Source: Gallionellaceae bacterium (GTDB lineage: Bacteria; Pseudomonadota; Gammaproteobacteria; Burkholderiales; Thiobacillaceae). Taken from it: DNA of 64,000 nt. Position 1 is the first letter of the stretch, and the number at the start of each line of letters is the position of its first letter. The stretch spans positions 124,001 to 188,000 of the forward strand of contig JAQTLN010000001.1 of the NCBI GenBank assembly GCA_028714875.1, in the 5' to 3' direction. Of this stretch, positions 1-64,000 are shown one piece after another. The notes under the pieces are model-generated. The model was not told where the DNA came from. It did not search any database and saw nothing but the letters and a program-made list of their open reading frames with translations. Both the position numbers and the translations under genes were made by a program.

Positions 1-1
1 C

Positions 2-964
2 CGCGGCTTCCTGGATGTTGTGCGCCACTTCCTGCACGCTTCTGGCGAGCTGGGTCAGGGTGACGGCCAGATGCTCGGTGTCGCCCAGTTGTTTGTCGAC
101 GCCAGCCTGGGTGCGGGTGGTGACCGAGACCAGATGGCTGGCCACCTGGCTGAGATTGCGGGTGGCGCCACCGACCTGGCGGATGATGTCGGCGAAGCGT
201 TCCATCATGGTGTTGAAGGCATGCGCCGCGCGGGCGATTTCATCCTTGCCGTCCACGGGAATGCGCAGGTTCAGGTCGGACTCCTGTTCCACCCGCGTCA
301 TCAGCGCGGTCAGGCGGTTGATCGGCGCCGCCACGGTGCGGCGCAGGGCGAGGATGAGCAGCGCCATGCCGATGAAGAACAGCACGGCGTGGATGCCCAG
401 GCTGGCCAGGCCCGCGTTGCGGATGCGCGCATCCAGCGGCGCCAGGTCATAGCTGATACGCACCACTCCCAGTACGCTGCCGCTGGGGACGCTGTGGCAG
501 CCCAGACAGTTGACCCCACGGGTTTTTTCGCTGGCGCGGAATGGCCGTACCAGGGTGAGCTGGCGACCCCGCCCAGTTTCCTCGATGCGCGCGATTTCCT
601 TGCCCAGCAAAGCGGCGCGATCAAGTTCGTCGCCGGGCATTTCCTTGCTGTCGGCCGGGCCGTACTGGCCGATCACGGCGTCGCCACGGATGACGCGCGC
701 TTCCAGCACATGGGGTAATGCTTTGATCTGCCGCGCGAGTTCGTCGCGTGTCGCCATGCCACCGGTCAGCATCAGTTTGTTCAGCCCGTCGAAATAAGTG
801 TCCGCCACGCCGCCGACATGGCTACCGACGAATTCCTCCGCCAGGCTCTTCTGTGCGTAATAGGTGTGTAGCAGCGAGGTGGTGAGGATGACCAGAAACA
901 GGCCCGCCGCGAAGGCGAGGATTCGGGCGGTGATGGTGCCGGTACAGAACGCGAACAGCTTCAC
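2..964 (-). CDS. methyl-accepting chemotaxis protein, haem-sensor type (partial, C-terminus outside window)
   Basis: Transmembrane chemoreceptor read for about 320 residues before the left edge. An N-terminal membrane segment (about residues 10-30) is followed by a periplasmic sensor with a CLGCH motif (complement of about 494-508), the signature of covalent c-type haem, as in Tll0287-like sensor domains. A second membrane segment, a HAMP linker (AAPINRLTALM...) and the start of the coiled-coil signalling domain follow. GTG at 964 is preceded by GGAG with six bases between; an in-frame ATG at 976 is the alternative. The signalling hairpin and methylation sites lie outside the window. By inference it signals redox, oxygen or another haem ligand to CheA. 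Confidence 0.88.
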   Translation of the reverse strand, partial: MKLFAFCTGTITARILAFAAGLFLVILTTSLLHTYYAQKSLAEEFVGSHVGGVADTYFDGLNKLMLTGGMATRDELARQIKALPHVLEARVIRGDAVIGQYGPADSKEMPGDELDRAALLGKEIARIEETGRGRQLTLVRPFRASEKTRGVNCLGCHSVPSGSVLGVVRISYDLAPLDARIRNAGLASLGIHAVLFFIGMALLILALRRTVAAPINRLTALMTRVEQESDLNLRIPVDGKDEIARAAHAFNTMMERFADIIRQVGGATRNLSQVASHLVSVTTRTQAGVDKQLGDTEHLAVTLTQLARSVQEVAHNIQEAA

Positions 965-1052
965 GGGAGTCTCCATCCATGCTGTAGGGATTTGCCGCCT
1001 TATCGGCGGCGGGAGTCGAAACTTGAGCTTGGCCAGGGGGCGAATGGACGCG

Positions 1053-1082
1053 GTAGGGTGGATAAGCGATAGCGCATCCACC
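1053..1082. repeat. family E intergenic inverted repeat
   Basis: Short palindrome GTAGGGTGGAT...ATCCACC in the gap between the chemoreceptor and the CNP1-like gene. A related copy lies at 20168-20197. It probably folds as a hairpin; no coding potential is seen. Confidence 0.6.
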
Positions 1083-1100
1083 ATTCTCGCGACGCAGTGG

Positions 1101-1200
1101 CCTCCCCCTTTTCCAAAGGGGGAATGGGGATTTAGCGACGTTTGCCTGAGCCGCCGCCTCAGAAATCCCCCCTAACCCCCCTTTGAGAAAGGGGGGAACC
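1101..1200. repeat. family C intergenic element, about 100 bp, MITE-like
   Basis: Purine/pyrimidine-rich ends (CCCCCTTTT...AAAGGGGG) flank a conserved core with TTTAGCGACGTTTGCCTGAG and GAAATCCCCCCTAACCCC. Near-complete copies occur at 10235-10339, 29845-29969 and, inverted, 35967-36065; a fragment is at 21307-21333 and a decayed copy at 38664-38764. All lie between genes. The terminal inverted repeats and absence of an ORF suggest a non-autonomous element. Confidence 0.75.
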
Positions 1201-1248
1201 GCGCCCCCACTTCCTCAACGGCCAACGTGAACGGAACCGAAGCGCCCG

Positions 1249-1791
1249 TCAGTTCTGGTTGTAAAAGCCGCCGGACTTCAGGTTGTGCTGGATGTTCGGC
1301 AGCCTGACCGCGCCTTCCACGGTGCAGAAGTAGTGATAGAAAAGCTCGCGGCGAAAATCGTTGAGACTGCGACCCTGGATCGGCTCCCACTTGGCGTAGC
1401 GGTTGCGCGCCCACTCGCCGCCATCCTTACGGCCGAAGGCATAGAGCTTGCGTTCGCCGGTTGTGCAACGCATGCCCTCGAAACTGATGGTTTCCGCGCC
1501 GGAGGGGCTTTTCACCACCATGCTGTAGCGCACCACGCCGTCCTCGCTGGCGCTCAGCGAAGCGTAGTCGACGAAGAACTGGTTGCTGGAGCGGGCGCCC
1601 AAGGTGATGGGGATGAAGTTTTCCGGCTTCGGATAGGGCGGAAGCTGGTGTTGCAATTCCTGCCACTTGGCGGTGTCGTCGAAGGCATATTCGAAGTCGC
1701 CCCATTTGTTGCCTTCGCCCCAGACCAACGGATCGGCGGCGTGGGCGGGCAAACAAAACAGGGCCAGGAACAGAGAGAGGGCGCGGTGCAT
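1249..1791 (-). CDS. CNP1-like family exported protein
   Basis: A 180-residue protein with a cleavable signal peptide ending in PAHA, then a domain rich in aromatic residues resembling the CNP1-like family (GNKWGDFEYAF, FVDYASLS, YSMVVKS, GRKDGGEWARNRYAKW). Members of this family are periplasmic or envelope proteins of unknown function in betaproteobacteria. The start at 1791 is chosen because GGAG precedes that ATG; upstream in-frame ATGs at 1803 and 1812 would extend the protein before the signal peptide. It lies immediately downstream of ispH, with the upstream candidate starts overlapping the ispH stop, so co-transcription is likely. Family assignment is from remembered motifs. Confidence 0.75.
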   Translation of the reverse strand: MHRALSLFLALFCLPAHAADPLVWGEGNKWGDFEYAFDDTAKWQELQHQLPPYPKPENFIPITLGARSSNQFFVDYASLSASEDGVVRYSMVVKSPSGAETISFEGMRCTTGERKLYAFGRKDGGEWARNRYAKWEPIQGRSLNDFRRELFYHYFCTVEGAVRLPNIQHNLKSGGFYNQN

Positions 1792-1808
1792 TTCAGGCTC
1801 CATAAAAT

Positions 1809-2738
1809 TCATGCTTGTAATCCCTTGGGCAACGGGAAATTGACGTTTTCCTCGACGCCCGCCAGGGGCGTGAGCGTGCTGGCGCCGAGTTCACGCAGGC
1901 GCTGGATGACGCCTTCCACCAGGACTTCCGGGGCCGATGCGCCGGCGGTGACACCGACATGCCGCTTCCCCTCCAGCCACTCCGGCCGCAACTGACCGGC
2001 GTTATCCACCATATAAGCGGGCGTGCCGGCCTTGGCCGCGACTTCGCGCAGGCGGTTCGAGTTGGAACTGTTCGGTGAGCCGACCACGATGACCACGTCG
2101 CATTGCACGGTCAGCGTTTTTACCGCGTCCTGGCGGTTCTGGGTGGCGTAGCAGATGTCGTCCTTCTTGGGGCCGCGTATTTCCGGGAAGCGCGCCCGTA
2201 GCGCCACCACCACACGGCTGGCATCGTCCACCGACAACGTGGTCTGGGTGACATAGGCCAGTTTCGCGGGATCGGCCACGTTCAGACCGGCGACGTCTTC
2301 CGGGGTTTCCACCAGATGCATGCCGGCGTCAGACTGACCCATGGTGCCTTCCACTTCCGGGTGGCCCTTGTGACCGATCATGACGATCTCCAGGCCGGCT
2401 TCGCGCATCTTCTTCACTTCCACATGCACTTTGGTGACCAGCGGGCAGGTGGCGTCATAGACATTGAAACCGCGCGCCTCGGCCTCGCTCCGTACCGCGA
2501 GCGACACGCCGTGAGCGCTGTAGATCAGGGTGGCGCCGGCCGGCACGTCGGCCAGGTCTTCGATGAAGATCGCGCCCTTGGCCTTGAGGTCATCCACCAC
2601 GAATTTGTTGTGGACGACTTCATGTCGCACGTAAATGGGCGCGCCGTATTTTTCCAGGGCGCGTTCGACGATGGTGATGGCGCGGTCGACGCCGGCGCAG
2701 AAACCGCGCGGATTGGCCAGCAGGATGGTTTTAGGCAT
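1809..2738 (-). CDS. ispH: 4-hydroxy-3-methylbut-2-enyl diphosphate reductase
   Basis: Last enzyme of the MEP isoprenoid pathway; it converts HMBPP to IPP and DMAPP using a [4Fe-4S] cluster. All three cluster cysteines are present: GFCAGV near residue 13, [11 protein letters not shown] near 98 and [10 protein letters not shown] near 200. The HKGHPE and SNSNRL motifs that bind the diphosphate are also visible. The length of 309 residues is normal. It starts two bases after the fkpB stop, the usual fkpB-ispH pairing in proteobacteria, so one transcript is expected. Confidence 0.97.
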
Positions 2739-2740
2739 GG

Positions 2741-3205
2741 TTATTTGGGTTCGATGGCGAGGATATGGACTTCGAAGTTGATCGGCAGCCCGGCCAGCGG
2801 GTGGTTGAAATCGACACGCACGCTGTCGGTGTCGATCTCCAGCACGGTGCCGGTTAGCGTCTGGCCGTTGGGCAGGCTGAAATCGACGTCGCTGTTCACG
2901 GCGAGTTCCATGTCGGCGCCGAGGTTGGCACCGAGGTTGGCATTGAAGTCGCCACGCGGCAGGTTATGGATCATGGCCGAATCATGCGAGCCGAACGCCT
3001 CGCCGGGCGCCAGATCGAATTGACGGTGGTCGCCGACACGCAGGCCGAGCAACAGGGTTTCCAGGCGCGGGTCGATTTCGCCGTGGCCGAGGGTAAAGGT
3101 CTCCGGCCCTTCGGTGAAAGTGTCGACCAGAATTTCGCCCTGGCAGGACAGGCGGTAATGCAAGGTGGCCTGGTCACCCAGGCGCAGCGGCGCGGAATTG
3201 GTCAT
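2741..3205 (-). CDS. fkpB: FKBP-type peptidyl-prolyl cis-trans isomerase, SlpA/FkpB type
   Basis: A 154-residue cytoplasmic isomerase with an inserted-flap FKBP fold. Recognisable blocks are [16 protein letters not shown] at the N-terminus, the LGLRVGD helix, the flap segment around FGSHDS, and the C-terminal VDFNHPLAG motif typical of SlpA/FkpB. It catalyses proline isomerisation and acts as a chaperone on folding polypeptides. It is the first gene of the fkpB-ispH-CNP1 cluster. No lspA is found upstream, although that is a frequent neighbour in other proteobacteria. Confidence 0.94.
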
Positions 3206-3347
3206 GGCGGTGGCAAGACAAGCGAACAGCGCGCGAGTTTACCGCTCACCAAGTCCTCAGTCCGAAATCCGCGGGCGCCATGCTCGAACGGTGATGCCGC
3301 GGAAGCGCTGCTCCGGCTCCTGGCCTCTAAGCAAAAGGCGCAGCCAA

Positions 3348-3377
3348 CAAAAAAAGGGCGCGATAAAAGCCGCACCC
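3348..3377 (-). terminator. intrinsic terminator downstream of the coiled-coil protein
   Basis: Read leftward, a 7-bp stem GGGTGCG/CGCGCCC with an 8-base loop is followed by seven T. It lies 28 bp beyond the stop of the leftward gene at 3405-3659. Confidence 0.75.
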
Positions 3378-3404
3378 GTTAGTGAATTATTGGATTACGG
3401 AGGG

Positions 3405-3659
3405 CTAGAAGAATTGCTTGGCGAAGTTGGCGATGGCGATGGCGAGGAGTACTCCCATCATCCATTTGAGCAGCGCGGTTTCGTGGTCAAGCTTGGCTTC
3501 GAGTCGCGCAATGTCAAGTTTTGTTGCAAGTGCCGTATCCAGAGCTTCAGCGAATACTTCTCTCTGAGCTTCCGCAAAGGCTTCAGCCTGCGCCTCGGTA
3601 AGCCCGGCCTGTTTCAGGCGGTTAGCGAACTTCAGTGTGTCAAATGTGATGGCTGACAT
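3405..3659 (-). CDS. small coiled-coil membrane-anchored protein (DUF1640-like)
   Basis: An 84-residue protein starting MSAITFDTLKFANRLKQAG. A central helix rich in Ala, Glu and Gln (TEAQAEAFAEAQ...) with heptad spacing leads into one C-terminal membrane segment (MMGVLLAIAIANF). This layout is that of DUF1640/CCDC90-like proteins, common in bacteria next to small genes and of unknown function. The start at 3659 is chosen because GGAG precedes that ATG (GGAGAGCATC ATG); the longer frame from 3698 has no such site. It has its own intrinsic terminator just downstream. Confidence 0.75.
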   Translation of the reverse strand: MSAITFDTLKFANRLKQAGLTEAQAEAFAEAQREVFAEALDTALATKLDIARLEAKLDHETALLKWMMGVLLAIAIANFAKQFF

Positions 3660-3696
3660 GATGCTCTCCAATATCGGAGCCGAGTGTAGCAAAAAC

Positions 3697-3727
3697 AAAA
3701 CGGGCGCGGCTTGCGCCGCGCCCGTTT
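3697..3727 (-). terminator. intrinsic terminator of the porin gene
   Basis: A 13-bp stem AAACGGGCGCGGC/GCCGCGCCCGTTT with a 4-base loop, followed leftward by a T-rich run. It lies 30 bp beyond the porin stop codon and upstream of the next leftward gene. Confidence 0.9.
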
Positions 3728-3757
3728 ACAGACTTCGGATCAGACGGTTAGGTCAGA

Positions 3758-4822
3758 TTAGAAGCTGGTGTTCACGCCCATGGTGAAGACCTTGACGTCC
3801 TTGGCGGTCGTGTAGTTGTCGCTGTTGTAAGCGGCATACACGTTGGTGCGCTTGGACAGGTTGTAGATCGCGCCCAGGGTCCAACGCTTCAGGTCGTCAT
3901 CCGAACCAGCAGCGGTCTTGCCCAGGATGCCGCCGGCGGCGCCGGTATAGGCTTGTTCGTTGTTGAACTGGCCATACTGAGCGGCCAGGGTGATGGGGCC
4001 CATGCCGTAGGTGACGGAAGCCAGATGCGCCTTGTCGGTCTTCTGAGCGGCGGTGAAACCGTCGTTGGAACGCTCGTAGGTGTAGCCCAGGCCGATGTCG
4101 CCGATTTTGTAGGCGATGTTGAACTTGGTGGCTTTCGCGTCATTGGTGCCGCCAGCAGCCAAGTCTTTCTTGAAGACTTCGTGGCCCAGGGTGGCTTTCA
4201 GGGGGCCATTGGCGTACACGCCGACCATGGAATAGGCATCGTTCAGGCCATTAGCATTGACCGTGCCGGTCTGCTCGCCAGGAACGGTGGCAACGGCGAA
4301 GTGGAAGCCAGACCATTCCGGAGATACATAAGCGACGGTACCGGCGGCGCGGTTGTCGAAGCCGTTACGGCCGATGATGCCGGTGCCGTTCTTCTGGGAG
4401 TCGGCGGAGGTGTCGGCGAACACGTCAGCGGAACCGCCCAGCTTGTAGGGGGTGTCATGACGGCCAATGATCACGGTACCGAAGCCGCCAGCCACGCCGA
4501 CAAAGGTATTGCGCAGGCCGGCGCCACCGAAGGCGGTATCACCAGCGCCGCCAACGGCGTTATCCAGAGGGCCAGTGGCGGAAGAGATTTGCTGTTCGAT
4601 TTGCCAAACAGCCTTCAGGCCGCCGCCGAGGTCTTCAGAACCCTTGATGCCGAAGCGGGAAGTCTGGTCGTTGACAGTCCACTTGTTGGCGTTGACGGCG
4701 TCGGAATTGACGTGATCCAGGGAATAACGCAGCGTGCCGTACACGTCAACGTTGGAGGAAGCAGCGAAAGCGGGAGCGGCAAAGGCGCCAGCAACAGCCA
4801 GAGCGATGAGAGACTTTTTCAT
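3758..4822 (-). CDS. Gram-negative general porin (betaproteobacterial trimeric type)
   Basis: A 354-residue outer-membrane beta-barrel. The signal peptide MKKSLIALAVAGAFAAPAFA ends in AFA. The mature protein begins SSNVDVYGTLRYSLDH, has the RFGIKGSEDLGGGLKAVWQIE block characteristic of Burkholderia/Neisseria-type porins, a constriction-loop region near GRHDTPYK, alternating barrel strands, and a terminal Phe (GVNTSF) as needed for BamA recognition. It would let small hydrophilic solutes diffuse across the outer membrane. Monocistronic, with a strong terminator; the long 5' region suggests regulation. Confidence 0.95.
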   Translation of the reverse strand: MKKSLIALAVAGAFAAPAFAASSNVDVYGTLRYSLDHVNSDAVNANKWTVNDQTSRFGIKGSEDLGGGLKAVWQIEQQISSATGPLDNAVGGAGDTAFGGAGLRNTFVGVAGGFGTVIIGRHDTPYKLGGSADVFADTSADSQKNGTGIIGRNGFDNRAAGTVAYVSPEWSGFHFAVATVPGEQTGTVNANGLNDAYSMVGVYANGPLKATLGHEVFKKDLAAGGTNDAKATKFNIAYKIGDIGLGYTYERSNDGFTAAQKTDKAHLASVTYGMGPITLAAQYGQFNNEQAYTGAAGGILGKTAAGSDDDLKRWTLGAIYNLSKRTNVYAAYNSDNYTTAKDVKVFTMGVNTSF

Positions 4823-5073
4823 GTGTGAAACTCCTATCAGGTTGGTGAAACGCTTCTGCCCTGCGCGGCGGCTTGGTTTCCCTTGCCTCCGCCCTCCTCA
4901 GCATTGAGAAGGGGGCCTTAAAAACCTCTCGCGCGAGAAGTTGGATCGCATTCTGCTCAACTCTTAATAGGAGGAGCAAATCCGGATTCACTATTCAAGT
5001 AATTTCTCAAGAGTGTTGTTGCGGGGCCGCAACAGGATGTTGCGTGTCGATGAAAAAAGTTGTGGAAGCCTGC

Positions 5074-5156
5074 GTAGGATGTGGTGAGCGATAGCGAACC
5101 GCATCAAATGGCGCGATCGTGGGCGATGCGGTTCGCTATCGCTCACCGCATCCTAC
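5074..5156. repeat. family A inverted repeat (REP-like)
   Basis: Two arms of about 32 bp, GTAGGATGTGGTGAGCGATA... and its reverse complement, around a short centre. A half copy follows at 5244-5276, and a diverged full copy sits between hoxF and hoxU at 13558-13625. Confidence 0.85.
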
Positions 5157-5243
5157 GGGCTACGCAGCTATGAGCTTGCGCGGTCGATGGGAGATGTTCT
5201 TAATTGAAGTGGCTGCGGGCTGGGTGCATGGCGCGGCCGTGGG

Positions 5244-5276
5244 TGATGCGGTTCGCTATCGCTCACCGCATCCTAC
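5244..5276. repeat. family A repeat, single arm
   Basis: One arm (GATGCGGTTCGCTATCGCTC... to CATCCTAC) identical to the right arm of the 5074-5156 copy, without a partner. Confidence 0.75.
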
Positions 5277-5288
5277 TTGCTGATTGGC

Positions 5289-5666
5289 TCATGCCGCACG
5301 CCTCTCCGGCAGGTGTACATCCAGGACGATTTCGGCGTAGGGCGCGTGAACTCGCCCCTGTGCATCCTTCTCTACCGCCATCCAGGCGCTCAGTTTGTCC
5401 ACGTCGTTATGGACATTCTTGTAATCGCGACCAACCTGCCGCGCCAGTTCCGCGATGCTCATGGGGCCGCCCGCGCGCAACGCCGCCAGTAACTCCCAAC
5501 GCCTTGGGGTAAACACCGCCAGCATCTGGCCCATGTCGCTGAAGCCAACGGCGAAATAAGGGGCTGGCTCTTCACCGCGCTCCAGCTTTTCCATGACGCG
5601 GGCGGCACGGTCCAGGGTGGATTGAATGCCTTCCCCCACTTTTACATTGAGAATGTGCTCATGCAT
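5289..5666 (-). CDS. HTH DNA-binding protein, HVO_A0114/MarR-like antitoxin of a TumE-type pair
   Basis: A 125-residue winged-helix protein. The helix-turn-helix lies in the second half (RRWELLAALRAGGPMSIAELARQVGRDYKNVHNDV). This protein family usually lies next to TumE (DUF6516) toxins and acts as antitoxin and autorepressor. Its ATG overlaps by a few bases the end of the truncated toxin gene just upstream, which keeps the expected toxin-antitoxin order. Since the toxin is broken at its 5' end, this is probably an orphan antitoxin surviving as a regulator. Confidence 0.75.
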   Translation of the reverse strand: MHEHILNVKVGEGIQSTLDRAARVMEKLERGEEPAPYFAVGFSDMGQMLAVFTPRRWELLAALRAGGPMSIAELARQVGRDYKNVHNDVDKLSAWMAVEKDAQGRVHAPYAEIVLDVHLPERRAA

Positions 5667-5865
5667 CGCTTAGTTCCTTGATGTCATTCATGAAGTCGGC
5701 CATCAGGCGGGCCGGGCTGGTGAAGGGATAGGGGAATTCCAGCTTGCCCAAATGCTTGTGGTCGCCCTTGCCGCGTTCGTTGTCATAGCCGAGAACCCGC
5801 TCGCCATTTACCACATAGACCAGACGGTATTTGTAGGGGTGTTCGATCAGGCTTCGTCGCCACGA
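5659..5865 (-). pseudogene. TumE-family (DUF6516) toxin, 5'-truncated remnant
   Basis: Read leftward, this frame encodes [30 protein letters not shown] and [15 protein letters not shown], the conserved C-terminal two thirds of TumE/DUF6516 toxins. The N-terminal part normally containing the DGxxxExxxW block is absent: a TGA closes the frame just upstream and no start codon fits. The fragment ends with a TGA that overlaps the start of the HTH partner. I infer loss of about 35 N-terminal residues by deletion, leaving a non-functional toxin. Confidence 0.7.
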
Positions 5866-5946
5866 TCATTCGCTTGCAATTCCGGATTCCGGCTCCATCT
5901 GCCGCGCTATCGCTCCACGTCGGGGCGTTTTTTTCAAGGAGATGTC

Positions 5947-6273
5947 GTGAGTTTGATCATTGAAGACCTGAGCGTGGGTGAGGGTGCCGAGGCGGTTGCC
6001 GGCAAGCAGGTGACCGTGCATTACACCGGCTGGCTGACCAATGGCGGCAAGTTCGATTCCAGCCTGGATCGCGGCGAGCCGTTCGATTTTTCGCTCGGAC
6101 GCGGCCAAGTGATTCGTGGTTGGGATGAGGGCGTGGCGGGGATGAAGGTGGGCGGCAAGCGCAAGCTGACGATTCCGCCGGAAATGGGTTACGGCGCGCG
6201 CGGCGCCGGTGGCGTGATTCCGCCGAATGCCACACTGGTGTTCGATGTGGAGTTGCTGGCCGTCAACGGCTAA
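5947..6273 (+). CDS. FKBP-type peptidyl-prolyl cis-trans isomerase
   Basis: A compact 108-residue single-domain FKBP without signal peptide. The full set of FKBP active-site blocks is present: [54 protein letters not shown] and [14 protein letters not shown]. The GTG at 5947 is preceded by AAGGAG at proper distance and matches the usual N-terminus of the family; a longer open frame from 5752 overlaps the toxin remnant and is not credible. It catalyses proline isomerisation in the cytoplasm. A family B repeat follows its stop. Confidence 0.92.
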
Positions 6274-6304
6274 GCGTTCCGTCTAAATTCCGTGGCAGCC
6301 TTGC

Positions 6305-6407
6305 GTAGGTCAGGTTGGCGCGCGGCGACTACCTGACGATTGCTCCGTCAAACTAGAAGTTGAGGGTGTGGATCGTCAGGTAGCGATGGAGCCGCAACCT
6401 GACCTAC
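6305..6407. repeat. family B intergenic inverted repeat
   Basis: Begins GTAGGTCAGGTTGGCGCGC and ends GCAACCTGACCTAC, with internal ACTACCTGACGAT / ATCGTCAGGTAGC pairing. It lies between the FKBP gene and pap, which converge on it. Other copies, in the opposite orientation, are at 28952-29053 and 36859-36959. Confidence 0.85.
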
Positions 6408-6421
6408 GGGGGCTACCCGGC

Positions 6422-7921
6422 CTACTTCTTGCCCTTCACCCGCTCCAACCCCGCTTCGATGCTGTCGCACAGGGTTTTCAATATCTGGATGCGGGCGTGG
6501 TATTTGTTGTTGGCGGGCACCAGGGTCCAGGGCGCGATTTCCGTGCTGGTGCGGTCGACCATGTCGCAAACGGCCTGTTCGTAGTCATCCCAGCGCTCGC
6601 GGTTGCGCCAGTCCTCGTCGGTGATCTTGTAGTGCTTGAAGCCGGTCTTTTCGCGTTCCTTGAAACGCTTGAGTTGTTCCTCGGCGCTGATCGATAGCCA
6701 GAATTTCACGACCACGATGTGGTGGTGGGCGAGTTGCGCCTCGAATTCGTTGATTTCGTTGTAGGCGCGCAGCCAGTCGTATTCCGAGCAGTAGCCTTCC
6801 ACCCTTTCCACCAGCACGCGGCCGTACCAGGAGCGGTCGAAGATCGCCAGGCGGCCGCGCCGGGGGATGTGGCGCCAGAAGCGCCAGAGATAGGGTTGCG
6901 CTTTCTCTTCGTCGGTCGGCGCGGCGATGGGAATGATCTTGTACATGCGCGCGTCGAGGGAGCCGGTGATGCGGCGGATGCTGCCGCCCTTGCCGGCCGC
7001 GTCGTTGCCTTCGAATACCGCGACGATGGAGAGCTTCTGGAAGCGCGGGTCGCGGGTGAGGACGTTGAGGCGGCCTTGATAGGTTTCCAGCTTTTTCGCG
7101 TAATCCGCCTTGTCCAGCGTCTGGCTCAGGTTCAGGGATTTCAGGATGTCCAGATTGTCCACCTGCGGCAGGCTGGGCAGGGCGGGGATGGAGTGTGTCT
7201 TGCCGTGTTCGGAGGACAGGCGCAGGCGCATGGCTTCCAGCACGATCTTGCCCAGCATCAGGCTGCGATAGCGTTCGTCGCTGCCTTCGATGATGTACCA
7301 GGGCGCTTGCGCGGTACTGGTCAGGCGCAGGGCTTCGGCGCTGGTCTTGCGAAATTTGTTGTAGAGGCCGAAATGATGCCAATCGCGTTTGGTGACCCGC
7401 CAGCGCGTGCGCGGGTCTTTTTCCAGCGCCTTGAGCCGGCTGGCTTGAAAGGGTTTGGACAGGTGGAACCAGAACTTGAGGATGAGCGCGCCTTCGTCGC
7501 TGAGCATCTTCTCGAAGCGGACATTGCGTTCCATGGCTTCTTCCAGATCGACATTGCGGATGTCGCCGTAGACCCGGTTGAGGATGGGCATGCTGTACCA
7601 GGAGCCCTGGAAGATGCCGATCTTGCCGCGTGGCGGCAGGGCGCGCCAGAAACGCCACATCGGGGGGCGGTCGAGTTCCTCGTCGGAGGGTTCTCCCATG
7701 CCGTGGGTTTCGATGTGGCGCGGGTCCAGCCATTCATTGAGCAGGTGCACCGACTCGCGGCGACCGCCGCCGTCGACGCCGCTGATGATGACGATGACCT
7801 GGAATCCGTTGCTTTGGACCAGTTCGTCCTGAGCAAGCAGTAGCGCCTCGCGCAGGGCGGGCAGTTCCTTTTCATAGGTAGCCTTGTCGACCTTGTGGCC
7901 GATTTCCGCGGATTCGAACAT
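6422..7921 (-). CDS. pap: polyphosphate:AMP phosphotransferase (two-domain PPK2)
   Basis: A 499-residue tandem PPK2 protein that phosphorylates AMP to ADP with polyphosphate. The C-terminal domain has the working P-loop GNDAAGKGG and Walker B-like FDRSWYGRVLVERVEG. The N-terminal domain keeps the fold but has degenerate counterparts (SGVDGGGRRES, FQGSWYSMPIL), which is the usual pattern for class II PPK2 (PAP) enzymes. The enzyme connects polyphosphate stores with the adenylate pool. It is monocistronic, and its 3' end abuts a family B repeat. Confidence 0.93.
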   Translation of the reverse strand: MFESAEIGHKVDKATYEKELPALREALLLAQDELVQSNGFQVIVIISGVDGGGRRESVHLLNEWLDPRHIETHGMGEPSDEELDRPPMWRFWRALPPRGKIGIFQGSWYSMPILNRVYGDIRNVDLEEAMERNVRFEKMLSDEGALILKFWFHLSKPFQASRLKALEKDPRTRWRVTKRDWHHFGLYNKFRKTSAEALRLTSTAQAPWYIIEGSDERYRSLMLGKIVLEAMRLRLSSEHGKTHSIPALPSLPQVDNLDILKSLNLSQTLDKADYAKKLETYQGRLNVLTRDPRFQKLSIVAVFEGNDAAGKGGSIRRITGSLDARMYKIIPIAAPTDEEKAQPYLWRFWRHIPRRGRLAIFDRSWYGRVLVERVEGYCSEYDWLRAYNEINEFEAQLAHHHIVVVKFWLSISAEEQLKRFKEREKTGFKHYKITDEDWRNRERWDDYEQAVCDMVDRTSTEIAPWTLVPANNKYHARIQILKTLCDSIEAGLERVKGKK

Positions 7922-8065
7922 GGTCTTGATCCTTGATGAGCCGCTTGCGCAATGGCGCTATAACGGCCGCGACGGAGGAGACTTTAGCTTTGGCTCTTGG
8001 ATTGTGTTGGTTGTTGAAATGGTTGCGGTCTTTCTGGTAGCCAGACGCTTGCGCTATGGGGGGAT

Positions 8066-8124
8066 GTAGCGCGGGCGTCCCGCCCGCGGGTTTGGGGCAA
8101 ATGCAGGCGAGACGCCCGCGCTAC
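8066..8124. repeat. family D-like inverted repeat overlapping a stop codon
   Basis: Arms GTAGCGCGGGCGTC and GACGCCCGCGCTAC face each other around a GC-rich centre. The right arm overlaps the 3' end of the leftward diguanylate cyclase gene, so the TAG stop of that gene (8121-8123) is part of the repeat. Confidence 0.8.
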
Positions 8125-10127
8125 AGGGGCTGCTTTTCGGTGATTTCCATTTCCACCCGGTTGCGGCCGCTGTGTTTCGCCCGGTAGAGCGCGTGGTCGG
8201 CGCGCGCGAGGATGGTGTCGGCATTGCTGTCGCCACGGGCGAACAGGGCGACACCGATACTGACGCTGTAGCGGACCATGCCGGTGGCGGTTTCGACCGG
8301 GGTGTCGTCGATCATCTGGCGCAGGCGTTCCGCCAATTCGCGCGCGCCTTCGCCATTGGTATCGGGCAGCAGGATGGCGAACTCCTCGCCGCCCAGGCGG
8401 CCGAGGTGGTCGCTGCGCCGCAGGATATGTCGCGCGCTGGCGGTAAACGCCTTGAGGACCGCATCGCCCGCGGCATGGCCGAATTCATCGTTGACCAGTT
8501 TGAAATGGTCGAGATCGAGCATGAGCAGCGCGGCGGCTTCGCCGTAGCGTTGGTGGCGCGCCAGTTCCTGTTCCAGTTGCTGCAGGAAGTGGCGGCGGTT
8601 GTGCGCGCCGGTGAGCGAGTCGGTGGTGGCCAGGAGACGCAACTGCCTGGCATGGGCCTGGCGCTCGGAGATGTCCTGAAATACCACCACCGCCCCCACG
8701 CGGGCGCCGTTCTTCAGTACCGGGGTGACCGTGAGGGCAACCGGAAAGCCGCCGCCATCCTGGCGCCAGAACCATTCCTCTTCTTCGTGCCGTGGGCGGC
8801 CGTCGGCCAGCGTCAGCGCGATGGGGCAGTCGGCGTGCGGATAGTCGCGGCCATCGGCATGGTGGTGATGGAAGAGAAGGTGCTGGTCGCGTCCCAGGAC
8901 GTCCTGACCGTTGATGCCGAGCATGCGCAGCGCGGCAGGGTTGATGAAGGTCGCATGGCCTTTCAGATCAACTCCATAGACGCCTTCGCCCAGGCCCATG
9001 AGCAATAACTGGAAGCGCGCTTCGCTCTCGTTCAGCGCGACCGCTTTCTGTTCCACCTGGAGTTTCCAGCGGCGCTGCGTGTCGCGCAGCAGCCAGAGCA
9101 GCAACATCTGGGCAATGCCATAGCCGAGCAGGGCTTCACCGGCCAACGCTTCCTGCGCCTGGTGGTGGCGTTGCACCAGGCTGCCCACATCGCGCCAGAT
9201 CAATACCGAGCCGACCGCCGCCCGTTTGGCGTCGAGCACGCCGAGATAGTCGCGCAAGGGAATCCGGGAGATATGCAGGACGCTGTCCCCGTAGTGCATC
9301 AGCCAGGAAATGGGTTGGTCATGATAGGCGTGGAGGGGCAGCCCCCCCAGCCAATCCTTGAGTTCCGGGCGGGAACTGGCCTCCAGATAGCAATCGCAGC
9401 CGTTCTTCTGGCGCAGTCCCGCGCGGTATTCCCGCCAGACCGAGGATTCCACGTGTTCGGGCTTGAGCAGGACGGCGAAGCCGGCGCCCAGTTGCCGGTC
9501 GAGCAGGCCGAGCTGCGCGGTGAAGGCGGTGCCGGCTTCGAGAGAGCCGATGTAGCGGGTGGTGCCGTCGGCGGCGCTGATTTCGACCGGCACCACGCCG
9601 CGAACACCGGATTGCACACGTCCGGTTTCAAATCCGGCGCGCGGCTGGCGGTCGCGATTGGTGTCTTCGATGATGTGGCGCAGACCATCCATGCGGTCGC
9701 CATATCGCTCCGGCGCATGCACGCGCAGAAAGGAGAGCACGCCCGGGCCGAGATGGAATTGCAGTTGCCGCACGCCGAAGCGGGTCTGCATGTAGTGCCA
9801 CTGTGGTTCCACACGGGCGAGCAAGGCGGCGCGCGCGCGCGCCGCGCGTTCGCCGCCGGCGCCGCCACCTTCGGCCAGCACGGCGGCCCGGCCCTGGTCG
9901 AACAATTGCTGCACTTCGGGGTCCGCCGCCAGCAGGCTGGCAAGCGCGACCATCTTTTGCTCCAGGTTGCCTATGGCGACAGCAAACGCGGTTTGCAACC
10001 GGCCGGCATCCTGGTCTAGCTGAATCTGGAGTTCATGCTCGCGATCGCGCCATACCAGCGTGGTGATGGCCGCGAAAACGAGGAGTAACAGGCCGCTGGC
10101 GAACCAGGTAAGAAGACGAAAGTGCAT
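8121..10127 (-). CDS. membrane sensor diguanylate cyclase (dCache_3 - PAS - GGDEF)
   Basis: A 668-residue inner-membrane protein. Membrane helix at residues 5-27; a large periplasmic double-Cache region with SFLRVHAPERYGD and RGVVPVEIS blocks, typical of dCache_3 sensors; a second hydrophobic segment (LLGYGIAQMLLLWLL); a PAS domain near residues 370-490 (LLLMGLGEGVYGVDLKG...); and a C-terminal GGDEF domain with an intact GGEEF active site (GRLGGEEFAILLPDT). It should make cyclic-di-GMP in response to a periplasmic ligand. An RxxD-type inhibitory site is not obvious. The gene stands alone. Confidence 0.93.
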   Translation of the reverse strand: MHFRLLTWFASGLLLLVFAAITTLVWRDREHELQIQLDQDAGRLQTAFAVAIGNLEQKMVALASLLAADPEVQQLFDQGRAAVLAEGGGAGGERAARARAALLARVEPQWHYMQTRFGVRQLQFHLGPGVLSFLRVHAPERYGDRMDGLRHIIEDTNRDRQPRAGFETGRVQSGVRGVVPVEISAADGTTRYIGSLEAGTAFTAQLGLLDRQLGAGFAVLLKPEHVESSVWREYRAGLRQKNGCDCYLEASSRPELKDWLGGLPLHAYHDQPISWLMHYGDSVLHISRIPLRDYLGVLDAKRAAVGSVLIWRDVGSLVQRHHQAQEALAGEALLGYGIAQMLLLWLLRDTQRRWKLQVEQKAVALNESEARFQLLLMGLGEGVYGVDLKGHATFINPAALRMLGINGQDVLGRDQHLLFHHHHADGRDYPHADCPIALTLADGRPRHEEEEWFWRQDGGGFPVALTVTPVLKNGARVGAVVVFQDISERQAHARQLRLLATTDSLTGAHNRRHFLQQLEQELARHQRYGEAAALLMLDLDHFKLVNDEFGHAAGDAVLKAFTASARHILRRSDHLGRLGGEEFAILLPDTNGEGARELAERLRQMIDDTPVETATGMVRYSVSIGVALFARGDSNADTILARADHALYRAKHSGRNRVEMEITEKQPL

Positions 10128-10234
10128 GGCGCATTTTGAACCAGGGCGCGCTTTGTTTCATCAGGGGATTGCGCCGGGCTGCCGATTTTTTCAAAGGTGC
10201 TTTTCGCGTTAGCCTCTGATGCGGTTGGTGCGGT

Positions 10235-10339
10235 GGTTCCCCCCTTTTTCAAAGGGGGAATGAAGGGGATTTAGCGACGTTTGCCTGTGCGGCCGTCTCA
10301 GAAATCCCCCCTAACCCCCCTTTGAAAAAGGGGGGAACC
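10235..10339. repeat. family C intergenic element
   Basis: Near-complete copy with perfect-looking GGTTCCCCCCTTT.../...AAAGGGGGGAACC ends and the TTTAGCGACGTTTGCCTG core. It lies between the diguanylate cyclase and msrB. Confidence 0.8.
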
Positions 10340-10461
10340 ACCGAACCAAGCGCATCACCCGTTAACGGGAAAAGAGCCTTGGGAAAGGTGGAGGCGACTT
10401 TGCATCAGCGGCTAGCCTATGGCGCCGGCACGGGTTGTTGGGCCCATTCACTTTGCCCGAT

Positions 10462-10905
10462 CTACCTTGTGTCAGCGGGCTCGAACACCAGCGACAGTGA
10501 ATTCAGGCAGTAGCGTTGTCCGGTAGGCAGAGGTCCGTCGTCGAAGACGTGGCCGAGATGGCCGTCGCAGCGGGCGCAGCGGATTTCGGCGCGGATCATG
10601 CCGTGGCTGGTATCGCGGATCGCGCGGATGTGCGCGGGATCGTAGGGCTGGGTGAAACTGGGCCAACCGGTGCCGGATTCGAACTTGGCTTCGGCGCGAA
10701 ACAGCGGCAGTCCGCACAGGCGGCAGTGATAAACCCCCGCGTCCTTGTTCTTCAGCAAGCCGCCGCAGAACGGGGGTTCGGTGCCCTGGTGGAGCAGGAC
10801 CCGGCGTTCTTCCTCGGAGAGGCTCGCGGCAAGCTTGGCTTTTTCCTCGGCGTCGAGCGGGGTCAGGTCGTAGCCGGAGGCGGAATGGCGGGTATCGTTG
10901 TTCAT
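10462..10905 (-). CDS. msrB: peptide-methionine (R)-S-oxide reductase
   Basis: A 147-residue MsrB that repairs the R form of methionine sulfoxide in proteins. Zinc ligands appear as CRLCG and CARCDGH; the catalytic block is [11 protein letters not shown], with the resolving-type motif [10 protein letters not shown] upstream and HVFDDGP between them. The start at 10905 follows AGGAG; the longer frame to 11067 overlaps the neighbouring methyltransferase and is rejected. It lies 13 bp after that gene, so the two are probably co-transcribed. Confidence 0.95.
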
Positions 10906-10918
10906 CAGGCACTCCTGT

Positions 10919-11533
10919 TCAGTGCTTGCGCGCGACCATGAGAAACACCGGGTAGGCGCGGGTTCCCGTTTCCTGTTCCTTGACGATTTCGAACACCGTG
11001 TCGAAGCGAACGTCGCCATAGCCGGCGGCCTCGGCCTGTTGCCGCAAAGTTTCTCGGGTGAAGCCATGGTGCACGTCGACTTCGATGCCGTGGAAGGAAC
11101 CGTCCTCCTGGTCGAGGTCGGCCACGCAGAGCCAGCCGCCGGGGTTCAACAGGGCATGGAAGGTGGCGAGGATGTCGGCGGTGTCCGGGATGTGGTGCAA
11201 CACCATCGAGCTGAAGATCAGGTCGTAACGTTCTTCAGGGAGTGGCGCGTCGGTCAGGTCGGCCTGGCGCGCGGTCATGTTGCTCACGCCCAGCGCGGTG
11301 ATCTTTTCGCGCAGCACTTCCAGCATGCCGGCGGAACTGTCCTTGAGGGTGATATGGCCCAGCGCGTCTTTCAGCGGAAAGCTCAACATGCCGGTGCCGC
11401 AGCCGTAATCGAGCGCGCGCATGTTCGTGTTCAAGGGAATGGCCGCCTGTATCGCGGCGGCGATCTTGTCGGCGCGGTCCTGAAATACCGGGTTGCCGTC
11501 CCAGAGGCGTGCTTTGCTGTCGAAGTCGATCAT
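10919..11533 (-). CDS. class I SAM-dependent methyltransferase
   Basis: A 204-residue Rossmann-fold methyltransferase. Motif I is [12 protein letters not shown] (SAM binding), followed by a motif with acidic residue KDSSAGML, motif [16 protein letters not shown] and motif [16 protein letters not shown]. The substrate is not predictable; the group includes UbiE-like and small-molecule methyltransferases. It precedes msrB in the same direction with a 13-bp gap. No signal peptide is present, so it is cytoplasmic. Confidence 0.85.
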
Positions 11534-11640
11534 GGCGTGCGGAATGAGAGGTCTTGGGGCGGCCGATTATCGGCCCGTCGCGGCTTCATGTAACCCGCCG
11601 GCCATCGGAATGCGCTAGGCTGCACGCCTTGGCCGTGTAG

Positions 11641-11664
11641 GTCGGGTTAGCGAAATGACCCGAC
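11641..11664. repeat. hairpin in the hoxF leader
   Basis: GTCGGGT and ACCCGAC flank a 10-base loop, ending 19 bp before the hoxF start. The sequence resembles another common intergenic palindrome type (GTAGGTCGGGTTAGCGAA). Whether it affects hoxF expression is unknown. Confidence 0.55.
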
Positions 11665-11683
11665 GCCCACTTACGGAGAGACC

Positions 11684-13543
11684 ATGACTCACGAATTGCA
11701 ATCCATCCTGGCGCGCCACCAGTTCGCACCGACGCAGCTCCTGCAAGTCTTGCGCGAAGTTCAGGAGCACTACTCCTGGATCGCCCCGGAAGCCCTGGAT
11801 TATGTGGCCGATGGCCTCGGCCTGCCGCGCGCGCGCGTGGAAGGCGTGGCGGGGTTTTACAGCTTCCTCCACAGCGATGCGCCGTGCCGCTATCGCCTGC
11901 TGTTCTCCGACAACATTACCGACCGCATGCTGGGCAACCAGGAGCTGATCGCCTACTTGTGCAACAAGTTGTGGGTTGAACGCGGCCATATTTCCGAAGA
12001 CGGCCTGGTCAGCGTGGATACCACCTCTTGCACCGGCCTGTGCGATCAAGGTCCGGCGCTACTGGTCAACGGCTGGGCGATTCCGCGTCTCACCCACGAA
12101 CGCCTCGACCAGATTACCGAATTGATCCTGGGGAAGACGCCGGTCGAACAATGGCCGCGCGAGCTGTTCGTGATTGAAAACAACATCCACCGCGCCGACA
12201 TCCTGCTGGACAACCCGATGGAGCCGGGGGATGCCTTGCGCGGGGTCATTTCACGCGGCGGCGGCCTGGAAGCCGCCGCCAATGCCCGTTCCTGGCGCGA
12301 GGGCATCCCCGCCGCCGAACAAGGGCAGCTCGCCATCCTGGACGAGATCAAGAAATCCAACTTGCGTGGCCGTGGCGGCGCCGGTTTCACCACCGGACTG
12401 AAGTGGGAGGCTTGCCGCAACGCCTCCGGAGATCACGCAAAGGAGCAACGTTATGTGGTGTGCAACGCCGACGAAGGCGAGCCCGGCACCTTCAAGGACC
12501 GCGTGCTGCTCACCACCCAGGCCGATCTGCTGTTCGAGGGCATGACGGTTTGCGCTTATGCCATCGGCGCGACCCGGGGGTTTCTCTACCTGCGCGGCGA
12601 ATACCGTTATCTGCTGGAGCCGCTGAACGAAACTTTGGCGCGGCGACGCGCGGCGCGCTTGCTGGGCCGCGACATCCTGGAACATGGCGGCTTCGACTTC
12701 GACATCGAAATCCACCTCGGCGCCGGCGCTTATGTCTGCGGCGAGGAATCGGCGTTGATCGAATCCCTGGAGGGCAAGCGCGGCATTCCGCGCAATCGGC
12801 CGCCTTATCCGGTCACCCACGGCTACCTGCAACAACCGACCACGGTGAACAACGTCGAGACCTTCTGCGCCGCCGCCCTGATCGCGGCCGGTGGAGACGA
12901 GTGGTACCGAAGCGTCGGCACGGCGAAATCGGCCGGTAGCAAGGTGTTGTCGGTGTCCGGCGATTGCGCCCGCCCCGGCATTTACGAATACCCCTTCGGC
13001 GTGACGGTGCGTCAGGTGCTGGAAGACTGTGGGGCGGAGAACACCCTGGCGGTGCAGATCAGCGGCCCCTCCGGCGTGTGCATCGCCGCCGACGAGTTCG
13101 ACCGCCGCATCGCCTTCGAGGATCTGGCCACCGCCGGCGCTTTCATGGTGTTCGACGCTTCCCGCGACATGTTCGAGGTGGCGCGCAATTTCGCCCACTT
13201 CTTCGCCCATGAGAGCTGCGGTTTCTGTACCCCGTGCCGGGTCGGTACCGCTATGTTGAGCACCACGATGGACAAGATCGCGAATGGCCACGGCACCCTG
13301 TACGACCTGGCCGAGATCGAGAAACTCGACCGCGTGCTCAACCAGTCCGCCCACTGTGGCCTCGGCCACACCGCCTGCAATCCCACCCTGGATACGCTGA
13401 AGCGCTTCCGCCCCACTTACGAACGGCGCCTGAAGTCACAGGATTTCGAGCCCGCCTTCGATCTCGACGGCGCCCTCGCCGCCGCCCGCCGCATGACCGG
13501 CCGCGATGACGCCGGGGCGCATCTGAGCACGGAGGAGGCATGA
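11684..13543 (+). CDS. hoxF: NAD-reducing [NiFe] hydrogenase, diaphorase subunit HoxF
   Basis: A 619-residue NuoE-NuoF fusion that passes hydrogenase electrons to NAD+. The N-terminal 160 residues form a thioredoxin-like [2Fe-2S] domain (VDTTSCTGLCDQGP). The NuoF part carries the NADH/FMN-binding motifs GRGGAGFTTGLKW and NADEGEPGTFKDR, GAGAYVCGEESALIESLEG, and [4Fe-4S] cysteines in ESCGFCTPCRVGT plus the downstream CGLGHTAC. Length is similar to known HoxF proteins. It begins a hoxF-hoxU-hoxY cluster; a family A repeat separates it from hoxU. The catalytic large subunit, hoxH, is 31 kb away. Confidence 0.96.
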   Translation: MTHELQSILARHQFAPTQLLQVLREVQEHYSWIAPEALDYVADGLGLPRARVEGVAGFYSFLHSDAPCRYRLLFSDNITDRMLGNQELIAYLCNKLWVERGHISEDGLVSVDTTSCTGLCDQGPALLVNGWAIPRLTHERLDQITELILGKTPVEQWPRELFVIENNIHRADILLDNPMEPGDALRGVISRGGGLEAAANARSWREGIPAAEQGQLAILDEIKKSNLRGRGGAGFTTGLKWEACRNASGDHAKEQRYVVCNADEGEPGTFKDRVLLTTQADLLFEGMTVCAYAIGATRGFLYLRGEYRYLLEPLNETLARRRAARLLGRDILEHGGFDFDIEIHLGAGAYVCGEESALIESLEGKRGIPRNRPPYPVTHGYLQQPTTVNNVETFCAAALIAAGGDEWYRSVGTAKSAGSKVLSVSGDCARPGIYEYPFGVTVRQVLEDCGAENTLAVQISGPSGVCIAADEFDRRIAFEDLATAGAFMVFDASRDMFEVARNFAHFFAHESCGFCTPCRVGTAMLSTTMDKIANGHGTLYDLAEIEKLDRVLNQSAHCGLGHTACNPTLDTLKRFRPTYERRLKSQDFEPAFDLDGALAAARRMTGRDDAGAHLSTEEA

Positions 13544-13557
13544 ATCCAACCTACCCC

Positions 13558-13625
13558 GCAGGATGTGGTGAGCTTGCGAACCGCATCACTCACGCACGAT
13601 GCGGTTCGTTCCTCGCCACTGCCTA
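13558..13625. repeat. family A inverted repeat inside the hox operon
   Basis: Arms GGATGTGGTGAGCTTGCGAA and a diverged reverse complement surround CTCACGCACGATG. It occupies nearly all of the 96-bp gap between hoxF and hoxU, which in other organisms are usually adjacent. The arms have decayed relative to the copy at 5074-5156. Confidence 0.75.
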
Positions 13626-13639
13626 CGCATGGAGTTCCC

Positions 13640-14392
13640 ATGACTGAAACCTTCCAGCTCGACGGCGAGGACGTGCCCTTTGCTCCCGGCCAGAGCGTCT
13701 TGCAGGCGGCCCTGAGCGCCGGCCGCTACATCCCGCATCTCTGTTACCACCCGGAATTCAAGCCACACGGCAGTTGCAAGGTGTGCACGGTGAAGGCCAA
13801 CGGCCGCACGGCGGCTTCCTGTACCCTGCCGGCGCAGGCCGGGCTGAACGTGGAAAGCGAAACCGGGGAGATGAACGACCTGCGCCGCACCCTGGTGCAA
13901 ATGCTGTTCGCCGAGGGCAACCATTTCTGCCCCTCCTGTGAGAAAAGCGGCAATTGCACTTTGCAGGCCTTGGGCTCCGACCTCGGGGTGATGACGGCGG
14001 GCTTCCGCCACTTCTATCCGGATCGCCCGGTGGACGCTTCGCACCCGGATTTCCTGCTCGATTTCAACCGTTGCATCCTGTGTGAACTGTGCGTGCGCGC
14101 CTCCTGCGAGGTGGACAACAAGTGTGTGTTCGCTCTCTCCGGGCGCGGCTTGACCAAGCATCTGATCGTCAACGCGGCCTCCGGCAAGCTGGCCGATACC
14201 GACGTCGCCCTCACTGACAAGGCGGTGTCGGTCTGTCCGGTGGGCGTGATCCTGAAAAAACGGGTCGGTTTCGCCGTCCCCATCGGCCAGCGCCGTTACG
14301 ACCAGCGACCGATCAGTGAACAGGCGCTCGACGACGCCCCGCGCCCATCCACCGCTTCCGGCGCTTGTGCCGCCTGTGAGGGGACATCATGA
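13640..14392 (+). CDS. hoxU: NAD-reducing hydrogenase iron-sulfur subunit HoxU
   Basis: A 250-residue NuoG-like electron-transfer subunit. An N-terminal [2Fe-2S] ferredoxin domain (IPHLCYHPEFKPHGSCKVC) is followed by the His-Cys3 [4Fe-4S] motif (HFCPSCEKSGNC) and a further cluster in the CILCELCVRASCEVDNKC block. It relays electrons from HoxY/HoxH to HoxF. ATG at 13640 follows the repeat at 13558-13625; the longer frame from 13565 would be encoded by the repeat and is rejected. It overlaps hoxY by four bases. Confidence 0.95.
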   Translation: MTETFQLDGEDVPFAPGQSVLQAALSAGRYIPHLCYHPEFKPHGSCKVCTVKANGRTAASCTLPAQAGLNVESETGEMNDLRRTLVQMLFAEGNHFCPSCEKSGNCTLQALGSDLGVMTAGFRHFYPDRPVDASHPDFLLDFNRCILCELCVRASCEVDNKCVFALSGRGLTKHLIVNAASGKLADTDVALTDKAVSVCPVGVILKKRVGFAVPIGQRRYDQRPISEQALDDAPRPSTASGACAACEGTS

Positions 14393-14928
14393 GCAAGAAG
14401 CTGAAAGTCGCCACCACTTCCCTGGCCGGCTGCTTCGGCTGCCACATGTCCCTGCTCGACATCGACGAACGCCTGTTCGATCTGCTCGAACTGATCGAGT
14501 TCGACCGCTCGCCGCTCACCGACATCAAGCACTGTGGCCCCTGCGACGTCGGCCTGGTGGAAGGGGGCCTGTGCAACGCGGAAAACGTCCACGTCCTGCG
14601 CGAGTTCAGGAAGAACTGCAAGATTCTGGTGGCGGTGGGCGCCTGCGCCGTCACCGGCGGCCTGCCCGCGCAACGTAACCACCTGAGCCTGGCCGACTGC
14701 CTGCAAGAGGTCTACGTCACTGAAATCAGCCTGGAGCATGGCGGCATTCCCAACGACCCGGAACTGCCCTTGCCGCTGGACAAGGTGCACCCGCTGCACG
14801 AGGTGGTGAAAGTGGATTACTTCCTCCCCGGTTGCCCGCCCTCGGCCGACACGATCTGGAAATTCCTCACCGATCTGCTGGCCGGCCGCACGCCCAGCCT
14901 GGGGCCGGAACTGATTCGCTACGATTAG
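14389..14928 (+). CDS. hoxY: NAD-reducing hydrogenase small subunit HoxY
   Basis: A 179-residue [NiFe] hydrogenase small subunit of the soluble bidirectional type, with no Tat signal. The proximal [4Fe-4S] cluster cysteines are visible: AGCFGCHMS near residue 15, HCGPCD, VGACAVTGG and FLPGCPPS. It docks on HoxH and feeds electrons into HoxU and HoxF. Its ATG overlaps the hoxU stop (ATGA). Normally hoxH follows directly; here the cluster ends and an iron-uptake module begins. Confidence 0.95.
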   Translation: MSKKLKVATTSLAGCFGCHMSLLDIDERLFDLLELIEFDRSPLTDIKHCGPCDVGLVEGGLCNAENVHVLREFRKNCKILVAVGACAVTGGLPAQRNHLSLADCLQEVYVTEISLEHGGIPNDPELPLPLDKVHPLHEVVKVDYFLPGCPPSADTIWKFLTDLLAGRTPSLGPELIRYD

Positions 14929-14934
14929 GGGAGG

Positions 14935-14951
14935 GCGCCCACAGTGGGCGC
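14935..14951 (+). terminator. possible weak terminator after hoxY
   Basis: A 7-bp stem GCGCCCA/TGGGCGC with a 3-base loop begins six bases after the hoxY stop and is followed by TTGATTTAT. The T-run is imperfect, so termination is uncertain. Confidence 0.4.
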
Positions 14952-15024
14952 TTGATTTATGGAGCGGGTGATGTAGCCGGCCAAGGCTTGCTAAAAAGCT
15001 CAGGCGAGTATTGCGAATGTAAAT

Positions 15025-15043
15025 GGGAATGAATATCATTGCC
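15025..15043. promoter_or_regulatory. Fur-box-like operator upstream of the iron-uptake genes
   Basis: GGGAATGAATATCATTGCC contains the inverted repeat AATGA-ATA-TCATT and matches the classical 19-bp Fur box at 13 positions by eye. It ends 26 bp before the cupredoxin start codon. Iron-dependent repression by Fur would fit the downstream genes. Confidence 0.65.
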
Positions 15044-15069
15044 CCTGTCGCAATTTCTCGTTATCCGCC

Positions 15070-15387
15070 ATGAAATATCTTGCCTTGCCCCTGTTGCTGT
15101 TCCCCCTGACCGTCCTGGCGGCGGATGCGGAAGTTACGTTGGCCATCAAAAACAACCGCTTCATACCCGCTGAGCTCCATGTTCAGGCCGGCAAGAAGAT
15201 CAAGCTGGTGGTGGAAAACCAGGATGCCGCCGCCGAGGAGTTCGAGAGTTACGAATTGAATCGGGAGAAGGTCATCGCGGCCAATTCGCGTGGCACCCTG
15301 TTCATTGGCCCCCTGGCGCCGGGGCGCTATCCGTTCTTCGGCGATTTCCACCAACAGACCGCGCGTGGCGTGGTCGTTGCCGAATAA
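15070..15387 (+). CDS. periplasmic cupredoxin-domain protein of an FTR1 iron-uptake system
   Basis: A 105-residue exported protein with signal peptide ending VLAA. The mature part is a small cupredoxin-like beta-sandwich (FIPAELHVQAGKKIKLVVEN, FESYELN, FFGDFHQ) resembling the cupredoxin_1 domain found in EfeO or in proteins next to FTR1 permeases. It would bind or oxidise metal in the periplasm before import. The copper ligand set is incomplete by eye, so its redox role is uncertain. It lies 12 bp upstream of the FTR1 gene and behind a Fur-box-like site. Confidence 0.82.
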   Translation: MKYLALPLLLFPLTVLAADAEVTLAIKNNRFIPAELHVQAGKKIKLVVENQDAAAEEFESYELNREKVIAANSRGTLFIGPLAPGRYPFFGDFHQQTARGVVVAE

Positions 15388-15399
15388 GGAAACCTTGCC

Positions 15400-16248
15400 A
15401 TGTTCGCCGCCTCTATCATCGTTTTCCGCGAAGCGCTGGAAGCCGCCCTGTTGATCGGCATCATAGCCGCCGCCACGCGTGGTCTGGACGGCCGTGGGCG
15501 CTGGATCGGTATCGGTATCGCCGCCGGACTGGCACTGTCACTGGTTGTGGCCGGGCTCACCGACGTCATCGCTCAGTGGGCCGACGGCGCCGGCCAGGAA
15601 TTGTTTAATGCCGCCGTGCTCGGTGTCGCCGTGCTGATGCTGGCCTGGCACAACATCTGGATGGCCAGCCATGGCAAGGAGATGGCGGCCCAGGCCAAGC
15701 AGGTCGCGCACTCGGTGGTTTCGGGTGGCGCGGAGCTCTCCGCCATCGCTCTGGTTATCGCGTTGGCTGTACTGCGCGAAGGCTCAGAAACCGCTTTGTT
15801 CTTGTATGGACTCGCCGCCAGCGACCAACTCGGCGCCATGGAAGTGCTCTCCGGTGCCGGCCTCGGCCTGCTCGGCGGCGCGGCGGTGGGTGGCGCGCTC
15901 TATGCCGGTCTGGTGCGCATTCCGCTGCGCTGGCTGTTCGGCGCGACCAGCTTGCTGGTGCTGCTGCTGGCTTCCGGCATGGCCGGCCAGATCGCCAGGC
16001 TGCTGATCCAGGGCGACATCCTGCCCTTCTCCGGCCGAGCGCTCTGGGATACCACCGCTCTACTGCCCGTGAATTCGAGCCTGGGCAATCTCCTGCACGT
16101 GATGATGGGTTACGAAGCGCGTCCCAGCGCCATGCAGGTGCTGTTCTATGTCGCGACCTTCTGTCTGATCCTGCTCGGCATGCTCTGGTCAGGCCGTCCT
16201 CCGGCCCAGTCCAGGCCCACCTCCCACTCCCCGATTCAATCCGCCTGA
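15400..16248 (+). CDS. FTR1 family high-affinity iron permease
   Basis: A 282-residue inner-membrane protein with about seven hydrophobic helices. The two signature iron-binding motifs are present: REALEAALLIGI near residue 10 and REGSETALFLYG near residue 128. It is expected to import ferric iron delivered by the cupredoxin partner. It sits between that protein (12-bp gap) and an outer-membrane protein gene (11-bp gap), so the three likely form one iron-regulated operon. Confidence 0.92.
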   Translation: MFAASIIVFREALEAALLIGIIAAATRGLDGRGRWIGIGIAAGLALSLVVAGLTDVIAQWADGAGQELFNAAVLGVAVLMLAWHNIWMASHGKEMAAQAKQVAHSVVSGGAELSAIALVIALAVLREGSETALFLYGLAASDQLGAMEVLSGAGLGLLGGAAVGGALYAGLVRIPLRWLFGATSLLVLLLASGMAGQIARLLIQGDILPFSGRALWDTTALLPVNSSLGNLLHVMMGYEARPSAMQVLFYVATFCLILLGMLWSGRPPAQSRPTSHSPIQSA

Positions 16249-16259
16249 AAGGTATTTCC

Positions 16260-17003
16260 ATGAAGCGTCAATTTGCGGCCGCGTTGGCCGCCACAGCCTC
16301 CCTTTGCCTGCAAGTCGCTCACGCCGGCCCATCCGACTATATCTACGAGCCGAAAGTGGAACACGGCGAGAAGGAAATCGACTTCAAGTATGGCCACGCC
16401 GGAAATCGCGCGCCGGGCGACAGTCTGCAAGCCGCTTCCAGCCTGGGTCTGGGCTATGGCGTGGGGGAACACTGGTTCACCGAGTTTTATGTGAAGTGGG
16501 AGCAGCCCGCGGCGGGGGACATGAAGTACGAAGCACTGGAATGGGAAAACAAGTTTCAGCTCACGGAGACCGGTGAATACCCGGTGGACATCGGTTTCAT
16601 CGCCGAAATCGAGCGACCAAAGGATCACGACGAAGGCTGGGAGGTGCGGGTCGGGCCGCTGTTTCAGACCGAATTCGGCAAGTTGCAGGCCAATGCCAAT
16701 CTGCTGTTCACACATCATTACAATGCCGCGACCCCAAGCCCCACTCAGTTCGGCTACCAGGTGCAGTTGAAATATCGCTGGAAGCCGGAGTTCGAGTTCG
16801 GTCTGCAAGGTTTCGGTGACATGGGCGACTGGGATCACTGGTCTGGTGGTCGCCAGCAATCGCAGCGTTTTGGCCCGGCCGTGTTCGGCAAGATCGGAGT
16901 GGGAACGCACAAGGCCGTGCGCTATAACGCGGCACTGTTGTTCGGCGCGACAGACGGCGCGCCGAAACAGACCTTCAGGTTACAGACGGAATACGAATTC
17001 TGA
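16260..17003 (+). CDS. outer-membrane beta-barrel protein of the iron module
   Basis: A 247-residue protein with a signal peptide ending AHA. The rest is a run of alternating amphipathic strands ending in Phe (LQTEYEF), the layout of an outer-membrane barrel. Aromatic and acidic residues are abundant (WFTEFYVKWEQP, YEALEWENKFQL). The family is not recognised with certainty. Its position 11 bp after the FTR1 gene suggests it channels iron or copper across the outer membrane, but this is inference from context only. Confidence 0.7.
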   Translation: MKRQFAAALAATASLCLQVAHAGPSDYIYEPKVEHGEKEIDFKYGHAGNRAPGDSLQAASSLGLGYGVGEHWFTEFYVKWEQPAAGDMKYEALEWENKFQLTETGEYPVDIGFIAEIERPKDHDEGWEVRVGPLFQTEFGKLQANANLLFTHHYNAATPSPTQFGYQVQLKYRWKPEFEFGLQGFGDMGDWDHWSGGRQQSQRFGPAVFGKIGVGTHKAVRYNAALLFGATDGAPKQTFRLQTEYEF

Positions 17004-17274
17004 TTTGGCGCTGGTCGTCCGCCCCTGGCGCCGGAGGGTGGCGCCATAGCGCCGATACGCGGATGCGAGAAGCGGGGGTTAAACCTTGATACTTGGAATT
17101 TCGGCCAGAGCGGCCGGTCAGGCCAAAGCCCTGACGCCACCATTCATTTCAAAATGCCGCCTACACAGAGCGAACCGGACGCAGAGCGGACGTGGTGCAC
17201 GAAATGGTTGTTGGCCGCGTCGGTGCTAGCGCGTGGGACAAGCGTCCTGGCTCTGTTTGGCGCGGGATGGGTTC

Positions 17275-19266
17275 CTACAGGGTGGCCGGTTGGATGACGT
17301 TCACCCGCTCCGGCAGGGCGGGCCAGACGCCCTTGTCCACCGCGCGGGCGGCGTCGAACAGAGCAGCCAGCTCTGCCGTCCGTAGTGGGGCAGGGGGCGT
17401 TGCAGGGCTCGTAGTGCTTCGCCATCCCTGATGGCGATCACCGCATAGGGGCGCCCGTCGCCATCCCGCGCCGTCCACATCTGTGCGCTGTGGGAAGCGC
17501 CCAGTCGCGCCCGCGCCGGTGGCAGTCCGAGGCGGGCCAGCAGGCTATCGACCCGCGCCGTCTGGCCGATGATGAGGATGGGTTCGTTGCCGGGTAGCCT
17601 CGAAGCAGCCGCGCGCAATGTTTGCGGCCGCGCGTCCAGCAGCCGTTTGGCGAGGGTGGTGGCGGCTTCGGCCAGGTCTTCGTCGCCCTCCGCCAGGAGC
17701 AGGTCGACCCGGGGCGCCATTAATATTTCCCGCAGGATGGGGGGGAAGCGATCCCGCGCGACGCGCCGCCAGAGCCGGTATTCCGGGTCCAGATCCACCG
17801 CCTGGACCGGCACGGTCCCGGGCAGGCAGGCGCGGGTGCTGGTCTCCTGAATAACCAGCCAGCGGTTTTCAGTTCGCTCAGGGTGGTCCAGGCTCAGACG
17901 CAGGGGGTACCAGCAAGGCGTATGGGGGATCGGCTTGTTCCAGTTTCAGTCCCAACTTGCCGTCGGCCCATTTCGCCGGGCCGAGCTTGAGTCGCGGCGC
18001 CCCCGCGCGTTGCACCCATTGCCGGAAGAAGGCGCCCAGGTCGCGGCCCGCGGCCTGGGCGAAGGTGTGTTCCAGGTCGGCCCAGCCGGCGCGCTGGAAA
18101 CGGTGGCGTTGCCAGAACAGGCGCAGCCCCCGCTCGAAGGCTTCCTTGCCGATCTCGTCCCGCAGCATGAAAAAAACCATGGCCGCTTTGTCGTAGCCGA
18201 TGATTGAGGAGATGCCGTGGTGGCGGGCGGTGAAGGCGGCGAGTGGGGTGTCCTCCGCCTCCGGTACAGCGGCCAGGTCGCGCAGCCAGCCCAGTCGTGC
18301 CTCCCGCGCCGCCGCCGGCGACTCGTCTTCCTTGTAGGCATAGTCGGCCATGAAGGTAGTAAGCCCCTCCGACCAGTTGCCCGTCGCTCAGTCCGGGATA
18401 ACGCCGTTGCCCCACCAGTTGTGCAGCACTTCGTGGCCGAGCGAGGTGGCGCGGATGAAGGGTAGGCGCGGTACATCGCGGCCCAGGTAGGTGAGACTGG
18501 GCATGCCGAAGCCGGTGGGCAGCGGGCTGGCCACCACGCTGAAGGCGTCGAAGGGATAGGGGCCGATGAGCTTGCTGTAGCGGTCGATGTAGCGGGCCGA
18601 ATCATCCAGGTAAGCCGGCGCCAGATCGGCCATGTCGGCGTAAAACCAGGTACGCAGGCGCAGCGGTGGCAGGCCCGGCCGGTCGATCAGGCGCTCGCTC
18701 ACCACATAGGGCCCGGACATCAGATCAATGCCCTCGGCGGCCTGGGCAAAGACGTATTCGGCCCGGTAGCCGTTGTCTTCCGATGCGCTGACCAGGGTGC
18801 CGGGCGCCAGGCCCTTCTGGCCAGCCGGCAGACGCAGGCGCAGACGGTAGCTGAAGGGTTTGCCGGGGTCGGGATACCAGCCGCTGGAAGCGGGTAGAAA
18901 ACTGCCCCGGGCATCGGCCATGGGGGGCGGATGCGCGAGAACCTCCTTGTGGTCGAGGTCGGGCAGCGGGCCGAGAACCCCCTGATAACGCATTTCGAGC
19001 CGGTGCGGACCGGCGCCGGCCAGATCCAAATGGAGCACGGCTTCGGCGCGCGCGGGAAGCGCCAGCGCGTGGCCATCGATGGCCAGCCGCGTCAGCCGCA
19101 GGCTGGGCAACAGACGGAGGTCCAGGCTGTTTGCCTGAAGGTCCAGGGTCGCCTCGGCGGCCAGGGTCCGCGTGTCCGGGTCCAGGCTCAGCTCCAGATC
19201 CAGATGCGGCGGGTTCGCGCCCCATGCCGGGAGCGCGCTAAGGAACAGCAGCAGGGCGCGCGTCAC
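17275..19266 (-). pseudogene. M1-family zinc aminopeptidase, disrupted by one stop and two frameshifts
   Basis: A signal-peptide-bearing M1 peptidase read from GTG at 19266. The frame runs through TSLGHEVLHNWWGNGVIPD, then hits TGA at 18388-18390, exactly between the HExxH zinc motif and the third ligand (GNWSEG), where an aromatic residue is expected. The same frame resumes (ATGNWSEGLTTFMADYAYKE) and later leaves frame at a run of five C near 17899-17903, continuing as VPLRLSLDHPE in a second frame. A further shift near 17375 leads to LFDAARAVDKGVWPALPE. The whole protein would be about 660 residues. Either a real pseudogene or sequence errors. Confidence 0.8.
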
Positions 19267-19307
19267 TGTTTCACCGGGCGAGTGTTGTTGGTGTCGGCGG
19301 GAAAACG

Positions 19308-19733
19308 CTATTGCGGCAGGGATTCCAGCAACTCGTTCATCTTGTCGAAGCGTGGCTTCTGCACGCTCAACGCCATGACGCGGGCCTTGAGGCGGCTGCC
19401 GGACATCAAGGCCGGGATGATTTCGTCGTCGCGGGTCTTCTTGAACGCCTCCCAAACCGTCTTGAACTGAGCCAATGTCGGCTGGGCGCCGCGCAGCGAT
19501 TCATTTTTCAAGGCGGCGGTAAGGCGGGTATCCAGATCCTTGCTCGATCTGAGGGCATCCTCATAGCGCATTTCCAGGACCGCGCGGTCATCCTCGCTCA
19601 GCATGGACATGGTTTGCTGCCGGGTCGTGGTCAGTGTGGACTTGATGTCGGCAACCGGGCCGGCCTGGGCCGGACAAGCGACAAGCAACCAGGTGAAGGC
19701 GGCCAGCAAGGTGGCGATGGTGTTTTTCAGCAT
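19308..19733 (-). CDS. exported hypothetical protein
   Basis: A 141-residue protein with a clear signal peptide (MLKNTIATLLAAFTWLLVACPAQA). The mature part is helical and charged (STLTTTRQQTMSMLSEDDRAVLEMRYEDALRSS is an example of its composition, shown here only in outline), with no cysteines or known motif that I recognise. It lies 41 bp upstream of the M1 peptidase pseudogene in the same direction, so it may once have shared its transcript. Periplasmic location is inferred. Confidence 0.65.
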   Translation of the reverse strand: MLKNTIATLLAAFTWLLVACPAQAGPVADIKSTLTTTRQQTMSMLSEDDRAVLEMRYEDALRSSKDLDTRLTAALKNESLRGAQPTLAQFKTVWEAFKKTRDDEIIPALMSGSRLKARVMALSVQKPRFDKMNELLESLPQ

Positions 19734-19774
19734 GATCTCGTTGTTGTGATCGGGAAGAACGGCAGTTTACTTAC

Positions 19775-20128
19775 AATTTACCGCTCAACGGCCAACTCAC
19801 CTCGCGCGGGGGCCGCCTGGTCGCGGCGGTGCAATCGGCGCCGGAATACAAGTTCTACGCACTGCCCGGCGGCCCGCCGTTGCGGCCCGGCATGGTCCGG
19901 GTGGAGGCGGGCGGCGGCGCCATCGAAATGGAGATATGGGACTGCCGGCGAGCGAATACGGCTCCTGCGCCGTTGGGCATCGGCATGGCCAGGCTGGCGG
20001 AGGGTGGCCAGGTGCAGGGCTTTGTCTGCGAGGCGGCGGCGCTGGCCGGCGCCGAGGACATCACCCGCTTCGGCGGCTGGCGCGCCTATCTCGCTGGGGT
20101 TCGACAATCATCCGTGTGCGCCGCGTAG
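19775..20128 (+). pseudogene. allophanate hydrolase C-terminal fragment (relic)
   Basis: Without a start codon, this frame reads NLPLNGQLTSRGGRL, then APEYKFYALPGGPPLRPGMV, and IEMEIWD, and later IPAPLGIG-like APLGIG, KGFVCE-like QGFVCE and AGAEDITRFGGWRAYLAG. These are the conserved C-terminal blocks of allophanate hydrolase (AtzF/DUR1,2 type). In the middle, LPASEYGS is found one frame over and the FVAAIP segment is missing, showing a small deletion plus frameshift. Amidase domain absent. I infer a fossil of a former urea/allophanate degradation locus. Confidence 0.7.
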
Positions 20129-20473
20129 TTGTGTCGGTGGCGGCTCGTATGCATCACTGATGCATGCGGTGGAAGGCGCCGCGCTTTTCCACCCTACATG
20201 GGTTGCCATGTTGATGCCGTGGATGATTTTTTCGGCCAAGCACCTTTAAGTTCAACCCAAGCCTGTCGAATGACGCTTGCCGGCAGGCTGTTGCCGCAGG
20301 TAATACCGATCTCTTGACGTCACATTTTGGCTGTTGAAATCAACATTCCAAAGCTGAGATGCCAGGGCTTCAACAGTTGATTTCGGATATTCATTGGTGC
20401 CGGCCGGCCCCGCGCCTCGGTTTCGCGCCGTGATAGGCTCGCCGCGATGGGCATCCGATTACGAGGAGATAGC
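20129..20473. other. intergenic region before the dienelactone-hydrolase-like gene
   Basis: About 345 bp with no convincing gene. It contains a family E palindrome at 20168-20197 (GGTGGAAGGC...TTTTCCACC, then CTAC) and otherwise undistinguished sequence. The promoter of the downstream gene should lie near its 3' end. Confidence 0.5.
20168..20197. repeat. family E intergenic inverted repeat
   Basis: GGTGGAA and TTCCACC arms followed by CTAC, related to the palindrome at 1053-1082 in inverted orientation. Confidence 0.6.
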
Positions 20474-21271
20474 ATGCGCCACTTTTTTCTGCTTCTGATC
20501 CTGCTGGCCGCGCCGGCCTGGGCCGGTGACATCGAGATTCGCAAGGCCACCCTGCGCTCCGGCGATATCGACATTCCGATGGAAGTGGCGGTGCCCGCCG
20601 GCAAGGGGCCGTTTCCGCCGGTGCTGTTCATCCACGCCAAGCGCGGCTACGACGAGAACGAGCGCCGCCACATCACGGAACTGGCGGGGCAGGGCTATCT
20701 GGTGGTGGCGCCCGACTGGTTAAGCGGTCGGATGATCGAACGCTGGCCGGCGGAACATGATCCGGCAACCGAGAAGGATGTCGAAATGGCGCTGAATTAC
20801 CTGATGGCGCTGCCCGACGCGGCGAAACAACCCGTGGGCATCGTCGCCCTGTCGCGCGGGCCGTATTACGCGATCCGCCTGGCGGCGAAGCGCGGCAAGG
20901 ACATCGCCGCCATCGTCAGCTACTACGGCCACATGCAGAACCCCAACGCGCCGGAGCCGGACCAGCTGTTCCGGGTGGCGCACGAGGTCATGGAGATCAC
21001 CACGCCCATGCTGTTCCTGATCGGCGAGGCCGATTTCGAGCTGCGCCGCATCAACGGCGGCCGCGCCTTCTATGCCCTGTGGGAACGCGGCGTGCCGGTC
21101 GAATATCAGGTCTACCCGATGGCGCGGCGCGCCTTCGATTTCCGCGCCGACCAGACCCCCGAGGAAAAGATCGCCACCCGCCACGCCCGCCAGCGCGCCG
21201 ACCAGTGGCTGCGGCGCTGGATGAAGCTGGACCAGCCGGCTAATCCGGAGCCGGGCCCGGCGGAAAAATAG
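20474..21271 (+). CDS. exported dienelactone hydrolase-like alpha/beta-hydrolase
   Basis: A 265-residue protein with signal peptide ending AWAG, then an alpha/beta-hydrolase core of the dienelactone hydrolase type: FPPVLFIHAKRGYDENERRH, LVVAPDWLSGR, the nucleophile-elbow position ALSRGPYYA (Ser in place of the usual Cys) and LIGEADFELR. The expected catalytic His in the YPGAxHAF motif appears as Arg (YPMARRAFDFR), so activity is doubtful or altered. ATG at 20474 follows GAGGAG; the frame open from 20447 lacks a site. It is a single gene and periplasmic by inference. Confidence 0.8.
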   Translation: MRHFFLLLILLAAPAWAGDIEIRKATLRSGDIDIPMEVAVPAGKGPFPPVLFIHAKRGYDENERRHITELAGQGYLVVAPDWLSGRMIERWPAEHDPATEKDVEMALNYLMALPDAAKQPVGIVALSRGPYYAIRLAAKRGKDIAAIVSYYGHMQNPNAPEPDQLFRVAHEVMEITTPMLFLIGEADFELRRINGGRAFYALWERGVPVEYQVYPMARRAFDFRADQTPEEKIATRHARQRADQWLRRWMKLDQPANPEPGPAEK

Positions 21272-21306
21272 GATCCGTGTCGGGTTAACGCGCGACGCGG
21301 CTTGGA

Positions 21307-21333
21307 TTCCCTCCTTTTTCAAAGGGAGAGTAG
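21307..21333. repeat. family C fragment
   Basis: CCTCCTTTTTCAAAGGGAGA-type end of the family C element without its core, just downstream of the hydrolase gene. Confidence 0.5.
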
Positions 21334-21392
21334 CGTAGTAATCGGCCCGCAGCCGCAAATCGCGCCGAAAAAGCACGGCCGGTGCGCCGTGT

Positions 21393-21475
21393 GTAGCGCG
21401 CCGGCTTCCAGCCGGCTTCTTTGCGGTAAAAGCAGCTGGACGTTTTTAAAGAAGCCGGCTGGAAGCCGGCGCTAC
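21393..21475. repeat. family D inverted repeat
   Basis: Arms GTAGCGCGCCGGCTTCCAGC and GCTGGAAGCCGGCGCTAC face each other across about 35 bp. Same family as 47884-47953 (hoxH/hoxW) and the single arm at 34844-34870. Confidence 0.85.
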
Positions 21476-21552
21476 ATGTGCGTCCCGACCCGATACGATC
21501 ACCCCGCCGTGCCCGCGTAAGATGCCGTGGTCACGGTTTCATCAAGAAGGTT

Positions 21553-22032
21553 ATGTCCATGCGCCATTTGCTTTGGGTTTCTCTGATCAGCCTGGCATTG
21601 ACCGGCTGCGCCAGCCTGTCGGATCGGGACATGCCCAAGGTGGATGTCGCCGGCATCGAGGCCATGCCGAGCCAGAGCATGGAACTCCGCCTGGCCGTCA
21701 CGCTGCGCATCCTCAACCCATCCGAATATTCCATTGAATACAACGGCTTGTATGTCGAAATGGATGTCCAGGGCATGCGCTTCGCCAGTGGCGTCAGTAA
21801 CCAGAGCGGCACCATTCCTCGTTACGGCGAAAGCGTGATCAGCGTCCCGGTGACCATCTCCGCCCTGGCGATGGTCCGTCAGGTCATCGGTTTGGCCGGG
21901 AAGGAACGCGCCGTTCCGCTCACTTACGAGGTGCGCGGCAAGGTTGCCGGCCCGGTATTCAACTCTCAGCGTTTCACCTCGCGTGGCGAGTTCAAGCTGC
22001 CTACCACCCCGGACGGGAACAGCAAGCCCTAA
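21553..22032 (+). CDS. LEA type 2 family lipoprotein
   Basis: A 159-residue lipoprotein: the N-terminus MSMRHLLWVSLISLALTGCA carries a lipobox (LTGC), so the mature protein is anchored by Cys near residue 19. The remainder is a single LEA14/WHy-like beta-sandwich (LRLAVTLRILNPSEYSIEYN, YVEMDVQG, ESVISVPVTIS). Such proteins are associated with desiccation or envelope stress, though the bacterial role is not established. ATG at 21553 is preceded by AAGG; an in-frame ATG two codons later is also possible. Family D repeat upstream. Confidence 0.85.
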   Translation: MSMRHLLWVSLISLALTGCASLSDRDMPKVDVAGIEAMPSQSMELRLAVTLRILNPSEYSIEYNGLYVEMDVQGMRFASGVSNQSGTIPRYGESVISVPVTISALAMVRQVIGLAGKERAVPLTYEVRGKVAGPVFNSQRFTSRGEFKLPTTPDGNSKP

Positions 22033-22182
22033 GTGGCTGTCCGGCGATGGGGTAATGCCTAACACCAGTCTATTGTTGGCGCGAATGACGGTTGCATCCG
22101 GCGGCGGCCTCCGGTCCAAGCCGGTCACGGCTGAGCTGGTATTGCAGGCTGCTAGTGTGCGAACACTCGCCGAACGTAAGGC

Positions 22183-22839
22183 TCAGGAACCCTCCCGGCC
22201 GCTCACCGCTTGCACCTGTCTGGCCGGCCGGAAAGTTTTCGGATCAATGTCGAAGGTCCAGTGATTGCGCCAGGCAGCGCGCACCATGTTGGGGTATTCC
22301 GGTTTGCCGAGGCTGCCGTTGTAGCGGCCCAGCGCCCGGAACAGGTTGCCGCGTTCGATATCCAGGTAGTGGCGCAGGATGGTGGCGCCATAGCGCAGGT
22401 TGGTGCGCAGGTGGAACAGGTTGTGCTCGCGGGTGCCGATGGTATCGACCCAGAACGGCATGACCTGGGTGAAGCCGCGCGCGCCGACCACGGATACCGC
22501 ATATTTTTTGAAGCCGCTTTCCACTTCGATCAGGCCCAGCATCAATTCGGGGTCGAGCCCGGCGCGGGTGGCTTCGTAGTGCAGGGTGTTGAGGAAGTCC
22601 TCGCGAAATTCGGTATCCGGTATGCGGCGCTTCAGGCGCTGCGACATTTCCGTCAGCCAGGCCTGGACATAGGGCGTATCGGCGAAGGCCGCGCTTTCCA
22701 CAGCGGTATCGGACACCGCCTTGGAAAGCTGCGAACGCACGCTGGCGGACATGGGCTCGTACTTCTGCGCCCCCGCCCAAGCACTACCGGCCAGAAAGGC
22801 CAGCAATGCGAGACCTACTTTCAATCCGTATTTCGACAT
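22183..22839 (-). CDS. lytic transglycosylase (SLT domain)
   Basis: A 218-residue exported murein lytic transglycosylase. Signal peptide ends SAWAG. The SLT fold is clear: catalytic Glu in [15 protein letters not shown], then [26 protein letters not shown] and [16 protein letters not shown]. It cleaves the MurNAc-GlcNAc bond to give anhydro-muropeptides. Its ATG lies inside the end of proS (19-base overlap), so the two are translationally linked; the same pair is often found in betaproteobacteria. Confidence 0.93.
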
Positions 22840-24542
22840 CCTTTGACCTGCTCCTCAATGAACTTGGCTGCATCAATCTGAGCAATCTTCGTGCCGGCGG
22901 AATCACGCCGACTTTGATATTCCAACATACCTTCCTTCAAACCGCGGTCGCTGACCACCACGCGATGCGGCACACCAATCAATTCCATGTCCGCGAACAT
23001 CACGCCGGGGCGCTCGTCGCGGTCATCCAGCACCACATCGATGCCGGCGGCGACCATTTGAGTATAGAGCGCTTCCGCCGCTTCCCTGACCGCCTCGCTG
23101 CGCTTGAGGCCGAGCGGGACGATGGCCAGTTCGAACGGGGCGATGGATTGCGGGAAGAGAATGCCGCGTTCGTCGTTGCCCTGTTCGATGGCGGCGCCGA
23201 CGATGCGGGAGACACCGATGCCGTAGCAGCCCATGGTCAGCACTTGGGACTTGCCGTTGTCGTCCAGGAACTTGGCGTCCAGAGCCTGTGAATACTTGGT
23301 GCCCAGTTTGAAGATATGGCCGACCTCGATGCCTCGGCACAGGTCCAGCGTGCCCTGGCCGTCCGGGCTGGGATCGCCGACCACGGCGTTGCGGAGGTCT
23401 GCCACCTGGGGTTCCACCAGGTCGCGGCCGAAATTGACGCCGACCAGATGCTGGCCGTCTTCGTTGGCGCCGCAGACGAAGTCGCTCATCGTCATGACCG
23501 AGCGGTCGGCGAACACCGGAATGGTCAAGCCCACCGGGCCGATGGAGCCGACACCGCAGCCCAGAACTGTCCGAATCTCGCCGTCACTGGCGAATTCCAT
23601 GGGATTGAGCACGCCGGGCAGCTTGCCGGCCTTGACCTCGTTCAACTGATGATCGCCGCGCACCAGCAGGGCGACCAGGCCTTCTTCGCCACGCACGATC
23701 AGGGTCTTGACGACCTGGTCGGCGGCCACGCCCAACGCGGCGGTGACTTCCTCGATCGTGTGTTGGCCGGGCGTGGGCACCTTCTGCATTTCCCGCGTCG
23801 CGGCGGCGCGCGGCGCGGCGGGCGCCATGGCCTCGGCCATTTCCACGTTGGCGGCGTAGTCGGAGTTCGGGCAGAAGGCGATGGCATCCTCGCCGGAGTC
23901 GGCCAGGACATGGAATTCGTGCGAGCCGGAGCCGCCGATGGCGCCGGTGTCCGCCGCCACGGCGCGGAACTTCAACCCGAGGCGGGTGAAGATGCGCGAG
24001 TAGGTGGCGTACATGACCTTGTAGGTTTCATCCAGGCTGTCTTCGTTGGGGTGGAAGGAGTAGGCGTCCTTCATCATGAATTCGCGCGCGCGCATGACGC
24101 CGAAGCGGGGGCGGATTTCGTCGCGGAACTTGGTCTGAACCTGATAGAAGTTGACCGGCAACTGGCGGTAGGAGCGAATCTCGCGGCGGGCGATGTCGGT
24201 GATGACTTCCTCATGGGTGGGGCCGAAGCAGAAATCGCGCTGGTGGCGGTCCTTGATCTTCAGCATCTGCGGCCCGAACACCGCCCAGCGTCCGGATTCC
24301 GCCCACAGTTCCGCCGGCTGCACGGCGGGCATCAGCAACTCCAGCGCGCCGGCCTGATTCATCTCCTCGCGCACGATGGCTTCCACTTTTCGCAGCACCC
24401 GCAGGCCCAGCGGCATCCAGGTATACAGGCCGGAACCAAGGCGGCGGATGAGGCCGGCGCGCAGCATGAGTTTGTGGCTGAGCAGTTCCGCCTCGGCGGG
24501 GGCTTCCTTGCTGGTGGAGAGGAAAAATCGGGAGATGCGCAT
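22821..24542 (-). CDS. proS: prolyl-tRNA synthetase
   Basis: A 573-residue bacterial-type (ProS type 1) class II synthetase. Motif 1 is [19 protein letters not shown], motif 2 the block [21 protein letters not shown], then the editing INS domain (about residues 230-380) and motif 3 with the GCYGIGVSR sequence; the anticodon-binding domain follows ([21 protein letters not shown]). The start at 24542 ([10 protein letters not shown]) matches the family; the longer frame to 24965 overlaps the divergent gene and is rejected. It charges tRNA-Pro. Confidence 0.97.
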
Positions 24543-24584
24543 GGTAGGCTTTGAGGTCCGAAATAGAAGCCCGAATGGTAACAA

Positions 24585-25361
24585 ATGCGACTGTTTTCCC
24601 GTCAGCGCAAAGGTGCGCAAGAACCTGTCCAGATCAGCGAACGTCATGGGGTGCGTTATCTCCACCTGGGTGGACCGGCGGTGCAGAGCGCGATGCGCAT
24701 CAAGGAGCCGTGGGCGCTGGAACTGGAGTACACCCGCGCCATGCTGACGTTCCTGCTGTTTCAGCCGAATCCTCGGGACATCGCCCTGGTCGGGCTGGGT
24801 GGCGGCTCCATCGCCAAATTCATCCATCGCCATCTGCCGGAAACCCAGCTCACCGCCCTGGAGATCAATCCCGACGTGGTCGCCGCCGCGCGCGCCTATT
24901 TCCTGTTGCCTGCCGATGACGAACGCCTGGACGTGCGGGTCGGCGACGGCGCCGCTTATATCCATGCCAACGCGAACAACCAGGATGTGTTGTTGATCGA
25001 TGGCTACGACGCCAAGCGCATCGTCGAGGCGCTATCCAGCGTCGAGTTCTATCAGGCCTGCAAGGCCATGTTGCGGCCGGGTGGCGTGGCGGTCTTCAAT
25101 TTGTGGGGCTCGGACGAATATTTTCCGCGCTACTACGAGCGCGTCGCCGCCGCCTTTGGTGAGCACGTCCTGCAACTGCCCTCGGAAAAGAAGGGCAACA
25201 TCATTGTTTTCGCCTTCAAGAAACCGCTGCCGAACGCGGGGTTTGCGTCACTGGAACGCGCCGCCGAGAAATGGCAGGCCGCGCTGAATCTGGAGTTCCC
25301 GGATTTCGTCGCCCGCATGCGGCACTGGAATCCGGTGGGGGAGCGCGGATTCGTTTTGTGA
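24585..25361 (+). CDS. spermidine synthase-like protein
   Basis: A 258-residue cytoplasmic Rossmann-fold protein resembling polyamine aminopropyltransferases: [16 protein letters not shown] (nucleotide-binding glycine loop), [25 protein letters not shown] and [10 protein letters not shown]. The substrate-binding residues of true SpeE are only partly recognisable, so it may not make spermidine. It starts 42 bp from proS in the opposite direction and precedes rppH by 64 bp. Confidence 0.8.
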
Positions 25362-25425
25362 CTTGGCTTTCCATCCCCCGCCCAGGATGGGAAAATCGCG
25401 GCAATTATGTAATTTGGGGACCGCC

Positions 25426-25968
25426 ATGATCGACAAGGACGGTTACCGGCCGAATGTGGGCATCGTCATCTGCAATACCCGTAATGAAGTGTTCTGGGGC
25501 AAGCGTGTGCGGCAGAACTCCTGGCAGTTTCCGCAGGGGGGTATCAAGCATGGCGAAAGCCCGGAACAGGCCATGTTTCGCGAACTTATGGAAGAAGTCG
25601 GGCTGGCACCCGAGCATGTACGCATCCTCGGGCGCACCCGCGACTGGATGCGTTACGACGTGCCGCGCGACTGGGTGAAACGCGAATGGCGCGGGCATTA
25701 CCGGGGGCAGAAGCAGATCTGGTATCTGCTGCGTCTGGTCGGCCGTGAATGCGATGTGAGTCTGCGTGCCTCCAGTCATCCCGAGTTCGATGCCTGGCGT
25801 TGGTGCGAGTACTGGGCACCCGCCGCGGCGGTGGTGGAATTCAAGCAGGATGTCTATCGACTGGCGCTGAGTGAGCTCGAACGTTTTCTGACAGCCGATG
25901 CCCACCATCATCATGTGCGCCATCCGTTCTGCCTGAACATGCGCGCGCAAGGTGTCGGCAGGACATGA
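25426..25968 (+). CDS. rppH: RNA pyrophosphohydrolase
   Basis: A 180-residue Nudix hydrolase that removes pyrophosphate from 5'-triphosphorylated mRNA and so triggers RNase E decay. The Nudix box is present in the segment [23 protein letters not shown]-terminal [15 protein letters not shown] and [16 protein letters not shown], and [12 protein letters not shown] later, are characteristic of RppH/NudH. ATG at 25426 is chosen from this alignment; the open frame from 25363 adds residues not expected. Confidence 0.95.
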
Positions 25969-25993
25969 ACGAAAACAATAGCGAGAGAAAGCC

Positions 25994-26587
25994 ATGACCC
26001 ATGCCTACAACCTGATCCCCACCTCGCCCTTGCAGAAAGGCGCCACCTTCCACAAACCGCGCCAGACGCTGCCGGAACAAGTGAGCGCGGACGAGCCGGC
26101 GCTACAGGTGATGACTGATTTCCAGATCGTCACCGCCTACACCATTTTCCCGCTGGAGACCATCGAGGACGCGCGCGCCAAGATGATCCACCGGGGCGTG
26201 CGCATGTTGCTGGTGGTGGACGACCTGAACCATATCCTCGGTCTCATCACCGCCACCGACCTGACCGGCGAGAAGCCCATGCAGGTAGTGCAAAATCAGG
26301 GCATCCGCCATTCCGACGTGATGGTGAAAGACATCATGACGCCGCGCGAACGTCTGGAAGTGCTGTGCATGGACGAGGTGAACAAAGCCCGCGTCGGCGA
26401 CATCCTCGCCACCCTGAAAGCGCATGGCCGCCAGCACGCGCTGGTGGTCGACCGTACCGCGGATCGCAGCCAGATGTTGCGCGGCATGTTCTCGATTTCG
26501 CAGATCGGCAAGCAACTGGGCGCCCGCGTGGAAACCATCGCGGTGGCCCGGACCTTCGCGGAAATCGGCGCCGAACTGGCCAGATAG
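25994..26587 (+). CDS. CBS-domain protein
   Basis: A 197-residue cytoplasmic protein with a tandem CBS pair. The first CBS is around residues 40-90 (ETIEDARAKMIHRGVRMLLVVDD, then HILGLITATDLTGEKP), the second around 105-170 (VKDIMTPRERLEVLCMDEV, ALVVDRTADRSQMLRGMFS). CBS pairs bind adenosyl nucleotides and regulate partner enzymes. The partner is unknown. The stop is 2 bp before the next gene, so both are probably co-translated. Confidence 0.85.
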   Translation: MTHAYNLIPTSPLQKGATFHKPRQTLPEQVSADEPALQVMTDFQIVTAYTIFPLETIEDARAKMIHRGVRMLLVVDDLNHILGLITATDLTGEKPMQVVQNQGIRHSDVMVKDIMTPRERLEVLCMDEVNKARVGDILATLKAHGRQHALVVDRTADRSQMLRGMFSISQIGKQLGARVETIAVARTFAEIGAELAR

Positions 26588-26589
26588 AC

Positions 26590-26955
26590 GTGAAACTGGC
26601 GGCCCGCGCCCAGAGTCTGCCCGGTGACGCCGGACAGTGGGTGCGGGGCGGCCCGCTCTGGCAACGAGTGCCCAAGCGTGACGCGGACGGCCATCCGTAT
26701 AACGACTTCATGATGTTCGCGCCGCGACTCAATCGACGTCCCGCGCACGAACAGGAAAGCGTGGCGCTGCTGGTGCGTGGGGTATTGGACCGCTATGCGG
26801 ATCGGGTCGTGTTCGCCGAACTCAATCTCAAAATCAACGTCCTCTGGGTCTCGTTGGAAAACCGGCCCGGCCTCATGTCGGAACTGGTTGCCGCGCTGCG
26901 CATCAAAGTCCCGGAATTCCATCTTGTCGGTCATAACCCCCATGCGGGGGCATAA
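26590..26955 (+). CDS. hypothetical protein downstream of the CBS gene
   Basis: A 121-residue protein starting with GTG (VKLAARAQSLPGDAG). No signal peptide or membrane segment is visible; motifs such as ALLVRGVLDRYADRV and LENRPGLMSELVAALR look like a small alpha/beta domain, possibly ACT-like at the C-terminus. I do not recognise the family. Tight spacing after the CBS gene and before the next gene (13 bp) suggests one transcript. Confidence 0.6.
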   Translation: MKLAARAQSLPGDAGQWVRGGPLWQRVPKRDADGHPYNDFMMFAPRLNRRPAHEQESVALLVRGVLDRYADRVVFAELNLKINVLWVSLENRPGLMSELVAALRIKVPEFHLVGHNPHAGA

Positions 26956-26968
26956 CAGGAGGCTTATT

Positions 26969-27691
26969 TTGTTCAAGCGCACCGCCGTTGCACTCTCGCT
27001 GCTCGCCCTGTCATCCATCGCCGCCGCCCAGCAGCCCGCCTCCTGGCCCTGGCAGGCGGTTCAGGTCTGGGCGGTGCCTGCGAACGGCCAGGCTGTCCCT
27101 TTCCCCACGCCATTCTGGCTCTGGGTCGTGCCGCCAGCTACGGCGCCCGTGGCGGCGCCGGTGGTCAAGAGCCAACCCGCGCCGACTAGCCCCGCCGCCG
27201 TGGTGTCGCCCGCCGCCAAGCCGCAACAAGTCGAAGTAGTCCCGGCTCCCGCGCAAATTGCCGCGCCAGCCGTGATGCCGGCAACGGTACCTACTCCAGT
27301 AGCCGTCCCCGCCACGGCAGTGGTCAAGCCTGTGGCGCCGGTCGAGCAACCGGCGGACAAGGTGGTCGCGACGCCTTTGCCCCCCAGCGCGCCAGTTGCG
27401 CCGGCCGCGACGCCGACACCTGCCGCCCCGCCCGCCCCCGCCACGGCAGCGGTCAAGCCTGTGGCGCCGGCCGAGCAACCAGCTGACAAGGTGGTCGCCA
27501 CGCCTTTGCCTCCCGTGCTGTCCGTCGTCCCGGTCGAAATTCCCGCCGTGTCCGCCAGCGTCGAGGTGTCCCCGACACCAGTCAAGCGGGCTCCGCTCGC
27601 AAAAAAAATCAGGAAACCCGTCGCCGGGGCTCCCGCGCGCCCAGTGCGAAAACTTTGCTTCAAGGGCGGCAAACTGGATGTTTGCCAATAG
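26969..27691 (+). CDS. exported Ala/Pro/Val-rich protein with duplicated segment
   Basis: A 240-residue protein starting at TTG 26969, six bases after AGGAGG. Signal peptide ends IAAAQ; the mature part is low-complexity Ala/Pro/Val, likely extended in the periplasm or envelope. A segment of about 25 residues is duplicated (VVKPVAPVEQPADKVVATPL and VKPVAPAEQPADKVVATPLP). A basic C-terminal tail ends RKLCFKGGKLDVCQ with two Cys. Function unknown; TonB-like or peptidoglycan-spanning linker roles are conceivable only from composition. Confidence 0.65.
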   Translation: MFKRTAVALSLLALSSIAAAQQPASWPWQAVQVWAVPANGQAVPFPTPFWLWVVPPATAPVAAPVVKSQPAPTSPAAVVSPAAKPQQVEVVPAPAQIAAPAVMPATVPTPVAVPATAVVKPVAPVEQPADKVVATPLPPSAPVAPAATPTPAAPPAPATAAVKPVAPAEQPADKVVATPLPPVLSVVPVEIPAVSASVEVSPTPVKRAPLAKKIRKPVAGAPARPVRKLCFKGGKLDVCQ

Positions 27692-27788
27692 GCGTCCCCG
27701 CCCCGCATAGCATTTGAGTAAAATGCTCGGGTAAATTCCCGCGGGTCTTGAAACGGCGCCGAGCGCCTTCATCTTGGCTCCACGTTCA

Positions 27789-27820
27789 TTGTCCGCGAGC
27801 TTGTGATTGCGCGCGGACAA
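27789..27820. repeat. hairpin in the apbC leader
   Basis: Perfect 9-bp arms TTGTCCGCG and CGCGGACAA with a 14-base loop, 32 bp before the apbC start. No T-run follows, so it is not an obvious terminator; it may be a leader hairpin or operator. Confidence 0.5.
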
Positions 27821-27852
27821 ACAGATTTCCTTCCACCTCAGAGGCTAGAACC

Positions 27853-28938
27853 ATGTCGGTTTCCCAACAGCAAGTGCAGGACGCGCTCAAGGCGCTCATC
27901 GATCCCAATACCCAGAAAGACTTCATCAGCGGCAAATCCGCCCGCAACATCAAGGTGGAAGGCGACAACGTCACGCTGGATGTGGTGCTGCCGTATCCCG
28001 CCAAGATGGTCATGGGCAGCATCAAAACCATGGTGGAAGACGCGATCAAAGCCGCCGGCGCCGCCAGTGCCAGCGCCAACATTTCCTGGAAGATCGTCGC
28101 GCACAGCGTGCAGAAGGGCGTGAAGCTGATCCCCGGCGTCAAGAACATCATCGCCGTCGCCTCCGGCAAGGGTGGCGTCGGCAAGTCCACCACCGCCGTC
28201 AACCTGGCCCTGGCCCTGGCCGCCGAGGGCGCCAGCGTCGGCATGCTGGACGCCGACATCTACGGCCCCTCGCAGCCGACCATGCTCGGTATCACCGGTC
28301 GCCCGGAGTCGCCCGACGGCCAGAATCTGGAACCCATGCTCGGCCACGGCCTGCAAGCCATGTCCATCGGCTTCCTGATCGACGTCGAGACCCCCATGGT
28401 CTGGCGTGGCCCGATGGTCACCCAGGCGCTGGAGCAGTTGCTCAACCAGACCAAGTGGAAAGACCTCGACTATCTGGTCATCGACCTGCCGCCCGGCACC
28501 GGCGACATCCAGTTGACCCTGGCGCAGCGCGTCCCGGTCACTGGCGCGGTGATCGTCACCACCCCGCAGGACATCGCCCTGATTGATGCACGCAAAGGCT
28601 TGAAGATGTTCGAGAAAGTCGGCGTGCCCATCCTCGGTGTGGTCGAGAACATGAGCCTGCACATTTGCACCAACTGTGGTCATGAAGAGCGCATCTTCGG
28701 CGAAGGCGGCGGCGAGCGCATGTGCAAGGACTACGGCAACGAATTCCTCGGCGCCCTGCCGCTGGACATCCGCATCCGCGAGGAAACCGACTCCGGCAAG
28801 CCCACCGTGGTGGCGGAACCGGAATCGCGCATCGCCGAGATCTACCGCGCCATCGCCCGCCGCGTCGCGGTCAAGGTCGGCGACCTGGCGGTGGACCACT
28901 CCTCCAAGTTCCCCAGCATCGTGATTCAGAACACCTGA
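27853..28938 (+). CDS. apbC: Mrp/NBP35-family iron-sulfur cluster carrier ATPase
   Basis: A 361-residue protein that delivers Fe-S clusters. An N-terminal MIP18/DUF59 domain (residues 1-90, VQDALKALIDPNTQKDF) is fused to the P-loop ATPase (ASGKGGVGKSTTAVNLA deviant Walker A, DADIYGPSQPTML switch, YLVIDLPPGTGD Walker B). The C-terminal CxxC motif appears as HICTNCGHEE and holds the bridging cluster. ATG at 27853 gives the usual length. Clusters from ApbC could serve the hydrogenase and IspH encoded here, but that is inference. Confidence 0.95.
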   Translation: MSVSQQQVQDALKALIDPNTQKDFISGKSARNIKVEGDNVTLDVVLPYPAKMVMGSIKTMVEDAIKAAGAASASANISWKIVAHSVQKGVKLIPGVKNIIAVASGKGGVGKSTTAVNLALALAAEGASVGMLDADIYGPSQPTMLGITGRPESPDGQNLEPMLGHGLQAMSIGFLIDVETPMVWRGPMVTQALEQLLNQTKWKDLDYLVIDLPPGTGDIQLTLAQRVPVTGAVIVTTPQDIALIDARKGLKMFEKVGVPILGVVENMSLHICTNCGHEERIFGEGGGERMCKDYGNEFLGALPLDIRIREETDSGKPTVVAEPESRIAEIYRAIARRVAVKVGDLAVDHSSKFPSIVIQNT

Positions 28939-28951
28939 GACTCGGGTAGCC

Positions 28952-29053
28952 GTAGGTCAGGTTGCGGTTTCATCGCTACCTGACGATTCATCTTCAAACT
29001 ACCAAATGGAGAGCACGATCGTCAGGTAGTCGCTGCGCGCCAACCTGACCTAC
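28952..29053. repeat. family B intergenic inverted repeat
   Basis: GTAGGTCAGGTTGCGGTTTC ... GCGCCAACCTGACCTAC with internal CTACCTGACGATT and CGTCAGGTAGTC. Same orientation as 36859-36959 and opposite to 6305-6407. It begins 14 bp after the apbC stop. Confidence 0.85.
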
Positions 29054-29125
29054 GGCGGTATTTCCATGCGCAGATGTGGCTAATCGGCCGTGAACGGTTA
29101 GTAGCCGGTAGCTGGTAGCATATCG

Positions 29126-29151
29126 ACCGCGCCTTCGGGCGCGGTTTTTTT
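29126..29151 (+). terminator. intrinsic terminator upstream of dcd
   Basis: Perfect 8-bp stem ACCGCGCC/GGCGCGGT with a TTCG tetraloop, then seven T. It probably ends the apbC transcript after the family B repeat. Confidence 0.9.
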
Positions 29152-29179
29152 GTAACCGGCAACCCGCTACAGGCTGACT

Positions 29180-29746
29180 ATGAGCATCAAATCCGACAAG
29201 TGGATCCGTCGCATGGCGGCGGAATACAACATGATCGAGCCATTCGAGCCCGGTCAGGTCAAGAGCGTCAACGGCGAGAAAATCGTCTCCTACGGCACAT
29301 CCAGCTACGGCTATGACGTGCGTTGTTCCAGTGAATTCAAGCTGTTCACCAACCTCAATCACACGATTGTCGATCCCAAGAATTTCGATCCGGATTCGTT
29401 CGTGGATGTGAAGGGCGATGTCTGCATCATTCCGCCCAACTCCTTCGCCCTGGCGCGCACCGTCGAATACTTCCGCATTCCGCGCAGTGTGCTGACCATC
29501 TGCCTGGGCAAGAGCACTTATGCCCGCTGCGGCATCATCGTCAACGTCACGCCGCTGGAACCGGAATGGGAAGGCCATGTGACCCTGGAGTTCTCCAACA
29601 CCACGCCGCTACCGGCCAAGATCTACGCCAACGAAGGCGTGGCGCAGATGTTGTTCTTCGAGTCGGATGAGGTTTGCGAAACCTCTTACCGTGATCGCGG
29701 CGGCAAATACCAGGGCCAGACCGGCGTCACACTGCCGAAAATCTGA
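29180..29746 (+). CDS. dcd: dCTP deaminase
   Basis: A 188-residue trimeric enzyme converting dCTP to dUTP for thymidylate synthesis. Family motifs are complete: [12 protein letters not shown] near the N-terminus, [42 protein letters not shown] (catalytic Glu in the last part) and [12 protein letters not shown]. The C-terminal [11 protein letters not shown] lid is present. Starts just after a strong terminator, so it has its own promoter. Confidence 0.97.
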
Positions 29747-29844
29747 TCGCGCGGTTGGGGGTGGCGCTGGCTTCCAGCCGGCGGCTTTTAATACGGTCGG
29801 CTGCCGTTGCAGCGCGTGTAACGCTGCAACGGCACCTCTGCTAC

Positions 29845-29969
29845 CTCCCCCTTTTGCAAAGGGGGAATGAGGTACCGAAGGGTAGGGGCTTCATCAGGGA
29901 TTTAGCGACGTTTACCTGGGCAGCCGCCTCAGAAATCCCCCCTGCCCCCCTTTGGAAAAGGGGGAAGCC
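29845..29969. repeat. family C intergenic element
   Basis: Copy with GGGGGAATGAGGTACC insertion near its left end, then the TTTAGCGACGTTTACCTG core and GAAATCCCCCCTGCCCCC right part. It lies between the convergent dcd and diguanylate cyclase genes. Confidence 0.75.
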
Positions 29970-30011
29970 GCTACGCCAACCGCATCACCAGGTAACACGA
30001 TCAGCGCCTAT

Positions 30012-31718
30012 TCAAATGTCGCCGTTATACAGCCGGTAGCAGTTGCGGCCGGCGTCCTTGGCGGTGTAGAGCGCCTTGTCGGCGCGTTGCAGCATGCTTT
30101 CCAGGTCTTCACCGCTGTTGGCGAAGTGGCCGCCGACGCTGATGCTCAGGCGCACTGTCGCGCCATCCGCGTCTTCGATGTGGCCGCTATCGGCGATGGC
30201 GGCGCGTATCCGTTCGCCCAGAGTGTTGAGGTCGTGCGCATCGCTGGCCTGGGTCAGCACCAGGAACTCGTCGCCGCCCCAGCGGGCCACGCTGTCGTAG
30301 GGGCGCAGCATGGCGTGGATCAATCCCGCCACCGCTTTTAACGCGGCGTCGCCTTGGCCATGGCCGTGCTGGTCGTTGATTTCCTTGAACCGGTCGATGT
30401 CCAGCAAGAGCAGGCCGATATGGCTGTGCTCGCGCCGTGAGCGGCTGATTTCCGCCGCGATCCGTTCGCTCATGCCGCGGCGGTTGAGCAACTCGGTGAG
30501 CGGGTCGGTTTTCGCCAGCCGATCCAGCGCCTCGGTGCGCTCCTGTACCTTGCTCTCCAGGTCCCGCCGGGCTTCCCACTGCGCGCGCGCCATGCGCTGG
30601 AAGTGCTCGATCAGGCGGGCGATTTCACCCTGGCCGTGGGCGGGGGGGAAGGGTTCGCTGTGATGCCCCTGTTCCGCTTCGCGCATGGCCAGTTCCAGGT
30701 TTTTCAGGGGGAGCAGGACCTGACGACTGAGCACGAGGTTGAACAGTGCCAGCGCGGCCAGCAAGGTCAGGCCATAGACCAGGAGGATGCCGCTGAAGCT
30801 GCTCAGCGGCACCAGTACATCGAGGTCGAGCAGGGTGATCTCGTACCAGTCGATTTCCGGCAGATAGGCCACCCCGGCCAGATGGCGCCTGCCCTTGACC
30901 TCGACGAAGCGGCTGATCACCGGGATTTTTACGCTTTCCAGTTCCTTCATCGCGGCATAGATCGCATCGCGGTCTTTCTGGCGCTCGAACAGGAGGTCCA
31001 GGGTTTTGCGCTCCTGTGCCGTTTTGCTGATGCTGGCGAAGTCGATCAGGCGCTGGTCACGGTGCGCCTGGATGGCGCCGTTATGGTCGACGAACAGGCT
31101 GGTCATGCCGGGTTGAGTTTGGTCCACCACGGCGTGTATGAATTCGGTCAGGTCCAGGCCGGTGCCGGCCACACCGAGGATGGCATTGCCGTCGCGCACC
31201 AGCACGTCGATCCACAGCTTGGTAACGCCCAGATTGATGTCGGGATTGACGTTGATGTGGAGGTCGCGCTGCTGCCGCACGATGTCGTAGAACCAGCGGT
31301 CTTCCGGTTTTTTTGGCGAGAGCGTGTAGCGGTACTGTTTGCCGGCGAATTCGTTGTTCGCGTTGTTGTGGTAGTAGCGGCCGGAATCGAGCAGGGCAAC
31401 GAAGTAGCTGTGGTCGGAGAAATTCAAGCGGTAGTTCTCCATTTCCGCGAAGGCGCGGCGGGCCGACTCGGGGTCGGCCGGGTTACGCGCCCAGGCCCGA
31501 ATTTCCTGTGAATTGGCGAACTGGCGCGACAGGGCGATTTCCCGAACGATGGGTTGCAGCAAACGCGATTTGTCGTAGAGCACCTGCTTTTCCGCGTAGC
31601 GGATCGCCCATTGCGCGACGATGTTTTCCGCGAGCTGCCGTGAGGCATACCAGGCCGCGGTAGCCGAGGCGACGACCAAGAGGCCGGTGAGCAGAAGGAA
31701 GCGGGGCTTGAGGTTCAT
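30012..31718 (-). CDS. membrane diguanylate cyclase (dCache_1 - HAMP - GGDEF)
   Basis: A 568-residue inner-membrane protein. An N-terminal membrane helix precedes a periplasmic dCache region (YRLNFSDHSYFVALLDSGRYY, VAGTGLDLTEFI, EIDWYEITLLD). A second helix (ILLVYGLTLLAALALF) and a HAMP-like linker lead to a GGDEF domain with intact RWGGDEFLVLTQ. Synthesis of cyclic-di-GMP in response to a small periplasmic ligand is expected. The architecture differs from that of the cyclase at 8121-10127, with no PAS domain. Confidence 0.93.
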   Translation of the reverse strand: MNLKPRFLLLTGLLVVASATAAWYASRQLAENIVAQWAIRYAEKQVLYDKSRLLQPIVREIALSRQFANSQEIRAWARNPADPESARRAFAEMENYRLNFSDHSYFVALLDSGRYYHNNANNEFAGKQYRYTLSPKKPEDRWFYDIVRQQRDLHINVNPDINLGVTKLWIDVLVRDGNAILGVAGTGLDLTEFIHAVVDQTQPGMTSLFVDHNGAIQAHRDQRLIDFASISKTAQERKTLDLLFERQKDRDAIYAAMKELESVKIPVISRFVEVKGRRHLAGVAYLPEIDWYEITLLDLDVLVPLSSFSGILLVYGLTLLAALALFNLVLSRQVLLPLKNLELAMREAEQGHHSEPFPPAHGQGEIARLIEHFQRMARAQWEARRDLESKVQERTEALDRLAKTDPLTELLNRRGMSERIAAEISRSRREHSHIGLLLLDIDRFKEINDQHGHGQGDAALKAVAGLIHAMLRPYDSVARWGGDEFLVLTQASDAHDLNTLGERIRAAIADSGHIEDADGATVRLSISVGGHFANSGEDLESMLQRADKALYTAKDAGRNCYRLYNGDI

Positions 31719-31839
31719 GGAAAGTTCGAATCGATACCAGCGGAAGTGACGGCGGCCCGGGTGGGGAGGCGCGGATTATCGGCATGGATGCCGGCTTGGA
31801 CCAAGTACAAATATTGCAATTGGTACGGAGCCCAACGAA

Positions 31840-33057
31840 TCAGCGCGAATGTCCGGTTTCATGCGGGTGGATCAGCAGGCGATGCACGCCCCAGGCCGCG
31901 ACGCCGCACAGGGCGAGCAGCCACGTCAGCGGGCGGGCGCTGCCGTCGTGCAACAGGCTGACGCCGGCGCCGGCCAGAGTGGCCAGGCCGAACTGCAGGG
32001 CGCCCATCAGCGCGGAGGCGGCGCCGGCGCGCTGACCGTGTGTCGCCAGTGCGTTGGCGCTGGCATTGGGGACGATGAAGCCAAGGCTGGATACATAGAG
32101 AAACAGCCCGAGCAGGAGCGCCGGCAAGCTGAACAGGCCGTTGCCCGCGAGTACGGCCAACGCGATACCGGACAGCGCCGGCAGCCACAGGGCGCGGCGC
32201 AAGAGGCGGCTGGGTTCGTGTGTTTTCAAGGCGCGCGCGTTCAACTGGCTGGCGATGACGAAGCCCAGCGCGTTGGCGCCGAAGGCCCAGCCGAAATGCG
32301 CGGCGGGGATGCCGCCCAGCTCGATCAGCACGAACGGCGAGCCGGCGATGTAGGCGAACAGCCCCGCCATCGCCAGGCCGCCACTGAGGCTGTAGCCGAG
32401 GAAGGGGCGGCTGGCGAAGAGGCCGCCATAGGCGCGCAACACGCCCCCCAGGTTCAGCGGCGGCTCGTGGCGAGTGGCGTGGCTTTCCGCCAGGCCGAAG
32501 CGAATCGCCAGCAGACAGGCGAGGGCGAAGGCCGTCAGCAGGTAAAAGATCGCGCGCCAGCCAAACAGGGTGCTTACCCAGCCGCCCAGCAAGGGCGCCA
32601 GGATAGGCGCCAGCCCCATCACCAGTATCAGCATGGAAAACGCGCGCGCCGCCTCGCGCGCGGCGCAACGGTCGCGCACCACCGCGCGGGTGATGACCAT
32701 GCCGGCCGAGCCGCCCAGCGCCTGCAACACGCGCCAGAGGGTGAGCGTGGTGATGTTCTCGGCCAGGGCGCAGCCGAGCGAGGCCAGCGCGAACACGGCC
32801 AGCCCGACATAGAGCGGCGGCTTGCGCCCGAAACGGTCGGACAACGGCCCCCAGAACAGTTGTCCGACGGCCATGCCGATGAAGAAAGCCGCCAGGGTCA
32901 GTTCGGCGTTGCCGGGCGTGGCCGCCAGCTCCCGTTCCAGGCTGGGAAAGGCCGGCAGATACATGTCGATGGACAACGGGCCGATGGCGGTCAGCGCGCC
33001 CAGAATAATCAGCCAGCCGGGAAAAGCCCGGCCATGCAACGCGGAGTCGCTGTTCAT
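31840..33057 (-). CDS. Bcr/CflA-type drug-resistance MFS transporter
   Basis: A 405-residue membrane protein with about twelve helices. The DHA1 motif A appears as GQLFWGPLSDRFGRKPPLY between helices 2 and 3, and the N-terminus (GALTAIGPLSIDMYLPAFP) is characteristic of the Bcr/CflA group. It would export small molecules by proton antiport. The ATG overlaps the stop of the DODA gene (4 bp), giving a three-gene operon with the CDF transporter. Confidence 0.92.
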   Translation of the reverse strand: MNSDSALHGRAFPGWLIILGALTAIGPLSIDMYLPAFPSLERELAATPGNAELTLAAFFIGMAVGQLFWGPLSDRFGRKPPLYVGLAVFALASLGCALAENITTLTLWRVLQALGGSAGMVITRAVVRDRCAAREAARAFSMLILVMGLAPILAPLLGGWVSTLFGWRAIFYLLTAFALACLLAIRFGLAESHATRHEPPLNLGGVLRAYGGLFASRPFLGYSLSGGLAMAGLFAYIAGSPFVLIELGGIPAAHFGWAFGANALGFVIASQLNARALKTHEPSRLLRRALWLPALSGIALAVLAGNGLFSLPALLLGLFLYVSSLGFIVPNASANALATHGQRAGAASALMGALQFGLATLAGAGVSLLHDGSARPLTWLLALCGVAAWGVHRLLIHPHETGHSR

Positions 33058-33842
33058 GTGGTGGCTTTCATATGGCCGACCCAGGCTGACAGCATGCCGA
33101 TGGCGCCGTATTCGATATGGTCATTGAGCAGCGTCAGGTATTCGCCGGCATCACGCGCCGCCGTGACATACAACAGCGGCAGGAAGTGTTCCGGCGTCGG
33201 CACGGCCAGGCGCGCGTCGTCGTCGTCCAGTTGGCAGAGGCCAGCCAGGTCATGCTCGCGCAACTGCCGGCACACGCGGTTGTTGAAACGCTCCGCCCAG
33301 GTGAAACCGCTCTCACCGCGATGCCAGTCCATGCGCCGCAGGTTGTGCACGACATTGCCGCTGCCCAGGATCAACACGCCCTCGTCACGCAAAGGGCGCA
33401 GGCGCCGGGCCAGCGCGAGATGCGCGGCGGCGTCGCGCCCGCGATCGAGGCTGAGTTGCATGACCGGGATGGCGGCGGTGGGGTAAAGATGCGCGAGGAT
33501 CGACCAGGCGCCGTGATCCAGCCCCCATTCCTGGTCCAGCCGCACCGGCTCCGGCGCCAGCAGTTCCGCCACTCGCCGCGCCAGGTCGGGGTCGCCGGGC
33601 GCGGGATAGCTGAATTCGGCCAGGCGGCGGGGGAATCCGCTGAAATCGTGAAGGGTGCGCGGGCACGGCATGGCGGTTACCGCCAGGCCCTCTGTTTCCC
33701 AGTGCGCCGAGATGACCAGAATCGCCCGCGGGCGCGGCAAGCGCGCGCCCCAGTCACGCCAGGCGCGGCTGTTGATGTTGTCTTCCAGCGTGTTCATCGG
33801 GTTGCCGTGGCCGATGAACAGGGCGGGATGCGGCGCGCTCAT
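33054..33842 (-). CDS. ygiD: 4,5-DOPA dioxygenase extradiol-like protein
   Basis: A 262-residue member of the LigB/DODA superfamily. Metal ligands are visible in [22 protein letters not shown] and [12 protein letters not shown], and the conserved [11 protein letters not shown] and [11 protein letters not shown] segments are present. E. coli YgiD has DOPA 4,5-extradiol dioxygenase activity; the physiological substrate in this organism is not known. It overlaps both neighbours by 4 bp, between the CDF and MFS genes. Confidence 0.9.
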
Positions 33843-34747
33843 GAGGCGGGGCGATCCAGATCCCGATCCGACAGCGAAACCGGGTCTTCACGCGGTTCCA
33901 GGTGGGTGGTGACGTGGATGTGGGGCAGCGCGTGGCGGAGGTCGGCCTCGATGCGCTCGCACCAGTCATGGCCGATCTGCACACTCCAGGCGCCGGGCAC
34001 CAGCACATGCAGGGTGACGAAGGCGCGAGCCCCGGCCTGGCGCGTGCGCAGGGCGTGAAACTCCAGGCCACGCCGGCGAAAATCGGCCAGAACCTGTTCG
34101 ATCACCTGGAGTTCGGCCTCCGGCAGGGCAATATCCATCAGCCCGGCGGCGGAGCGGTGCAGCAACTGCCAGCCGGCCCAGACGATATTGGCCGCCACCA
34201 GCAAGGCGATCACCGGGTCGAGCCAGAGCCAGCCGCCCAGCCACACCAGGGCGACCGCGACAATCACGCCGACCGAGGTCCAGACGTCGGTGAGCAGGTG
34301 GTGGGCATCCGCCTCCAGGGTGATGGAACGGTACTTGCGCCCGACCTTCATGAGACTGCGCGCCGTGGCGAAATTGATGATTGAGGCGATGACCGAAACC
34401 GCCAGGCCAATGCCGACATCCTCCAGCGCTTGCGGATGTTGCAAGCGTTCGATGGCGGTGTAGGCGATGCCGATGGCCGCCAGGACGATGAGCAAACCCT
34501 CGAAGGCGCTGGAGAAATACTCCGCCTTGCCGTGGCCGTGAGGGTGGTGCTCGTCGGCGGGTTGCGCCGCCAGCGACAGCATGGCCAGCGCCATCAAGGC
34601 ACCGGCCAGGTTGACGAAGGATTCCAGTGCGTCGGAGAGCAGGCCCACCGATCCGGTCAGCCACCAGGCCGCGCCTTTCAGCAGGATGGTGGCCAACGCG
34701 GCGGCGATGGACATCCAGGCGTAGCGTTTCAGGTTGTGGGGGGGCAT
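33839..34747 (-). CDS. cation diffusion facilitator family transporter
   Basis: A 302-residue CDF efflux protein with six membrane helices (residues 10-205) and a cytoplasmic C-terminal domain. The metal site residues occur in [15 protein letters not shown] and [31 protein letters not shown] loop gives the standard His-rich segment. It is expected to export Zn2+, Fe2+ or similar ions with proton exchange. The ATG at 34747 is chosen because the longer frame runs into a family D repeat arm. First gene of the operon with ygiD and the MFS gene. Confidence 0.92.
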
Positions 34748-34843
34748 GGGAGCGTGATTGAAATCCAGTCCGCATTCTCGCAGGCGCCGCCGCTTTTTAT
34801 CGCGAATTGTCCATTGGCCGAGGCGACGCGGGCGGCTTGAAAT

Positions 34844-34870
34844 GTAGCGCCGGCATCTCGCCGGCTTCGT
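34844..34870. repeat. family D repeat, single arm
   Basis: GTAGCGCCGGCATCTCGCCG followed by GCTTCGTGGGCCTGATT, closely matching the left arm at 47884-47910 and the bases after it (GTAGGGCTGATC). No partner arm is nearby. Confidence 0.65.
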
Positions 34871-34914
34871 GGGCCTGATTGGAACGTCGCCGCTCTGAGT
34901 TACCATCGCGCGCC

Positions 34915-35907
34915 ATGTCCGCCGATAACTTTTTCCTCCCCCTGGTCATTACCGCCGGCGAGCCCGCCGGTATCGGCCCCGATTTGTGTGTGTTGCTGGC
35001 GCAATCACCACCGCCAGGGCGCCTGGTGATCATCGCCGACCACGATGTGCTGCGCGCGCGCGCGGCGCAACTCGGCCTGCCGTTCGCCGTGCCGGATTAC
35101 GACATCGGCCTGGATGTGCCGGTGTGCATCCAGCACATGCCCGCCGCCAAGCCGGTGCGGCCCGGCCAGCTCGACGCGGGCAATGCCGCCTACGTGCTGG
35201 AAACCCTGCGCTGGGCGGTGGCGGGCTGCGCCCACGGCGAGTTCGCCGGCATGGTCACCGGGCCGGTGCACAAGGGCATCATCAACGAAGCCAGCTTCCC
35301 CTTCAGCGGCCACACCGAGTTCCTCGCGGAATTGACCGACACCCCGCGCGTGGTGATGCTGCTGGAAGGCGGCGGCATGCGCGTGGCGCTGGTGACCACG
35401 CATCTGCCGCTGAAAGACGTCGCCGCCGCCATCACCCACGAGTCGCTCAAGGAAACACTGCAAATCCTGCATGCCGCCCTGCGCCGCGATTTCGGCGTGG
35501 TCAGCCCGCGCATCCTGGTGGCCGGCCTCAACCCGCATGCCGGCGAAGGCGGCCACCTGGGGCGCGAGGAAATCGACATCATCGAACCGGTGCTGCGCGA
35601 ACTGCGCGGCAAGGGCATGCACCTGACTGGCCCGTTGCCCGCCGACACCCTGTTCCAGGCCAAATATCTCGAGCAGGCCGACGCCGTGCTCACCATGTAT
35701 CACGATCAGGGCTTGCCTGTGCTCAAGCACGCCAGTTTCGGCAAGGGCGTCAACATCACCCTCGGCCTGCCCATCATCCGCACCTCGGTGGACCACGGCA
35801 CCGCCCTGGAACTGGCCGGCCACGGCCGCATCCGCGACGGCAGCCTGCGCGCGGCGGTGGACAAGGCGCGCGAGATGGCCGCGCATCGTGCCGCCGCGCC
35901 GCTATGA
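34915..35907 (+). CDS. pdxA: 4-hydroxythreonine-4-phosphate dehydrogenase
   Basis: A 330-residue enzyme of the DXP-dependent pyridoxal phosphate pathway; it oxidises 4-phosphohydroxy-threonine, giving the substrate for PdxJ. Motifs include [13 protein letters not shown] near the N-terminus, [22 protein letters not shown] (metal-binding His) and [16 protein letters not shown] plus [13 protein letters not shown]. The start at 34915 gives the normal N-terminus. PdxJ is encoded at 38801-39523. A family C repeat lies between pdxA and rsmA, which usually adjoin. Confidence 0.96.
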
Positions 35908-35966
35908 GCGCGCGCACCTCACCCCTCTTCACCAAGGCGCCGCACGCGTTAGTTGGTGTGGCGATT

Positions 35967-36065
35967 CCTTCCTTTCCCAAAGGGGGGGCAGGGGGGGTTT
36001 CCGAGGCGGCAACTCAGGCAAACGTCGCTAAATCCCCCCTAGCCCCCCTTTGGGAAAGGGGGGAG
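35967..36065. repeat. family C intergenic element, inverted, at the rsmA start
   Basis: Inverted copy (AAACGTCGCTAAATCCCCCC core) filling the pdxA-rsmA gap. Its right end (TTTGGGAAAGGGGGGAGGC) runs directly into the rsmA ATG, so the purine-rich Shine-Dalgarno-like sequence of rsmA is repeat-derived. Confidence 0.8.
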
Positions 36066-36067
36066 GC

Positions 36068-36844
36068 ATGAACCCCACCCCCCTGCCCAGGGCCAAGAAA
36101 TCCCTCGGCCAGCATTTCCTGGTGGACAACCACTACATCGCCCGCATCGTCGCCGCGATTCGCCCGGAAGTGGGCGACACGATGGTGGAAATCGGCCCTG
36201 GCCCCGGCGCGCTCACCCGCCCGCTGCTGGACAAACTGGCGCATCTGCATGCGGTGGAATTCGACCGCGACATGGTCGCCCGCCTGCGCGAAGAATTCCC
36301 CGATGAACGACTGACCCTCCATCAGGCTGACGCCCTCGACTTCGATTTCACCCAGTTCGGCGATGACCTGCGGGTGGTCGGCAACCTGCCTTACAACATT
36401 TCCTCGCCGCTGCTGTTCCACCTGGCCGAAGCCGCCGCCCAAATCCGCGACATGTGCTTCATGTTGCAAAAGGAAGTGGTCGACCGCATGGCCGCCGCGC
36501 CCGATACCGCCGATTACGGCCGCCTCTCGGTGATGTTGCAGGCGCGCTTTCGAGTGGAAAAAAAATTCGTGGTGCCGCCCGGCGCGTTCCGGCCACCCCC
36601 CAAGGTGGATTCCGCCATCGTCCGGCTCATCCCGTTGCCGCCGGAAGCCGTGCCCTATCGCGATGCCCGCGTCTTCGCCGATGTGGTGGGGCGCGCCTTC
36701 GGCCAGCGCCGCAAGACCCTGCGCAACACGCTCAAGGGGCTTGTCGATCTCGCCCTGTTCGAGGAACTCGGCATCGACCCGATCCGGCGCGGTGAAACCC
36801 TCTCCGTGGACGAGTTCGCCCGGCTGGCAAATCGGTTGTCATAG
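36068..36844 (+). CDS. rsmA: 16S rRNA (adenine1518-N6/adenine1519-N6)-dimethyltransferase
   Basis: A 258-residue KsgA-type enzyme that dimethylates two adenines in helix 45 of 16S rRNA during 30S maturation. Motifs: KKSLGQHFLVDNHYI, MVEIGPGPGALTRPLL (SAM motif I), and the catalytic VVGNLPYNISSPLLF (motif IV, NLPY). RVEKKFVVPPGAFRPPPKVDSA is the later rRNA-binding signature. ATG at 36068 gives the normal N-terminus; the translation initiation region consists of the family C repeat end. Confidence 0.96.
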   Translation: MNPTPLPRAKKSLGQHFLVDNHYIARIVAAIRPEVGDTMVEIGPGPGALTRPLLDKLAHLHAVEFDRDMVARLREEFPDERLTLHQADALDFDFTQFGDDLRVVGNLPYNISSPLLFHLAEAAAQIRDMCFMLQKEVVDRMAAAPDTADYGRLSVMLQARFRVEKKFVVPPGAFRPPPKVDSAIVRLIPLPPEAVPYRDARVFADVVGRAFGQRRKTLRNTLKGLVDLALFEELGIDPIRRGETLSVDEFARLANRLS

Positions 36845-36858
36845 TCCAGTACCGCCGC

Positions 36859-36959
36859 GTAGGTCAGGTTGCGGTTTCATCGCTACCTGACAGTCCACCC
36901 TCAAACAGCCAGCTAGACTGACGAGCGTCAGGTAGTCGCTGCGCGCCAACCTGACCTAC
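36859..36959. repeat. family B intergenic inverted repeat
   Basis: GTAGGTCAGGTTGCGGTTTC ... CGCCAACCTGACCTAC, very similar to 28952-29053. It fills the gap between the convergent rsmA and nfi genes. Confidence 0.85.
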
Positions 36960-36981
36960 CCGGGCTGGCTCTGTTTGCCCG

Positions 36982-37644
36982 TTACCCCGAGGCCAGCCGA
37001 TGCGCCGCCCGCGTCGTCTCCGGCAAACGCCAGCGACCGGTACAGGCCAGAGTCAACGCGATGGCGGTTTCCAGGCTGACGCGATGGCCGCCTGAGATAT
37101 ACAGCGGCTTCACCCCCGGCCGTGTGCGCAGCACCGCGCCGATCACTTCCCCGTCATCCAGCAGCGGCGCCCAATCGCCCTTGTTCGGGCCGGGTTCGTC
37201 ATGGGTGCCGATCAGCCGGGATTTGGCGACGCCCAGGGTAGGGCGGTCGAGCAGCACGCCCAGATGGCAGGCGATGCCGAAACGGCGCGGGTGCGCGCGT
37301 CCCTGGCCATCGCAGAGAATCACATCGGGCAGTTCCGGCAATTGCCGCAGCGCCTCCAGCACGGCCGGCAGCTCACGGAAAGAAAGCAGGCCGGGCACGT
37401 AGGGAAACTCGGTGGGAAGGCGCGCGATGGCGCCGCGCAGCGGCGCCAGATCGGGAAAACGCAGTACCGCCACCGCCGCGCGGGTGATCTCGCCGCCTGC
37501 CTCGAAGCCTACATCCACCCCCGCCACGCTATGGATTTCATCCGGCAAGCGGTCGCCGGTCTCCACCCGCGCGGCCAACTCGCGCTGCCGTGCAATGGCC
37601 TCGCGCGGCGAGAGATTCCAGGGATGTTCGATGGCAAGGCGCAT
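36982..37644 (-). CDS. nfi: endonuclease V (deoxyinosine 3' endonuclease)
   Basis: A 220-residue repair nuclease that nicks DNA one base 3' of deoxyinosine. Active-site blocks are intact: [11 protein letters not shown] (first Asp), [12 protein letters not shown] (wedge Tyr), [17 protein letters not shown] (second Asp) and [18 protein letters not shown]. The length is normal. It is divergent from the patatin gene with 43 bp between them and convergent with rsmA across a family B repeat. Confidence 0.95.
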
Positions 37645-37687
37645 GTAGGCATTATGATGGCCGGCGAATCAACCGAGGAGCGCGCAG

Positions 37688-38524
37688 GTGACCATCCCAC
37701 AACGCATCGTCCCCGTCCTGGCCGGCGGCGGCACCCGGCTCGCGGCGCATGTCGGCGTCCTCACCGCCTTGACCGATATGGACATCGGCTACGACCACAT
37801 CGTCGGCGTCTCCGGCGGCAGCACGGTCGCGGCCCTGGTGGCGACCGGCATGGCGATGGACGACATCAAGGTGATCCTGCGCGACGTCAACTTTGCCCAC
37901 TATCGCGGCTATTCCCTGTTCAACCTGATCCTGCATGGCGGCCTCTCCACCGGCAAACGCTTCGAGCAATGGATGGACCAGCAATTGGGCGGCGTCCGCT
38001 TTCGCGATCTCAAGAAGAACCTGCATGTGGTCGCCACCGATGTGCGCTCCGGCCGGCCCGTGGTGTTCAACCGCGACAACCACCCCGACATGTCGGTGGC
38101 GCGCGCGGTGCTCTATTCGATCTCCATTCCGCTGCTCTTCCCCTTCCACCATCATGGCAACCACATTCTGGTGGATGGCAGCATCCTCGCCGAAGACAGC
38201 CTGTTCCGCGACTGGGCCGGCGACCTCACGCCGGTGGTGTGCTTCCGCCTGCGCGACAAACGCATCGCCGCCGCCCACCCCTCGCGCAAGATTTTTCCCG
38301 TGGCCGACTATATGTTCATGCTGGTGCGTACCTTCATGAGCACCATCTCGCGTGAATACCTCTCGGAATCGCTCTGGCTGAACACGGTATTGATCGAAAC
38401 CGAAGGCATGTCGCCGCTGGAATTCAACATGACCCTGGAACAGAAACACGCTCTGTTCGACCTGGGCTACGCCACCACGCGGGAATTCCTGCCGCCCAAG
38501 TTGGCGCGGGCGGGGCGGGGGTAA
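37688..38524 (+). CDS. patatin-like phospholipase, RssA type
   Basis: A 278-residue cytoplasmic patatin-fold serine hydrolase. The oxyanion-hole glycine block (VLAGGGTRLAAHVGVL), the nucleophile elbow GVSGGS and the DGS catalytic Asp motif (ILVDGSILAEDS) are all present. It is likely to hydrolyse acyl esters of membrane lipids; the exact substrate cannot be told. GTG at 37688 follows GGAGCGCGCAG. A shared 43-bp gap with nfi implies very compact divergent promoters. Confidence 0.88.
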   Translation: MTIPQRIVPVLAGGGTRLAAHVGVLTALTDMDIGYDHIVGVSGGSTVAALVATGMAMDDIKVILRDVNFAHYRGYSLFNLILHGGLSTGKRFEQWMDQQLGGVRFRDLKKNLHVVATDVRSGRPVVFNRDNHPDMSVARAVLYSISIPLLFPFHHHGNHILVDGSILAEDSLFRDWAGDLTPVVCFRLRDKRIAAAHPSRKIFPVADYMFMLVRTFMSTISREYLSESLWLNTVLIETEGMSPLEFNMTLEQKHALFDLGYATTREFLPPKLARAGRG

Positions 38525-38663
38525 AGGGCAAAGCGAGTAGGTGAAGCGCGCCCTCCTTCCCGAGGCTTGTTTCGCGCTGGTCATTCTGGAGAAGCAACCG
38601 GCTAATGGCGCCCAACCATCCGCTTCCGTGGACCGCCCGCGGGAAGGCGGCCGCTGAACTTGC

Positions 38664-38764
38664 GCTATGGGGGAATGAGGGGTCGGGACTTTATCTGGAT
38701 TGGCGGGGTTTCCTGAGCTGCCGTTGCGGAAATCTCTCCTGGCCCCTGGGAAAGGGGGAGGCCA
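38664..38764. repeat. family C element, decayed copy
   Basis: GGGGGAATGAGG ... GGAAATCTCTCCTGGCCCCTGGGAAAGGGGGAG (broken here only for description; core mutated) retains the layout of family C with many substitutions. It lies in the 276-bp gap between the patatin gene and pdxJ, where nothing else is seen. Confidence 0.6.
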
Positions 38765-38800
38765 CTCGCCCAGGCGCTTCACCTATGCCTTCGACGCGTT

Positions 38801-39523
38801 TCAGCGGACTTCCAGCATCAGGCGTTTCATTTCCCTTACCGCGTTTTCCCAGCCGACAAACAGGGCCTGGGCGACGATGGCGTGGCCGATGTTGAGTTCC
38901 TCGATGCCGGGGAGGGCGGCGACAGCCTGGACGTTGTGGTAATGCAGGCCGTGGCCGGCGTTGACGCGCAGGCCGAGGGCATTGCCGGTCGCCACGGCGG
39001 CGCGGATGCGTTCCAGTTCATGGGCGGCTTCGGCTTCGGTTTCGGCGTCGGCGAAGCGGCCGGTGTGGATTTCCACCACCGGCGCGCCGGCTTCGACAGC
39101 GGCTTGCAGTTGTCGGTCGTCGGCGTCGATGAAGAGGGAGACGCGCACGCCGGCGTCGCGCAGGGTGTGGCAGGCGTGTTTGACCTGTTCGAGATGCCCG
39201 GCGACGTCGAGGCCGCCTTCGGTGGTGAGTTCCTGGCGTCGTTCCGGTACCAGGCAGGCATCCTGTGGGCGCACCTGGCAGGCGATGCCGAGCATTTCGT
39301 CGGTGATGGCCATTTCCAGGTTCATGCGGGTTTGCAGCAGGCCGCGCAGGATGTGCACGTCGGCATCCTGAATGTGGCGGCGGTCTTCGCGCAGGTGCAG
39401 GGTGATCAGGTCGGCGCCGGCGGATTCCGCGAGCAGGGCGGCCTGAACCGGGCTGGGGTAACGGGTGCCGCGCTGCTGGCGCAGGGTGGCGACGTGGTCG
39501 ATGTTGACGCCGAGACGGATCAT
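38801..39523 (-). CDS. pdxJ: pyridoxine 5'-phosphate synthase
   Basis: A 240-residue TIM-barrel enzyme condensing 1-deoxyxylulose-5-phosphate with the PdxA product to give pyridoxine 5'-phosphate. Motifs: [22 protein letters not shown] at the start, [41 protein letters not shown] and [12 protein letters not shown]. Four-base overlap with recO (ATGA) shows it is the last gene of the lepB-rnc-era-recO-pdxJ operon. It acts with PdxA (34915-35907). Confidence 0.97.
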
Positions 39524-40221
39524 AGTTTTTGCAGGTCGATGAGTAGTTGCCGGGTTGCGAGCGGTTTATCGCCCAGGTAATGGGCGAGGAGGGTGCGCAT
39601 GAGCAGTTTACCTTCGGCTAGCGTCGCGGGCTGGCTGAAGTCCCGGGCCGCCAGCGCCAGGAGTGAGCGGCCGCTGTAACGGGTGGCGTGCGTCGCCGGA
39701 ATGACGCCTGTGCCAACCTCGTAGCCGTAGTGGGCGTCGGGATTGAGCGCGCCACCGGCGGCGAGGTGGCCGAGTGATTGCGCGTAGCCCAGTTCGGAGA
39801 GCAGATCGAGTTCGAAGCGGCGCAATACCGGCTCCACTTCCGGTTGGGTATTCAGGTCGGCGAGCGCCAGTGTGTAGTGGTCGAACAGGGCTTCATGGGC
39901 GTCGCCGTCCGGCAGCAGGCGCAGCAACAGTTCGTTGAGGTAGAAGCCGCACATCAGGGCGTGGCCGCGCAGCATCAGGCCGCCGCCTTGCCATTCCGCC
40001 GCGTGCAGGGTGCGCAACTGGCTCTTGCCGAACCAGGACAGGGTGAGCGGCTGGAACGGGATCAGGCGCGCTTTCAGCGCCGCTCCGGCGCGCCGCGCGC
40101 CGCGCGCCACCAGGCCGAGGCGGCCGTGATGGCGGGAAAAGATGTCGACTATCAGGCTGGTTTCGCGCCAGGGGCGGGTATGTAGGACGAAGGCCGGGTC
40201 GCCATCGACGCGTTCACTCAC
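39520..40221 (-). CDS. recO: DNA repair protein RecO
   Basis: A 233-residue recombination mediator that, with RecR, loads RecA on SSB-coated gaps. The N-terminal OB fold ([20 protein letters not shown]) and the region GLVARGARR are recognisable, as is the helical part with [26 protein letters not shown]. The RecO zinc-finger cysteines of some species are not present, as usual for proteobacteria. Lies between era (6-bp gap) and pdxJ (4-bp overlap). Confidence 0.94.
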
Positions 40222-40227
40222 AGGGGC

Positions 40228-41115
40228 TTACTCATACCCGAATTGTTTGATCAGCCGCGCGTCGTCGGCCCAGCCGCCTTTTACCTTCACCCAGAGGGTG
40301 AGGAAGACTTTGCGGTCGAACAGCTTTTCCATGTCCTGGCGTGACTCGGTGGCGATGCGCTTGATGTGTTCGCCGCCGCGCCCGAGCAGGATCGGTTTGT
40401 GCGCGTCGCGGTCCACCCAGATGACGGCGCCGATGCGGAACAGGTTCGGCTCCTCGCTGAATTCCTCGATGGTCACCGCTACCGCGTAGGGGATTTCGTC
40501 GCCGGTCAGGCGAAATACCTTCTCGCGCACCATCTCGGCGGCGAGGAAGCGGGAACTGCGGTCGGTGATGTCGTCCTCGGCGAACCAGGGCTCGCCCTCC
40601 GGCAGGTAGGGTTTGACGATCGCGGGCAGGCGTTCGGCATCCTTGGTCTTTTCGGCGGAGAGGGGCACGATTTCGGCGAACTTGTACTGCTGCGAGAGCA
40701 TTTCCAGATAGGGAAACAAGACGGTCTTGTCCGCCACCGTGTCGATCTTGTTGACCACCAGGATCACCGGCTTGTCGCGCGGCAGCAGCGGCAGGATGCG
40801 TTGATCGGCGGGCATGAACTTGCGCGCTTCCACCAGCCAGAGCACCACGTCCACTTCCGCCAGCGCCTGGGTCACCGAGCGGTTCATCGCGGTGTTGAGC
40901 GCGCTCTTGTATTGGGTCTGGAAGCCGGGGGTGTCGGCGAAGATGAACTGGGCGTCGGCCTCGGTGCGCACGCCGAGGATGCGATGCCGCGTGGTCTGCG
41001 GTTTGTTGGAGACGATGCTTACTTTGGCGCCGACCAGGGCGTTGACCAGGGTGGACTTGCCGACATTGGGGCGACCGATGATGGCGATGACGCCGGTGCG
41101 GAACGGTGTGCTCAT
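40228..41115 (-). CDS. era: GTPase Era
   Basis: A 295-residue ribosome-assembly GTPase. G1 is GRPNVGKSTLVNAL, G3 DTPGFQ, G4 NKID, and the switch region has KPQTTRHRILG. The C-terminal KH domain carries ILGRGGEHIKRIATESR with the GxxG loop, which binds the 3' end of 16S rRNA; this fits with RsmA, which acts on neighbouring nucleotides. The ATG overlaps the rnc stop by 4 bp. Confidence 0.97.
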   Translation of the reverse strand: MSTPFRTGVIAIIGRPNVGKSTLVNALVGAKVSIVSNKPQTTRHRILGVRTEADAQFIFADTPGFQTQYKSALNTAMNRSVTQALAEVDVVLWLVEARKFMPADQRILPLLPRDKPVILVVNKIDTVADKTVLFPYLEMLSQQYKFAEIVPLSAEKTKDAERLPAIVKPYLPEGEPWFAEDDITDRSSRFLAAEMVREKVFRLTGDEIPYAVAVTIEEFSEEPNLFRIGAVIWVDRDAHKPILLGRGGEHIKRIATESRQDMEKLFDRKVFLTLWVKVKGGWADDARLIKQFGYE

Positions 41116-41837
41116 GCGGGTCGCGCCTTGTTGATGGAGGAGCTGTTCTTGACGATGGTCTTTTTTCCTTCCAGTTGCGCCAGCGCGGCCTCAGCCGCCA
41201 CCTGTTCCGCCGTTTTGCGGTTGCAGCCCTGGCCTGTCGTGGTGATTTTCAACGCCGCGATCTGGCATTCCACATGGAACGTCTGGGCATGGGCCTGGCC
41301 GCTGGTATCGGTCAAGGTATAGCGGGGCAGGCCGTGGCGCCGCGATTGCAGCCATTCCTGCAGGCGGGTCTTGGCATCCTTGCCCTGCACGGAGGGGTTG
41401 ATCGCATTGATCCGTTCGTTGAACAGCCGCTCGATCATGGCCCGCGCGGTTTCGAAGCCGCCATCGAGAAAGGCGGCGCCGAATAATGATTCCAGCGCAT
41501 CGGCGAGGATGGAGGGACGGCTGGCGCCGCCGCTTTTCAGTTCGCCCTCACCGAGTCGCAGATAGCTTCCCAGATCGAGATCGCGCGCGATTTCGTGGAG
41601 CGATTCCTGGTTGACCAGATTGGCGCGCAAACGCGACAAACGGCCTTCCGGCAGATCGGGAAAACGTTGGTAGAGCATCAGGCCGACCACGCAGTTGAGT
41701 ATCCCGTCGCCGAGATACTCCAGGCGTTCGTTGTTGCTGGCGCCGTGGCTGCGATGGGTCAGTGCCTGCGTCAATAGATTGCGCCCGTGCCAGGTATGGC
41801 CCAGGTGCGTCTCCAGTGGTTTGCAGGCTGCGGGCAT
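41112..41837 (-). CDS. rnc: ribonuclease III
   Basis: A 241-residue double-strand-specific RNase that processes rRNA precursors. The catalytic signature is NERLEYLGDGILNCVVG; note the Gly-Ile in place of the more common Ser-Val/Val-Leu (LGDSVL), while Glu and Asp are kept. A second acidic cluster follows in ILADALESLFGAAFLDGG. The C-terminal dsRNA-binding domain runs KTRLQEWLQSRRHGLPRY to the end. The start at 41837 is chosen; a longer frame to 41915 overlaps the DUF4845 gene. Confidence 0.95.
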   Translation of the reverse strand: MPAACKPLETHLGHTWHGRNLLTQALTHRSHGASNNERLEYLGDGILNCVVGLMLYQRFPDLPEGRLSRLRANLVNQESLHEIARDLDLGSYLRLGEGELKSGGASRPSILADALESLFGAAFLDGGFETARAMIERLFNERINAINPSVQGKDAKTRLQEWLQSRRHGLPRYTLTDTSGQAHAQTFHVECQIAALKITTTGQGCNRKTAEQVAAEAALAQLEGKKTIVKNSSSINKARPA

Positions 41838-41863
41838 GAATACGGGTTGTTTCGGACGCGGGA

Positions 41864-42238
41864 TCAGTGGCTTGGCGTTTCGCCGGAACTGGCCTCGGCC
41901 TGGAAGTCCATGCACAGATGCACCGGCCCCAGGAAGGGGGTTTTCGCCGAGAAGTTGGCGGAAAGCCGCACGCCGCCGGGAATGTGCTCGATGAACAGGT
42001 CGGAACGTTTCGCCAGGGTGACGTTGTTGAAGCGCAATTGTTTGTCGAACTCCGCGCGGATGTTCTCGTCGCTGCTGTTCTGGATGCTGGGCAGCGCCAC
42101 CAGGTTGTTCAGCGCCTTGCCCACCAGCCAGTAATCCATGTAGGCGGGCACCACGCGAAAGGCGCTATAGACCGCCAGGCTCAACAACAGCATGAAAAAC
42201 ATCAGGCCACCCAGTGTGGCGCCGGTTTGTCGTTTCAT
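41864..42238 (-). CDS. DUF4845 membrane protein
   Basis: A 124-residue protein with one N-terminal membrane helix (GLMFFMLLLSLAVYSAFRVVPAY) and a small extracytoplasmic domain. DUF4845 proteins are found between lepB and rnc throughout betaproteobacteria and some gammaproteobacteria; the function is unknown. ATG at 42238 is the most likely start. A TTG at 42253 would add five residues and overlaps the lepB stop. Co-transcribed with lepB and rnc. Confidence 0.85.
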   Translation of the reverse strand: MKRQTGATLGGLMFFMLLLSLAVYSAFRVVPAYMDYWLVGKALNNLVALPSIQNSSDENIRAEFDKQLRFNNVTLAKRSDLFIEHIPGGVRLSANFSAKTPFLGPVHLCMDFQAEASSGETPSH

Positions 42239-42245
42239 GGTGACG

Positions 42246-43082
42246 TCACTCAAGGCTGTGGCCGATGCGTTGCGGCAGCGAGAACGATTTCAGGGAGTTG
42301 AGGAAATCGTCGAAGTTCCACCAGATGAAAAAGGCGCGGCCGACGATGTTCGCGTCCGGCACGAAACCCCAGTAGCGGGAATCGTTGGAGGCATCGCGGT
42401 TGTCGCCGAGCATGAAGTAATGCCCGGCCGGCACCACACACTTGAAGCCGGTCTCGTTGTAACTGCAATTGCTCCGGTGCGGGAAATCGCCCTCGACCTG
42501 ATGCACCACCACCGGCGGCATGTCGCGCTGGGTCATGGCGATGTGGTTGTGCTCGCCCAGTTGTTCGCGCCAGGTATCGCCCTGGACGATGTTGAAGCCG
42601 CTGGCGGTGTACTCGTATTTGCCGTTCAGGAACATGTCGGTCGGCTTGCCGTTGAGGATCAGGTGCTTGTTGCGGTACTCCACCACATCACCCGGCGTGC
42701 CCACCACGCGCTTGATGTAATCCAGCGAGGGATCGTTGGGGTAGCGGAACACCATCACATCACCCGGTTTCGGGTTGCCCAGTTGCACGACCTTCTTGTT
42801 GATCACCGGCAGGCGGATGCCATATTCGAACTTGTTCACCAGGATGAAGTCGCCGATCAACAGGGTCGGCAGCATCGATCCGGATGGAATCTTGAACGGC
42901 TCCACCAGAAACGAGCGCAGCACGAACACGATCAGGATGACGGGAAAGAAGCTCTTCGAGTAATCGACCAGCAGCGGCAGCTTGGCCTCGGCCGCGCGAT
43001 GCTTGGCGAGGAAGAGATGATCGAGCAGCCAGATGATCCCGGTGATGACCAGGGCGAGAAACAGAATCAGGGCAAAGTTCAT
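42246..43082 (-). CDS. lepB: signal peptidase I
   Basis: A 278-residue membrane serine protease that removes Sec and Tat signal peptides. Two N-terminal helices are followed by the catalytic boxes: FKIPSGSMLPTLLIGD (Ser nucleophile), MVFRYPNDPSLDYIKRVVGTPGD (general-base Lys in the middle) and YFMLGDNRDASNDSR. It cleaves, for example, the porin and FTR1-associated proteins encoded here. Uncommonly, about 1.4 kb with two rightward genes lies between it and lepA. Confidence 0.96.
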   Translation of the reverse strand: MNFALILFLALVITGIIWLLDHLFLAKHRAAEAKLPLLVDYSKSFFPVILIVFVLRSFLVEPFKIPSGSMLPTLLIGDFILVNKFEYGIRLPVINKKVVQLGNPKPGDVMVFRYPNDPSLDYIKRVVGTPGDVVEYRNKHLILNGKPTDMFLNGKYEYTASGFNIVQGDTWREQLGEHNHIAMTQRDMPPVVVHQVEGDFPHRSNCSYNETGFKCVVPAGHYFMLGDNRDASNDSRYWGFVPDANIVGRAFFIWWNFDDFLNSLKSFSLPQRIGHSLE

Positions 43083-43402
43083 GTAGGGAGCGCGCGCGGG
43101 AAGATTTCAGGGGCGGGCGAGATTCTACCGGGAATCGCCAGTCATCCCCACCACGCGGCATGGCGCCGGCAAAAGGGGGGCCGCCACTGGATCGGGGGTA
43201 GGGATGCCGCCGCGCGACTTGCGTCTCGTGCAACCCGGTACATACTTGCCACTAGAGTTGAAAAATATGAATAAGGGTAAGCACTGAGCCGGGATCTGAC
43301 CCGCGCGCATGTCGTCTGGTTGAGGTTGCTTCGATTTGTGTACGGGACTGGTAAAGCCTGGGCTGGCTGAATTTGGTCCTTGTGGCTGTTTGAGGGGGCT
43401 AT
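43083..43402. other. intergenic region between divergent lepB and the 43403 gene
   Basis: 320 bp with no convincing gene, repeat or terminator. Both flanking genes point away from it, so promoters for lepB (leftward) and the exported protein (rightward) should lie here. The AT-richer stretch around 43250-43290 (GAGTTGAAAAATATGAATAA) is a candidate promoter zone but cannot be resolved further. Confidence 0.4.
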
Positions 43403-43876
43403 ATGAAAACACTGGCTTTCATGTTGTTGTCCGTGGTGTTGCTCATCCCGGTTTCGGCGCAATCCCTCGTGAAACCGAAAACCGAGGTCAGCGCCTCCAG
43501 CAAACCCGCCATCGCATCGCTTGCGCGCGGTGAGACCTTCATCACGCTGGGGCAGACCGCGCACTTCATCGTGCCCAGGCTTTCCTGCGCGGAAGAGGTG
43601 GGCAAGAAGGAACTCTGGCTGGATGGCATGGATACCGGGGTACGGGCCATCGGTTGTGACGCCGAAAACGAAATGCTGTTGTTCAACGTCAGCCGTGATG
43701 GAGCGGGCGTAACGAACAGCATGCCGGATGTCTGGCTGACTTTGCTGCGTCGCCCGTTCGCCGCCGACACGGGCAAGCATTTCGAGCGCGAGGTCGGTAT
43801 CAGCCTGCGCGAAAACGGCAAGGTGCTGGCCATCGCCCAGGGCAAGCTGAAGTTGCTCGACAAGCCGCGAGTCTGA
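43403..43876 (+). CDS. exported hypothetical protein, N-terminal half of an interrupted gene
   Basis: A 157-residue protein with signal peptide ending VSAQS. The mature domain looks beta-rich (ETFITLGQTAHFIVPRLSCA, KELWLDGMDTGVRAIGCDAE, VWLTLLRRPF) with two Cys that could pair. It ends at TGA 43874-43876, but the same reading frame continues without interruption as a membrane segment (KGAAILLVVLAMLLYG), and homologous architectures known to me have such a domain fused to a membrane region. Hence it may be the broken first half of one gene. Confidence 0.65.
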   Translation: MKTLAFMLLSVVLLIPVSAQSLVKPKTEVSASSKPAIASLARGETFITLGQTAHFIVPRLSCAEEVGKKELWLDGMDTGVRAIGCDAENEMLLFNVSRDGAGVTNSMPDVWLTLLRRPFAADTGKHFEREVGISLRENGKVLAIAQGKLKLLDKPRV

Positions 43877-43897
43877 AAAGGGGCGGCCATCCTGCTG

Positions 43898-44392
43898 GTG
43901 GTTCTCGCCATGTTGCTCTACGGCATATTCAAGTCCGGCCTGATCCGCGACTCCGGTCTGCCGCCGGATGGCAAGAAGGAAAACCGGCCCTGCAGCCTGG
44001 CGCGGGTGCAGATGGTGTGGTGGTTCGCCATCGTGTTTCTCAGTTATGTGGTGCTCTGGCTGTTGATGCGGGAGCTGCCGAGCATCCCGGCTTCCGCTTT
44101 GGGGCTCATCGGTATGGCTGGCGGCACCGCCCTCGCGGCGGCGGCGGTGGACAAGGGGCGGCCGGTGCCGGTGACGAAGGGCTTCTGGTTCGACATCAGC
44201 ACGGATAAGGACGGCGTGACCTTGCCCCGTCTGCAACAGATCGCCTGGACCAGTCTGCTCGGCATCGTATTCCTTTCCCAGGTGGTGACCCGGCTGGCGA
44301 TGCCGGATTTCGATGCCTCCGTGCTTGCCTTGATGGGAATCAGCGCGGGGACTTATCTGGGGTTCAAGGTGCCGGAGACACAGGAGGGATGA
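43898..44392 (+). CDS. hypothetical membrane protein, C-terminal half of an interrupted gene
   Basis: A 164-residue frame with four hydrophobic segments (VVLAMLLYGIFKSG, MVWWFAIVFLSYVVLWLLM, SALGLIGMAGGTALAAAAV, IAWTSLLGIVFLSQVVTRL) and the conserved-looking block CSLARVQMVWW. GTG at 43898 has only a weak purine site upstream; ATG at 43910 is the alternative start. It is in frame with the preceding gene, 21 bp after that TGA, so both may be parts of a single membrane protein. Function unknown. Confidence 0.6.
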   Translation: MVLAMLLYGIFKSGLIRDSGLPPDGKKENRPCSLARVQMVWWFAIVFLSYVVLWLLMRELPSIPASALGLIGMAGGTALAAAAVDKGRPVPVTKGFWFDISTDKDGVTLPRLQQIAWTSLLGIVFLSQVVTRLAMPDFDASVLALMGISAGTYLGFKVPETQEG

Positions 44393-44475
44393 GGGGTGAC
44401 AGCCGCCGCGCAGCTCGCGGCTAACGACGAAGGCAAGTCGGAGTGCGGAGCAAAATCGTGATTCCAGACTACGAG

Positions 44476-46269
44476 CTACTTCTCCCCCACCTGCAATATC
44501 GCCAGGAACGCTTCCTGCGGTATCTCCACGTTCCCCACCTGCTTCATCCGCTTCTTGCCTTCCTTCTGTTTTTCCAGCAGTTTTTTCTTGCGCGAGATGT
44601 CGCCGCCATAGCACTTGGCCAGCACGTTCTTGCGTAAGGCTTTCACGGTTTCGCGGGCGATGATGTGGGCGCCGATGGCGGCCTGGATGGCGACGTCGAA
44701 CATCTGGCGGGGGATCAGTTCGCGCATCTTCGAGACCAGCTCGCGGCCGCGGTATTGCGAGGTGCCGCGGTGGACGATCAGCGCGAGGGCATCGACCTTT
44801 TCGCCGTTGACCAGCACGTCCAGCTTGATCAGGTCGTCGGCGCGGAATTCCTTGAATTCGTAATCCAGCGAGGCGTAGCCGCGTGAGGTGGATTTGAGGC
44901 GGTCGAAGAAATCCAGCACCACTTCGTTGAGCGGGATGTCGTATTTGATCATCACCTGGCGGCCGAGGTATTTCATGTCCACCTGGGCGCCGCGTTTCAG
45001 GTTGCACAGGGTCATGACGTTGCCGAGGAACTCCTCGGGCACCAGGATGGTGGCGGTGATGATGGGTTCGCGGATTTCCTCAATCTTGGATAGGTCGGGC
45101 AGGCGCGAGGGGTTTTCCACCTCGATCTGGGTGCCGTCCTTCATGATCACCTGGTATTCCACCGACGGCGCGGTGGTGATCAGGCTCTGGTCGTATTCGC
45201 GTTCCAGGCGTTCCTGGACGACATCCATGTGCAGCAGTCCGAGGAAGCCGCAACGGAAGCCGAAGCCCAGCGCCTGCGAGGTTTCCGGCTCGAAGCGCAG
45301 GGCGGAGTCGTTGAGTTGCAGCTTGGTCAGGGCGTCGCGCAGGCTGTCGTATTCGTGCGATTCCACCGGGTAGAGGCCGGCGAATACCTGCGGCTGGATT
45401 TCCTTGAAGCCGGGCAGGGCTTCGGCGGCGGGGCGGTTGGCGAGGGTGATGGTGTCACCCACCTTGGCATGCTTCAGATCCTTGATGCCGGCGATGATGA
45501 AGCCGACCTGGCCGGCGCGCAGTTCGACTCGTGGAAGCGACTTGGGCGTGAATACGCCGAGGGTTTCCACCTGATAATCAAAGGCACCGGCCATCAGACG
45601 GATCTTGTCCTTCTGCTTCACCACACCGTCTACCACCCGCACCAGCATGACCACCCCGACGTAGTTGTCGAACCAGGAGTCGATGATCAGCGCCTTCAGC
45701 GGCGCGTCCTCGTCGCCGGCGGGCGGCGGGATGTATTTGATGACGGCTTCCAGCACGTCGATGACGCCGAGGCCGGATTTGGCCGAGCAGTGCACCGCGT
45801 GGTCGGCGGGGATGCCGACGATGTCCTCGATTTCCTGGATCACTCGTTCCGGATCGGCGGAAGGCAGGTCGATCTTGTTCAGCACCGGAAATACTTCGAC
45901 GCCCAGTTCCACCGCCGTATAGCAGTTGGCCACGGTCTGCGCTTCCACGCCCTGGGAGGCGTCCACCACCAGCAGCGCGCCTTCGCAGGCCGAAAGCGAA
46001 CGGGAAACCTCGTAGGAAAAATCGACGTGGCCAGGGGTGTCGATCAGGTTGAGCTGGTATTCCTGGCCGTCCTTCGCCTTGTACAGCAGGGCGGCGGTCT
46101 GCGCTTTGATGGTGATGCCGCGTTCGCGCTCCAGGGCCATCGAATCGAGCACCTGCGCCTCCATCTCGCGGTCGGCGAGGCCCCCGCAGGAATGGATGAT
46201 GCGGTCGGCGAGCGTGGATTTGCCGTGGTCGATATGGGCGATGATGGAGAAGTTGCGGATGTTGCGCAT
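44476..46269 (-). CDS. lepA: elongation factor 4 (LepA)
   Basis: A 597-residue translational GTPase that back-translocates or remodels stalled ribosomes. G1 is [14 protein letters not shown]3 [17 protein letters not shown]4 NKIDLP; the C-terminal domain unique to LepA includes [13 protein letters not shown] and [27 protein letters not shown]. Length is standard. In most betaproteobacteria lepB follows immediately; here the order is kept but separated by 1.4 kb. Upstream, hoxH is divergent. Confidence 0.97.
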
Positions 46270-46421
46270 GAAGAGATCGGGGCCCGCCAGGGCGCCCCCC
46301 TACTAAGAGTGGGCGCGGATTTTAACCGAAAGACCCGCGCGCTTCGCGGCCGTTGGCAAGCAAGGTGGCGCCCGCGCCCGAGTTGGTGCAGGCTTGCGGC
46401 AATTGCGTACAGGAGAGCCTC

Positions 46422-47912
46422 ATGAATCTTGAAACCGCCACCCACCCGGAGGGCCTGCGCCGCGTCGCCATTGATCCGATTTCGCGTGTGGAAGGCCATG
46501 GCAAGGTCACCTTGTTGCTGGATGAAGACGATCACGTCCAGCAGGTGCGCCTGCATATCGTCGAATTCCGTGGTTTCGAGAAATTCATCCAGGGCCGTCC
46601 CTATTGGGAAGTGCCGGTGATGGTGCAGCGCCTGTGCGGCATCTGTCCGGTGTCGCATCACCTGGCGGCAAGCAAGGCGCTCGATCAGATCGTCGGCGCG
46701 CACAAGCTCACGCCCACCGCCGACAAGCTGCGCCGGCTGATGCACTACGGCCAGATCCTGCAATCGCACGCGCTGCACTTCTTCCATTTGTCTTCGCCTG
46801 ATCTGTTGTTCGGCTTCGACTCCGAAGTGGCCAAACGCAATATCGTCGGCGTCGCCGCCGCCTATCCGGAAGTGGCGCGCCAGGGTGTGCTGCTGCGCAA
46901 ATACGGCCAGGAAGTGATCCGCCATACCGCCGGCAAGCGGGTGCATGGCACCGGCTCGGTGCCGGGCGGGGTGAACAAGAATCTGAGCCTGGCCGAGCGC
47001 GATGAGTTGTTGAAGGACATTTACCAGATCATCGGCTGGAGCCGCGACGCGGTGCATATGGCGCGCCACCTGTTCGAGCAGAACCTTGAGCAATACAACG
47101 CCTTCGGCCGCTTCCGCGCCCACACCCTGAATCTGATCCGCGCCGACGGGGCGATGGACCTTTACCACGGCGGCCTGCGCGCGCGCGATATGGATGGCAA
47201 GACGCTGTTCGATCACCTCGATTACAACCACTACTGGGAACATATCCTGGAAGAGGTGAAGCCCTGGTCATATATGAAATTTCCCTTCCTGCGCGAGCTG
47301 GGGTCGGAACTGGGCTGGTATCGGGTCGGGCCGCTCACCCGGGTGACGCAATGTGATTTCATTCCCACGCCGCTGGCCGAGCGCGAACGTCAGGAGTTCA
47401 TGGCCTTCGACGGCGGCAGCGCGACCGGCGCGACCTTGGCCTATCACTGGGCGCGCATGATCGAAATGCTGCATGCCGCCGAGGCGATCAAGGAGTTGCT
47501 GCACGACGCCGACCTGCAAGGCGACGAGTTGGTGGTCAAGGGCGAACGCCAGGAACGCGGCATCGGCATGATCGAAGCGCCGCGCGGTACCCTGATCCAC
47601 CATTACCGGGTCGACGAGAACGACCAGGTGGTCCGCGCCAACCTGATCGTCTCCACCACCCACAACAACCAGGCCATGAACGAAGCCGTGCGCCAGGTGG
47701 CGCGCCAGTACCTGGACGGGCGCAAGCTGACCGAAGGCCTGCTCAACCACATCGAAGTCGCCATCCGCGCCTTCGACCCCTGCCTTTCCTGCGCCACCCA
47801 TGCCCTGGGCAAGATGCCGCTGCAACTGGAGTTGCTGGACGCGGAAGGACGGGAGATCGACCGGATGACGCGCGACGCACCCTGTAGCGCCGGCGCCCCG
47901 CCGGCTTCGTAG
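46422..47912 (+). CDS. hoxH: NAD-reducing [NiFe] hydrogenase large subunit HoxH
   Basis: A 496-residue catalytic subunit that binds the NiFe(CN)2CO centre. The N-terminal ligand motif is RLCGICPVSHH, the C-terminal one DPCLSCATHALGKM. Cleavage by HoxW should remove the part after the CATHA segment. IDPISRVEGHGK at the start is typical of the group. ATG at 46422 follows AGGAGA. The last 11 residues (APCSAGAPPAS) and the TAG stop are encoded by the left arm of a family D repeat. Separated from hoxFUY by 31 kb. Confidence 0.96.
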   Translation: MNLETATHPEGLRRVAIDPISRVEGHGKVTLLLDEDDHVQQVRLHIVEFRGFEKFIQGRPYWEVPVMVQRLCGICPVSHHLAASKALDQIVGAHKLTPTADKLRRLMHYGQILQSHALHFFHLSSPDLLFGFDSEVAKRNIVGVAAAYPEVARQGVLLRKYGQEVIRHTAGKRVHGTGSVPGGVNKNLSLAERDELLKDIYQIIGWSRDAVHMARHLFEQNLEQYNAFGRFRAHTLNLIRADGAMDLYHGGLRARDMDGKTLFDHLDYNHYWEHILEEVKPWSYMKFPFLRELGSELGWYRVGPLTRVTQCDFIPTPLAERERQEFMAFDGGSATGATLAYHWARMIEMLHAAEAIKELLHDADLQGDELVVKGERQERGIGMIEAPRGTLIHHYRVDENDQVVRANLIVSTTHNNQAMNEAVRQVARQYLDGRKLTEGLLNHIEVAIRAFDPCLSCATHALGKMPLQLELLDAEGREIDRMTRDAPCSAGAPPAS

Positions 47913-47953
47913 GGCTGATCAGATGAACGAAGCCGGCGGGGCGCCGGCGCTAC
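47884..47953. repeat. family D inverted repeat spanning the hoxH-hoxW junction
   Basis: Two perfect 27-bp arms (47884-47910 and 47927-47953), beginning GTAGCGCCGGCGCCCC, separated by 16 bp. The left arm encodes the HoxH C-terminus and most of its stop; the right arm encodes the HoxW N-terminal NEAGGAPAL. The perfect pairing implies a recent insertion. Confidence 0.92.
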
Positions 47954-48384
47954 TGGTCATCGGCATCGGCAACCCCAGCCGGGGTGACGACGCGCTCGGG
48001 CCGCTGCTGATCGAGCGTTTGGAAACACTCCGCCTTCCCGACGTGGAGTTGCTCACCGATTTCCAACTGCAAGTGGAATACGCCCTGGATTTGCGGGGAC
48101 GCGGGCAGGTGGTGTTCGTCGATGCCAGTCTGGAAGCCCCCGCCCCCTTCACGTTCAACCCCGTCGTGGCGGTTGCCGATGCCAGCTACAGCAGCCATGA
48201 ACTCTCGCCCGGCGCGGTGTTGCACGCTTACGAAAAATTGTTCGGCGAACCGCCGCCGGCCTTCGTGCTGGCGATTCGTGGCGAGGCGTTCGAGTTGGGC
48301 GATGACTTGAGCGCGACGGCCCGCGCCAATTTGGAAGCGGCGCTGGCCTTCATGTCTCAACGTTTTTCCGACACCTTGCCTTGA
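47923..48384 (+). CDS. hoxW: HoxH maturation endopeptidase
   Basis: A 153-residue [NiFe]-hydrogenase maturation protease. The family start LVIGIGNPSRGDDALGP contains the nickel-sensing Asp/Glu context, and a second conserved region is FVDASLEAPAPF; SYSSHELSPGAVL carries the conserved His. It trims the C-terminus of HoxH after metal insertion. The first about ten residues (MNEAGGAPAL) come from a family D repeat arm. It starts 10 bp after the hoxH stop. Confidence 0.93.
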   Translation: MNEAGGAPALLVIGIGNPSRGDDALGPLLIERLETLRLPDVELLTDFQLQVEYALDLRGRGQVVFVDASLEAPAPFTFNPVVAVADASYSSHELSPGAVLHAYEKLFGEPPPAFVLAIRGEAFELGDDLSATARANLEAALAFMSQRFSDTLP

Positions 48385-48470
48385 ATTACCGGCACAATCG
48401 CCCCGCCTATGCCGTTAATGGTACATAAGCAGTTGTTAATATTAAGTTTTTCGGATAACAGGAGACCAGA

Positions 48471-49157
48471 ATGAATGCACACCGCCTATCCCTCGCCGTC
48501 GTATTGACGGCGTTCAGCGCGGGCTGTTTCGCCGCCGACGCAGCCGCCCCGGCGAAAGCCCCCATGCCCAGCGGAACCCAGGAGTGGATTGCCTATCTGG
48601 CCGATTTCACCCGTAATGGCGACATGCTGGCCGACCCGAAGAAATTTCTCGCCGCGCTCTCCGTGGTGTCCGAGCCGCAATTCCTGCTTGATGCCGTCAA
48701 GGCCATGATGGAGCCCAATCTCTACTTGCAGTCCACCGCCAGCATGATGGACCCGCGCGCCTACAGCAACTTCGCCAAGGCGATGGACCCGGCCGTCATG
48801 GCGGCCTGGACCACCGCGCTGATGGACCCGCAATTTCTCTCCGCTACCCAGACCGTGGTGGTTGATCCCAACAAGTTGATCCGCTGGGCGATGGCGCCGC
48901 TCGACCCGAAACTGCTGGCCCTGGCCGCCAATGCGCTGAACCCCAACGTCTATCTGCGCTGGGCCTCGGCGCCGCTGGACCCGCGCGTGATGAACATGGC
49001 CACCGCGCCGGTCAACCCCAACTGGTATGGCGGTTGGCTGGGTGGCATGGCCAATCCACAGGCTTATGGCCCGACGGTGGGAGCCATGATGAACGCGCCC
49101 TATGGCGCCCAGCCGGTTCCGATGCTGCCGATGTTCGTGCCGCCGGCCTACAAGTAG
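48471..49157 (+). CDS. exported protein built of DP/NP-spaced 11-13-residue repeats
   Basis: A 228-residue protein with a signal peptide (ends FAADAAA). From about residue 50 on it consists of roughly eleven short repeats, each beginning with DP, EP or NP and containing aromatic and Leu/Met residues (DPRAYSNFAKAM, DPAVMAAWTTALM, DPNKLIRWAMAPL, NPNVYLRWASAPL). This periodicity suggests a helical solenoid or hairpin stack. No family is recognised with certainty. ATG at 48471 follows GGAGACCAG. A strong terminator follows, so it is a single gene beside hoxW. Confidence 0.75.
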   Translation: MNAHRLSLAVVLTAFSAGCFAADAAAPAKAPMPSGTQEWIAYLADFTRNGDMLADPKKFLAALSVVSEPQFLLDAVKAMMEPNLYLQSTASMMDPRAYSNFAKAMDPAVMAAWTTALMDPQFLSATQTVVVDPNKLIRWAMAPLDPKLLALAANALNPNVYLRWASAPLDPRVMNMATAPVNPNWYGGWLGGMANPQAYGPTVGAMMNAPYGAQPVPMLPMFVPPAYK

Positions 49158-49181
49158 TACGGGCGCCCGGGGACAAGACTG

Positions 49182-49207
49182 GGCGGGGATTCCCCGCCCT
49201 TTTTTAT
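49182..49207 (+). terminator. intrinsic terminator after the DP-repeat protein
   Basis: Perfect 8-bp stem GGGCGGGG/CCCCGCCC with a 3-base loop, followed by TTTTTATTT. Confidence 0.93.
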
Positions 49208-49278
49208 TTCCGAATTTCGCCTGAAGCGCGGGCCGGTTCGGGGTAACAGAGCCGGTCAGGGCAAGCGATGCGTGGACT

Positions 49279-50205
49279 TCAAGGCCGCGCGGACCTGGCT
49301 ACCCGGAAGCCGACCAGCCCATTGAGCAGCTTGGCGCTACCTTCGCTGCGGTAGGCCGCGCGGGTGTATTTCGCTTGATAGTGTTTCCAGGAACTGCCGC
49401 GCAGCACATAACCGGCGGTAGTGCATGCGCTGACCCAGGCGCCGCCATCGACAGGCGCGCCATAGTAGCTGTCGTGATAACAATCCTGTACCCACTCGTC
49501 CACGTTGCCGCTCATGTCATAAAGGCCGAAGCCATTGGCTTGTTTACCCGCGACCTCGCGTGGGTGCCAACCACCGTTTTCATAAAACCATCCCACCGCG
49601 CTGGCGTTATTGCCGCCGCAGTAGTCATGTCTGCCACCAGCCCGACAGGCGAACTCCCATTCCGCTTCACTGGGTAGGCGGTAAGTGCCATGGTCGCTCG
49701 CCGGTTTGGTTTTGTTCAGCCAGTTGACGAAGGCTTGGGCATCCGTCCAGGAGACCCATACCACCGGCGTATTGTCTTCGTAAGCGTTGGCTCTCATGAA
49801 CTTGTCATTCACCAGCCTCAGACGACCGGTGGCCGCGATGAATTTCTTGAACTGGCCCAGCGTGACCTCGGTGCGTCCCATCTGAAAGGCCCCCACGTGG
49901 ACCTCATGCTGCGGGGTTTCGCTGTCCTCCGCGTTCGGGTCGGAAGCGCCGCACTCGGGGGAAAGAGGCTTAAGGCCGATAAAGCTGCGTTTCCTGTTTT
50001 CGTCTCGCGCGGATTCCGCGAGTTTGCATGAACCCATCAGAAACTTGCCGGCGGGAATGTCGACAAAGCGCATGCCGACGTGGTTGGTGAATTCGCCAGC
50101 GTGGGTCGCGGTGGCGACCAGGCAAATGAGCGCGAACGATAGCAGCGGCGATAGCAAGAGGTCGGACGGGAAAAGCGATCTCGGATAGAAGGCGGTGCGG
50201 GTCAT
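49279..50205 (-). CDS. formylglycine-generating-enzyme-like (SUMF1/EgtB-type) exported protein
   Basis: A 308-residue protein with an N-terminal signal/membrane segment (LLLSPLLSFALICLVATATHA) and an FGE-sulfatase domain: FVDIPAGKFLMGSC, EVHVGAFQMGRTEVTLGQFKKF, PVVWVSWTDAQAFVNWLN, YRLPSEAEWEFACRAGG, GLYDMSGNVDEWVQDCY and RGSSWKHY. Such proteins include true FGE, ergothioneine synthases and serine-kinase linked domains; the exact substrate cannot be predicted. The start at 50205 gives the signal peptide; a longer frame to 50238 exists. Single gene. Confidence 0.85.
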   Translation of the reverse strand: MTRTAFYPRSLFPSDLLLSPLLSFALICLVATATHAGEFTNHVGMRFVDIPAGKFLMGSCKLAESARDENRKRSFIGLKPLSPECGASDPNAEDSETPQHEVHVGAFQMGRTEVTLGQFKKFIAATGRLRLVNDKFMRANAYEDNTPVVWVSWTDAQAFVNWLNKTKPASDHGTYRLPSEAEWEFACRAGGRHDYCGGNNASAVGWFYENGGWHPREVAGKQANGFGLYDMSGNVDEWVQDCYHDSYYGAPVDGGAWVSACTTAGYVLRGSSWKHYQAKYTRAAYRSEGSAKLLNGLVGFRVARSARP

Positions 50206-50314
50206 GGGAGTCGTCTCATGGAGTCGTCGGCAACGCAAAGCGTGCCGGTCATGTTATCGGAACGCGGCGTGACATCGTTTGTCCGCCAGAAACCGTATAT
50301 CCATGATGCGCACG

Positions 50315-50336
50315 AAAAAAGGCGGCCAAGGCCGCC
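50315..50336 (-). terminator. intrinsic terminator of the BI-1 family gene
   Basis: Read leftward, GGCGGC/GCCGCC with a four-base loop followed by six T (complement of GAAAAAAGG), 22 bp after the stop codon. Confidence 0.88.
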
Positions 50337-50357
50337 CTTGCTTCGTCGCATGGCGCA

Positions 50358-51053
50358 TCAATCGCGTTCGCCCATGAGCGCCATCAGCAGTTGCAGCAGG
50401 TTGATGAAAATGTTGTAGATGTCCAGATACACCGACAGGGTGGCCATCACGTAGTTGGTCTCGCCGCCATTGACGATGCGCGAGATGTCAAACAACAGGA
50501 AGCCTGAGAAGAGCAGCACGGCGACGGCCGACAGGGTCAGCGCCAGGGCCGGAATCTGAAAGAAGATGTTCGCCAGGCTGGCCAGAATCAGCAGGACGAT
50601 GCCCACCATCAGGAATTTGCCCAGGAAACTGAAATCCTTCTTGGTGGTGGTGGCGATGCCGGCCAGGGTCAGAAAGATCGCGCCGGTGCCGCCCGCCGCC
50701 AGGCCGATGATTTCCCCACCGTTACGCAAATGCAGCGCCACTTGCAGGATCGGCCCCAGCATCACGCCCATGAAGCCGGTGAGCAGCAGCAGCAGAACCA
50801 CGCCCATGCCGCTGTCTCGGTTGGCGTTGATGCCATAGAACAGCCCCATCATCACCGCCAGCATGCCGATGGCGAACATGAACGGATGCTGCGCGGCGAA
50901 GGCGAAATTCAGGCTCATGCCGAAGAACGCCCCGATCACCGTCGGGATCATGGTCAGGCCCAGCATCATGTAGGTGTTGCGCAGAACCTTGTTGGTCTGC
51001 TCGACGGCGATCGTGCCGTCCATACGCACGACATTGTCGAATCGGGTTTGCAT
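50358..51053 (-). CDS. Bax inhibitor-1/YccA family membrane protein
   Basis: A 231-residue inner-membrane protein with seven helices. The family pattern is clear: N-terminal VLRNTYMMLGLTMIPTVIGAFFG, FYGINANRDSGMGVVLL, then GTGAIFLTLAGIATTTKKDFSFLGKFL and the C-terminal FLLFDISRIVNGGETNYV with the acidic pair thought to control a pH-sensitive Ca2+ leak. The bacterial role is uncertain; E. coli YccA modulates FtsH. GGAG precedes the start. The gene has its own terminator. Confidence 0.92.
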   Translation of the reverse strand: MQTRFDNVVRMDGTIAVEQTNKVLRNTYMMLGLTMIPTVIGAFFGMSLNFAFAAQHPFMFAIGMLAVMMGLFYGINANRDSGMGVVLLLLLTGFMGVMLGPILQVALHLRNGGEIIGLAAGGTGAIFLTLAGIATTTKKDFSFLGKFLMVGIVLLILASLANIFFQIPALALTLSAVAVLLFSGFLLFDISRIVNGGETNYVMATLSVYLDIYNIFINLLQLLMALMGERD

Positions 51054-51187
51054 CGTGGAGTCTCCACTGGATTGAGAACGGGGGTAAGACTAAGGGCGGA
51101 TGGCAAGAGTTTCAATGGCTACGGCAATATGGCGAAGCATTTGCGCGCTCCTGTAGAATGCTCGCTTTTCGTGTAAATCCCTTAATC

Positions 51188-52414
51188 ATGGCGCTAATTG
51201 TCCAGAAATACGGCGGTACCTCGGTGGGCTCCATCGAGCGCATACGCAACGTCGCGGAGCGTGTCGCCAAGTTCAAGATGCTCGGGCATCAGGTTGTGGT
51301 GGTGCTCTCCGCCATGTCCGGCGAGACCAATCGGCTCATCGCTCTGGCTCGGCAGATACAGAAAGAACCGGACCCGCGTGAAATGGATGTCCTGGTTTCC
51401 ACTGGCGAACAGGTCACCATCGCCCTTCTGGCCATGGCCCTGAAAGACCTCGGACTGAAGGCCAGGAGCTACACCGGCTCGCAGGTGCGCATCGTCACCG
51501 ACGACGCTTATACCAAGGCGCGCATCCTTTCCATCGACGAAGCGCGCATGCGCGCCGATCTCGATAGCGGCCACGTTGTCGTGGTGGCTGGTTTCCAGGG
51601 CGTGGACGAGGCCGGCAACATCACCACCCTCGGCCGCGGCGGTTCCGATACCACCGGCGTGGCCCTGGCGGCGGCGCTGAAAGCCGACGAATGCCAGATC
51701 TATACCGATGTCGATGGCGTCTACACCACCGACCCGCGCATCGTCCCGGAAGCCCGCAAGCTGGATACCATCACCTTCGAGGAAATGCTGGAACTCGCCA
51801 GCCTCGGCTCCAAGGTGCTGCAAATCCGCTCGGTGGAGTTCGCCGGCAAATACAAAGTGAAACTGCGCGTGCTCTCCAGCTTCCAGGAAGATGGCGAGGG
51901 CACCTTGATTACTTTCGAGGAAGACAGCATGGAACAACCCATCATCTCCGGTATCGCCTTCAATCGCGACGAAGCCAAACTGACCGTCCTGGGCGTGCCC
52001 GACAAACCCGGCATTGCCGCCCTCATCCTCGGTTCCGTGGCCGACGCCAATATCGACGTAGACATGATCGTGCAGAACGTCGGCGCCAATAACACCACCG
52101 ACTTTACCTTTACCGTGCATCGCAGCGAGTTCAAGCGGGCGATGGAAGTGCTGAATCAGGTGAAAGATCAAATCGGCGCGCGCGAAGTCGTCGGCGATGA
52201 CAAGATCGCCAAAGTTTCCATGGTCGGCGTCGGCATGCGCACCCACGCAGGTGTGGCCAGCAAGATGTTCCGCGCGCTGGCCGCCGAAAACATCAACCTG
52301 CAGATGATCTCCACCTCCGAAATCAAGATTTCTGTGGTGGTGGAAGATAAATACATGGAACTCGCCGTGCGCGCCCTGCACCAGGTGTTCGAGCTGGACA
52401 AGGAAGTGGTCTGA
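51188..52414 (+). CDS. lysC: aspartate kinase
   Basis: A 408-residue monofunctional aspartokinase starting the lysine, threonine and methionine pathways. The kinase domain has VQKYGGTSVGSIERIRNVAERV, TTLGRGGSDTTGVALAA and the VYTTDPR segment. Two C-terminal ACT domains follow (about 270-335 and 345-408; KLTVLGVPDKPGIAALILG, VGVGMRTHAGVASKMFRAL), the usual site of lysine/threonine feedback inhibition. ATG at 51188 gives the standard N-terminus. An internal small-subunit start is possible, as in other lysC genes. Confidence 0.97.
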   Translation: MALIVQKYGGTSVGSIERIRNVAERVAKFKMLGHQVVVVLSAMSGETNRLIALARQIQKEPDPREMDVLVSTGEQVTIALLAMALKDLGLKARSYTGSQVRIVTDDAYTKARILSIDEARMRADLDSGHVVVVAGFQGVDEAGNITTLGRGGSDTTGVALAAALKADECQIYTDVDGVYTTDPRIVPEARKLDTITFEEMLELASLGSKVLQIRSVEFAGKYKVKLRVLSSFQEDGEGTLITFEEDSMEQPIISGIAFNRDEAKLTVLGVPDKPGIAALILGSVADANIDVDMIVQNVGANNTTDFTFTVHRSEFKRAMEVLNQVKDQIGAREVVGDDKIAKVSMVGVGMRTHAGVASKMFRALAAENINLQMISTSEIKISVVVEDKYMELAVRALHQVFELDKEVV

Positions 52415-52435
52415 TCCTGGGCGGACGGAGTCGGG

Positions 52436-52933
52436 ATGGCTTGCATGATTCCCGAACCGGCCGCCACCAACGACTACCTGCCGGCACACGCGGCCCTGCT
52501 GATCAACAGCTACCGCCTGTGGACCGGCAAGGCGTTGCTGGATAGCGAGTTACCGCCACGCGAGGCGGCACGCGCGCTCTACCACGCCCCCTTCGTCGTG
52601 CTGTCGCACGACAGCACCCCCGACCCCCGTTTCACCTACGCCAATCTGGCCGCTCAGGAACGCTTCGAGATGGCTTGGCGCGAGATCGTCGGCCTGCCTT
52701 CTCGCCTCTCCGCCGAATCGATGGCGCGGCCGGCGCGCGCGCAACTTCTGGAAACCGTGGCGTCACAGGGCTACATCGACAGTTACAGTGGTGTGCGCAT
52801 CGCCAAAAGTGGCCGGCGCTTCATGATCCGCAACGCGACGGTCTGGAATCTCAGCGATGCCGACGGCCAGTTTCAGGGACAGGCGGCGATGTTCTCCGAC
52901 TACCAGGACATCGCGGCGCCTGAAAGTCGGTAG
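52436..52933 (+). CDS. MEKHLA-domain protein (PAS-like)
   Basis: A 165-residue soluble protein with the MEKHLA domain, a PAS-like ligand-binding fold known from plants and bacteria: HAALLINSYRLWTGKALL, FVVLSHDSTPDPRFTYANLAAQERFEM, YSGVRIAKSGRRFMIRNATVWNL. No cofactor or partner is apparent. The ATG at 52436 follows GGAG with five bases between; it lies 21 bp after lysC and may share its transcript. It is the last chromosomal gene before the tRNA. Confidence 0.88.
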   Translation: MACMIPEPAATNDYLPAHAALLINSYRLWTGKALLDSELPPREAARALYHAPFVVLSHDSTPDPRFTYANLAAQERFEMAWREIVGLPSRLSAESMARPARAQLLETVASQGYIDSYSGVRIAKSGRRFMIRNATVWNLSDADGQFQGQAAMFSDYQDIAAPESR

Positions 52934-53033
52934 CAAGCCGTTATTTCTGCCGCTTCCGCCTTTCCGACATTGCCTTGGCCGCGCCGCGCAGGTATCCTTG
53001 CCCGGCTTTTTCGGCCCCGGCCGAAACAAGCAT

Positions 53034-53126
53034 GGAGACGTGGCCGAGTGGTCGAAGGCACACCCCTGCTAAGGGTGCATCTGGGCAAAACCTGGATCCA
53101 GGGTTCGAATCCCTGCGTCTCCGCCA
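53034..53126 (+). tRNA. tRNA-Ser (anticodon GCU)
   Basis: Acceptor stem GGAGACG/CGTCTCC, a D arm with GGCCGAGTGGTCGAAGGC, anticodon loop CTGCTAA giving anticodon GCT at 53068-53070, a long variable arm (GCATCTGGGCAAAACCTGGAT region) as in class II tRNAs, and a T arm GGGTTCGAATCCC. CCA is encoded (53124-53126). It reads AGC/AGU serine codons. The prophage begins immediately downstream, so its 3' end is the likely integration site. Confidence 0.96.
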
Positions 53127-53179
53127 AGACATCAGCAGTAGCGCGGGTTCCCGTGCCACTGCACCAACTACCCATCAAA

Positions 53180-53422
53180 CTACCCAGCAATTGATTCCAA
53201 TCTTTCGCCCCTCAGTTTCCGGATGAACGAGGCGCGCTTGATCGTCCTGGTTCCAACCTTCTCGGGGTCGGGCGCGTACTCGATGGCGCCGGCCGTGTAA
53301 CCGAGTAGAACTGGATGGCTACCAAGTGCAGCGATGCGGACCAGGTGCGTCCACAGGTCGCTAGGTGTGGCGGTGGGATGGTTGCGGCGGTATTCGCTGG
53401 TGATCTGGTATAGGGCGTTCAT
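53180..53422 (-). CDS. small prophage protein
   Basis: An 80-residue basic protein beginning MNALYQITSEYRRNHP and ending RASFIRKLRGERLESIAG. No motif or family is recognised. ATG at 53422 is chosen because GAGGAAGAA precedes it; the longer frame to 53572 overlaps the next gene. It is the gene nearest to tRNA-Ser and the last of the leftward replication operon, so it may be related to integration control or be accessory. Confidence 0.55.
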   Translation of the reverse strand: MNALYQITSEYRRNHPTATPSDLWTHLVRIAALGSHPVLLGYTAGAIEYAPDPEKVGTRTIKRASFIRKLRGERLESIAG

Positions 53423-53429
53423 TTCTTCC

Positions 53430-53741
53430 TCATGGTTCAAGGACGGCACGATAGAGGTAGTAGGCGGCATGCCGCGGGTGTGGGTACTTCTGGATAGCCC
53501 CACGTTCGGCCAGGTAGCGCAGCGCCCAGGCCACGGCGCCACGGCCGTAGCCGCTGCCCTGGCGCAGTTCATGGCACGTCAGGTAACGCGGGTATGCGGC
53601 CAGCAGCAGCACATGGGTTCGCCAGGTTGCGGAGCCCCATTCCATTCCCACTGGGAATGGGTTGGTAGGCCTCTTGCGCTCGATCTGCGGCGGGTTCATG
53701 TGCTCAATCTGCGCGGCCATCCATGAAAAAGTTTTACTCAT
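53430..53741 (-). CDS. prophage winged-helix-like protein
   Basis: A 103-residue protein (MSKTFSWMAAQIEHM...) whose second half resembles a winged helix (LRQGSGYGRGAVAWALRYLAERGAIQKYP). The ATG at 53741 overlaps the primase stop by 4 bp, so it is translated with it. Role unknown; a DNA-binding function is inferred from the fold-like pattern. It shows no membrane segment. Confidence 0.6.
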   Translation of the reverse strand: MSKTFSWMAAQIEHMNPPQIERKRPTNPFPVGMEWGSATWRTHVLLLAAYPRYLTCHELRQGSGYGRGAVAWALRYLAERGAIQKYPHPRHAAYYLYRAVLEP

Positions 53742-54661
53742 GCTTTCCTCTGATTGAGTTCGTCCAGCCAGTCCCAGCCCATCGGCGGCATCCTCACTTT
53801 GACCAGGAAGCCCTGCTGCTTCAGCCGAAACGCCGCGGCATAGGCGGCTTTCTGGCCGGTAAAGCTTTCGTCGTTGTCGGCGAAGATCGTGATTTGCTCC
53901 ACCCCGTTGGGTGGCTCGAATGTCTCGATGCCATTGGCGTTGATGCAGGACCACACCGGCACCGAAAACAGCGCAGAGGCCGCCAGGGAAGTTTCAATGC
54001 CCTCGGCAATACCCAGGCAAGGGACGACACGCGAAAGCCTGATGGCTGATTTCGTAGATTGCCTGCCGGGCATTAGCTTCCTGGGCGACGGCACCGGAGC
54101 CTTCATTCCGTCCTTTATGTAGGTTCTGTGCAGCGTCACGCCGGAACCATCCGGCGCCTGGACAAGCGCCACCATCGCCGGGAACGTGCCGGTGATGCGC
54201 TCGCCGTCGTGGTAGACCAGGCCAGGGTGGAGACGAAGCGATGCGGGCGGCGCATCCAGGACGAGCCCTCGTCCAGCAAGGTATCGCATGGCCTCGTCGC
54301 CCTGGGTAAGTGGCGCCGACTCACGCCATACCCGCTTCGCCCTTTCGATCTTCGTGGCCTCGTCGGGCTCGGGCTTCGCCTGGCGCCCTGGCTTGACCAC
54401 CCCGGCAACTGCCTCGACCTCCTGCGCTGCTGCCCGGAAGTCGCACCCGCGCATGGCCATCACGAGCTTGATGCCGTCCCCGGCGCCACAGTGCGAGCAG
54501 AAGTACGTTCCGCGGCCGTCCTTGTCATCGAAACGGAACCGGTCGCGGCCTCCGCAGACTGGGCACTCCGTGTGCTTGCCGGAAAGCTGCTTCTCGGTGA
54601 CGCCGAACGACGCCAGGATGCCGGGCCACCGGCCCATTGCCACCTCACGGACGCTGATCAT
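53738..54661 (-). CDS. phage DNA primase with zinc finger and Toprim domain
   Basis: A 307-residue primase/helicase-type protein. An N-terminal zinc ribbon (ECPVCGGRDRFRFDDKD then YFCSHCGAGDG, residues about 32-66) is followed by a Toprim catalytic domain (GIAEGIETSLAAS, TIFADNDESFTGQKAA, near residues 200-270). It resembles the small primases of siphophages that work with a separate helicase. Its start lies inside the 3' end of the helicase gene (17-base overlap), so both are coupled. Confidence 0.88.
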   Translation of the reverse strand: MISVREVAMGRWPGILASFGVTEKQLSGKHTECPVCGGRDRFRFDDKDGRGTYFCSHCGAGDGIKLVMAMRGCDFRAAAQEVEAVAGVVKPGRQAKPEPDEATKIERAKRVWRESAPLTQGDEAMRYLAGRGLVLDAPPASLRLHPGLVYHDGERITGTFPAMVALVQAPDGSGVTLHRTYIKDGMKAPVPSPRKLMPGRQSTKSAIRLSRVVPCLGIAEGIETSLAASALFSVPVWSCINANGIETFEPPNGVEQITIFADNDESFTGQKAAYAAAFRLKQQGFLVKVRMPPMGWDWLDELNQRKA

Positions 54662-56144
54662 GGCTACCCCCTTGCTGCTTGGCGTAGCGGATCTGACGCG
54701 ACCGAATCCAGTTGCGCATTTCCTGACTCGGCGGGCGCGGTATTTCGGCTAGACCGCGTGGCCAGACACCGAACAGTTCGCGGTACTGGTGTGATACCCA
54801 GCCTGCGGAGTAACGGTGCTCCTTCCGGATTTGGAGAAGCTGGCTGTAGGCGTCCTGCTTGTCGATCTTGTCGGCGCGCTTCCTGGCGAGCGGCTTTAGA
54901 TCGCCATCTACCGTCTGCACGTCAGATTGACGCTCCGGCGCAAAGCCGCATGCGGGGCAGGCATGGACTTTCGCCGGCTTCATGTAGCTGCACGATGGGC
55001 ATTTCTTCGGCTTCGGTTCTTCCTTGTCGGCGCTGGCGCTGGCCTTCTTCGGTGTGCCGTCGTCCAGATCAAGTGGTAAATCCTCGGTCGGATACCCCAA
55101 GTGGGCGGAACTGCCGGAGTGGTCCAACACGATGGCGCGCTCCTTGCCTGGGTACGGCCGCAGCACCCGGCCGGCCATCTGGATCCACCTGGTCAAACTC
55201 TTGGTGGGCCGGGCCAGGACCATGACGCCGCAGGCCGGGAAGTCCCACCCCTCGGACAGGATCGCCACGTTTGAAATGATGCGGGTCTGGCCGCTGGTGA
55301 CCCTGGCCAGGATGTCCCGCCGTTCTTCCTCAGTGGTGCGGAAGTCGATGTGCTCCGCGCGGATTCCGGCCGCGTTGAACTGCTCAGCAATGTGCTTGCT
55401 GTGGGCGATGCTGCTGGCGAACACCACAGTGGGCAAATCACGCCCCAGGCGGCGCCAGTGGGTAACGATGTCACCGACAAGAGCAGGCTTGTCCACGGCC
55501 GCAGCCAAGTCTTTCTCGTTGTAATCGGCCTCGCCGAATGCGTTGCGAACGGTGCCGACGCCGGACAGGTCCGGGTCGCTCGGGGCGTAGATGTCGCAGT
55601 CCACCAGGAAGCCCAGTTCGATCAGTTCCCGGATGGTGGCCGCCTTCACGATGCGCTCGAACAACGGCATGCCGCCCAGTTCCGTGTAGCTCTTGCCCAG
55701 GCCCTTGGCGAATGGGGTTGCCGTCAATCCGATCACGGGTAAAGCGGAGTGGGCGAACATCACCTTCCGGTAATCTGCCGATCCCGCAACGCCATGAGCT
55801 TCGTCGACCACGATCACATCCACGTCGGGCAGTCCGCGCCGGGCGACCGTCTGGATGCTGCACACCAGCACGGGCGCATCAAGGTGGCGGGTGTTCTCGC
55901 CCTGGATCACGCCCACGACCAGCCCGGCCTTGGACAGGCGGCGCTCGGCCTGATCGACCAGGCCGATGCGGTTGGCAACAAAAGCCACCCGCTTGCCCTT
56001 GGCGATGGCGGAACGGATCAGCGCGATAGCAATTTCCGTTTTCCCTGATCCCGTTGGCGAGTACACGATCTGGCGGCGGATGCCATCGGCGAAGTTGGCG
56101 CGGGCCTGGGCGATGGCGTGGGATTGGTAGGGTCGGAGTTTCAT
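54645..56144 (-). CDS. phage DEAD/DEAH-box helicase with C-terminal zinc ribbon
   Basis: A 499-residue SF2 helicase. Motif I is VYSPTGSGKTEIAIAL, motif II VDEAHG, motif III GLTATPF, and motif VI the segment QMAGRVLRPYPGKE. The C-terminus has a zinc ribbon (KKCPSCSYMKPAKVHACPACGF). It likely opens DNA for prophage replication. The ATG at 56144 overlaps the upstream O-like gene by 4 bp (ATGA). The frame is open further (56165) but that is not the family start. Confidence 0.9.
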   Translation of the reverse strand: MKLRPYQSHAIAQARANFADGIRRQIVYSPTGSGKTEIAIALIRSAIAKGKRVAFVANRIGLVDQAERRLSKAGLVVGVIQGENTRHLDAPVLVCSIQTVARRGLPDVDVIVVDEAHGVAGSADYRKVMFAHSALPVIGLTATPFAKGLGKSYTELGGMPLFERIVKAATIRELIELGFLVDCDIYAPSDPDLSGVGTVRNAFGEADYNEKDLAAAVDKPALVGDIVTHWRRLGRDLPTVVFASSIAHSKHIAEQFNAAGIRAEHIDFRTTEEERRDILARVTSGQTRIISNVAILSEGWDFPACGVMVLARPTKSLTRWIQMAGRVLRPYPGKERAIVLDHSGSSAHLGYPTEDLPLDLDDGTPKKASASADKEEPKPKKCPSCSYMKPAKVHACPACGFAPERQSDVQTVDGDLKPLARKRADKIDKQDAYSQLLQIRKEHRYSAGWVSHQYRELFGVWPRGLAEIPRPPSQEMRNWIRSRQIRYAKQQGGSHDQRP

Positions 56145-56758
56145 GACACACGCCCAGCCGGCCAATCCAGGTTTTCAGCGCCCACCGCGTTGCCGTCGTG
56201 GCCGCCTATTTCTTCAGCAGCGCCGCGCGCATGTGTATCACCAAGATGAAGCCGCTCACCTTGGCTAGGGGGTTTGGGTTTACTGCTTACTGCTCTCTGT
56301 TTACTGTTTACTGATTCGGGGAAGTCTTCGGGGAAGGCTTCCTTGAAGGCTTTGAGGAAGCCTTTCGACAAGCCTTCCGCATAGCCTCTCAGCCCAGCAA
56401 TGGCGCGGGTTTTAAGCTCGCATTCTGGTATGTACTCGACCTGTTTTGACCAGTTGCGTAGGACGTTCGGGGACTCCGCCGACTGGTACCTGAGGAAGTT
56501 CGGGAGATAGATACAGCAGGAATTCCGATCATGCTTCGCCATACCTTGCGCCAAGGCTTCGCCGAAGGCTTCCGCGAAGGTTTCCAGTTCCATTTGCAAC
56601 TCCGCAGCGAGACCCTGCGGTGTGGCACGCATCGCACCAAGCGCGGTCATTTGCGGATGGGTGACGAGGAACAGGAAGATCAGCTTGGCGCTGTTGGACA
56701 GGCCGGAGAACTTGGCATCGTTCCAGATGCGCACGTCGATTTTGCGGTAGTGGGCCAT
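56141..56758 (-). CDS. phage replication protein O-like
   Basis: A 205-residue protein whose first half is the replication-O/DnaT-like winged helix (MAHYRKIDVRIWNDAKFSGL, IFLFLVTHPQMTALGAM, LPNFLRYQSAESPNVLRNW). The C-terminal half is a low-complexity linker with FLKAFKEAFPEDFPES. It should bind the prophage origin and recruit the helicase encoded next. ATG at 56758 is chosen for the N-terminal match; GGGAG precedes it. Confidence 0.82.
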   Translation of the reverse strand: MAHYRKIDVRIWNDAKFSGLSNSAKLIFLFLVTHPQMTALGAMRATPQGLAAELQMELETFAEAFGEALAQGMAKHDRNSCCIYLPNFLRYQSAESPNVLRNWSKQVEYIPECELKTRAIAGLRGYAEGLSKGFLKAFKEAFPEDFPESVNSKQRAVSSKPKPPSQGERLHLGDTHARGAAEEIGGHDGNAVGAENLDWPAGRVS

Positions 56759-56877
56759 GTCACGCTCCCACCACGTTCGTTCCATGCGCGGTACGATCTG
56801 ATCCGAGGTTGCCTGCCTCTCTGCCCTTCGCGCCCAGTCCGACCGCCGTCGGCTGGGCGTACTCATATGTTTTCATG

Positions 56878-57159
56878 TCACACCCCCGCACGGGAGTGGA
56901 TGGCTGACTTATTGCGCTTCCTGCCGCCACAGCGCGGTGTGTTGCATTCGGGCTTTACCGCGTTAGCAATCATCTTTGCAACCGTCGCGCGGATGGTGCT
57001 GATCTTCCAGGCAGGACGGCGACCCACCCAAGCATCCGGCGGCGGGATCAAGCCATTGTTTTCATCGCGGATTTGTTTGCTACGGCTGACACTTCCGCGC
57101 GCTTCCTGGAACGCTTCACGGAAGGCGAGCGCATCGTCGCCAAGAACATTCGATTTCAT
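56878..57159 (-). CDS. hypothetical prophage protein, first gene of replication operon
   Basis: A short basic protein, ~93 residues if it starts at the ATG at 57159 (MKSNVLGDDALAFREAF...). Other in-frame starts are ATG at 57183 and a TTG at 57222. C-terminal half is Lys/Arg-rich with Cys (CNTPRCGGRKRNKS). No family is recognised. It lies downstream of the GCAGGTG repeat cluster and 119 bp upstream of the O-like gene, so it is probably the first gene of the leftward replication operon. Confidence 0.5.
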   Translation of the reverse strand: MKSNVLGDDALAFREAFQEARGSVSRSKQIRDENNGLIPPPDAWVGRRPAWKISTIRATVAKMIANAVKPECNTPRCGGRKRNKSAIHSRAGV

Positions 57160-57243
57160 GTAGATGCCCCAACCCATCGTCATGACTTGCGGGGGGACGA
57201 TGGAATACGTAAAGAAACGCAAATCATGGGGAGCAACTTACAT

Positions 57244-57355
57244 ACCTGCGTTTTTCAGCAGGCTAGTGCAGGTATTGAAGTTCTAGGATTGGCGCGGCTT
57301 CCGGGGCGAAAGCGCAGGTGAATTGCAGGTGTGCGGTGCAGGTGAAGTGCAGGTG
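57244..57355. repeat. iteron-like GCAGGTG cluster
   Basis: GCAGGTG occurs at 57314, 57325, 57338 and 57349, spaced 11, 13 and 11 bp (about one helical turn). A related GCAGGTA is at 57268 and the reverse complement ACCTGC at 57245. It sits upstream of the replication operon, so it may be a replication-initiator binding site or an operator. Confidence 0.55.
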
Positions 57356-57367
57356 GTAAATCCGTTG

Positions 57368-58219
57368 TCAGCGTGTCTCGTATTCGCTGGCTTTTTCCCA
57401 TGCGTCCCTGAATGGAGTCAGTCTTGGCGATCTGAAAACAAAGTCGAGACTTTTCGCGGGAACTCTTTTATCAAGCAGTCCAACCGCTATAGCAACCGGA
57501 TCCCATACATCTGCATGTTTTGCTTTTATCAGCCATGGCCTCGGTGATTTGAACGCGGTTTCCCAATAATTAGGCTGCGTACCACGAGGCCGTACCGATG
57601 AGAAGGCTGTAATCGTTTGCTGTGTCGTCAGGTATGGCGGGTGCAAGGCTTGTCGCGTCGGTGCCTGGCCTCCCTTCACCATGCCGTCAAGAAGCCCAAT
57701 TTCATTTGCTCGGTCAAGCCATGGAATGGAAATTCCCTTCTGTTCTGCCCACTCCATGAAATGGGTGACGGGATACCGACTATCACCATGCGGTCCACTT
57801 ACCCAAAGCCGACGCGCACGGGTTAGCTGCTCCTCGATGCCACGCAAGAATTCCTGTTTTTCAAGTTGCTGCTCATTGGCTACGAAATGACCACCTATGA
57901 AGACATCATCATCAATTTGCGAAACCTTGGTAAGGTCCACTGTTGGTGACGTGATGCTGAGGTAGGTTATCGGCTCTGAAAGCAACCTGGCGTTTCGAAT
58001 ATGAACCCTGTTGATCTTGCCGCCGTCCTCTCGTTGCCATCCATCCCACTCGACAGAGGCACCCTCCGGGCTAATCCCCATCAACAGCAACAGGCCCTCA
58101 TCTACTGCCCAGGTATCCAATTCCAACCATTCACGAAGTTCGGTGTCATATCTATCCACCTGCCGCTTTGCCATCATCTTGGTCAGGTCGGCAATGAACG
58201 CTTCGGATGATTCTGTCAT
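57368..58219 (-). CDS. hypothetical protein linked to higBA
   Basis: A 283-residue protein without signal peptide or membrane segment (MTESSEAFIADLTKMM...). Motifs such as ELDTWAVDEGLLLLMGISPEGAS and YPVTHFMEWAEQKGISIPWLDRA recall phage or integrative-element proteins of unknown function. It starts 1 bp after the antitoxin stop and is therefore co-transcribed with the toxin-antitoxin pair. Its AT-richer codons differ from the neighbouring replication genes. It may be a cargo or defence gene; no activity is predictable. Confidence 0.6.
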   Translation of the reverse strand: MTESSEAFIADLTKMMAKRQVDRYDTELREWLELDTWAVDEGLLLLMGISPEGASVEWDGWQREDGGKINRVHIRNARLLSEPITYLSITSPTVDLTKVSQIDDDVFIGGHFVANEQQLEKQEFLRGIEEQLTRARRLWVSGPHGDSRYPVTHFMEWAEQKGISIPWLDRANEIGLLDGMVKGGQAPTRQALHPPYLTTQQTITAFSSVRPRGTQPNYWETAFKSPRPWLIKAKHADVWDPVAIAVGLLDKRVPAKSLDFVFRSPRLTPFRDAWEKASEYETR

Positions 58220-58220
58220 T

Positions 58221-58559
58221 TCACGCCTCCGCGTTCGCGTATGTCCGCCGCTGGTGTTTCTTCTTGGCGGCTTGCGGTGTGATGGTATCGGCGCGCAGTT
58301 TCAGCCCCAGTGCCTTGATGACCTTCATCACCGTGGCGAATTCTGGATTCCCCTCATCGGACAGCGCACGATAGAGCGATTCGCGGCCCAGGCCTGCATC
58401 CTTCGCAACCTGGGTCATGCCTCTGGCACGGGCAATGGCGCCGAGCGCAGAGGCAATGACGCGCGGGTCGCCGTCTTCCATGGCGGCATCCAGATAAGCG
58501 GCCATATCCTCTTCAGCTTCAAGGTACTCTGCCGCGTCATAGGGGCGGGTATTGGTCAT
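58221..58559 (-). CDS. HigA-type (addiction-module antidote) antitoxin
   Basis: A 112-residue protein: an acidic N-terminal helix (YDAAEYLEAEEDMAAYLDAA) followed by an XRE-like helix-turn-helix (VIASALGAIARARGMTQVAKDAGLGRESLYRALS) and a C-terminal tail. This is the layout of the 'addiction module antidote protein' family that pairs with short RelE/HigB killers. ATG at 58559 follows GAGGTGAACG. It lies 10 bp after the toxin, the toxin-first order typical of higBA. Confidence 0.88.
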   Translation of the reverse strand: MTNTRPYDAAEYLEAEEDMAAYLDAAMEDGDPRVIASALGAIARARGMTQVAKDAGLGRESLYRALSDEGNPEFATVMKVIKALGLKLRADTITPQAAKKKHQRRTYANAEA

Positions 58560-58569
58560 TGCGTTCACC

Positions 58570-58860
58570 TCATAATCCTTGCGCCAGTTCGATGGCCGTC
58601 TCGATGTCCTTCTGCTGGGTACGCTTGTCGCCACCTAGCAACAGGATCACCACCACATCACCCCGTTGGGTGAAATAGAGCCGATACCCTGGCCCATAGT
58701 CGATCCTCAGTTCCGAGACACCATGGCCAACCGGTTTCACGTCGCCATGCAACCCCAGCCGCAGCCGGTCGATCCGAATTTGAATCCTCGACCTGGCCTG
58801 CCTGTCATTCAGCTTGTGCAACCACTTGGAAAAGACTTCAGTCTGGCGAACTTCGATCAT
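58570..58860 (-). CDS. HigB/RelE-type addiction-module toxin
   Basis: A 96-residue killer protein of the RelE/ParE superfamily: VFSKWLHKLNDRQARSRIQIRIDRL, GLHGDVKPVGHGVSELRIDYG, YRLYFTQRGDVVVILLLGGDKRTQQKDI. This group cleaves mRNA on the ribosome. The start at 58860 (MIEVRQTEVF) matches the family length; an ATG at 58878 is possible. It is upstream of its antitoxin, and the divergent region beyond it holds the prophage's other promoter. Confidence 0.88.
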   Translation of the reverse strand: MIEVRQTEVFSKWLHKLNDRQARSRIQIRIDRLRLGLHGDVKPVGHGVSELRIDYGPGYRLYFTQRGDVVVILLLGGDKRTQQKDIETAIELAQGL

Positions 58861-59198
58861 GGGGGTAGGGTAGCCCATGGAATACAAAACAACAATCAGA
58901 TGAACTACACAGACCCAACACGAGGCGGATACCAGCCTCGAATCTGAGGCGTGGCCCTGTCGAAGAAAGCCGCCGATTTGTTGGGTAGATAGATGGGTAC
59001 AAGACGTATAAGGCCACAGTCGTAGTGATTGCTGTTGATCACGGCGGAGTACTCCTCCGCCCATGCGTGCTAATGTGGGGTTTCCTGACTGCGGGAACTC
59101 CCGCCTTTCACCCGGCCCAGTGCCGGGTTTTTTTCGGCATAGGCCGGAAGTAATCCCAAAACTTCCGGGTTTCCTGCCATGCGTGCTGAAGTGTGCGC
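58861..59198. other. prophage intergenic region with structured RNA candidate
   Basis: 338 bp without a convincing gene, between divergent higB and the rightward gene. It contains three hairpins at 59044-59135, the last an orphan intrinsic terminator. A short direct similarity, CATGCGTGCT followed by AATGTG or GAAGTG, is seen at about 59063 and 59178. Confidence 0.5.
59044..59135 (+). ncRNA. candidate structured non-coding RNA ending in an intrinsic terminator
   Basis: Three consecutive stems: GGCGGAG/CTCCGCC (59044-59062), GCGGG/CCCGC (59092-59105) and ACCCGGC/GCCGGGT (59111-59129), the last followed by seven T. No rightward ORF precedes the terminator, so it either ends a short RNA from the higB-divergent promoter or attenuates the downstream virion genes. 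Confidence 0.45.
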
Positions 59199-60704
59199 AT
59201 GATCAACCCAGCACAGCCCACCAACGCCGCCAAATTCCTGGCAAAACGCGACAGCCTCGCCCCATACCTGGAGCGCGTCGCGCCACGGACACTGCAATCC
59301 CTGGTCCGTGCTGGCGACCTCGACGGCGCCAAGAGATACAGCGATTTCATTGACTCGCCTGAAGGGCGGAACCACACCAGCGCATGGGCCACGGCGATGG
59401 ACCGCACCGCGGCGGGCGACTTCGACGGTGCAATCCCTGTGCTGGCCGGCCTGTACGGGCCGCACGCAAAGGCCACGCGCTTGGGCGATGGGCAATGGCG
59501 CCTCGACTTCCACGACGCCGACGGCCAGGTGACGACATCCCGCTCGTTGCCCGCCCAGGAACTCGCAACCAACGCGGTGGCCGAGTTGGCGCCACATCGC
59601 ATCACCAAGGAGAACACCACCATGACCCGAACCGATACCAATGCCGGGTTCCTTGCGAACCGCAGGACCAACGTACAGCAACCACCTACCCCGGCGCCCG
59701 CACCTGGCATCACCCCGGTAGTTCCAGGCCAGGCGCAAGCACTCGATCCCGCCGCCCCCATCGCCAACCCGGCCACGGCAGGCCAGGCGGAATTCCTGCG
59801 CCAGCAAGGCGTGACCCAGGACAAGGTGGTTAACCACGGCGCCGGCGTAAGCCAAAGTGCCGCGCAGGTCATCGAGCGGCAAGGCAAGTACGGCGGCGGC
59901 AATGGCCTGTCCTACCAACTGTCCGGCCTGGGCGACCAGAACAGCATGTACGCCAGCGCGTCGAAGCCGGGCGGCAAGCTCGACACCTTCACCGGCGCCG
60001 GCACGGGCAAGGCATCCAGCCCCGGCAGTTTCTCCGGCAACGTGGTCCCGGCAGCGGCAATCAGTACACCGGACTTCAGTGTTACTGACGCCCTGCGCCA
60101 ATCCCTCAACGCCGCCGCCGACCGGGGCGACTGGAAAGCCATTCAGCAGCACTACGCCAACAAGGGCGAGACGTTCAACGGCAAGGCGCCGCCGCTTCCG
60201 TACAGCGCTGGGGTGATGAAGGCACTCAGCAGCATCGAGTCCGACCGCGCGGTGACAGCGAATAACGCGGCAACCATCGCCGAAACCAAGCGCCACAACT
60301 TAGCGACAGAACAAGTGCGTGGCACGAAGGATGCCTCCCCTGCCCAGGTGCTCACTGCGGAATGGCTGGTGAGCAACGGCGTGGCAAAGGACGCGGCGGC
60401 AGCCTGGGAACTGGTAGGAACCTCCAAGGAGAAGTCTCGGGAATCGGCAATCCAGGACCTGGCGGGAAAGCTGATGGCCAACCTGTCGTACCAGCGCGAC
60501 CCCGCGAAGGCGACCACGGACGCCACCACCATGGTGGATGCAATCCGCGCCAAGCCAGCCCAGTCCGCGAAGGCGACGAATACCCCGCGTGCCCGTTTCG
60601 ATGCTGACCCGGCAATGTCCGGGTATCGATTCGGCGAACCGACTGGTGCGCAGGGCTGGAAGGTCTACGACGCATCCGGCGCCCACGTGGGCTTTTACCG
60701 CTGA
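59199..60704 (+). CDS. prophage protein of unknown function, likely virion-associated
   Basis: A 501-residue protein (ATG 59199; an upstream GTG at 59193 is possible). N-terminal 130 residues look globular (LAPYLERVAPRTLQSLVRAGDL, YSDFIDSPEGRNHT), the middle is Pro/Ala/Gly-rich linker (about residues 150-290), and the end contains YRFGEPTGAQGWKVYDASG. No enzyme motif is recognised. It precedes the polyvalent protein by 5 bp, in the same transcription unit, consistent with an internal virion or injection protein; inference only. Confidence 0.55.
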   Translation: MINPAQPTNAAKFLAKRDSLAPYLERVAPRTLQSLVRAGDLDGAKRYSDFIDSPEGRNHTSAWATAMDRTAAGDFDGAIPVLAGLYGPHAKATRLGDGQWRLDFHDADGQVTTSRSLPAQELATNAVAELAPHRITKENTTMTRTDTNAGFLANRRTNVQQPPTPAPAPGITPVVPGQAQALDPAAPIANPATAGQAEFLRQQGVTQDKVVNHGAGVSQSAAQVIERQGKYGGGNGLSYQLSGLGDQNSMYASASKPGGKLDTFTGAGTGKASSPGSFSGNVVPAAAISTPDFSVTDALRQSLNAAADRGDWKAIQQHYANKGETFNGKAPPLPYSAGVMKALSSIESDRAVTANNAATIAETKRHNLATEQVRGTKDASPAQVLTAEWLVSNGVAKDAAAAWELVGTSKEKSRESAIQDLAGKLMANLSYQRDPAKATTDATTMVDAIRAKPAQSAKATNTPRARFDADPAMSGYRFGEPTGAQGWKVYDASGAHVGFYR

Positions 60705-60709
60705 CCGCC

Positions 60710-63700
60710 ATGCCATTCACCCCCCTCGAATCCAGTAAGCGCCAGGTACAGGGCTTCGTGCCGCTGGAACCAGATCAACCCGAAAACGGCGCCGTGAAGA
60801 CCCTGCGCGCCATCGGCCAGGTCTACCCAGTTGCAGAAACCGCCGCCAACCTGGTGACCCAGGCCGTGGCCCTGCCCGTGGCCGGCGTTGCCAGCCTGGG
60901 TGCCATGGCGACCAATGCACTCGGCATCACCGATGCGGACCCCGCCGCCGTGGTCCATGACGTGGCCGGCGCTCTGACGTACCAGCCCCACACAGACCTG
61001 GGGCAACACCTGACCGGCGCGGCGATGTACCCCTTCGCCAAGCTCCAGGAAGCGGGCCGGGCGGCGGGGAATGCCACCCTGGACCTGACCGGCTCGCCGG
61101 TGGCGGCGACCGCAGTTGATACCGCAATCCAGGCGTCTCCCATGGCCGTGGCGCCGGCTGCCAAGGCGATCAAGGGACGGGTGAAGAAGCCGGTGCCAGT
61201 TGAAGAAGGCACCAAGGCACCCCCTGATGTGGTTGAAGGCGTGCCTGGCTACGACGTGACTTTCATCCCAGACCAGCACATGGAGGTGGTCAATGCCAAG
61301 ACAGCCAACCCTGTACAAGCGGGAGCGCAACGCCTGGCGGGTGATGAAACGCCGCTGCCTGGAACCACGGTTCAAGGATTTTCACCGGTACGGCGGGGCG
61401 GGGATCTCGATCAGCCCGCGGTGGCTGGACTTCAGCCACTTCCTGGCGGACCTGGGGCCGGCGCCGACGCAAGCGCACTGGCTGGGGCGCCTGGACGTAC
61501 TGGGCAACTACGAACTGGGGAACTGCCGCTGGACGACGCAACCAGAGCAGGAACGCCGCCGGGTGTACTGCCGGCGAGTGGCCTTGCGCGGGCAGACCGT
61601 GACGGCGGCGGAAGCGGGGCGATTGCCCGGCCAGCCGACGCGGAACTCAGTGCTGCGCCGGCAGGCGAGCGGCTTGCCCTTGGAGAATCCGCCGGCCGCG
61701 AAGTTGTACCGGGCATCGCTTTGGCTGACGCACCAGGGCGAGACCCTGCCGCTGCCGGAATGGGCACGGCGGATCGGCTTGCCGAACAGCGTCCTATGGG
61801 CGCGGATCAAGCGCGGTTGGTCGATGGAGAAGGCATAGATGCCGGGACGATTCAACCGCTGGGGCGTCTATTCGGGCGCCGCGCCGACACCTACACCGAC
61901 GCTGAACTGAGCCGGTTCGCCACCGAGTACGAATCGCGGACCATCCGCGCCGATATTGCCGCAGAACAAGTGCGCCGCAGTGCCGTGGTTCTCCGGGAGG
62001 ACTTCCGCGCCACTGCCGACGAACTCGCCGGGACCAAGGGCGCCCGTTTCGAGCACCTGGCGGAAACGCCGGAATCCCTGGAACTCGCCCAGTTCCTGGC
62101 GGACAACGCCGACCGGTCGGAACGCATCGCTGAACTCGGCCAACGCATCCAGGAGGAAGTGCACCGTGAACAAACAACCCCCAGTACCAGGACAGCAGTA
62201 CCCGGCGACCAGTTCGCTATTGGCGAAGGTAAACGGCAATCCGGCCCTGCGCCGCGCCATCAAGAGGGCGATCAAGGCCATGAAGCCGCCAAGCTGAACA
62301 TGGCCCCTGGCATCAACTACGTGCCCTTCATCAACGATGCCAGCCTCCCCGCCAGCAAGGCCGCCACGGTGGCCGATCTGCCGACACCGATGCGCAGGGA
62401 ACACATCATCACCAGCTTCGCCAAGGCCATCGGCGCCCACGTCTACGAGGGCCGCATCAAGGGCGGCAAGATCCTCGGCTTCTTCCGGCCCAGGAATGAG
62501 GAAGTCCGAATCAAGCGCGCCAACGACATCGAGACCACCTCGCACGAACTGGCCCACATGATCGACAGACGCGTCCCGGCCATCTCCAACGCCTGGCGCA
62601 CCGACAAGGCCCTGCGCACCGCTCTGGAATCCGTCAGCTACAACCGCAGCAGCGTGAAGGAGGGGTTCGCAGAAGGCGTGCGGTTGTGGATGACCCAACC
62701 TGACGCCCTGGAAACCAAGGCGCCGATGGTGAAGGTGTGGCTCGACGGCTTCGTCGGCAGCAACAAGGAATATGGCCCCGCCATGAAGCAGGCCCAGGCA
62801 GATATGGTGGCGTGGTTCAACCAGGATGCCCTGCAACGCGCCCGCTCCAAGATCGGCAGCGACACCCCATGGAGCGAAGCATTGGACGGTGTGTGGGACA
62901 AGTTCCGGCAAGCCACCGTTGACGACCTGCACGGCGTCTATCGCATGGAGCGGGAATTGACCGGTGGCATTGGTCCCCGCGGCCCCTACGAATCCGCGCG
63001 CCTGTCCCGTGCTTCGGCCTCGATTGCCGATGGCGCAGTCCGCTACGGTGCCCCCAGGGTGAAGCCCGATGGTTCATTCGAGTTCACCGGCAAGGGACTG
63101 GAACAAGCCCTGGCGCCTGTCGCCGAGCGACTGGACGATGCCTTGCTCTACTTCGTCGGCAAGAGCGCCAACGAGTTGATGCAGCAGGGCCGGGAACACC
63201 TGTTCACCCAGGCCGAAGTCGACGCCATGCTGAAGCTCAAGACCCCCGAGCGCGAGCAGGCATTCCGCGACTACCAGGACTGGAACAAGGGTGTGCTGGA
63301 CTTCGCCGAATACCACGGCGTGCTGAATCCCGCGACCCGGAAGCTCTGGCAGCGGGCGCAGTACCTGCCCTTCCAGCGGGTGGGCCAGCCGGGCGCCTAC
63401 AAGGCCAAGCCTGGGGACTGGTCCGGCATCAAGGCCCTGACCGGCGGCACCGAGAACATCCGCGAGGTGTTGCCCAACATGATCGGCAACGCCGCCCAGT
63501 TGATCGATCTGGCGGTGAAGAACGACGCCCGCAACCGCATCGCGGCCCTGGCCGAGAACCGCAAGGGTGGCCGCTTCATGGTCAAGATTCCCGCCGAATC
63601 CCGGCCAGTGACGATCAGCAAGGACGCGATCATCGACGGCATCCTGAAGGCGATGGGCCTCTCCCGTCGAGATCCCCGTGCGCAGGCCATCATCGCCGAC

Positions 63701-64000
63701 CTGGAGAAGATGCCAGGCGTGCTGGAAATGATGCAGGGCAACCAGCCCCCGGCCGGCGGCAATGTGGTGGCCGTGCTGCGCGGTGGGAGGAAGGAATGGT
63801 ACGAAGTCGGCGACCCCATCCTGTACCGCGCCCTGGCGAGCATCGACCGTCCCTATCAGCACTGGCTCATCAACTGGCTTGGCCTACCCAAGCGGGTGGG
63901 GCAGGCATCCATCACCCTGACCCCGGATTTTTGGGTGGCCAACATCGCCCGCGACACCATCATGGGATCCGTCATGAGCCGCGCAGGCTTCCGCATCGGC
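60710..64000 (+). CDS. giant polyvalent phage protein with zincin motif and LPD38-like domain (runs off the window)
   Basis: An uninterrupted frame of at least 1,097 residues from ATG 60710 to the right edge. The N-terminal 190 residues are natural-looking helices (GALTYQPHTDLGQHLTGAAM). Around residue 620 is DIETTSHELAHMIDRR, an HExxH zinc-metallopeptidase motif with a Glu-rich follow-up (VKEGFAEGVRLWM). Near the edge, TLTPDFWVANIARDTIMGSV resembles the LPD38 domain of large polyvalent proteins, which are injected with phage DNA. Within residues 195-377 the frame overlaps a better gene in another frame (61293-61838). Confidence 0.8.
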   Translation, partial: MPFTPLESSKRQVQGFVPLEPDQPENGAVKTLRAIGQVYPVAETAANLVTQAVALPVAGVASLGAMATNALGITDADPAAVVHDVAGALTYQPHTDLGQHLTGAAMYPFAKLQEAGRAAGNATLDLTGSPVAATAVDTAIQASPMAVAPAAKAIKGRVKKPVPVEEGTKAPPDVVEGVPGYDVTFIPDQHMEVVNAKTANPVQAGAQRLAGDETPLPGTTVQGFSPVRRGGDLDQPAVAGLQPLPGGPGAGADASALAGAPGRTGQLRTGELPLDDATRAGTPPGVLPASGLARADRDGGGSGAIARPADAELSAAPAGERLALGESAGREVVPGIALADAPGRDPAAAGMGTADRLAEQRPMGADQARLVDGEGIDAGTIQPLGRLFGRRADTYTDAELSRFATEYESRTIRADIAAEQVRRSAVVLREDFRATADELAGTKGARFEHLAETPESLELAQFLADNADRSERIAELGQRIQEEVHREQTTPSTRTAVPGDQFAIGEGKRQSGPAPRHQEGDQGHEAAKLNMAPGINYVPFINDASLPASKAATVADLPTPMRREHIITSFAKAIGAHVYEGRIKGGKILGFFRPRNEEVRIKRANDIETTSHELAHMIDRRVPAISNAWRTDKALRTALESVSYNRSSVKEGFAEGVRLWMTQPDALETKAPMVKVWLDGFVGSNKEYGPAMKQAQADMVAWFNQDALQRARSKIGSDTPWSEALDGVWDKFRQATVDDLHGVYRMERELTGGIGPRGPYESARLSRASASIADGAVRYGAPRVKPDGSFEFTGKGLEQALAPVAERLDDALLYFVGKSANELMQQGREHLFTQAEVDAMLKLKTPEREQAFRDYQDWNKGVLDFAEYHGVLNPATRKLWQRAQYLPFQRVGQPGAYKAKPGDWSGIKALTGGTENIREVLPNMIGNAAQLIDLAVKNDARNRIAALAENRKGGRFMVKIPAESRPVTISKDAIIDGILKAMGLSRRDPRAQAIIADLEKMPGVLEMMQGNQPPAGGNVVAVLRGGRKEWYEVGDPILYRALASIDRPYQHWLINWLGLPKRVGQASITLTPDFWVANIARDTIMGSVMSRAGFRIG
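61293..61838 (+). CDS. HNH endonuclease-like protein nested in the polyvalent ORF
   Basis: A 181-residue protein in the +1-type frame of the giant ORF. It carries the pattern of the phage HNH/AP2-like endonuclease group: YGGAGISISPRWLDFSHFLAD, then RLDVLGNYELGNCRW and QPEQERRR. Codons are strongly GC3-rich (CTG, GCG, CGG), unlike the A/P/G low-complexity reading of the surrounding frame. 546 bp is a multiple of three, so an insertion here would not disturb the large frame. ATG at 61293 is the first in the frame. Confidence 0.75.
   Translation: MPRQPTLYKRERNAWRVMKRRCLEPRFKDFHRYGGAGISISPRWLDFSHFLADLGPAPTQAHWLGRLDVLGNYELGNCRWTTQPEQERRRVYCRRVALRGQTVTAAEAGRLPGQPTRNSVLRRQASGLPLENPPAAKLYRASLWLTHQGETLPLPEWARRIGLPNSVLWARIKRGWSMEKA
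62166..62297 (+). CDS. possible 43-residue ORF with strong RBS nested in the polyvalent ORF
   Basis: GTG at 62166 lies nine bases after AGGAGG and encodes a 43-residue basic peptide (NKQPPVPGQQYPATSSLL then ALRRAIKRAIKAMKPPS), ending TGA. Its amphipathic, Lys/Arg-rich tail resembles a small nucleic-acid or membrane-binding protein. The large frame over the same bases is low-complexity. It could still be a chance ORF. Confidence 0.4.
   Translation: MNKQPPVPGQQYPATSSLLAKVNGNPALRRAIKRAIKAMKPPS

Follow-up and report, generated by a model that had tools for sequence, protein, structure and literature searches.

The locus considered here raises the question of how two long open reading frames (ORFs) can occupy the same bases of a phage gene, that is, whether a gene for an HNH-family protein really lies out of frame within a larger coding gene, which of the two frames is under constraint, and how such an arrangement might arise and persist. 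The stretch of DNA analyzed, hereafter the window, comprises 64,000 nucleotides of a contig from a Gallionellaceae bacterium (JAQTLN010000001.1).

Nested HNH gene and host polyvalent gene

The larger frame, on the forward strand, opens at position 60710 and is free of stops to the end of the window at position 64000 (1097 amino acids); in the contig it extends to window position 65389, and the full ORF, of 1559 amino acids, corresponds to L003:4710-9389. Its product matches phrog_9854 (E 2.4e-14) and, in a part that falls beyond the window (amino acids 1267 to 1441), the LPD38 domain (PF18857; E 6e-47, 160.6 bits against a curated cut-off of 27), which identifies the host as a large polyvalent protein. 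Both the uninterrupted frame from 60710 to the window end and the polyvalent nature of the host, as asserted in a preliminary description of this DNA, are thus borne out.

The smaller frame, at 61293 to 61838 on the same strand and +1 relative to that of the host, encodes 181 amino acids. Its translation contains both GISISPRW and GNYELGNCRW, and the search against PHROGs gave an HNH endonuclease family, phrog_3377, as the best match (E 5.3e-34), followed by three more HNH families, one restriction-endonuclease family and one weak match to a family of unknown function; the Pfam search gave no match at E up to 1. The codon bias follows the nested frame, since the GC content at the three codon positions is 0.65/0.55/0.86 in this frame and 0.86/0.66/0.55 in the host frame over the same bases (the rest of the host ORF shows 0.67/0.46/0.81). 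The preliminary description was therefore right in recognizing an HNH-like protein in a frame other than that of the host, with codons biased toward GC at the third position; its remark that the length of 546 bp is a multiple of three has no value as evidence, because this is true of any ORF. Together with the phase kept across loci and the purifying selection reported below, these results confirm that the nested HNH gene within the polyvalent ORF is real. Relatives of the nested protein at E 1e-5 occur in 697 of 50,697 annotated phage records, labelled mostly as hypothetical protein or HNH endonuclease among the 40 matches listed. The nested ORF ends with a TAG codon (61836 to 61838) about six residues before the end of the family model, and the window's protein is therefore C-terminally shorter than most of its relatives.

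Upstream of the nested gene, the host protein presents an N-terminal helical domain (NT; amino acids 30 to 158, positions 60797 to 61183), delimited by HMM matches, alignment and helices predicted by AF2. Downstream, the conserved host core, recognized from the alignment of hosts and HMM matches, starts at 62303 and runs past the end of the window. An HELAH motif read in the core sequence (62543 to 62557), whose H, E and H are conserved in the core alignment, appears zincin-like, given its similarity to the HEXXH peptidases found in polyvalent proteins (PMC5512222); the Pfam search of the host gave no peptidase match. In the accessible part of that source, zincin-like peptidases are proposed to process polyvalent proteins, on which basis the linkers would be tolerant places; the same part makes no mention of an overlapping gene in large polyvalent proteins, and the term 'overlapping' is absent from the text, whereas the window's host has such a gene.

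The AF2 model of the host, built for 730 amino acids from an alignment of 13 rows, has a mean pLDDT of 49. The host residues lying over the HNH gene (195 to 376) fall within a stretch of pLDDT under 50 (145 to 397), flanked by the helical NT domain and by a better modelled region that includes HELAH. Since the host alignment is shallow and the model poor overall, this pattern only suggests that the linker over the HNH gene is disordered.

The host module that follows the nested gene (61839 to 62303) varies, with ddrB-ParB in L004, InPase in L014 and neither matched in the window, and the hidden HNH gene adjoins this module-swap point. A short motif, FxP[LI] (often GFTPLE or GFVPLE), recurs along the N terminus and the linker of the host. 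The NT domain is also found, with neither an LPD38-type core nor HNH, in L141 to L155, where many of the ORFs have 500 to 700 codons.

Conservation of the overlap across host loci

Further loci were sought in viral contigs and in 399 order-level and 369 class-level genomes; one scan covered the best 80 of 566 loci and a later scan the best 80 of at least 591, so that the share of hidden genes is not to be read as a survey. The first two relatives, L006 of the same genus and L004 of a Propionivibrio MAG, both carry the HNH gene in phase +1 inside a homologous ORF. Overall, at least 12 distinct HNH-bearing host loci were identified (L003, which is the window, L004, L006, L008, L010, L011, L013, L014, L020, L032, L034 and L035), after merging of duplicates (L007 with L010; L031 with L008; L048 with L011; L037, L049, L019 and L121 with L013; L039 and L052 with L014; L122 with L020; L043 with L032; L066 with L034; and, among the intein cases described below, L158 with L079) and exclusion of the incomplete L012/L036, L038 and L040. 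Phase +1 and a host frame open through the HNH gene occur in 12/12 distinct loci, the identity of the other 11 nested proteins to that of the window ranging from 77% to 27%. A recent private insertion in the window's genome is ruled out, as the overlap is old and shared by related loci.

The NT domain is common to the 12 HNH-bearing hosts and to two HNH-free hosts. NT and core occur together in 14 distinct ORFs, of which 12 carry HNH and two lack it, namely, L140 and L131, the latter counted once with its look-alike L132 (equal ORF length and NT score, ORFs not identical). In these HNH-free hosts, the region from NT to core is also a single ORF. In L033 and in the distant hosts L123 to L126, the core is present and both NT and HNH are absent. 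Annotated phages matching the host protein (28 records), whose alignments start only at query residue 495, were not counted among the HNH-free hosts. From a reading of the alignments, the linkers of the empty hosts show no clear similarity to those of the filled ones. On the core tree, the presence of HNH requires at least two changes without three cut-short rows and five if these rows count as lacking HNH, counts that would fit gain and loss of the gene alike. The earlier reading that the HNH gene was inserted without breaking the host ORF finds support in the widespread phage family to which it belongs, in the unbroken ORF and in the existence of homologous hosts free of HNH.

Selection in the two frames

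Six loci, designated clade A (L003, L004, L006, L008, L010 and L032; 15 pairs), were compared at the nucleotide level, and identity by nested codon position is highest at position 2 (0.69 to 0.87) and lowest at position 3 (0.45 to 0.68). The ratios dNN/dSN and dNN/dNS were calculated with our own script in the manner of OLGenie (uncalibrated on known overlaps), and in clade A they amount to 0.34 (95% CI, 0.26 to 0.42) for the nested frame (dNN/dSN) and 1.26 (95% CI, 1.04 to 1.56) for the host frame (dNN/dNS); ratios based on doubly synonymous sites had too few sites for use. In two more groups, of one pair each, the nested ratios are 0.45 (0.26 to 0.70) and 0.45 (0.28 to 0.71), and the host ratios are 0.96 (0.66 to 1.43) and 1.30 (0.91 to 1.96). 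Thus, given the clade A values for the two frames, the HNH protein is constrained, whereas no constraint is detectable on the overlying host residues.

The preliminary description had named conservation of the same segment, in frame, among homologues of the host as an argument against an insertion. At face value such conservation is present, host-frame identity being 0.32 to 0.56 over the 15 clade A pairs; on analysis, however, it seems to follow from the nested frame, because nested position 2, which corresponds to host position 3, is the most conserved in 15/15 pairs and because clade A shows no host dNN/dNS below 1.

For stop codons, the expectation was obtained by shuffling synonymous codons within each nested ORF. 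Across the 12 loci, the host frame shows 0 stops against 30.5 expected (sum over loci), and the third frame over the 12 nested loci contains 3 to 11 stops each. With the addition of L079 and L096, two hidden relatives described below, the count is 0 against 43.2 expected; the nested label of the 12 loci and of L079 comes from flanking homology, and the stop case of L096 is partly circular, since its label rests on openness (0/2000 shuffles open). The control consisted of 63 distinct HNH relatives not covered by any long overlapping ORF; in these, 521 stops were counted against 548 expected, and 0/63 were open with 0.3 expected, a result that is partly by construction, as the open L079 and L096 had been placed in the nested set. 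As the loci have a common ancestry, their individual probabilities cannot be multiplied into a P value. Stops are kept out of the host frame, and the signal lies in the locus set; in the window alone, an open host frame is nothing unusual (P 0.34).

The latter value would agree with a chance open frame in GC-rich DNA, as would the case of phage Pacc40 (see below), in which no stops are expected at all. Nevertheless, the HNH homology, the phase conserved in 12/12 loci, the purifying selection on the nested frame and the 30.5 stops expected and never observed over the 12 loci reduce the probability of a chance overlap to a negligible level. It is also conceivable that the host consists of two genes, with the N-terminal part ending and the core restarting after the HNH gene, so that the intervening open frame would go unused. 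Such a division would agree with the lack of constraint on the host residues over HNH and with the variation of the downstream modules between hosts, but we consider it very unlikely, as all 12 loci keep the frame open and in phase against about 30 stops expected and the HNH-free hosts are likewise one ORF throughout. With sequence constraint in one frame and the mere absence of stops in the other, the overlap offers a clean natural case for overlapping-gene studies.

Probable expression of the nested gene

A Shine-Dalgarno (SD) match, GGAGGT, lies within host codons at 61282 to 61287 on the forward strand, 5 nt before the nested ATG. An SD match of at least 5 nt located 5 to 9 nt before the nested ATG was found in 10/12 loci (absent in L004 and L011), against 3/110 control ATGs (Fisher p 1.3e-10), the controls being +1-frame ATGs in the cores of 7 of the 12 hosts; in loci with more than one possible start, we took the start supported by alignment to homologues. 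Internal initiation of the nested gene thus appears likely from the sequence of these sites, and we infer that both proteins would be made. In L008, L013 and L035, the SD site lies in host codons directly after the FxP[LI] linker motif.

On these grounds, we consider it rather probable that a mobile HNH-type gene resides inside the polyvalent gene without splicing, with dual coding across the linker, and is exchanged between hosts. The HNH gene would occupy the probably disordered linker between the NT helical domain and the host core, and its product would come from ribosomes initiating internally on the host mRNA, at the SD site within the host codons just upstream. Ribosomes in the host frame would read the HNH bases one phase off, producing about 180 filler residues, and it is likely that the linker tolerates this HNH-frame filler. 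Selection would then keep the sequence of the HNH protein, and the host frame would only be required to be stop-free, with the HNH gene swapped between hosts at the linker independently of both flanks, through either endonuclease-driven homing or recombination.

Phage introns and inteins often harbour HNH genes, and in L079 and L175 relatives of the nested gene do lie within inteins, so that removal of the segment as an RNA intron or a protein intein has to be weighed. However, no Rfam match was obtained over 60500 to 62600 at E up to 1, and no Intein_splicing match at E up to 0.1 in the hosts P0001, P0003 and L014, although the same search detected this domain in L079. Furthermore, selection against host-frame stops would be needless for an intron, and we regard splicing as extremely unlikely.

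Probable exchange of the HNH gene between hosts

In the HNH tree, the six clade A proteins fall on one side with a support of 100/100, whereas a grouping of the same six loci is rejected by the trees of both flanks (p-AU 1.6e-4 for NT and 1.2e-5 for the core), the group having been picked for these tests after the trees were seen. The HNH tree conflicts with both flanks, which indicates that HNH would have moved between hosts. Moreover, L008 and L034 share 85% identity in the core, 62% in NT and 34% in HNH. Such discordance in identity and trees points to replacement of HNH at the same place, by homing or recombination; exchange at this site is likely from the sequence comparisons, and the tree conflict could be ordinary module recombination.

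In an HNH tree of 142 rows, the 12 nested proteins and the free-standing L044 and L045 form one clade (SH-aLRT 95). L044 and L045 are placed within the nested proteins in this clade, which would imply two nestings or one nesting and one escape. It is possible that the two free-standing genes represent an escape from, or the source of, the nested gene. Each of them (L044:5932-6525 and L045:4177-4767) lies upstream of a giant ORF of more than 1600 codons. On the same tree the nested label requires at least seven changes, three of them forced by well supported branches; L175_6594, a second HNH of the L175 contig, was erroneously scored as nested here and pairs with the true L175 row.

Predicted structure and signature residues

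The AF2 model of the nested protein (mean pLDDT 89, pTM 0.62) presents a beta-beta-alpha unit followed by two strand-strand-helix-helix repeats. The predicted beta-beta-alpha unit, which bears the HNH-family signature according to the family columns, spans amino acids 62 to 89 (61476 to 61559), and the two repeats span amino acids 95 to 125 (61575 to 61667) and 144 to 173 (61722 to 61811), all on the forward strand; from the model, the first repeat is likely DNA binding. The Foldseek comparison of the model with the PDB gave 13 weak rows, none significant (best E 1.6), among which are the I-TevI DNA-binding domain (E 2.2) and PacI (E 4.2), and the sequence search for solved relatives gave none for one alignment and two chance-like rows for another.

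Of the features of an HNH homing endonuclease, family homology and the predicted beta-beta-alpha fold are found in the nested protein, whereas the signature residues are not intact. The column before the conserved Arg holds Asp/Glu in 122/128 other rows and Gly (11) or Ala (1) in the LPD38-nested members; the Asn column holds Asn in 125/128 other family rows and Arg (7), His (4) or Asn (1) in the 12 LPD38-nested rows. The five hidden HNHs in other hosts, described below, retain [DE]R. From family relationship we infer that the nested HNH could cleave DNA and home, but for the window's protein both activities are doubtful because two family-conserved residues are changed, and the LPD38-nested lineage may be cleavage-dead and domesticated.

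The nested protein could thus be a domesticated HNH descendant, acting from the same transcript as a DNA-binding regulator or an extra effector to the benefit of the phage and without homing. The replacement of Asp/Glu by Gly/Ala in 12/12 and of Asn by Arg/His in 11/12 LPD38-nested rows points in this direction, as do the purifying selection on the nested frame and the DNA-binding-like repeats predicted by AF2. However, the free-standing sisters L044 and L045 share both residue changes, which are therefore not caused by nesting as such, and the conflict of the HNH genealogy with both flanks suits mobility. Furthermore, in other families the Asn that ends the HNH motif can be replaced by His, and no structural template was found to assign the catalytic columns. 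We therefore regard domestication as possible but rather unlikely, and a mobile gene exchanged between hosts remains the preferred reading.

Hidden relatives in other hosts

Homologues of the HNH gene at other insertion sites, a check proposed in the preliminary description, were found in five further hosts. In two of these, the gene lies in phase +1 inside inteins of phage DNA polymerase A genes (PF14890), with 0 host-frame stops against 5.7 expected in L079 (HNH at 5971-6438 inside 4068-7343) and 0 against 8.4 in L175 (4983-5411 inside 1298-6355). In L096 (5971-6438 inside 2718-12386), it lies, again in phase +1, within a 3223-codon ORF with ddrB-ParB; here the third-position GC content is 0.50, and the host frame shows 0 stops against 6.9 expected and the other frame 25. 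The remaining two, also in phase +1, are embedded in a DarB-like/LPD3 polyvalent ORF (L214; 5004-5450 inside 1730-10411) and in a 1278-codon ORF that gave no Pfam or PHROG match (L231; 4977-5408 inside 2756-6589); for these, 2.4 and 2.9 host-frame stops, respectively, are expected (P 0.03 each), and their HNH proteins pair in the tree. A 5-nt SD match precedes the candidate start in L175 and L214 and is absent in L079, L096 and L231. In the scan of the best 80 of at least 591 loci, five embedded HNHs were counted among 87 distinct matches, a number that includes Pacc40, fetched on purpose, and a repeat of L079.

The chances seem to us evenly balanced that alternate-frame nesting is a recurrent lifestyle of this HNH family, adopted in separate lineages in the linkers of polyvalent proteins and in the intein linker. 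If it is, the family would have, in addition to introns, in-frame intein domains and intergenic sites, a fourth niche in such nesting, taken up mainly in phase +1, in which stops are least frequent, with host stops purged and host residues left free. The host codons would carry the ribosome site, and the element would move among coding genes without splicing. The intein cases (L079 and L175) and L096, with its 50% third-position GC content, make the idea testable outside GC-rich DNA.

Relationship to known systems

The usual view is that a selfish endonuclease gene requires an intron, an intein or a position between genes; in the present case, persistence within a coding gene would be achieved by dual coding. 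In phage Aeh1, mobE is an endonuclease gene placed in a phage coding gene, nrdA, without intron or intein, and the host gene is split in two, whereas the window's host stays one open frame. In inteins and fractured genes, the endonuclease gene is sheltered within a host gene; no splicing element was found in the window's host, and in L079 and L175 the HNH lies out of frame inside the intein. Free-standing phage HNHs (phrog_3377 and relatives) are homologous at the protein level, but 63/77 distinct matches lie outside long overlapping ORFs and, unlike the nested loci, show stops in the host-type frame at the expected rate.

PMC11855218 (2025) describes the ShiLan domain and the Pacc40 insertion as HNH endonucleases concealed in another frame of phage methylase genes, where the host frame has no stops and neither an intron nor an intein was found, and PMC9957025 reports transfer of the ShiLan domain between divergent methylases. 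ShiLan and the window are alike in the out-of-frame HNH, the stop-free host ORF, the lack of a detectable intron or intein (PMC11855218), the occurrence of hosts with and without HNH and a phylogeny in conflict with the host (PMC11855218; PMC9957025). They differ in the host, a mycobacteriophage DNA methylase with the HNH in the third frame for ShiLan and a polyvalent protein with the HNH at +1 for the window, and in the ribosome-binding site, which was not found by the ShiLan authors (PMC11855218) and which has an SD counterpart in 10/12 LPD38-nested loci. HNH models of the present family gave no match in the ShiLan region. Pacc40 gp60 (PMC11855218; FJ174692), instead, belongs to the present family by profile models, with a match at L156:6049-6339 inside a long host ORF; its host is a helicase-methylase and its phase +2, compared to the polyvalent host and +1 of the window, and its open host frame says little, because no stops are expected there by chance. 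All features of the ShiLan/Pacc40 kind, from the out-of-frame HNH, the stop-free host and the lack of intron or intein to HNH-free hosts and evidence of between-host movement, are thus found for the window, and, since ShiLan and Pacc40 are described in PMC11855218, this kind of arrangement has already been published.

What is new here is the polyvalent host, the long conservation, the split selection, the ribosome sites and the relatives hidden in DNA-polymerase inteins. In the open-licence literature, to which our search was directed (most subscription papers being outside its scope), we found neither a polyvalent protein nor an intein reported to contain a gene of this kind. A further implication is that a seemingly disordered insertion in a large phage protein can be the shadow of a hidden gene overlooked by annotation.

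Genomic context

The source genome of the window contains one HNH of the phrog_3377-type family and one LPD38-type host core. A tRNA-Ser gene at 53034 to 53126 is separated by about 600 bases from the first phage-like ORFs, which begin at 53738, and may mark the edge of the prophage.
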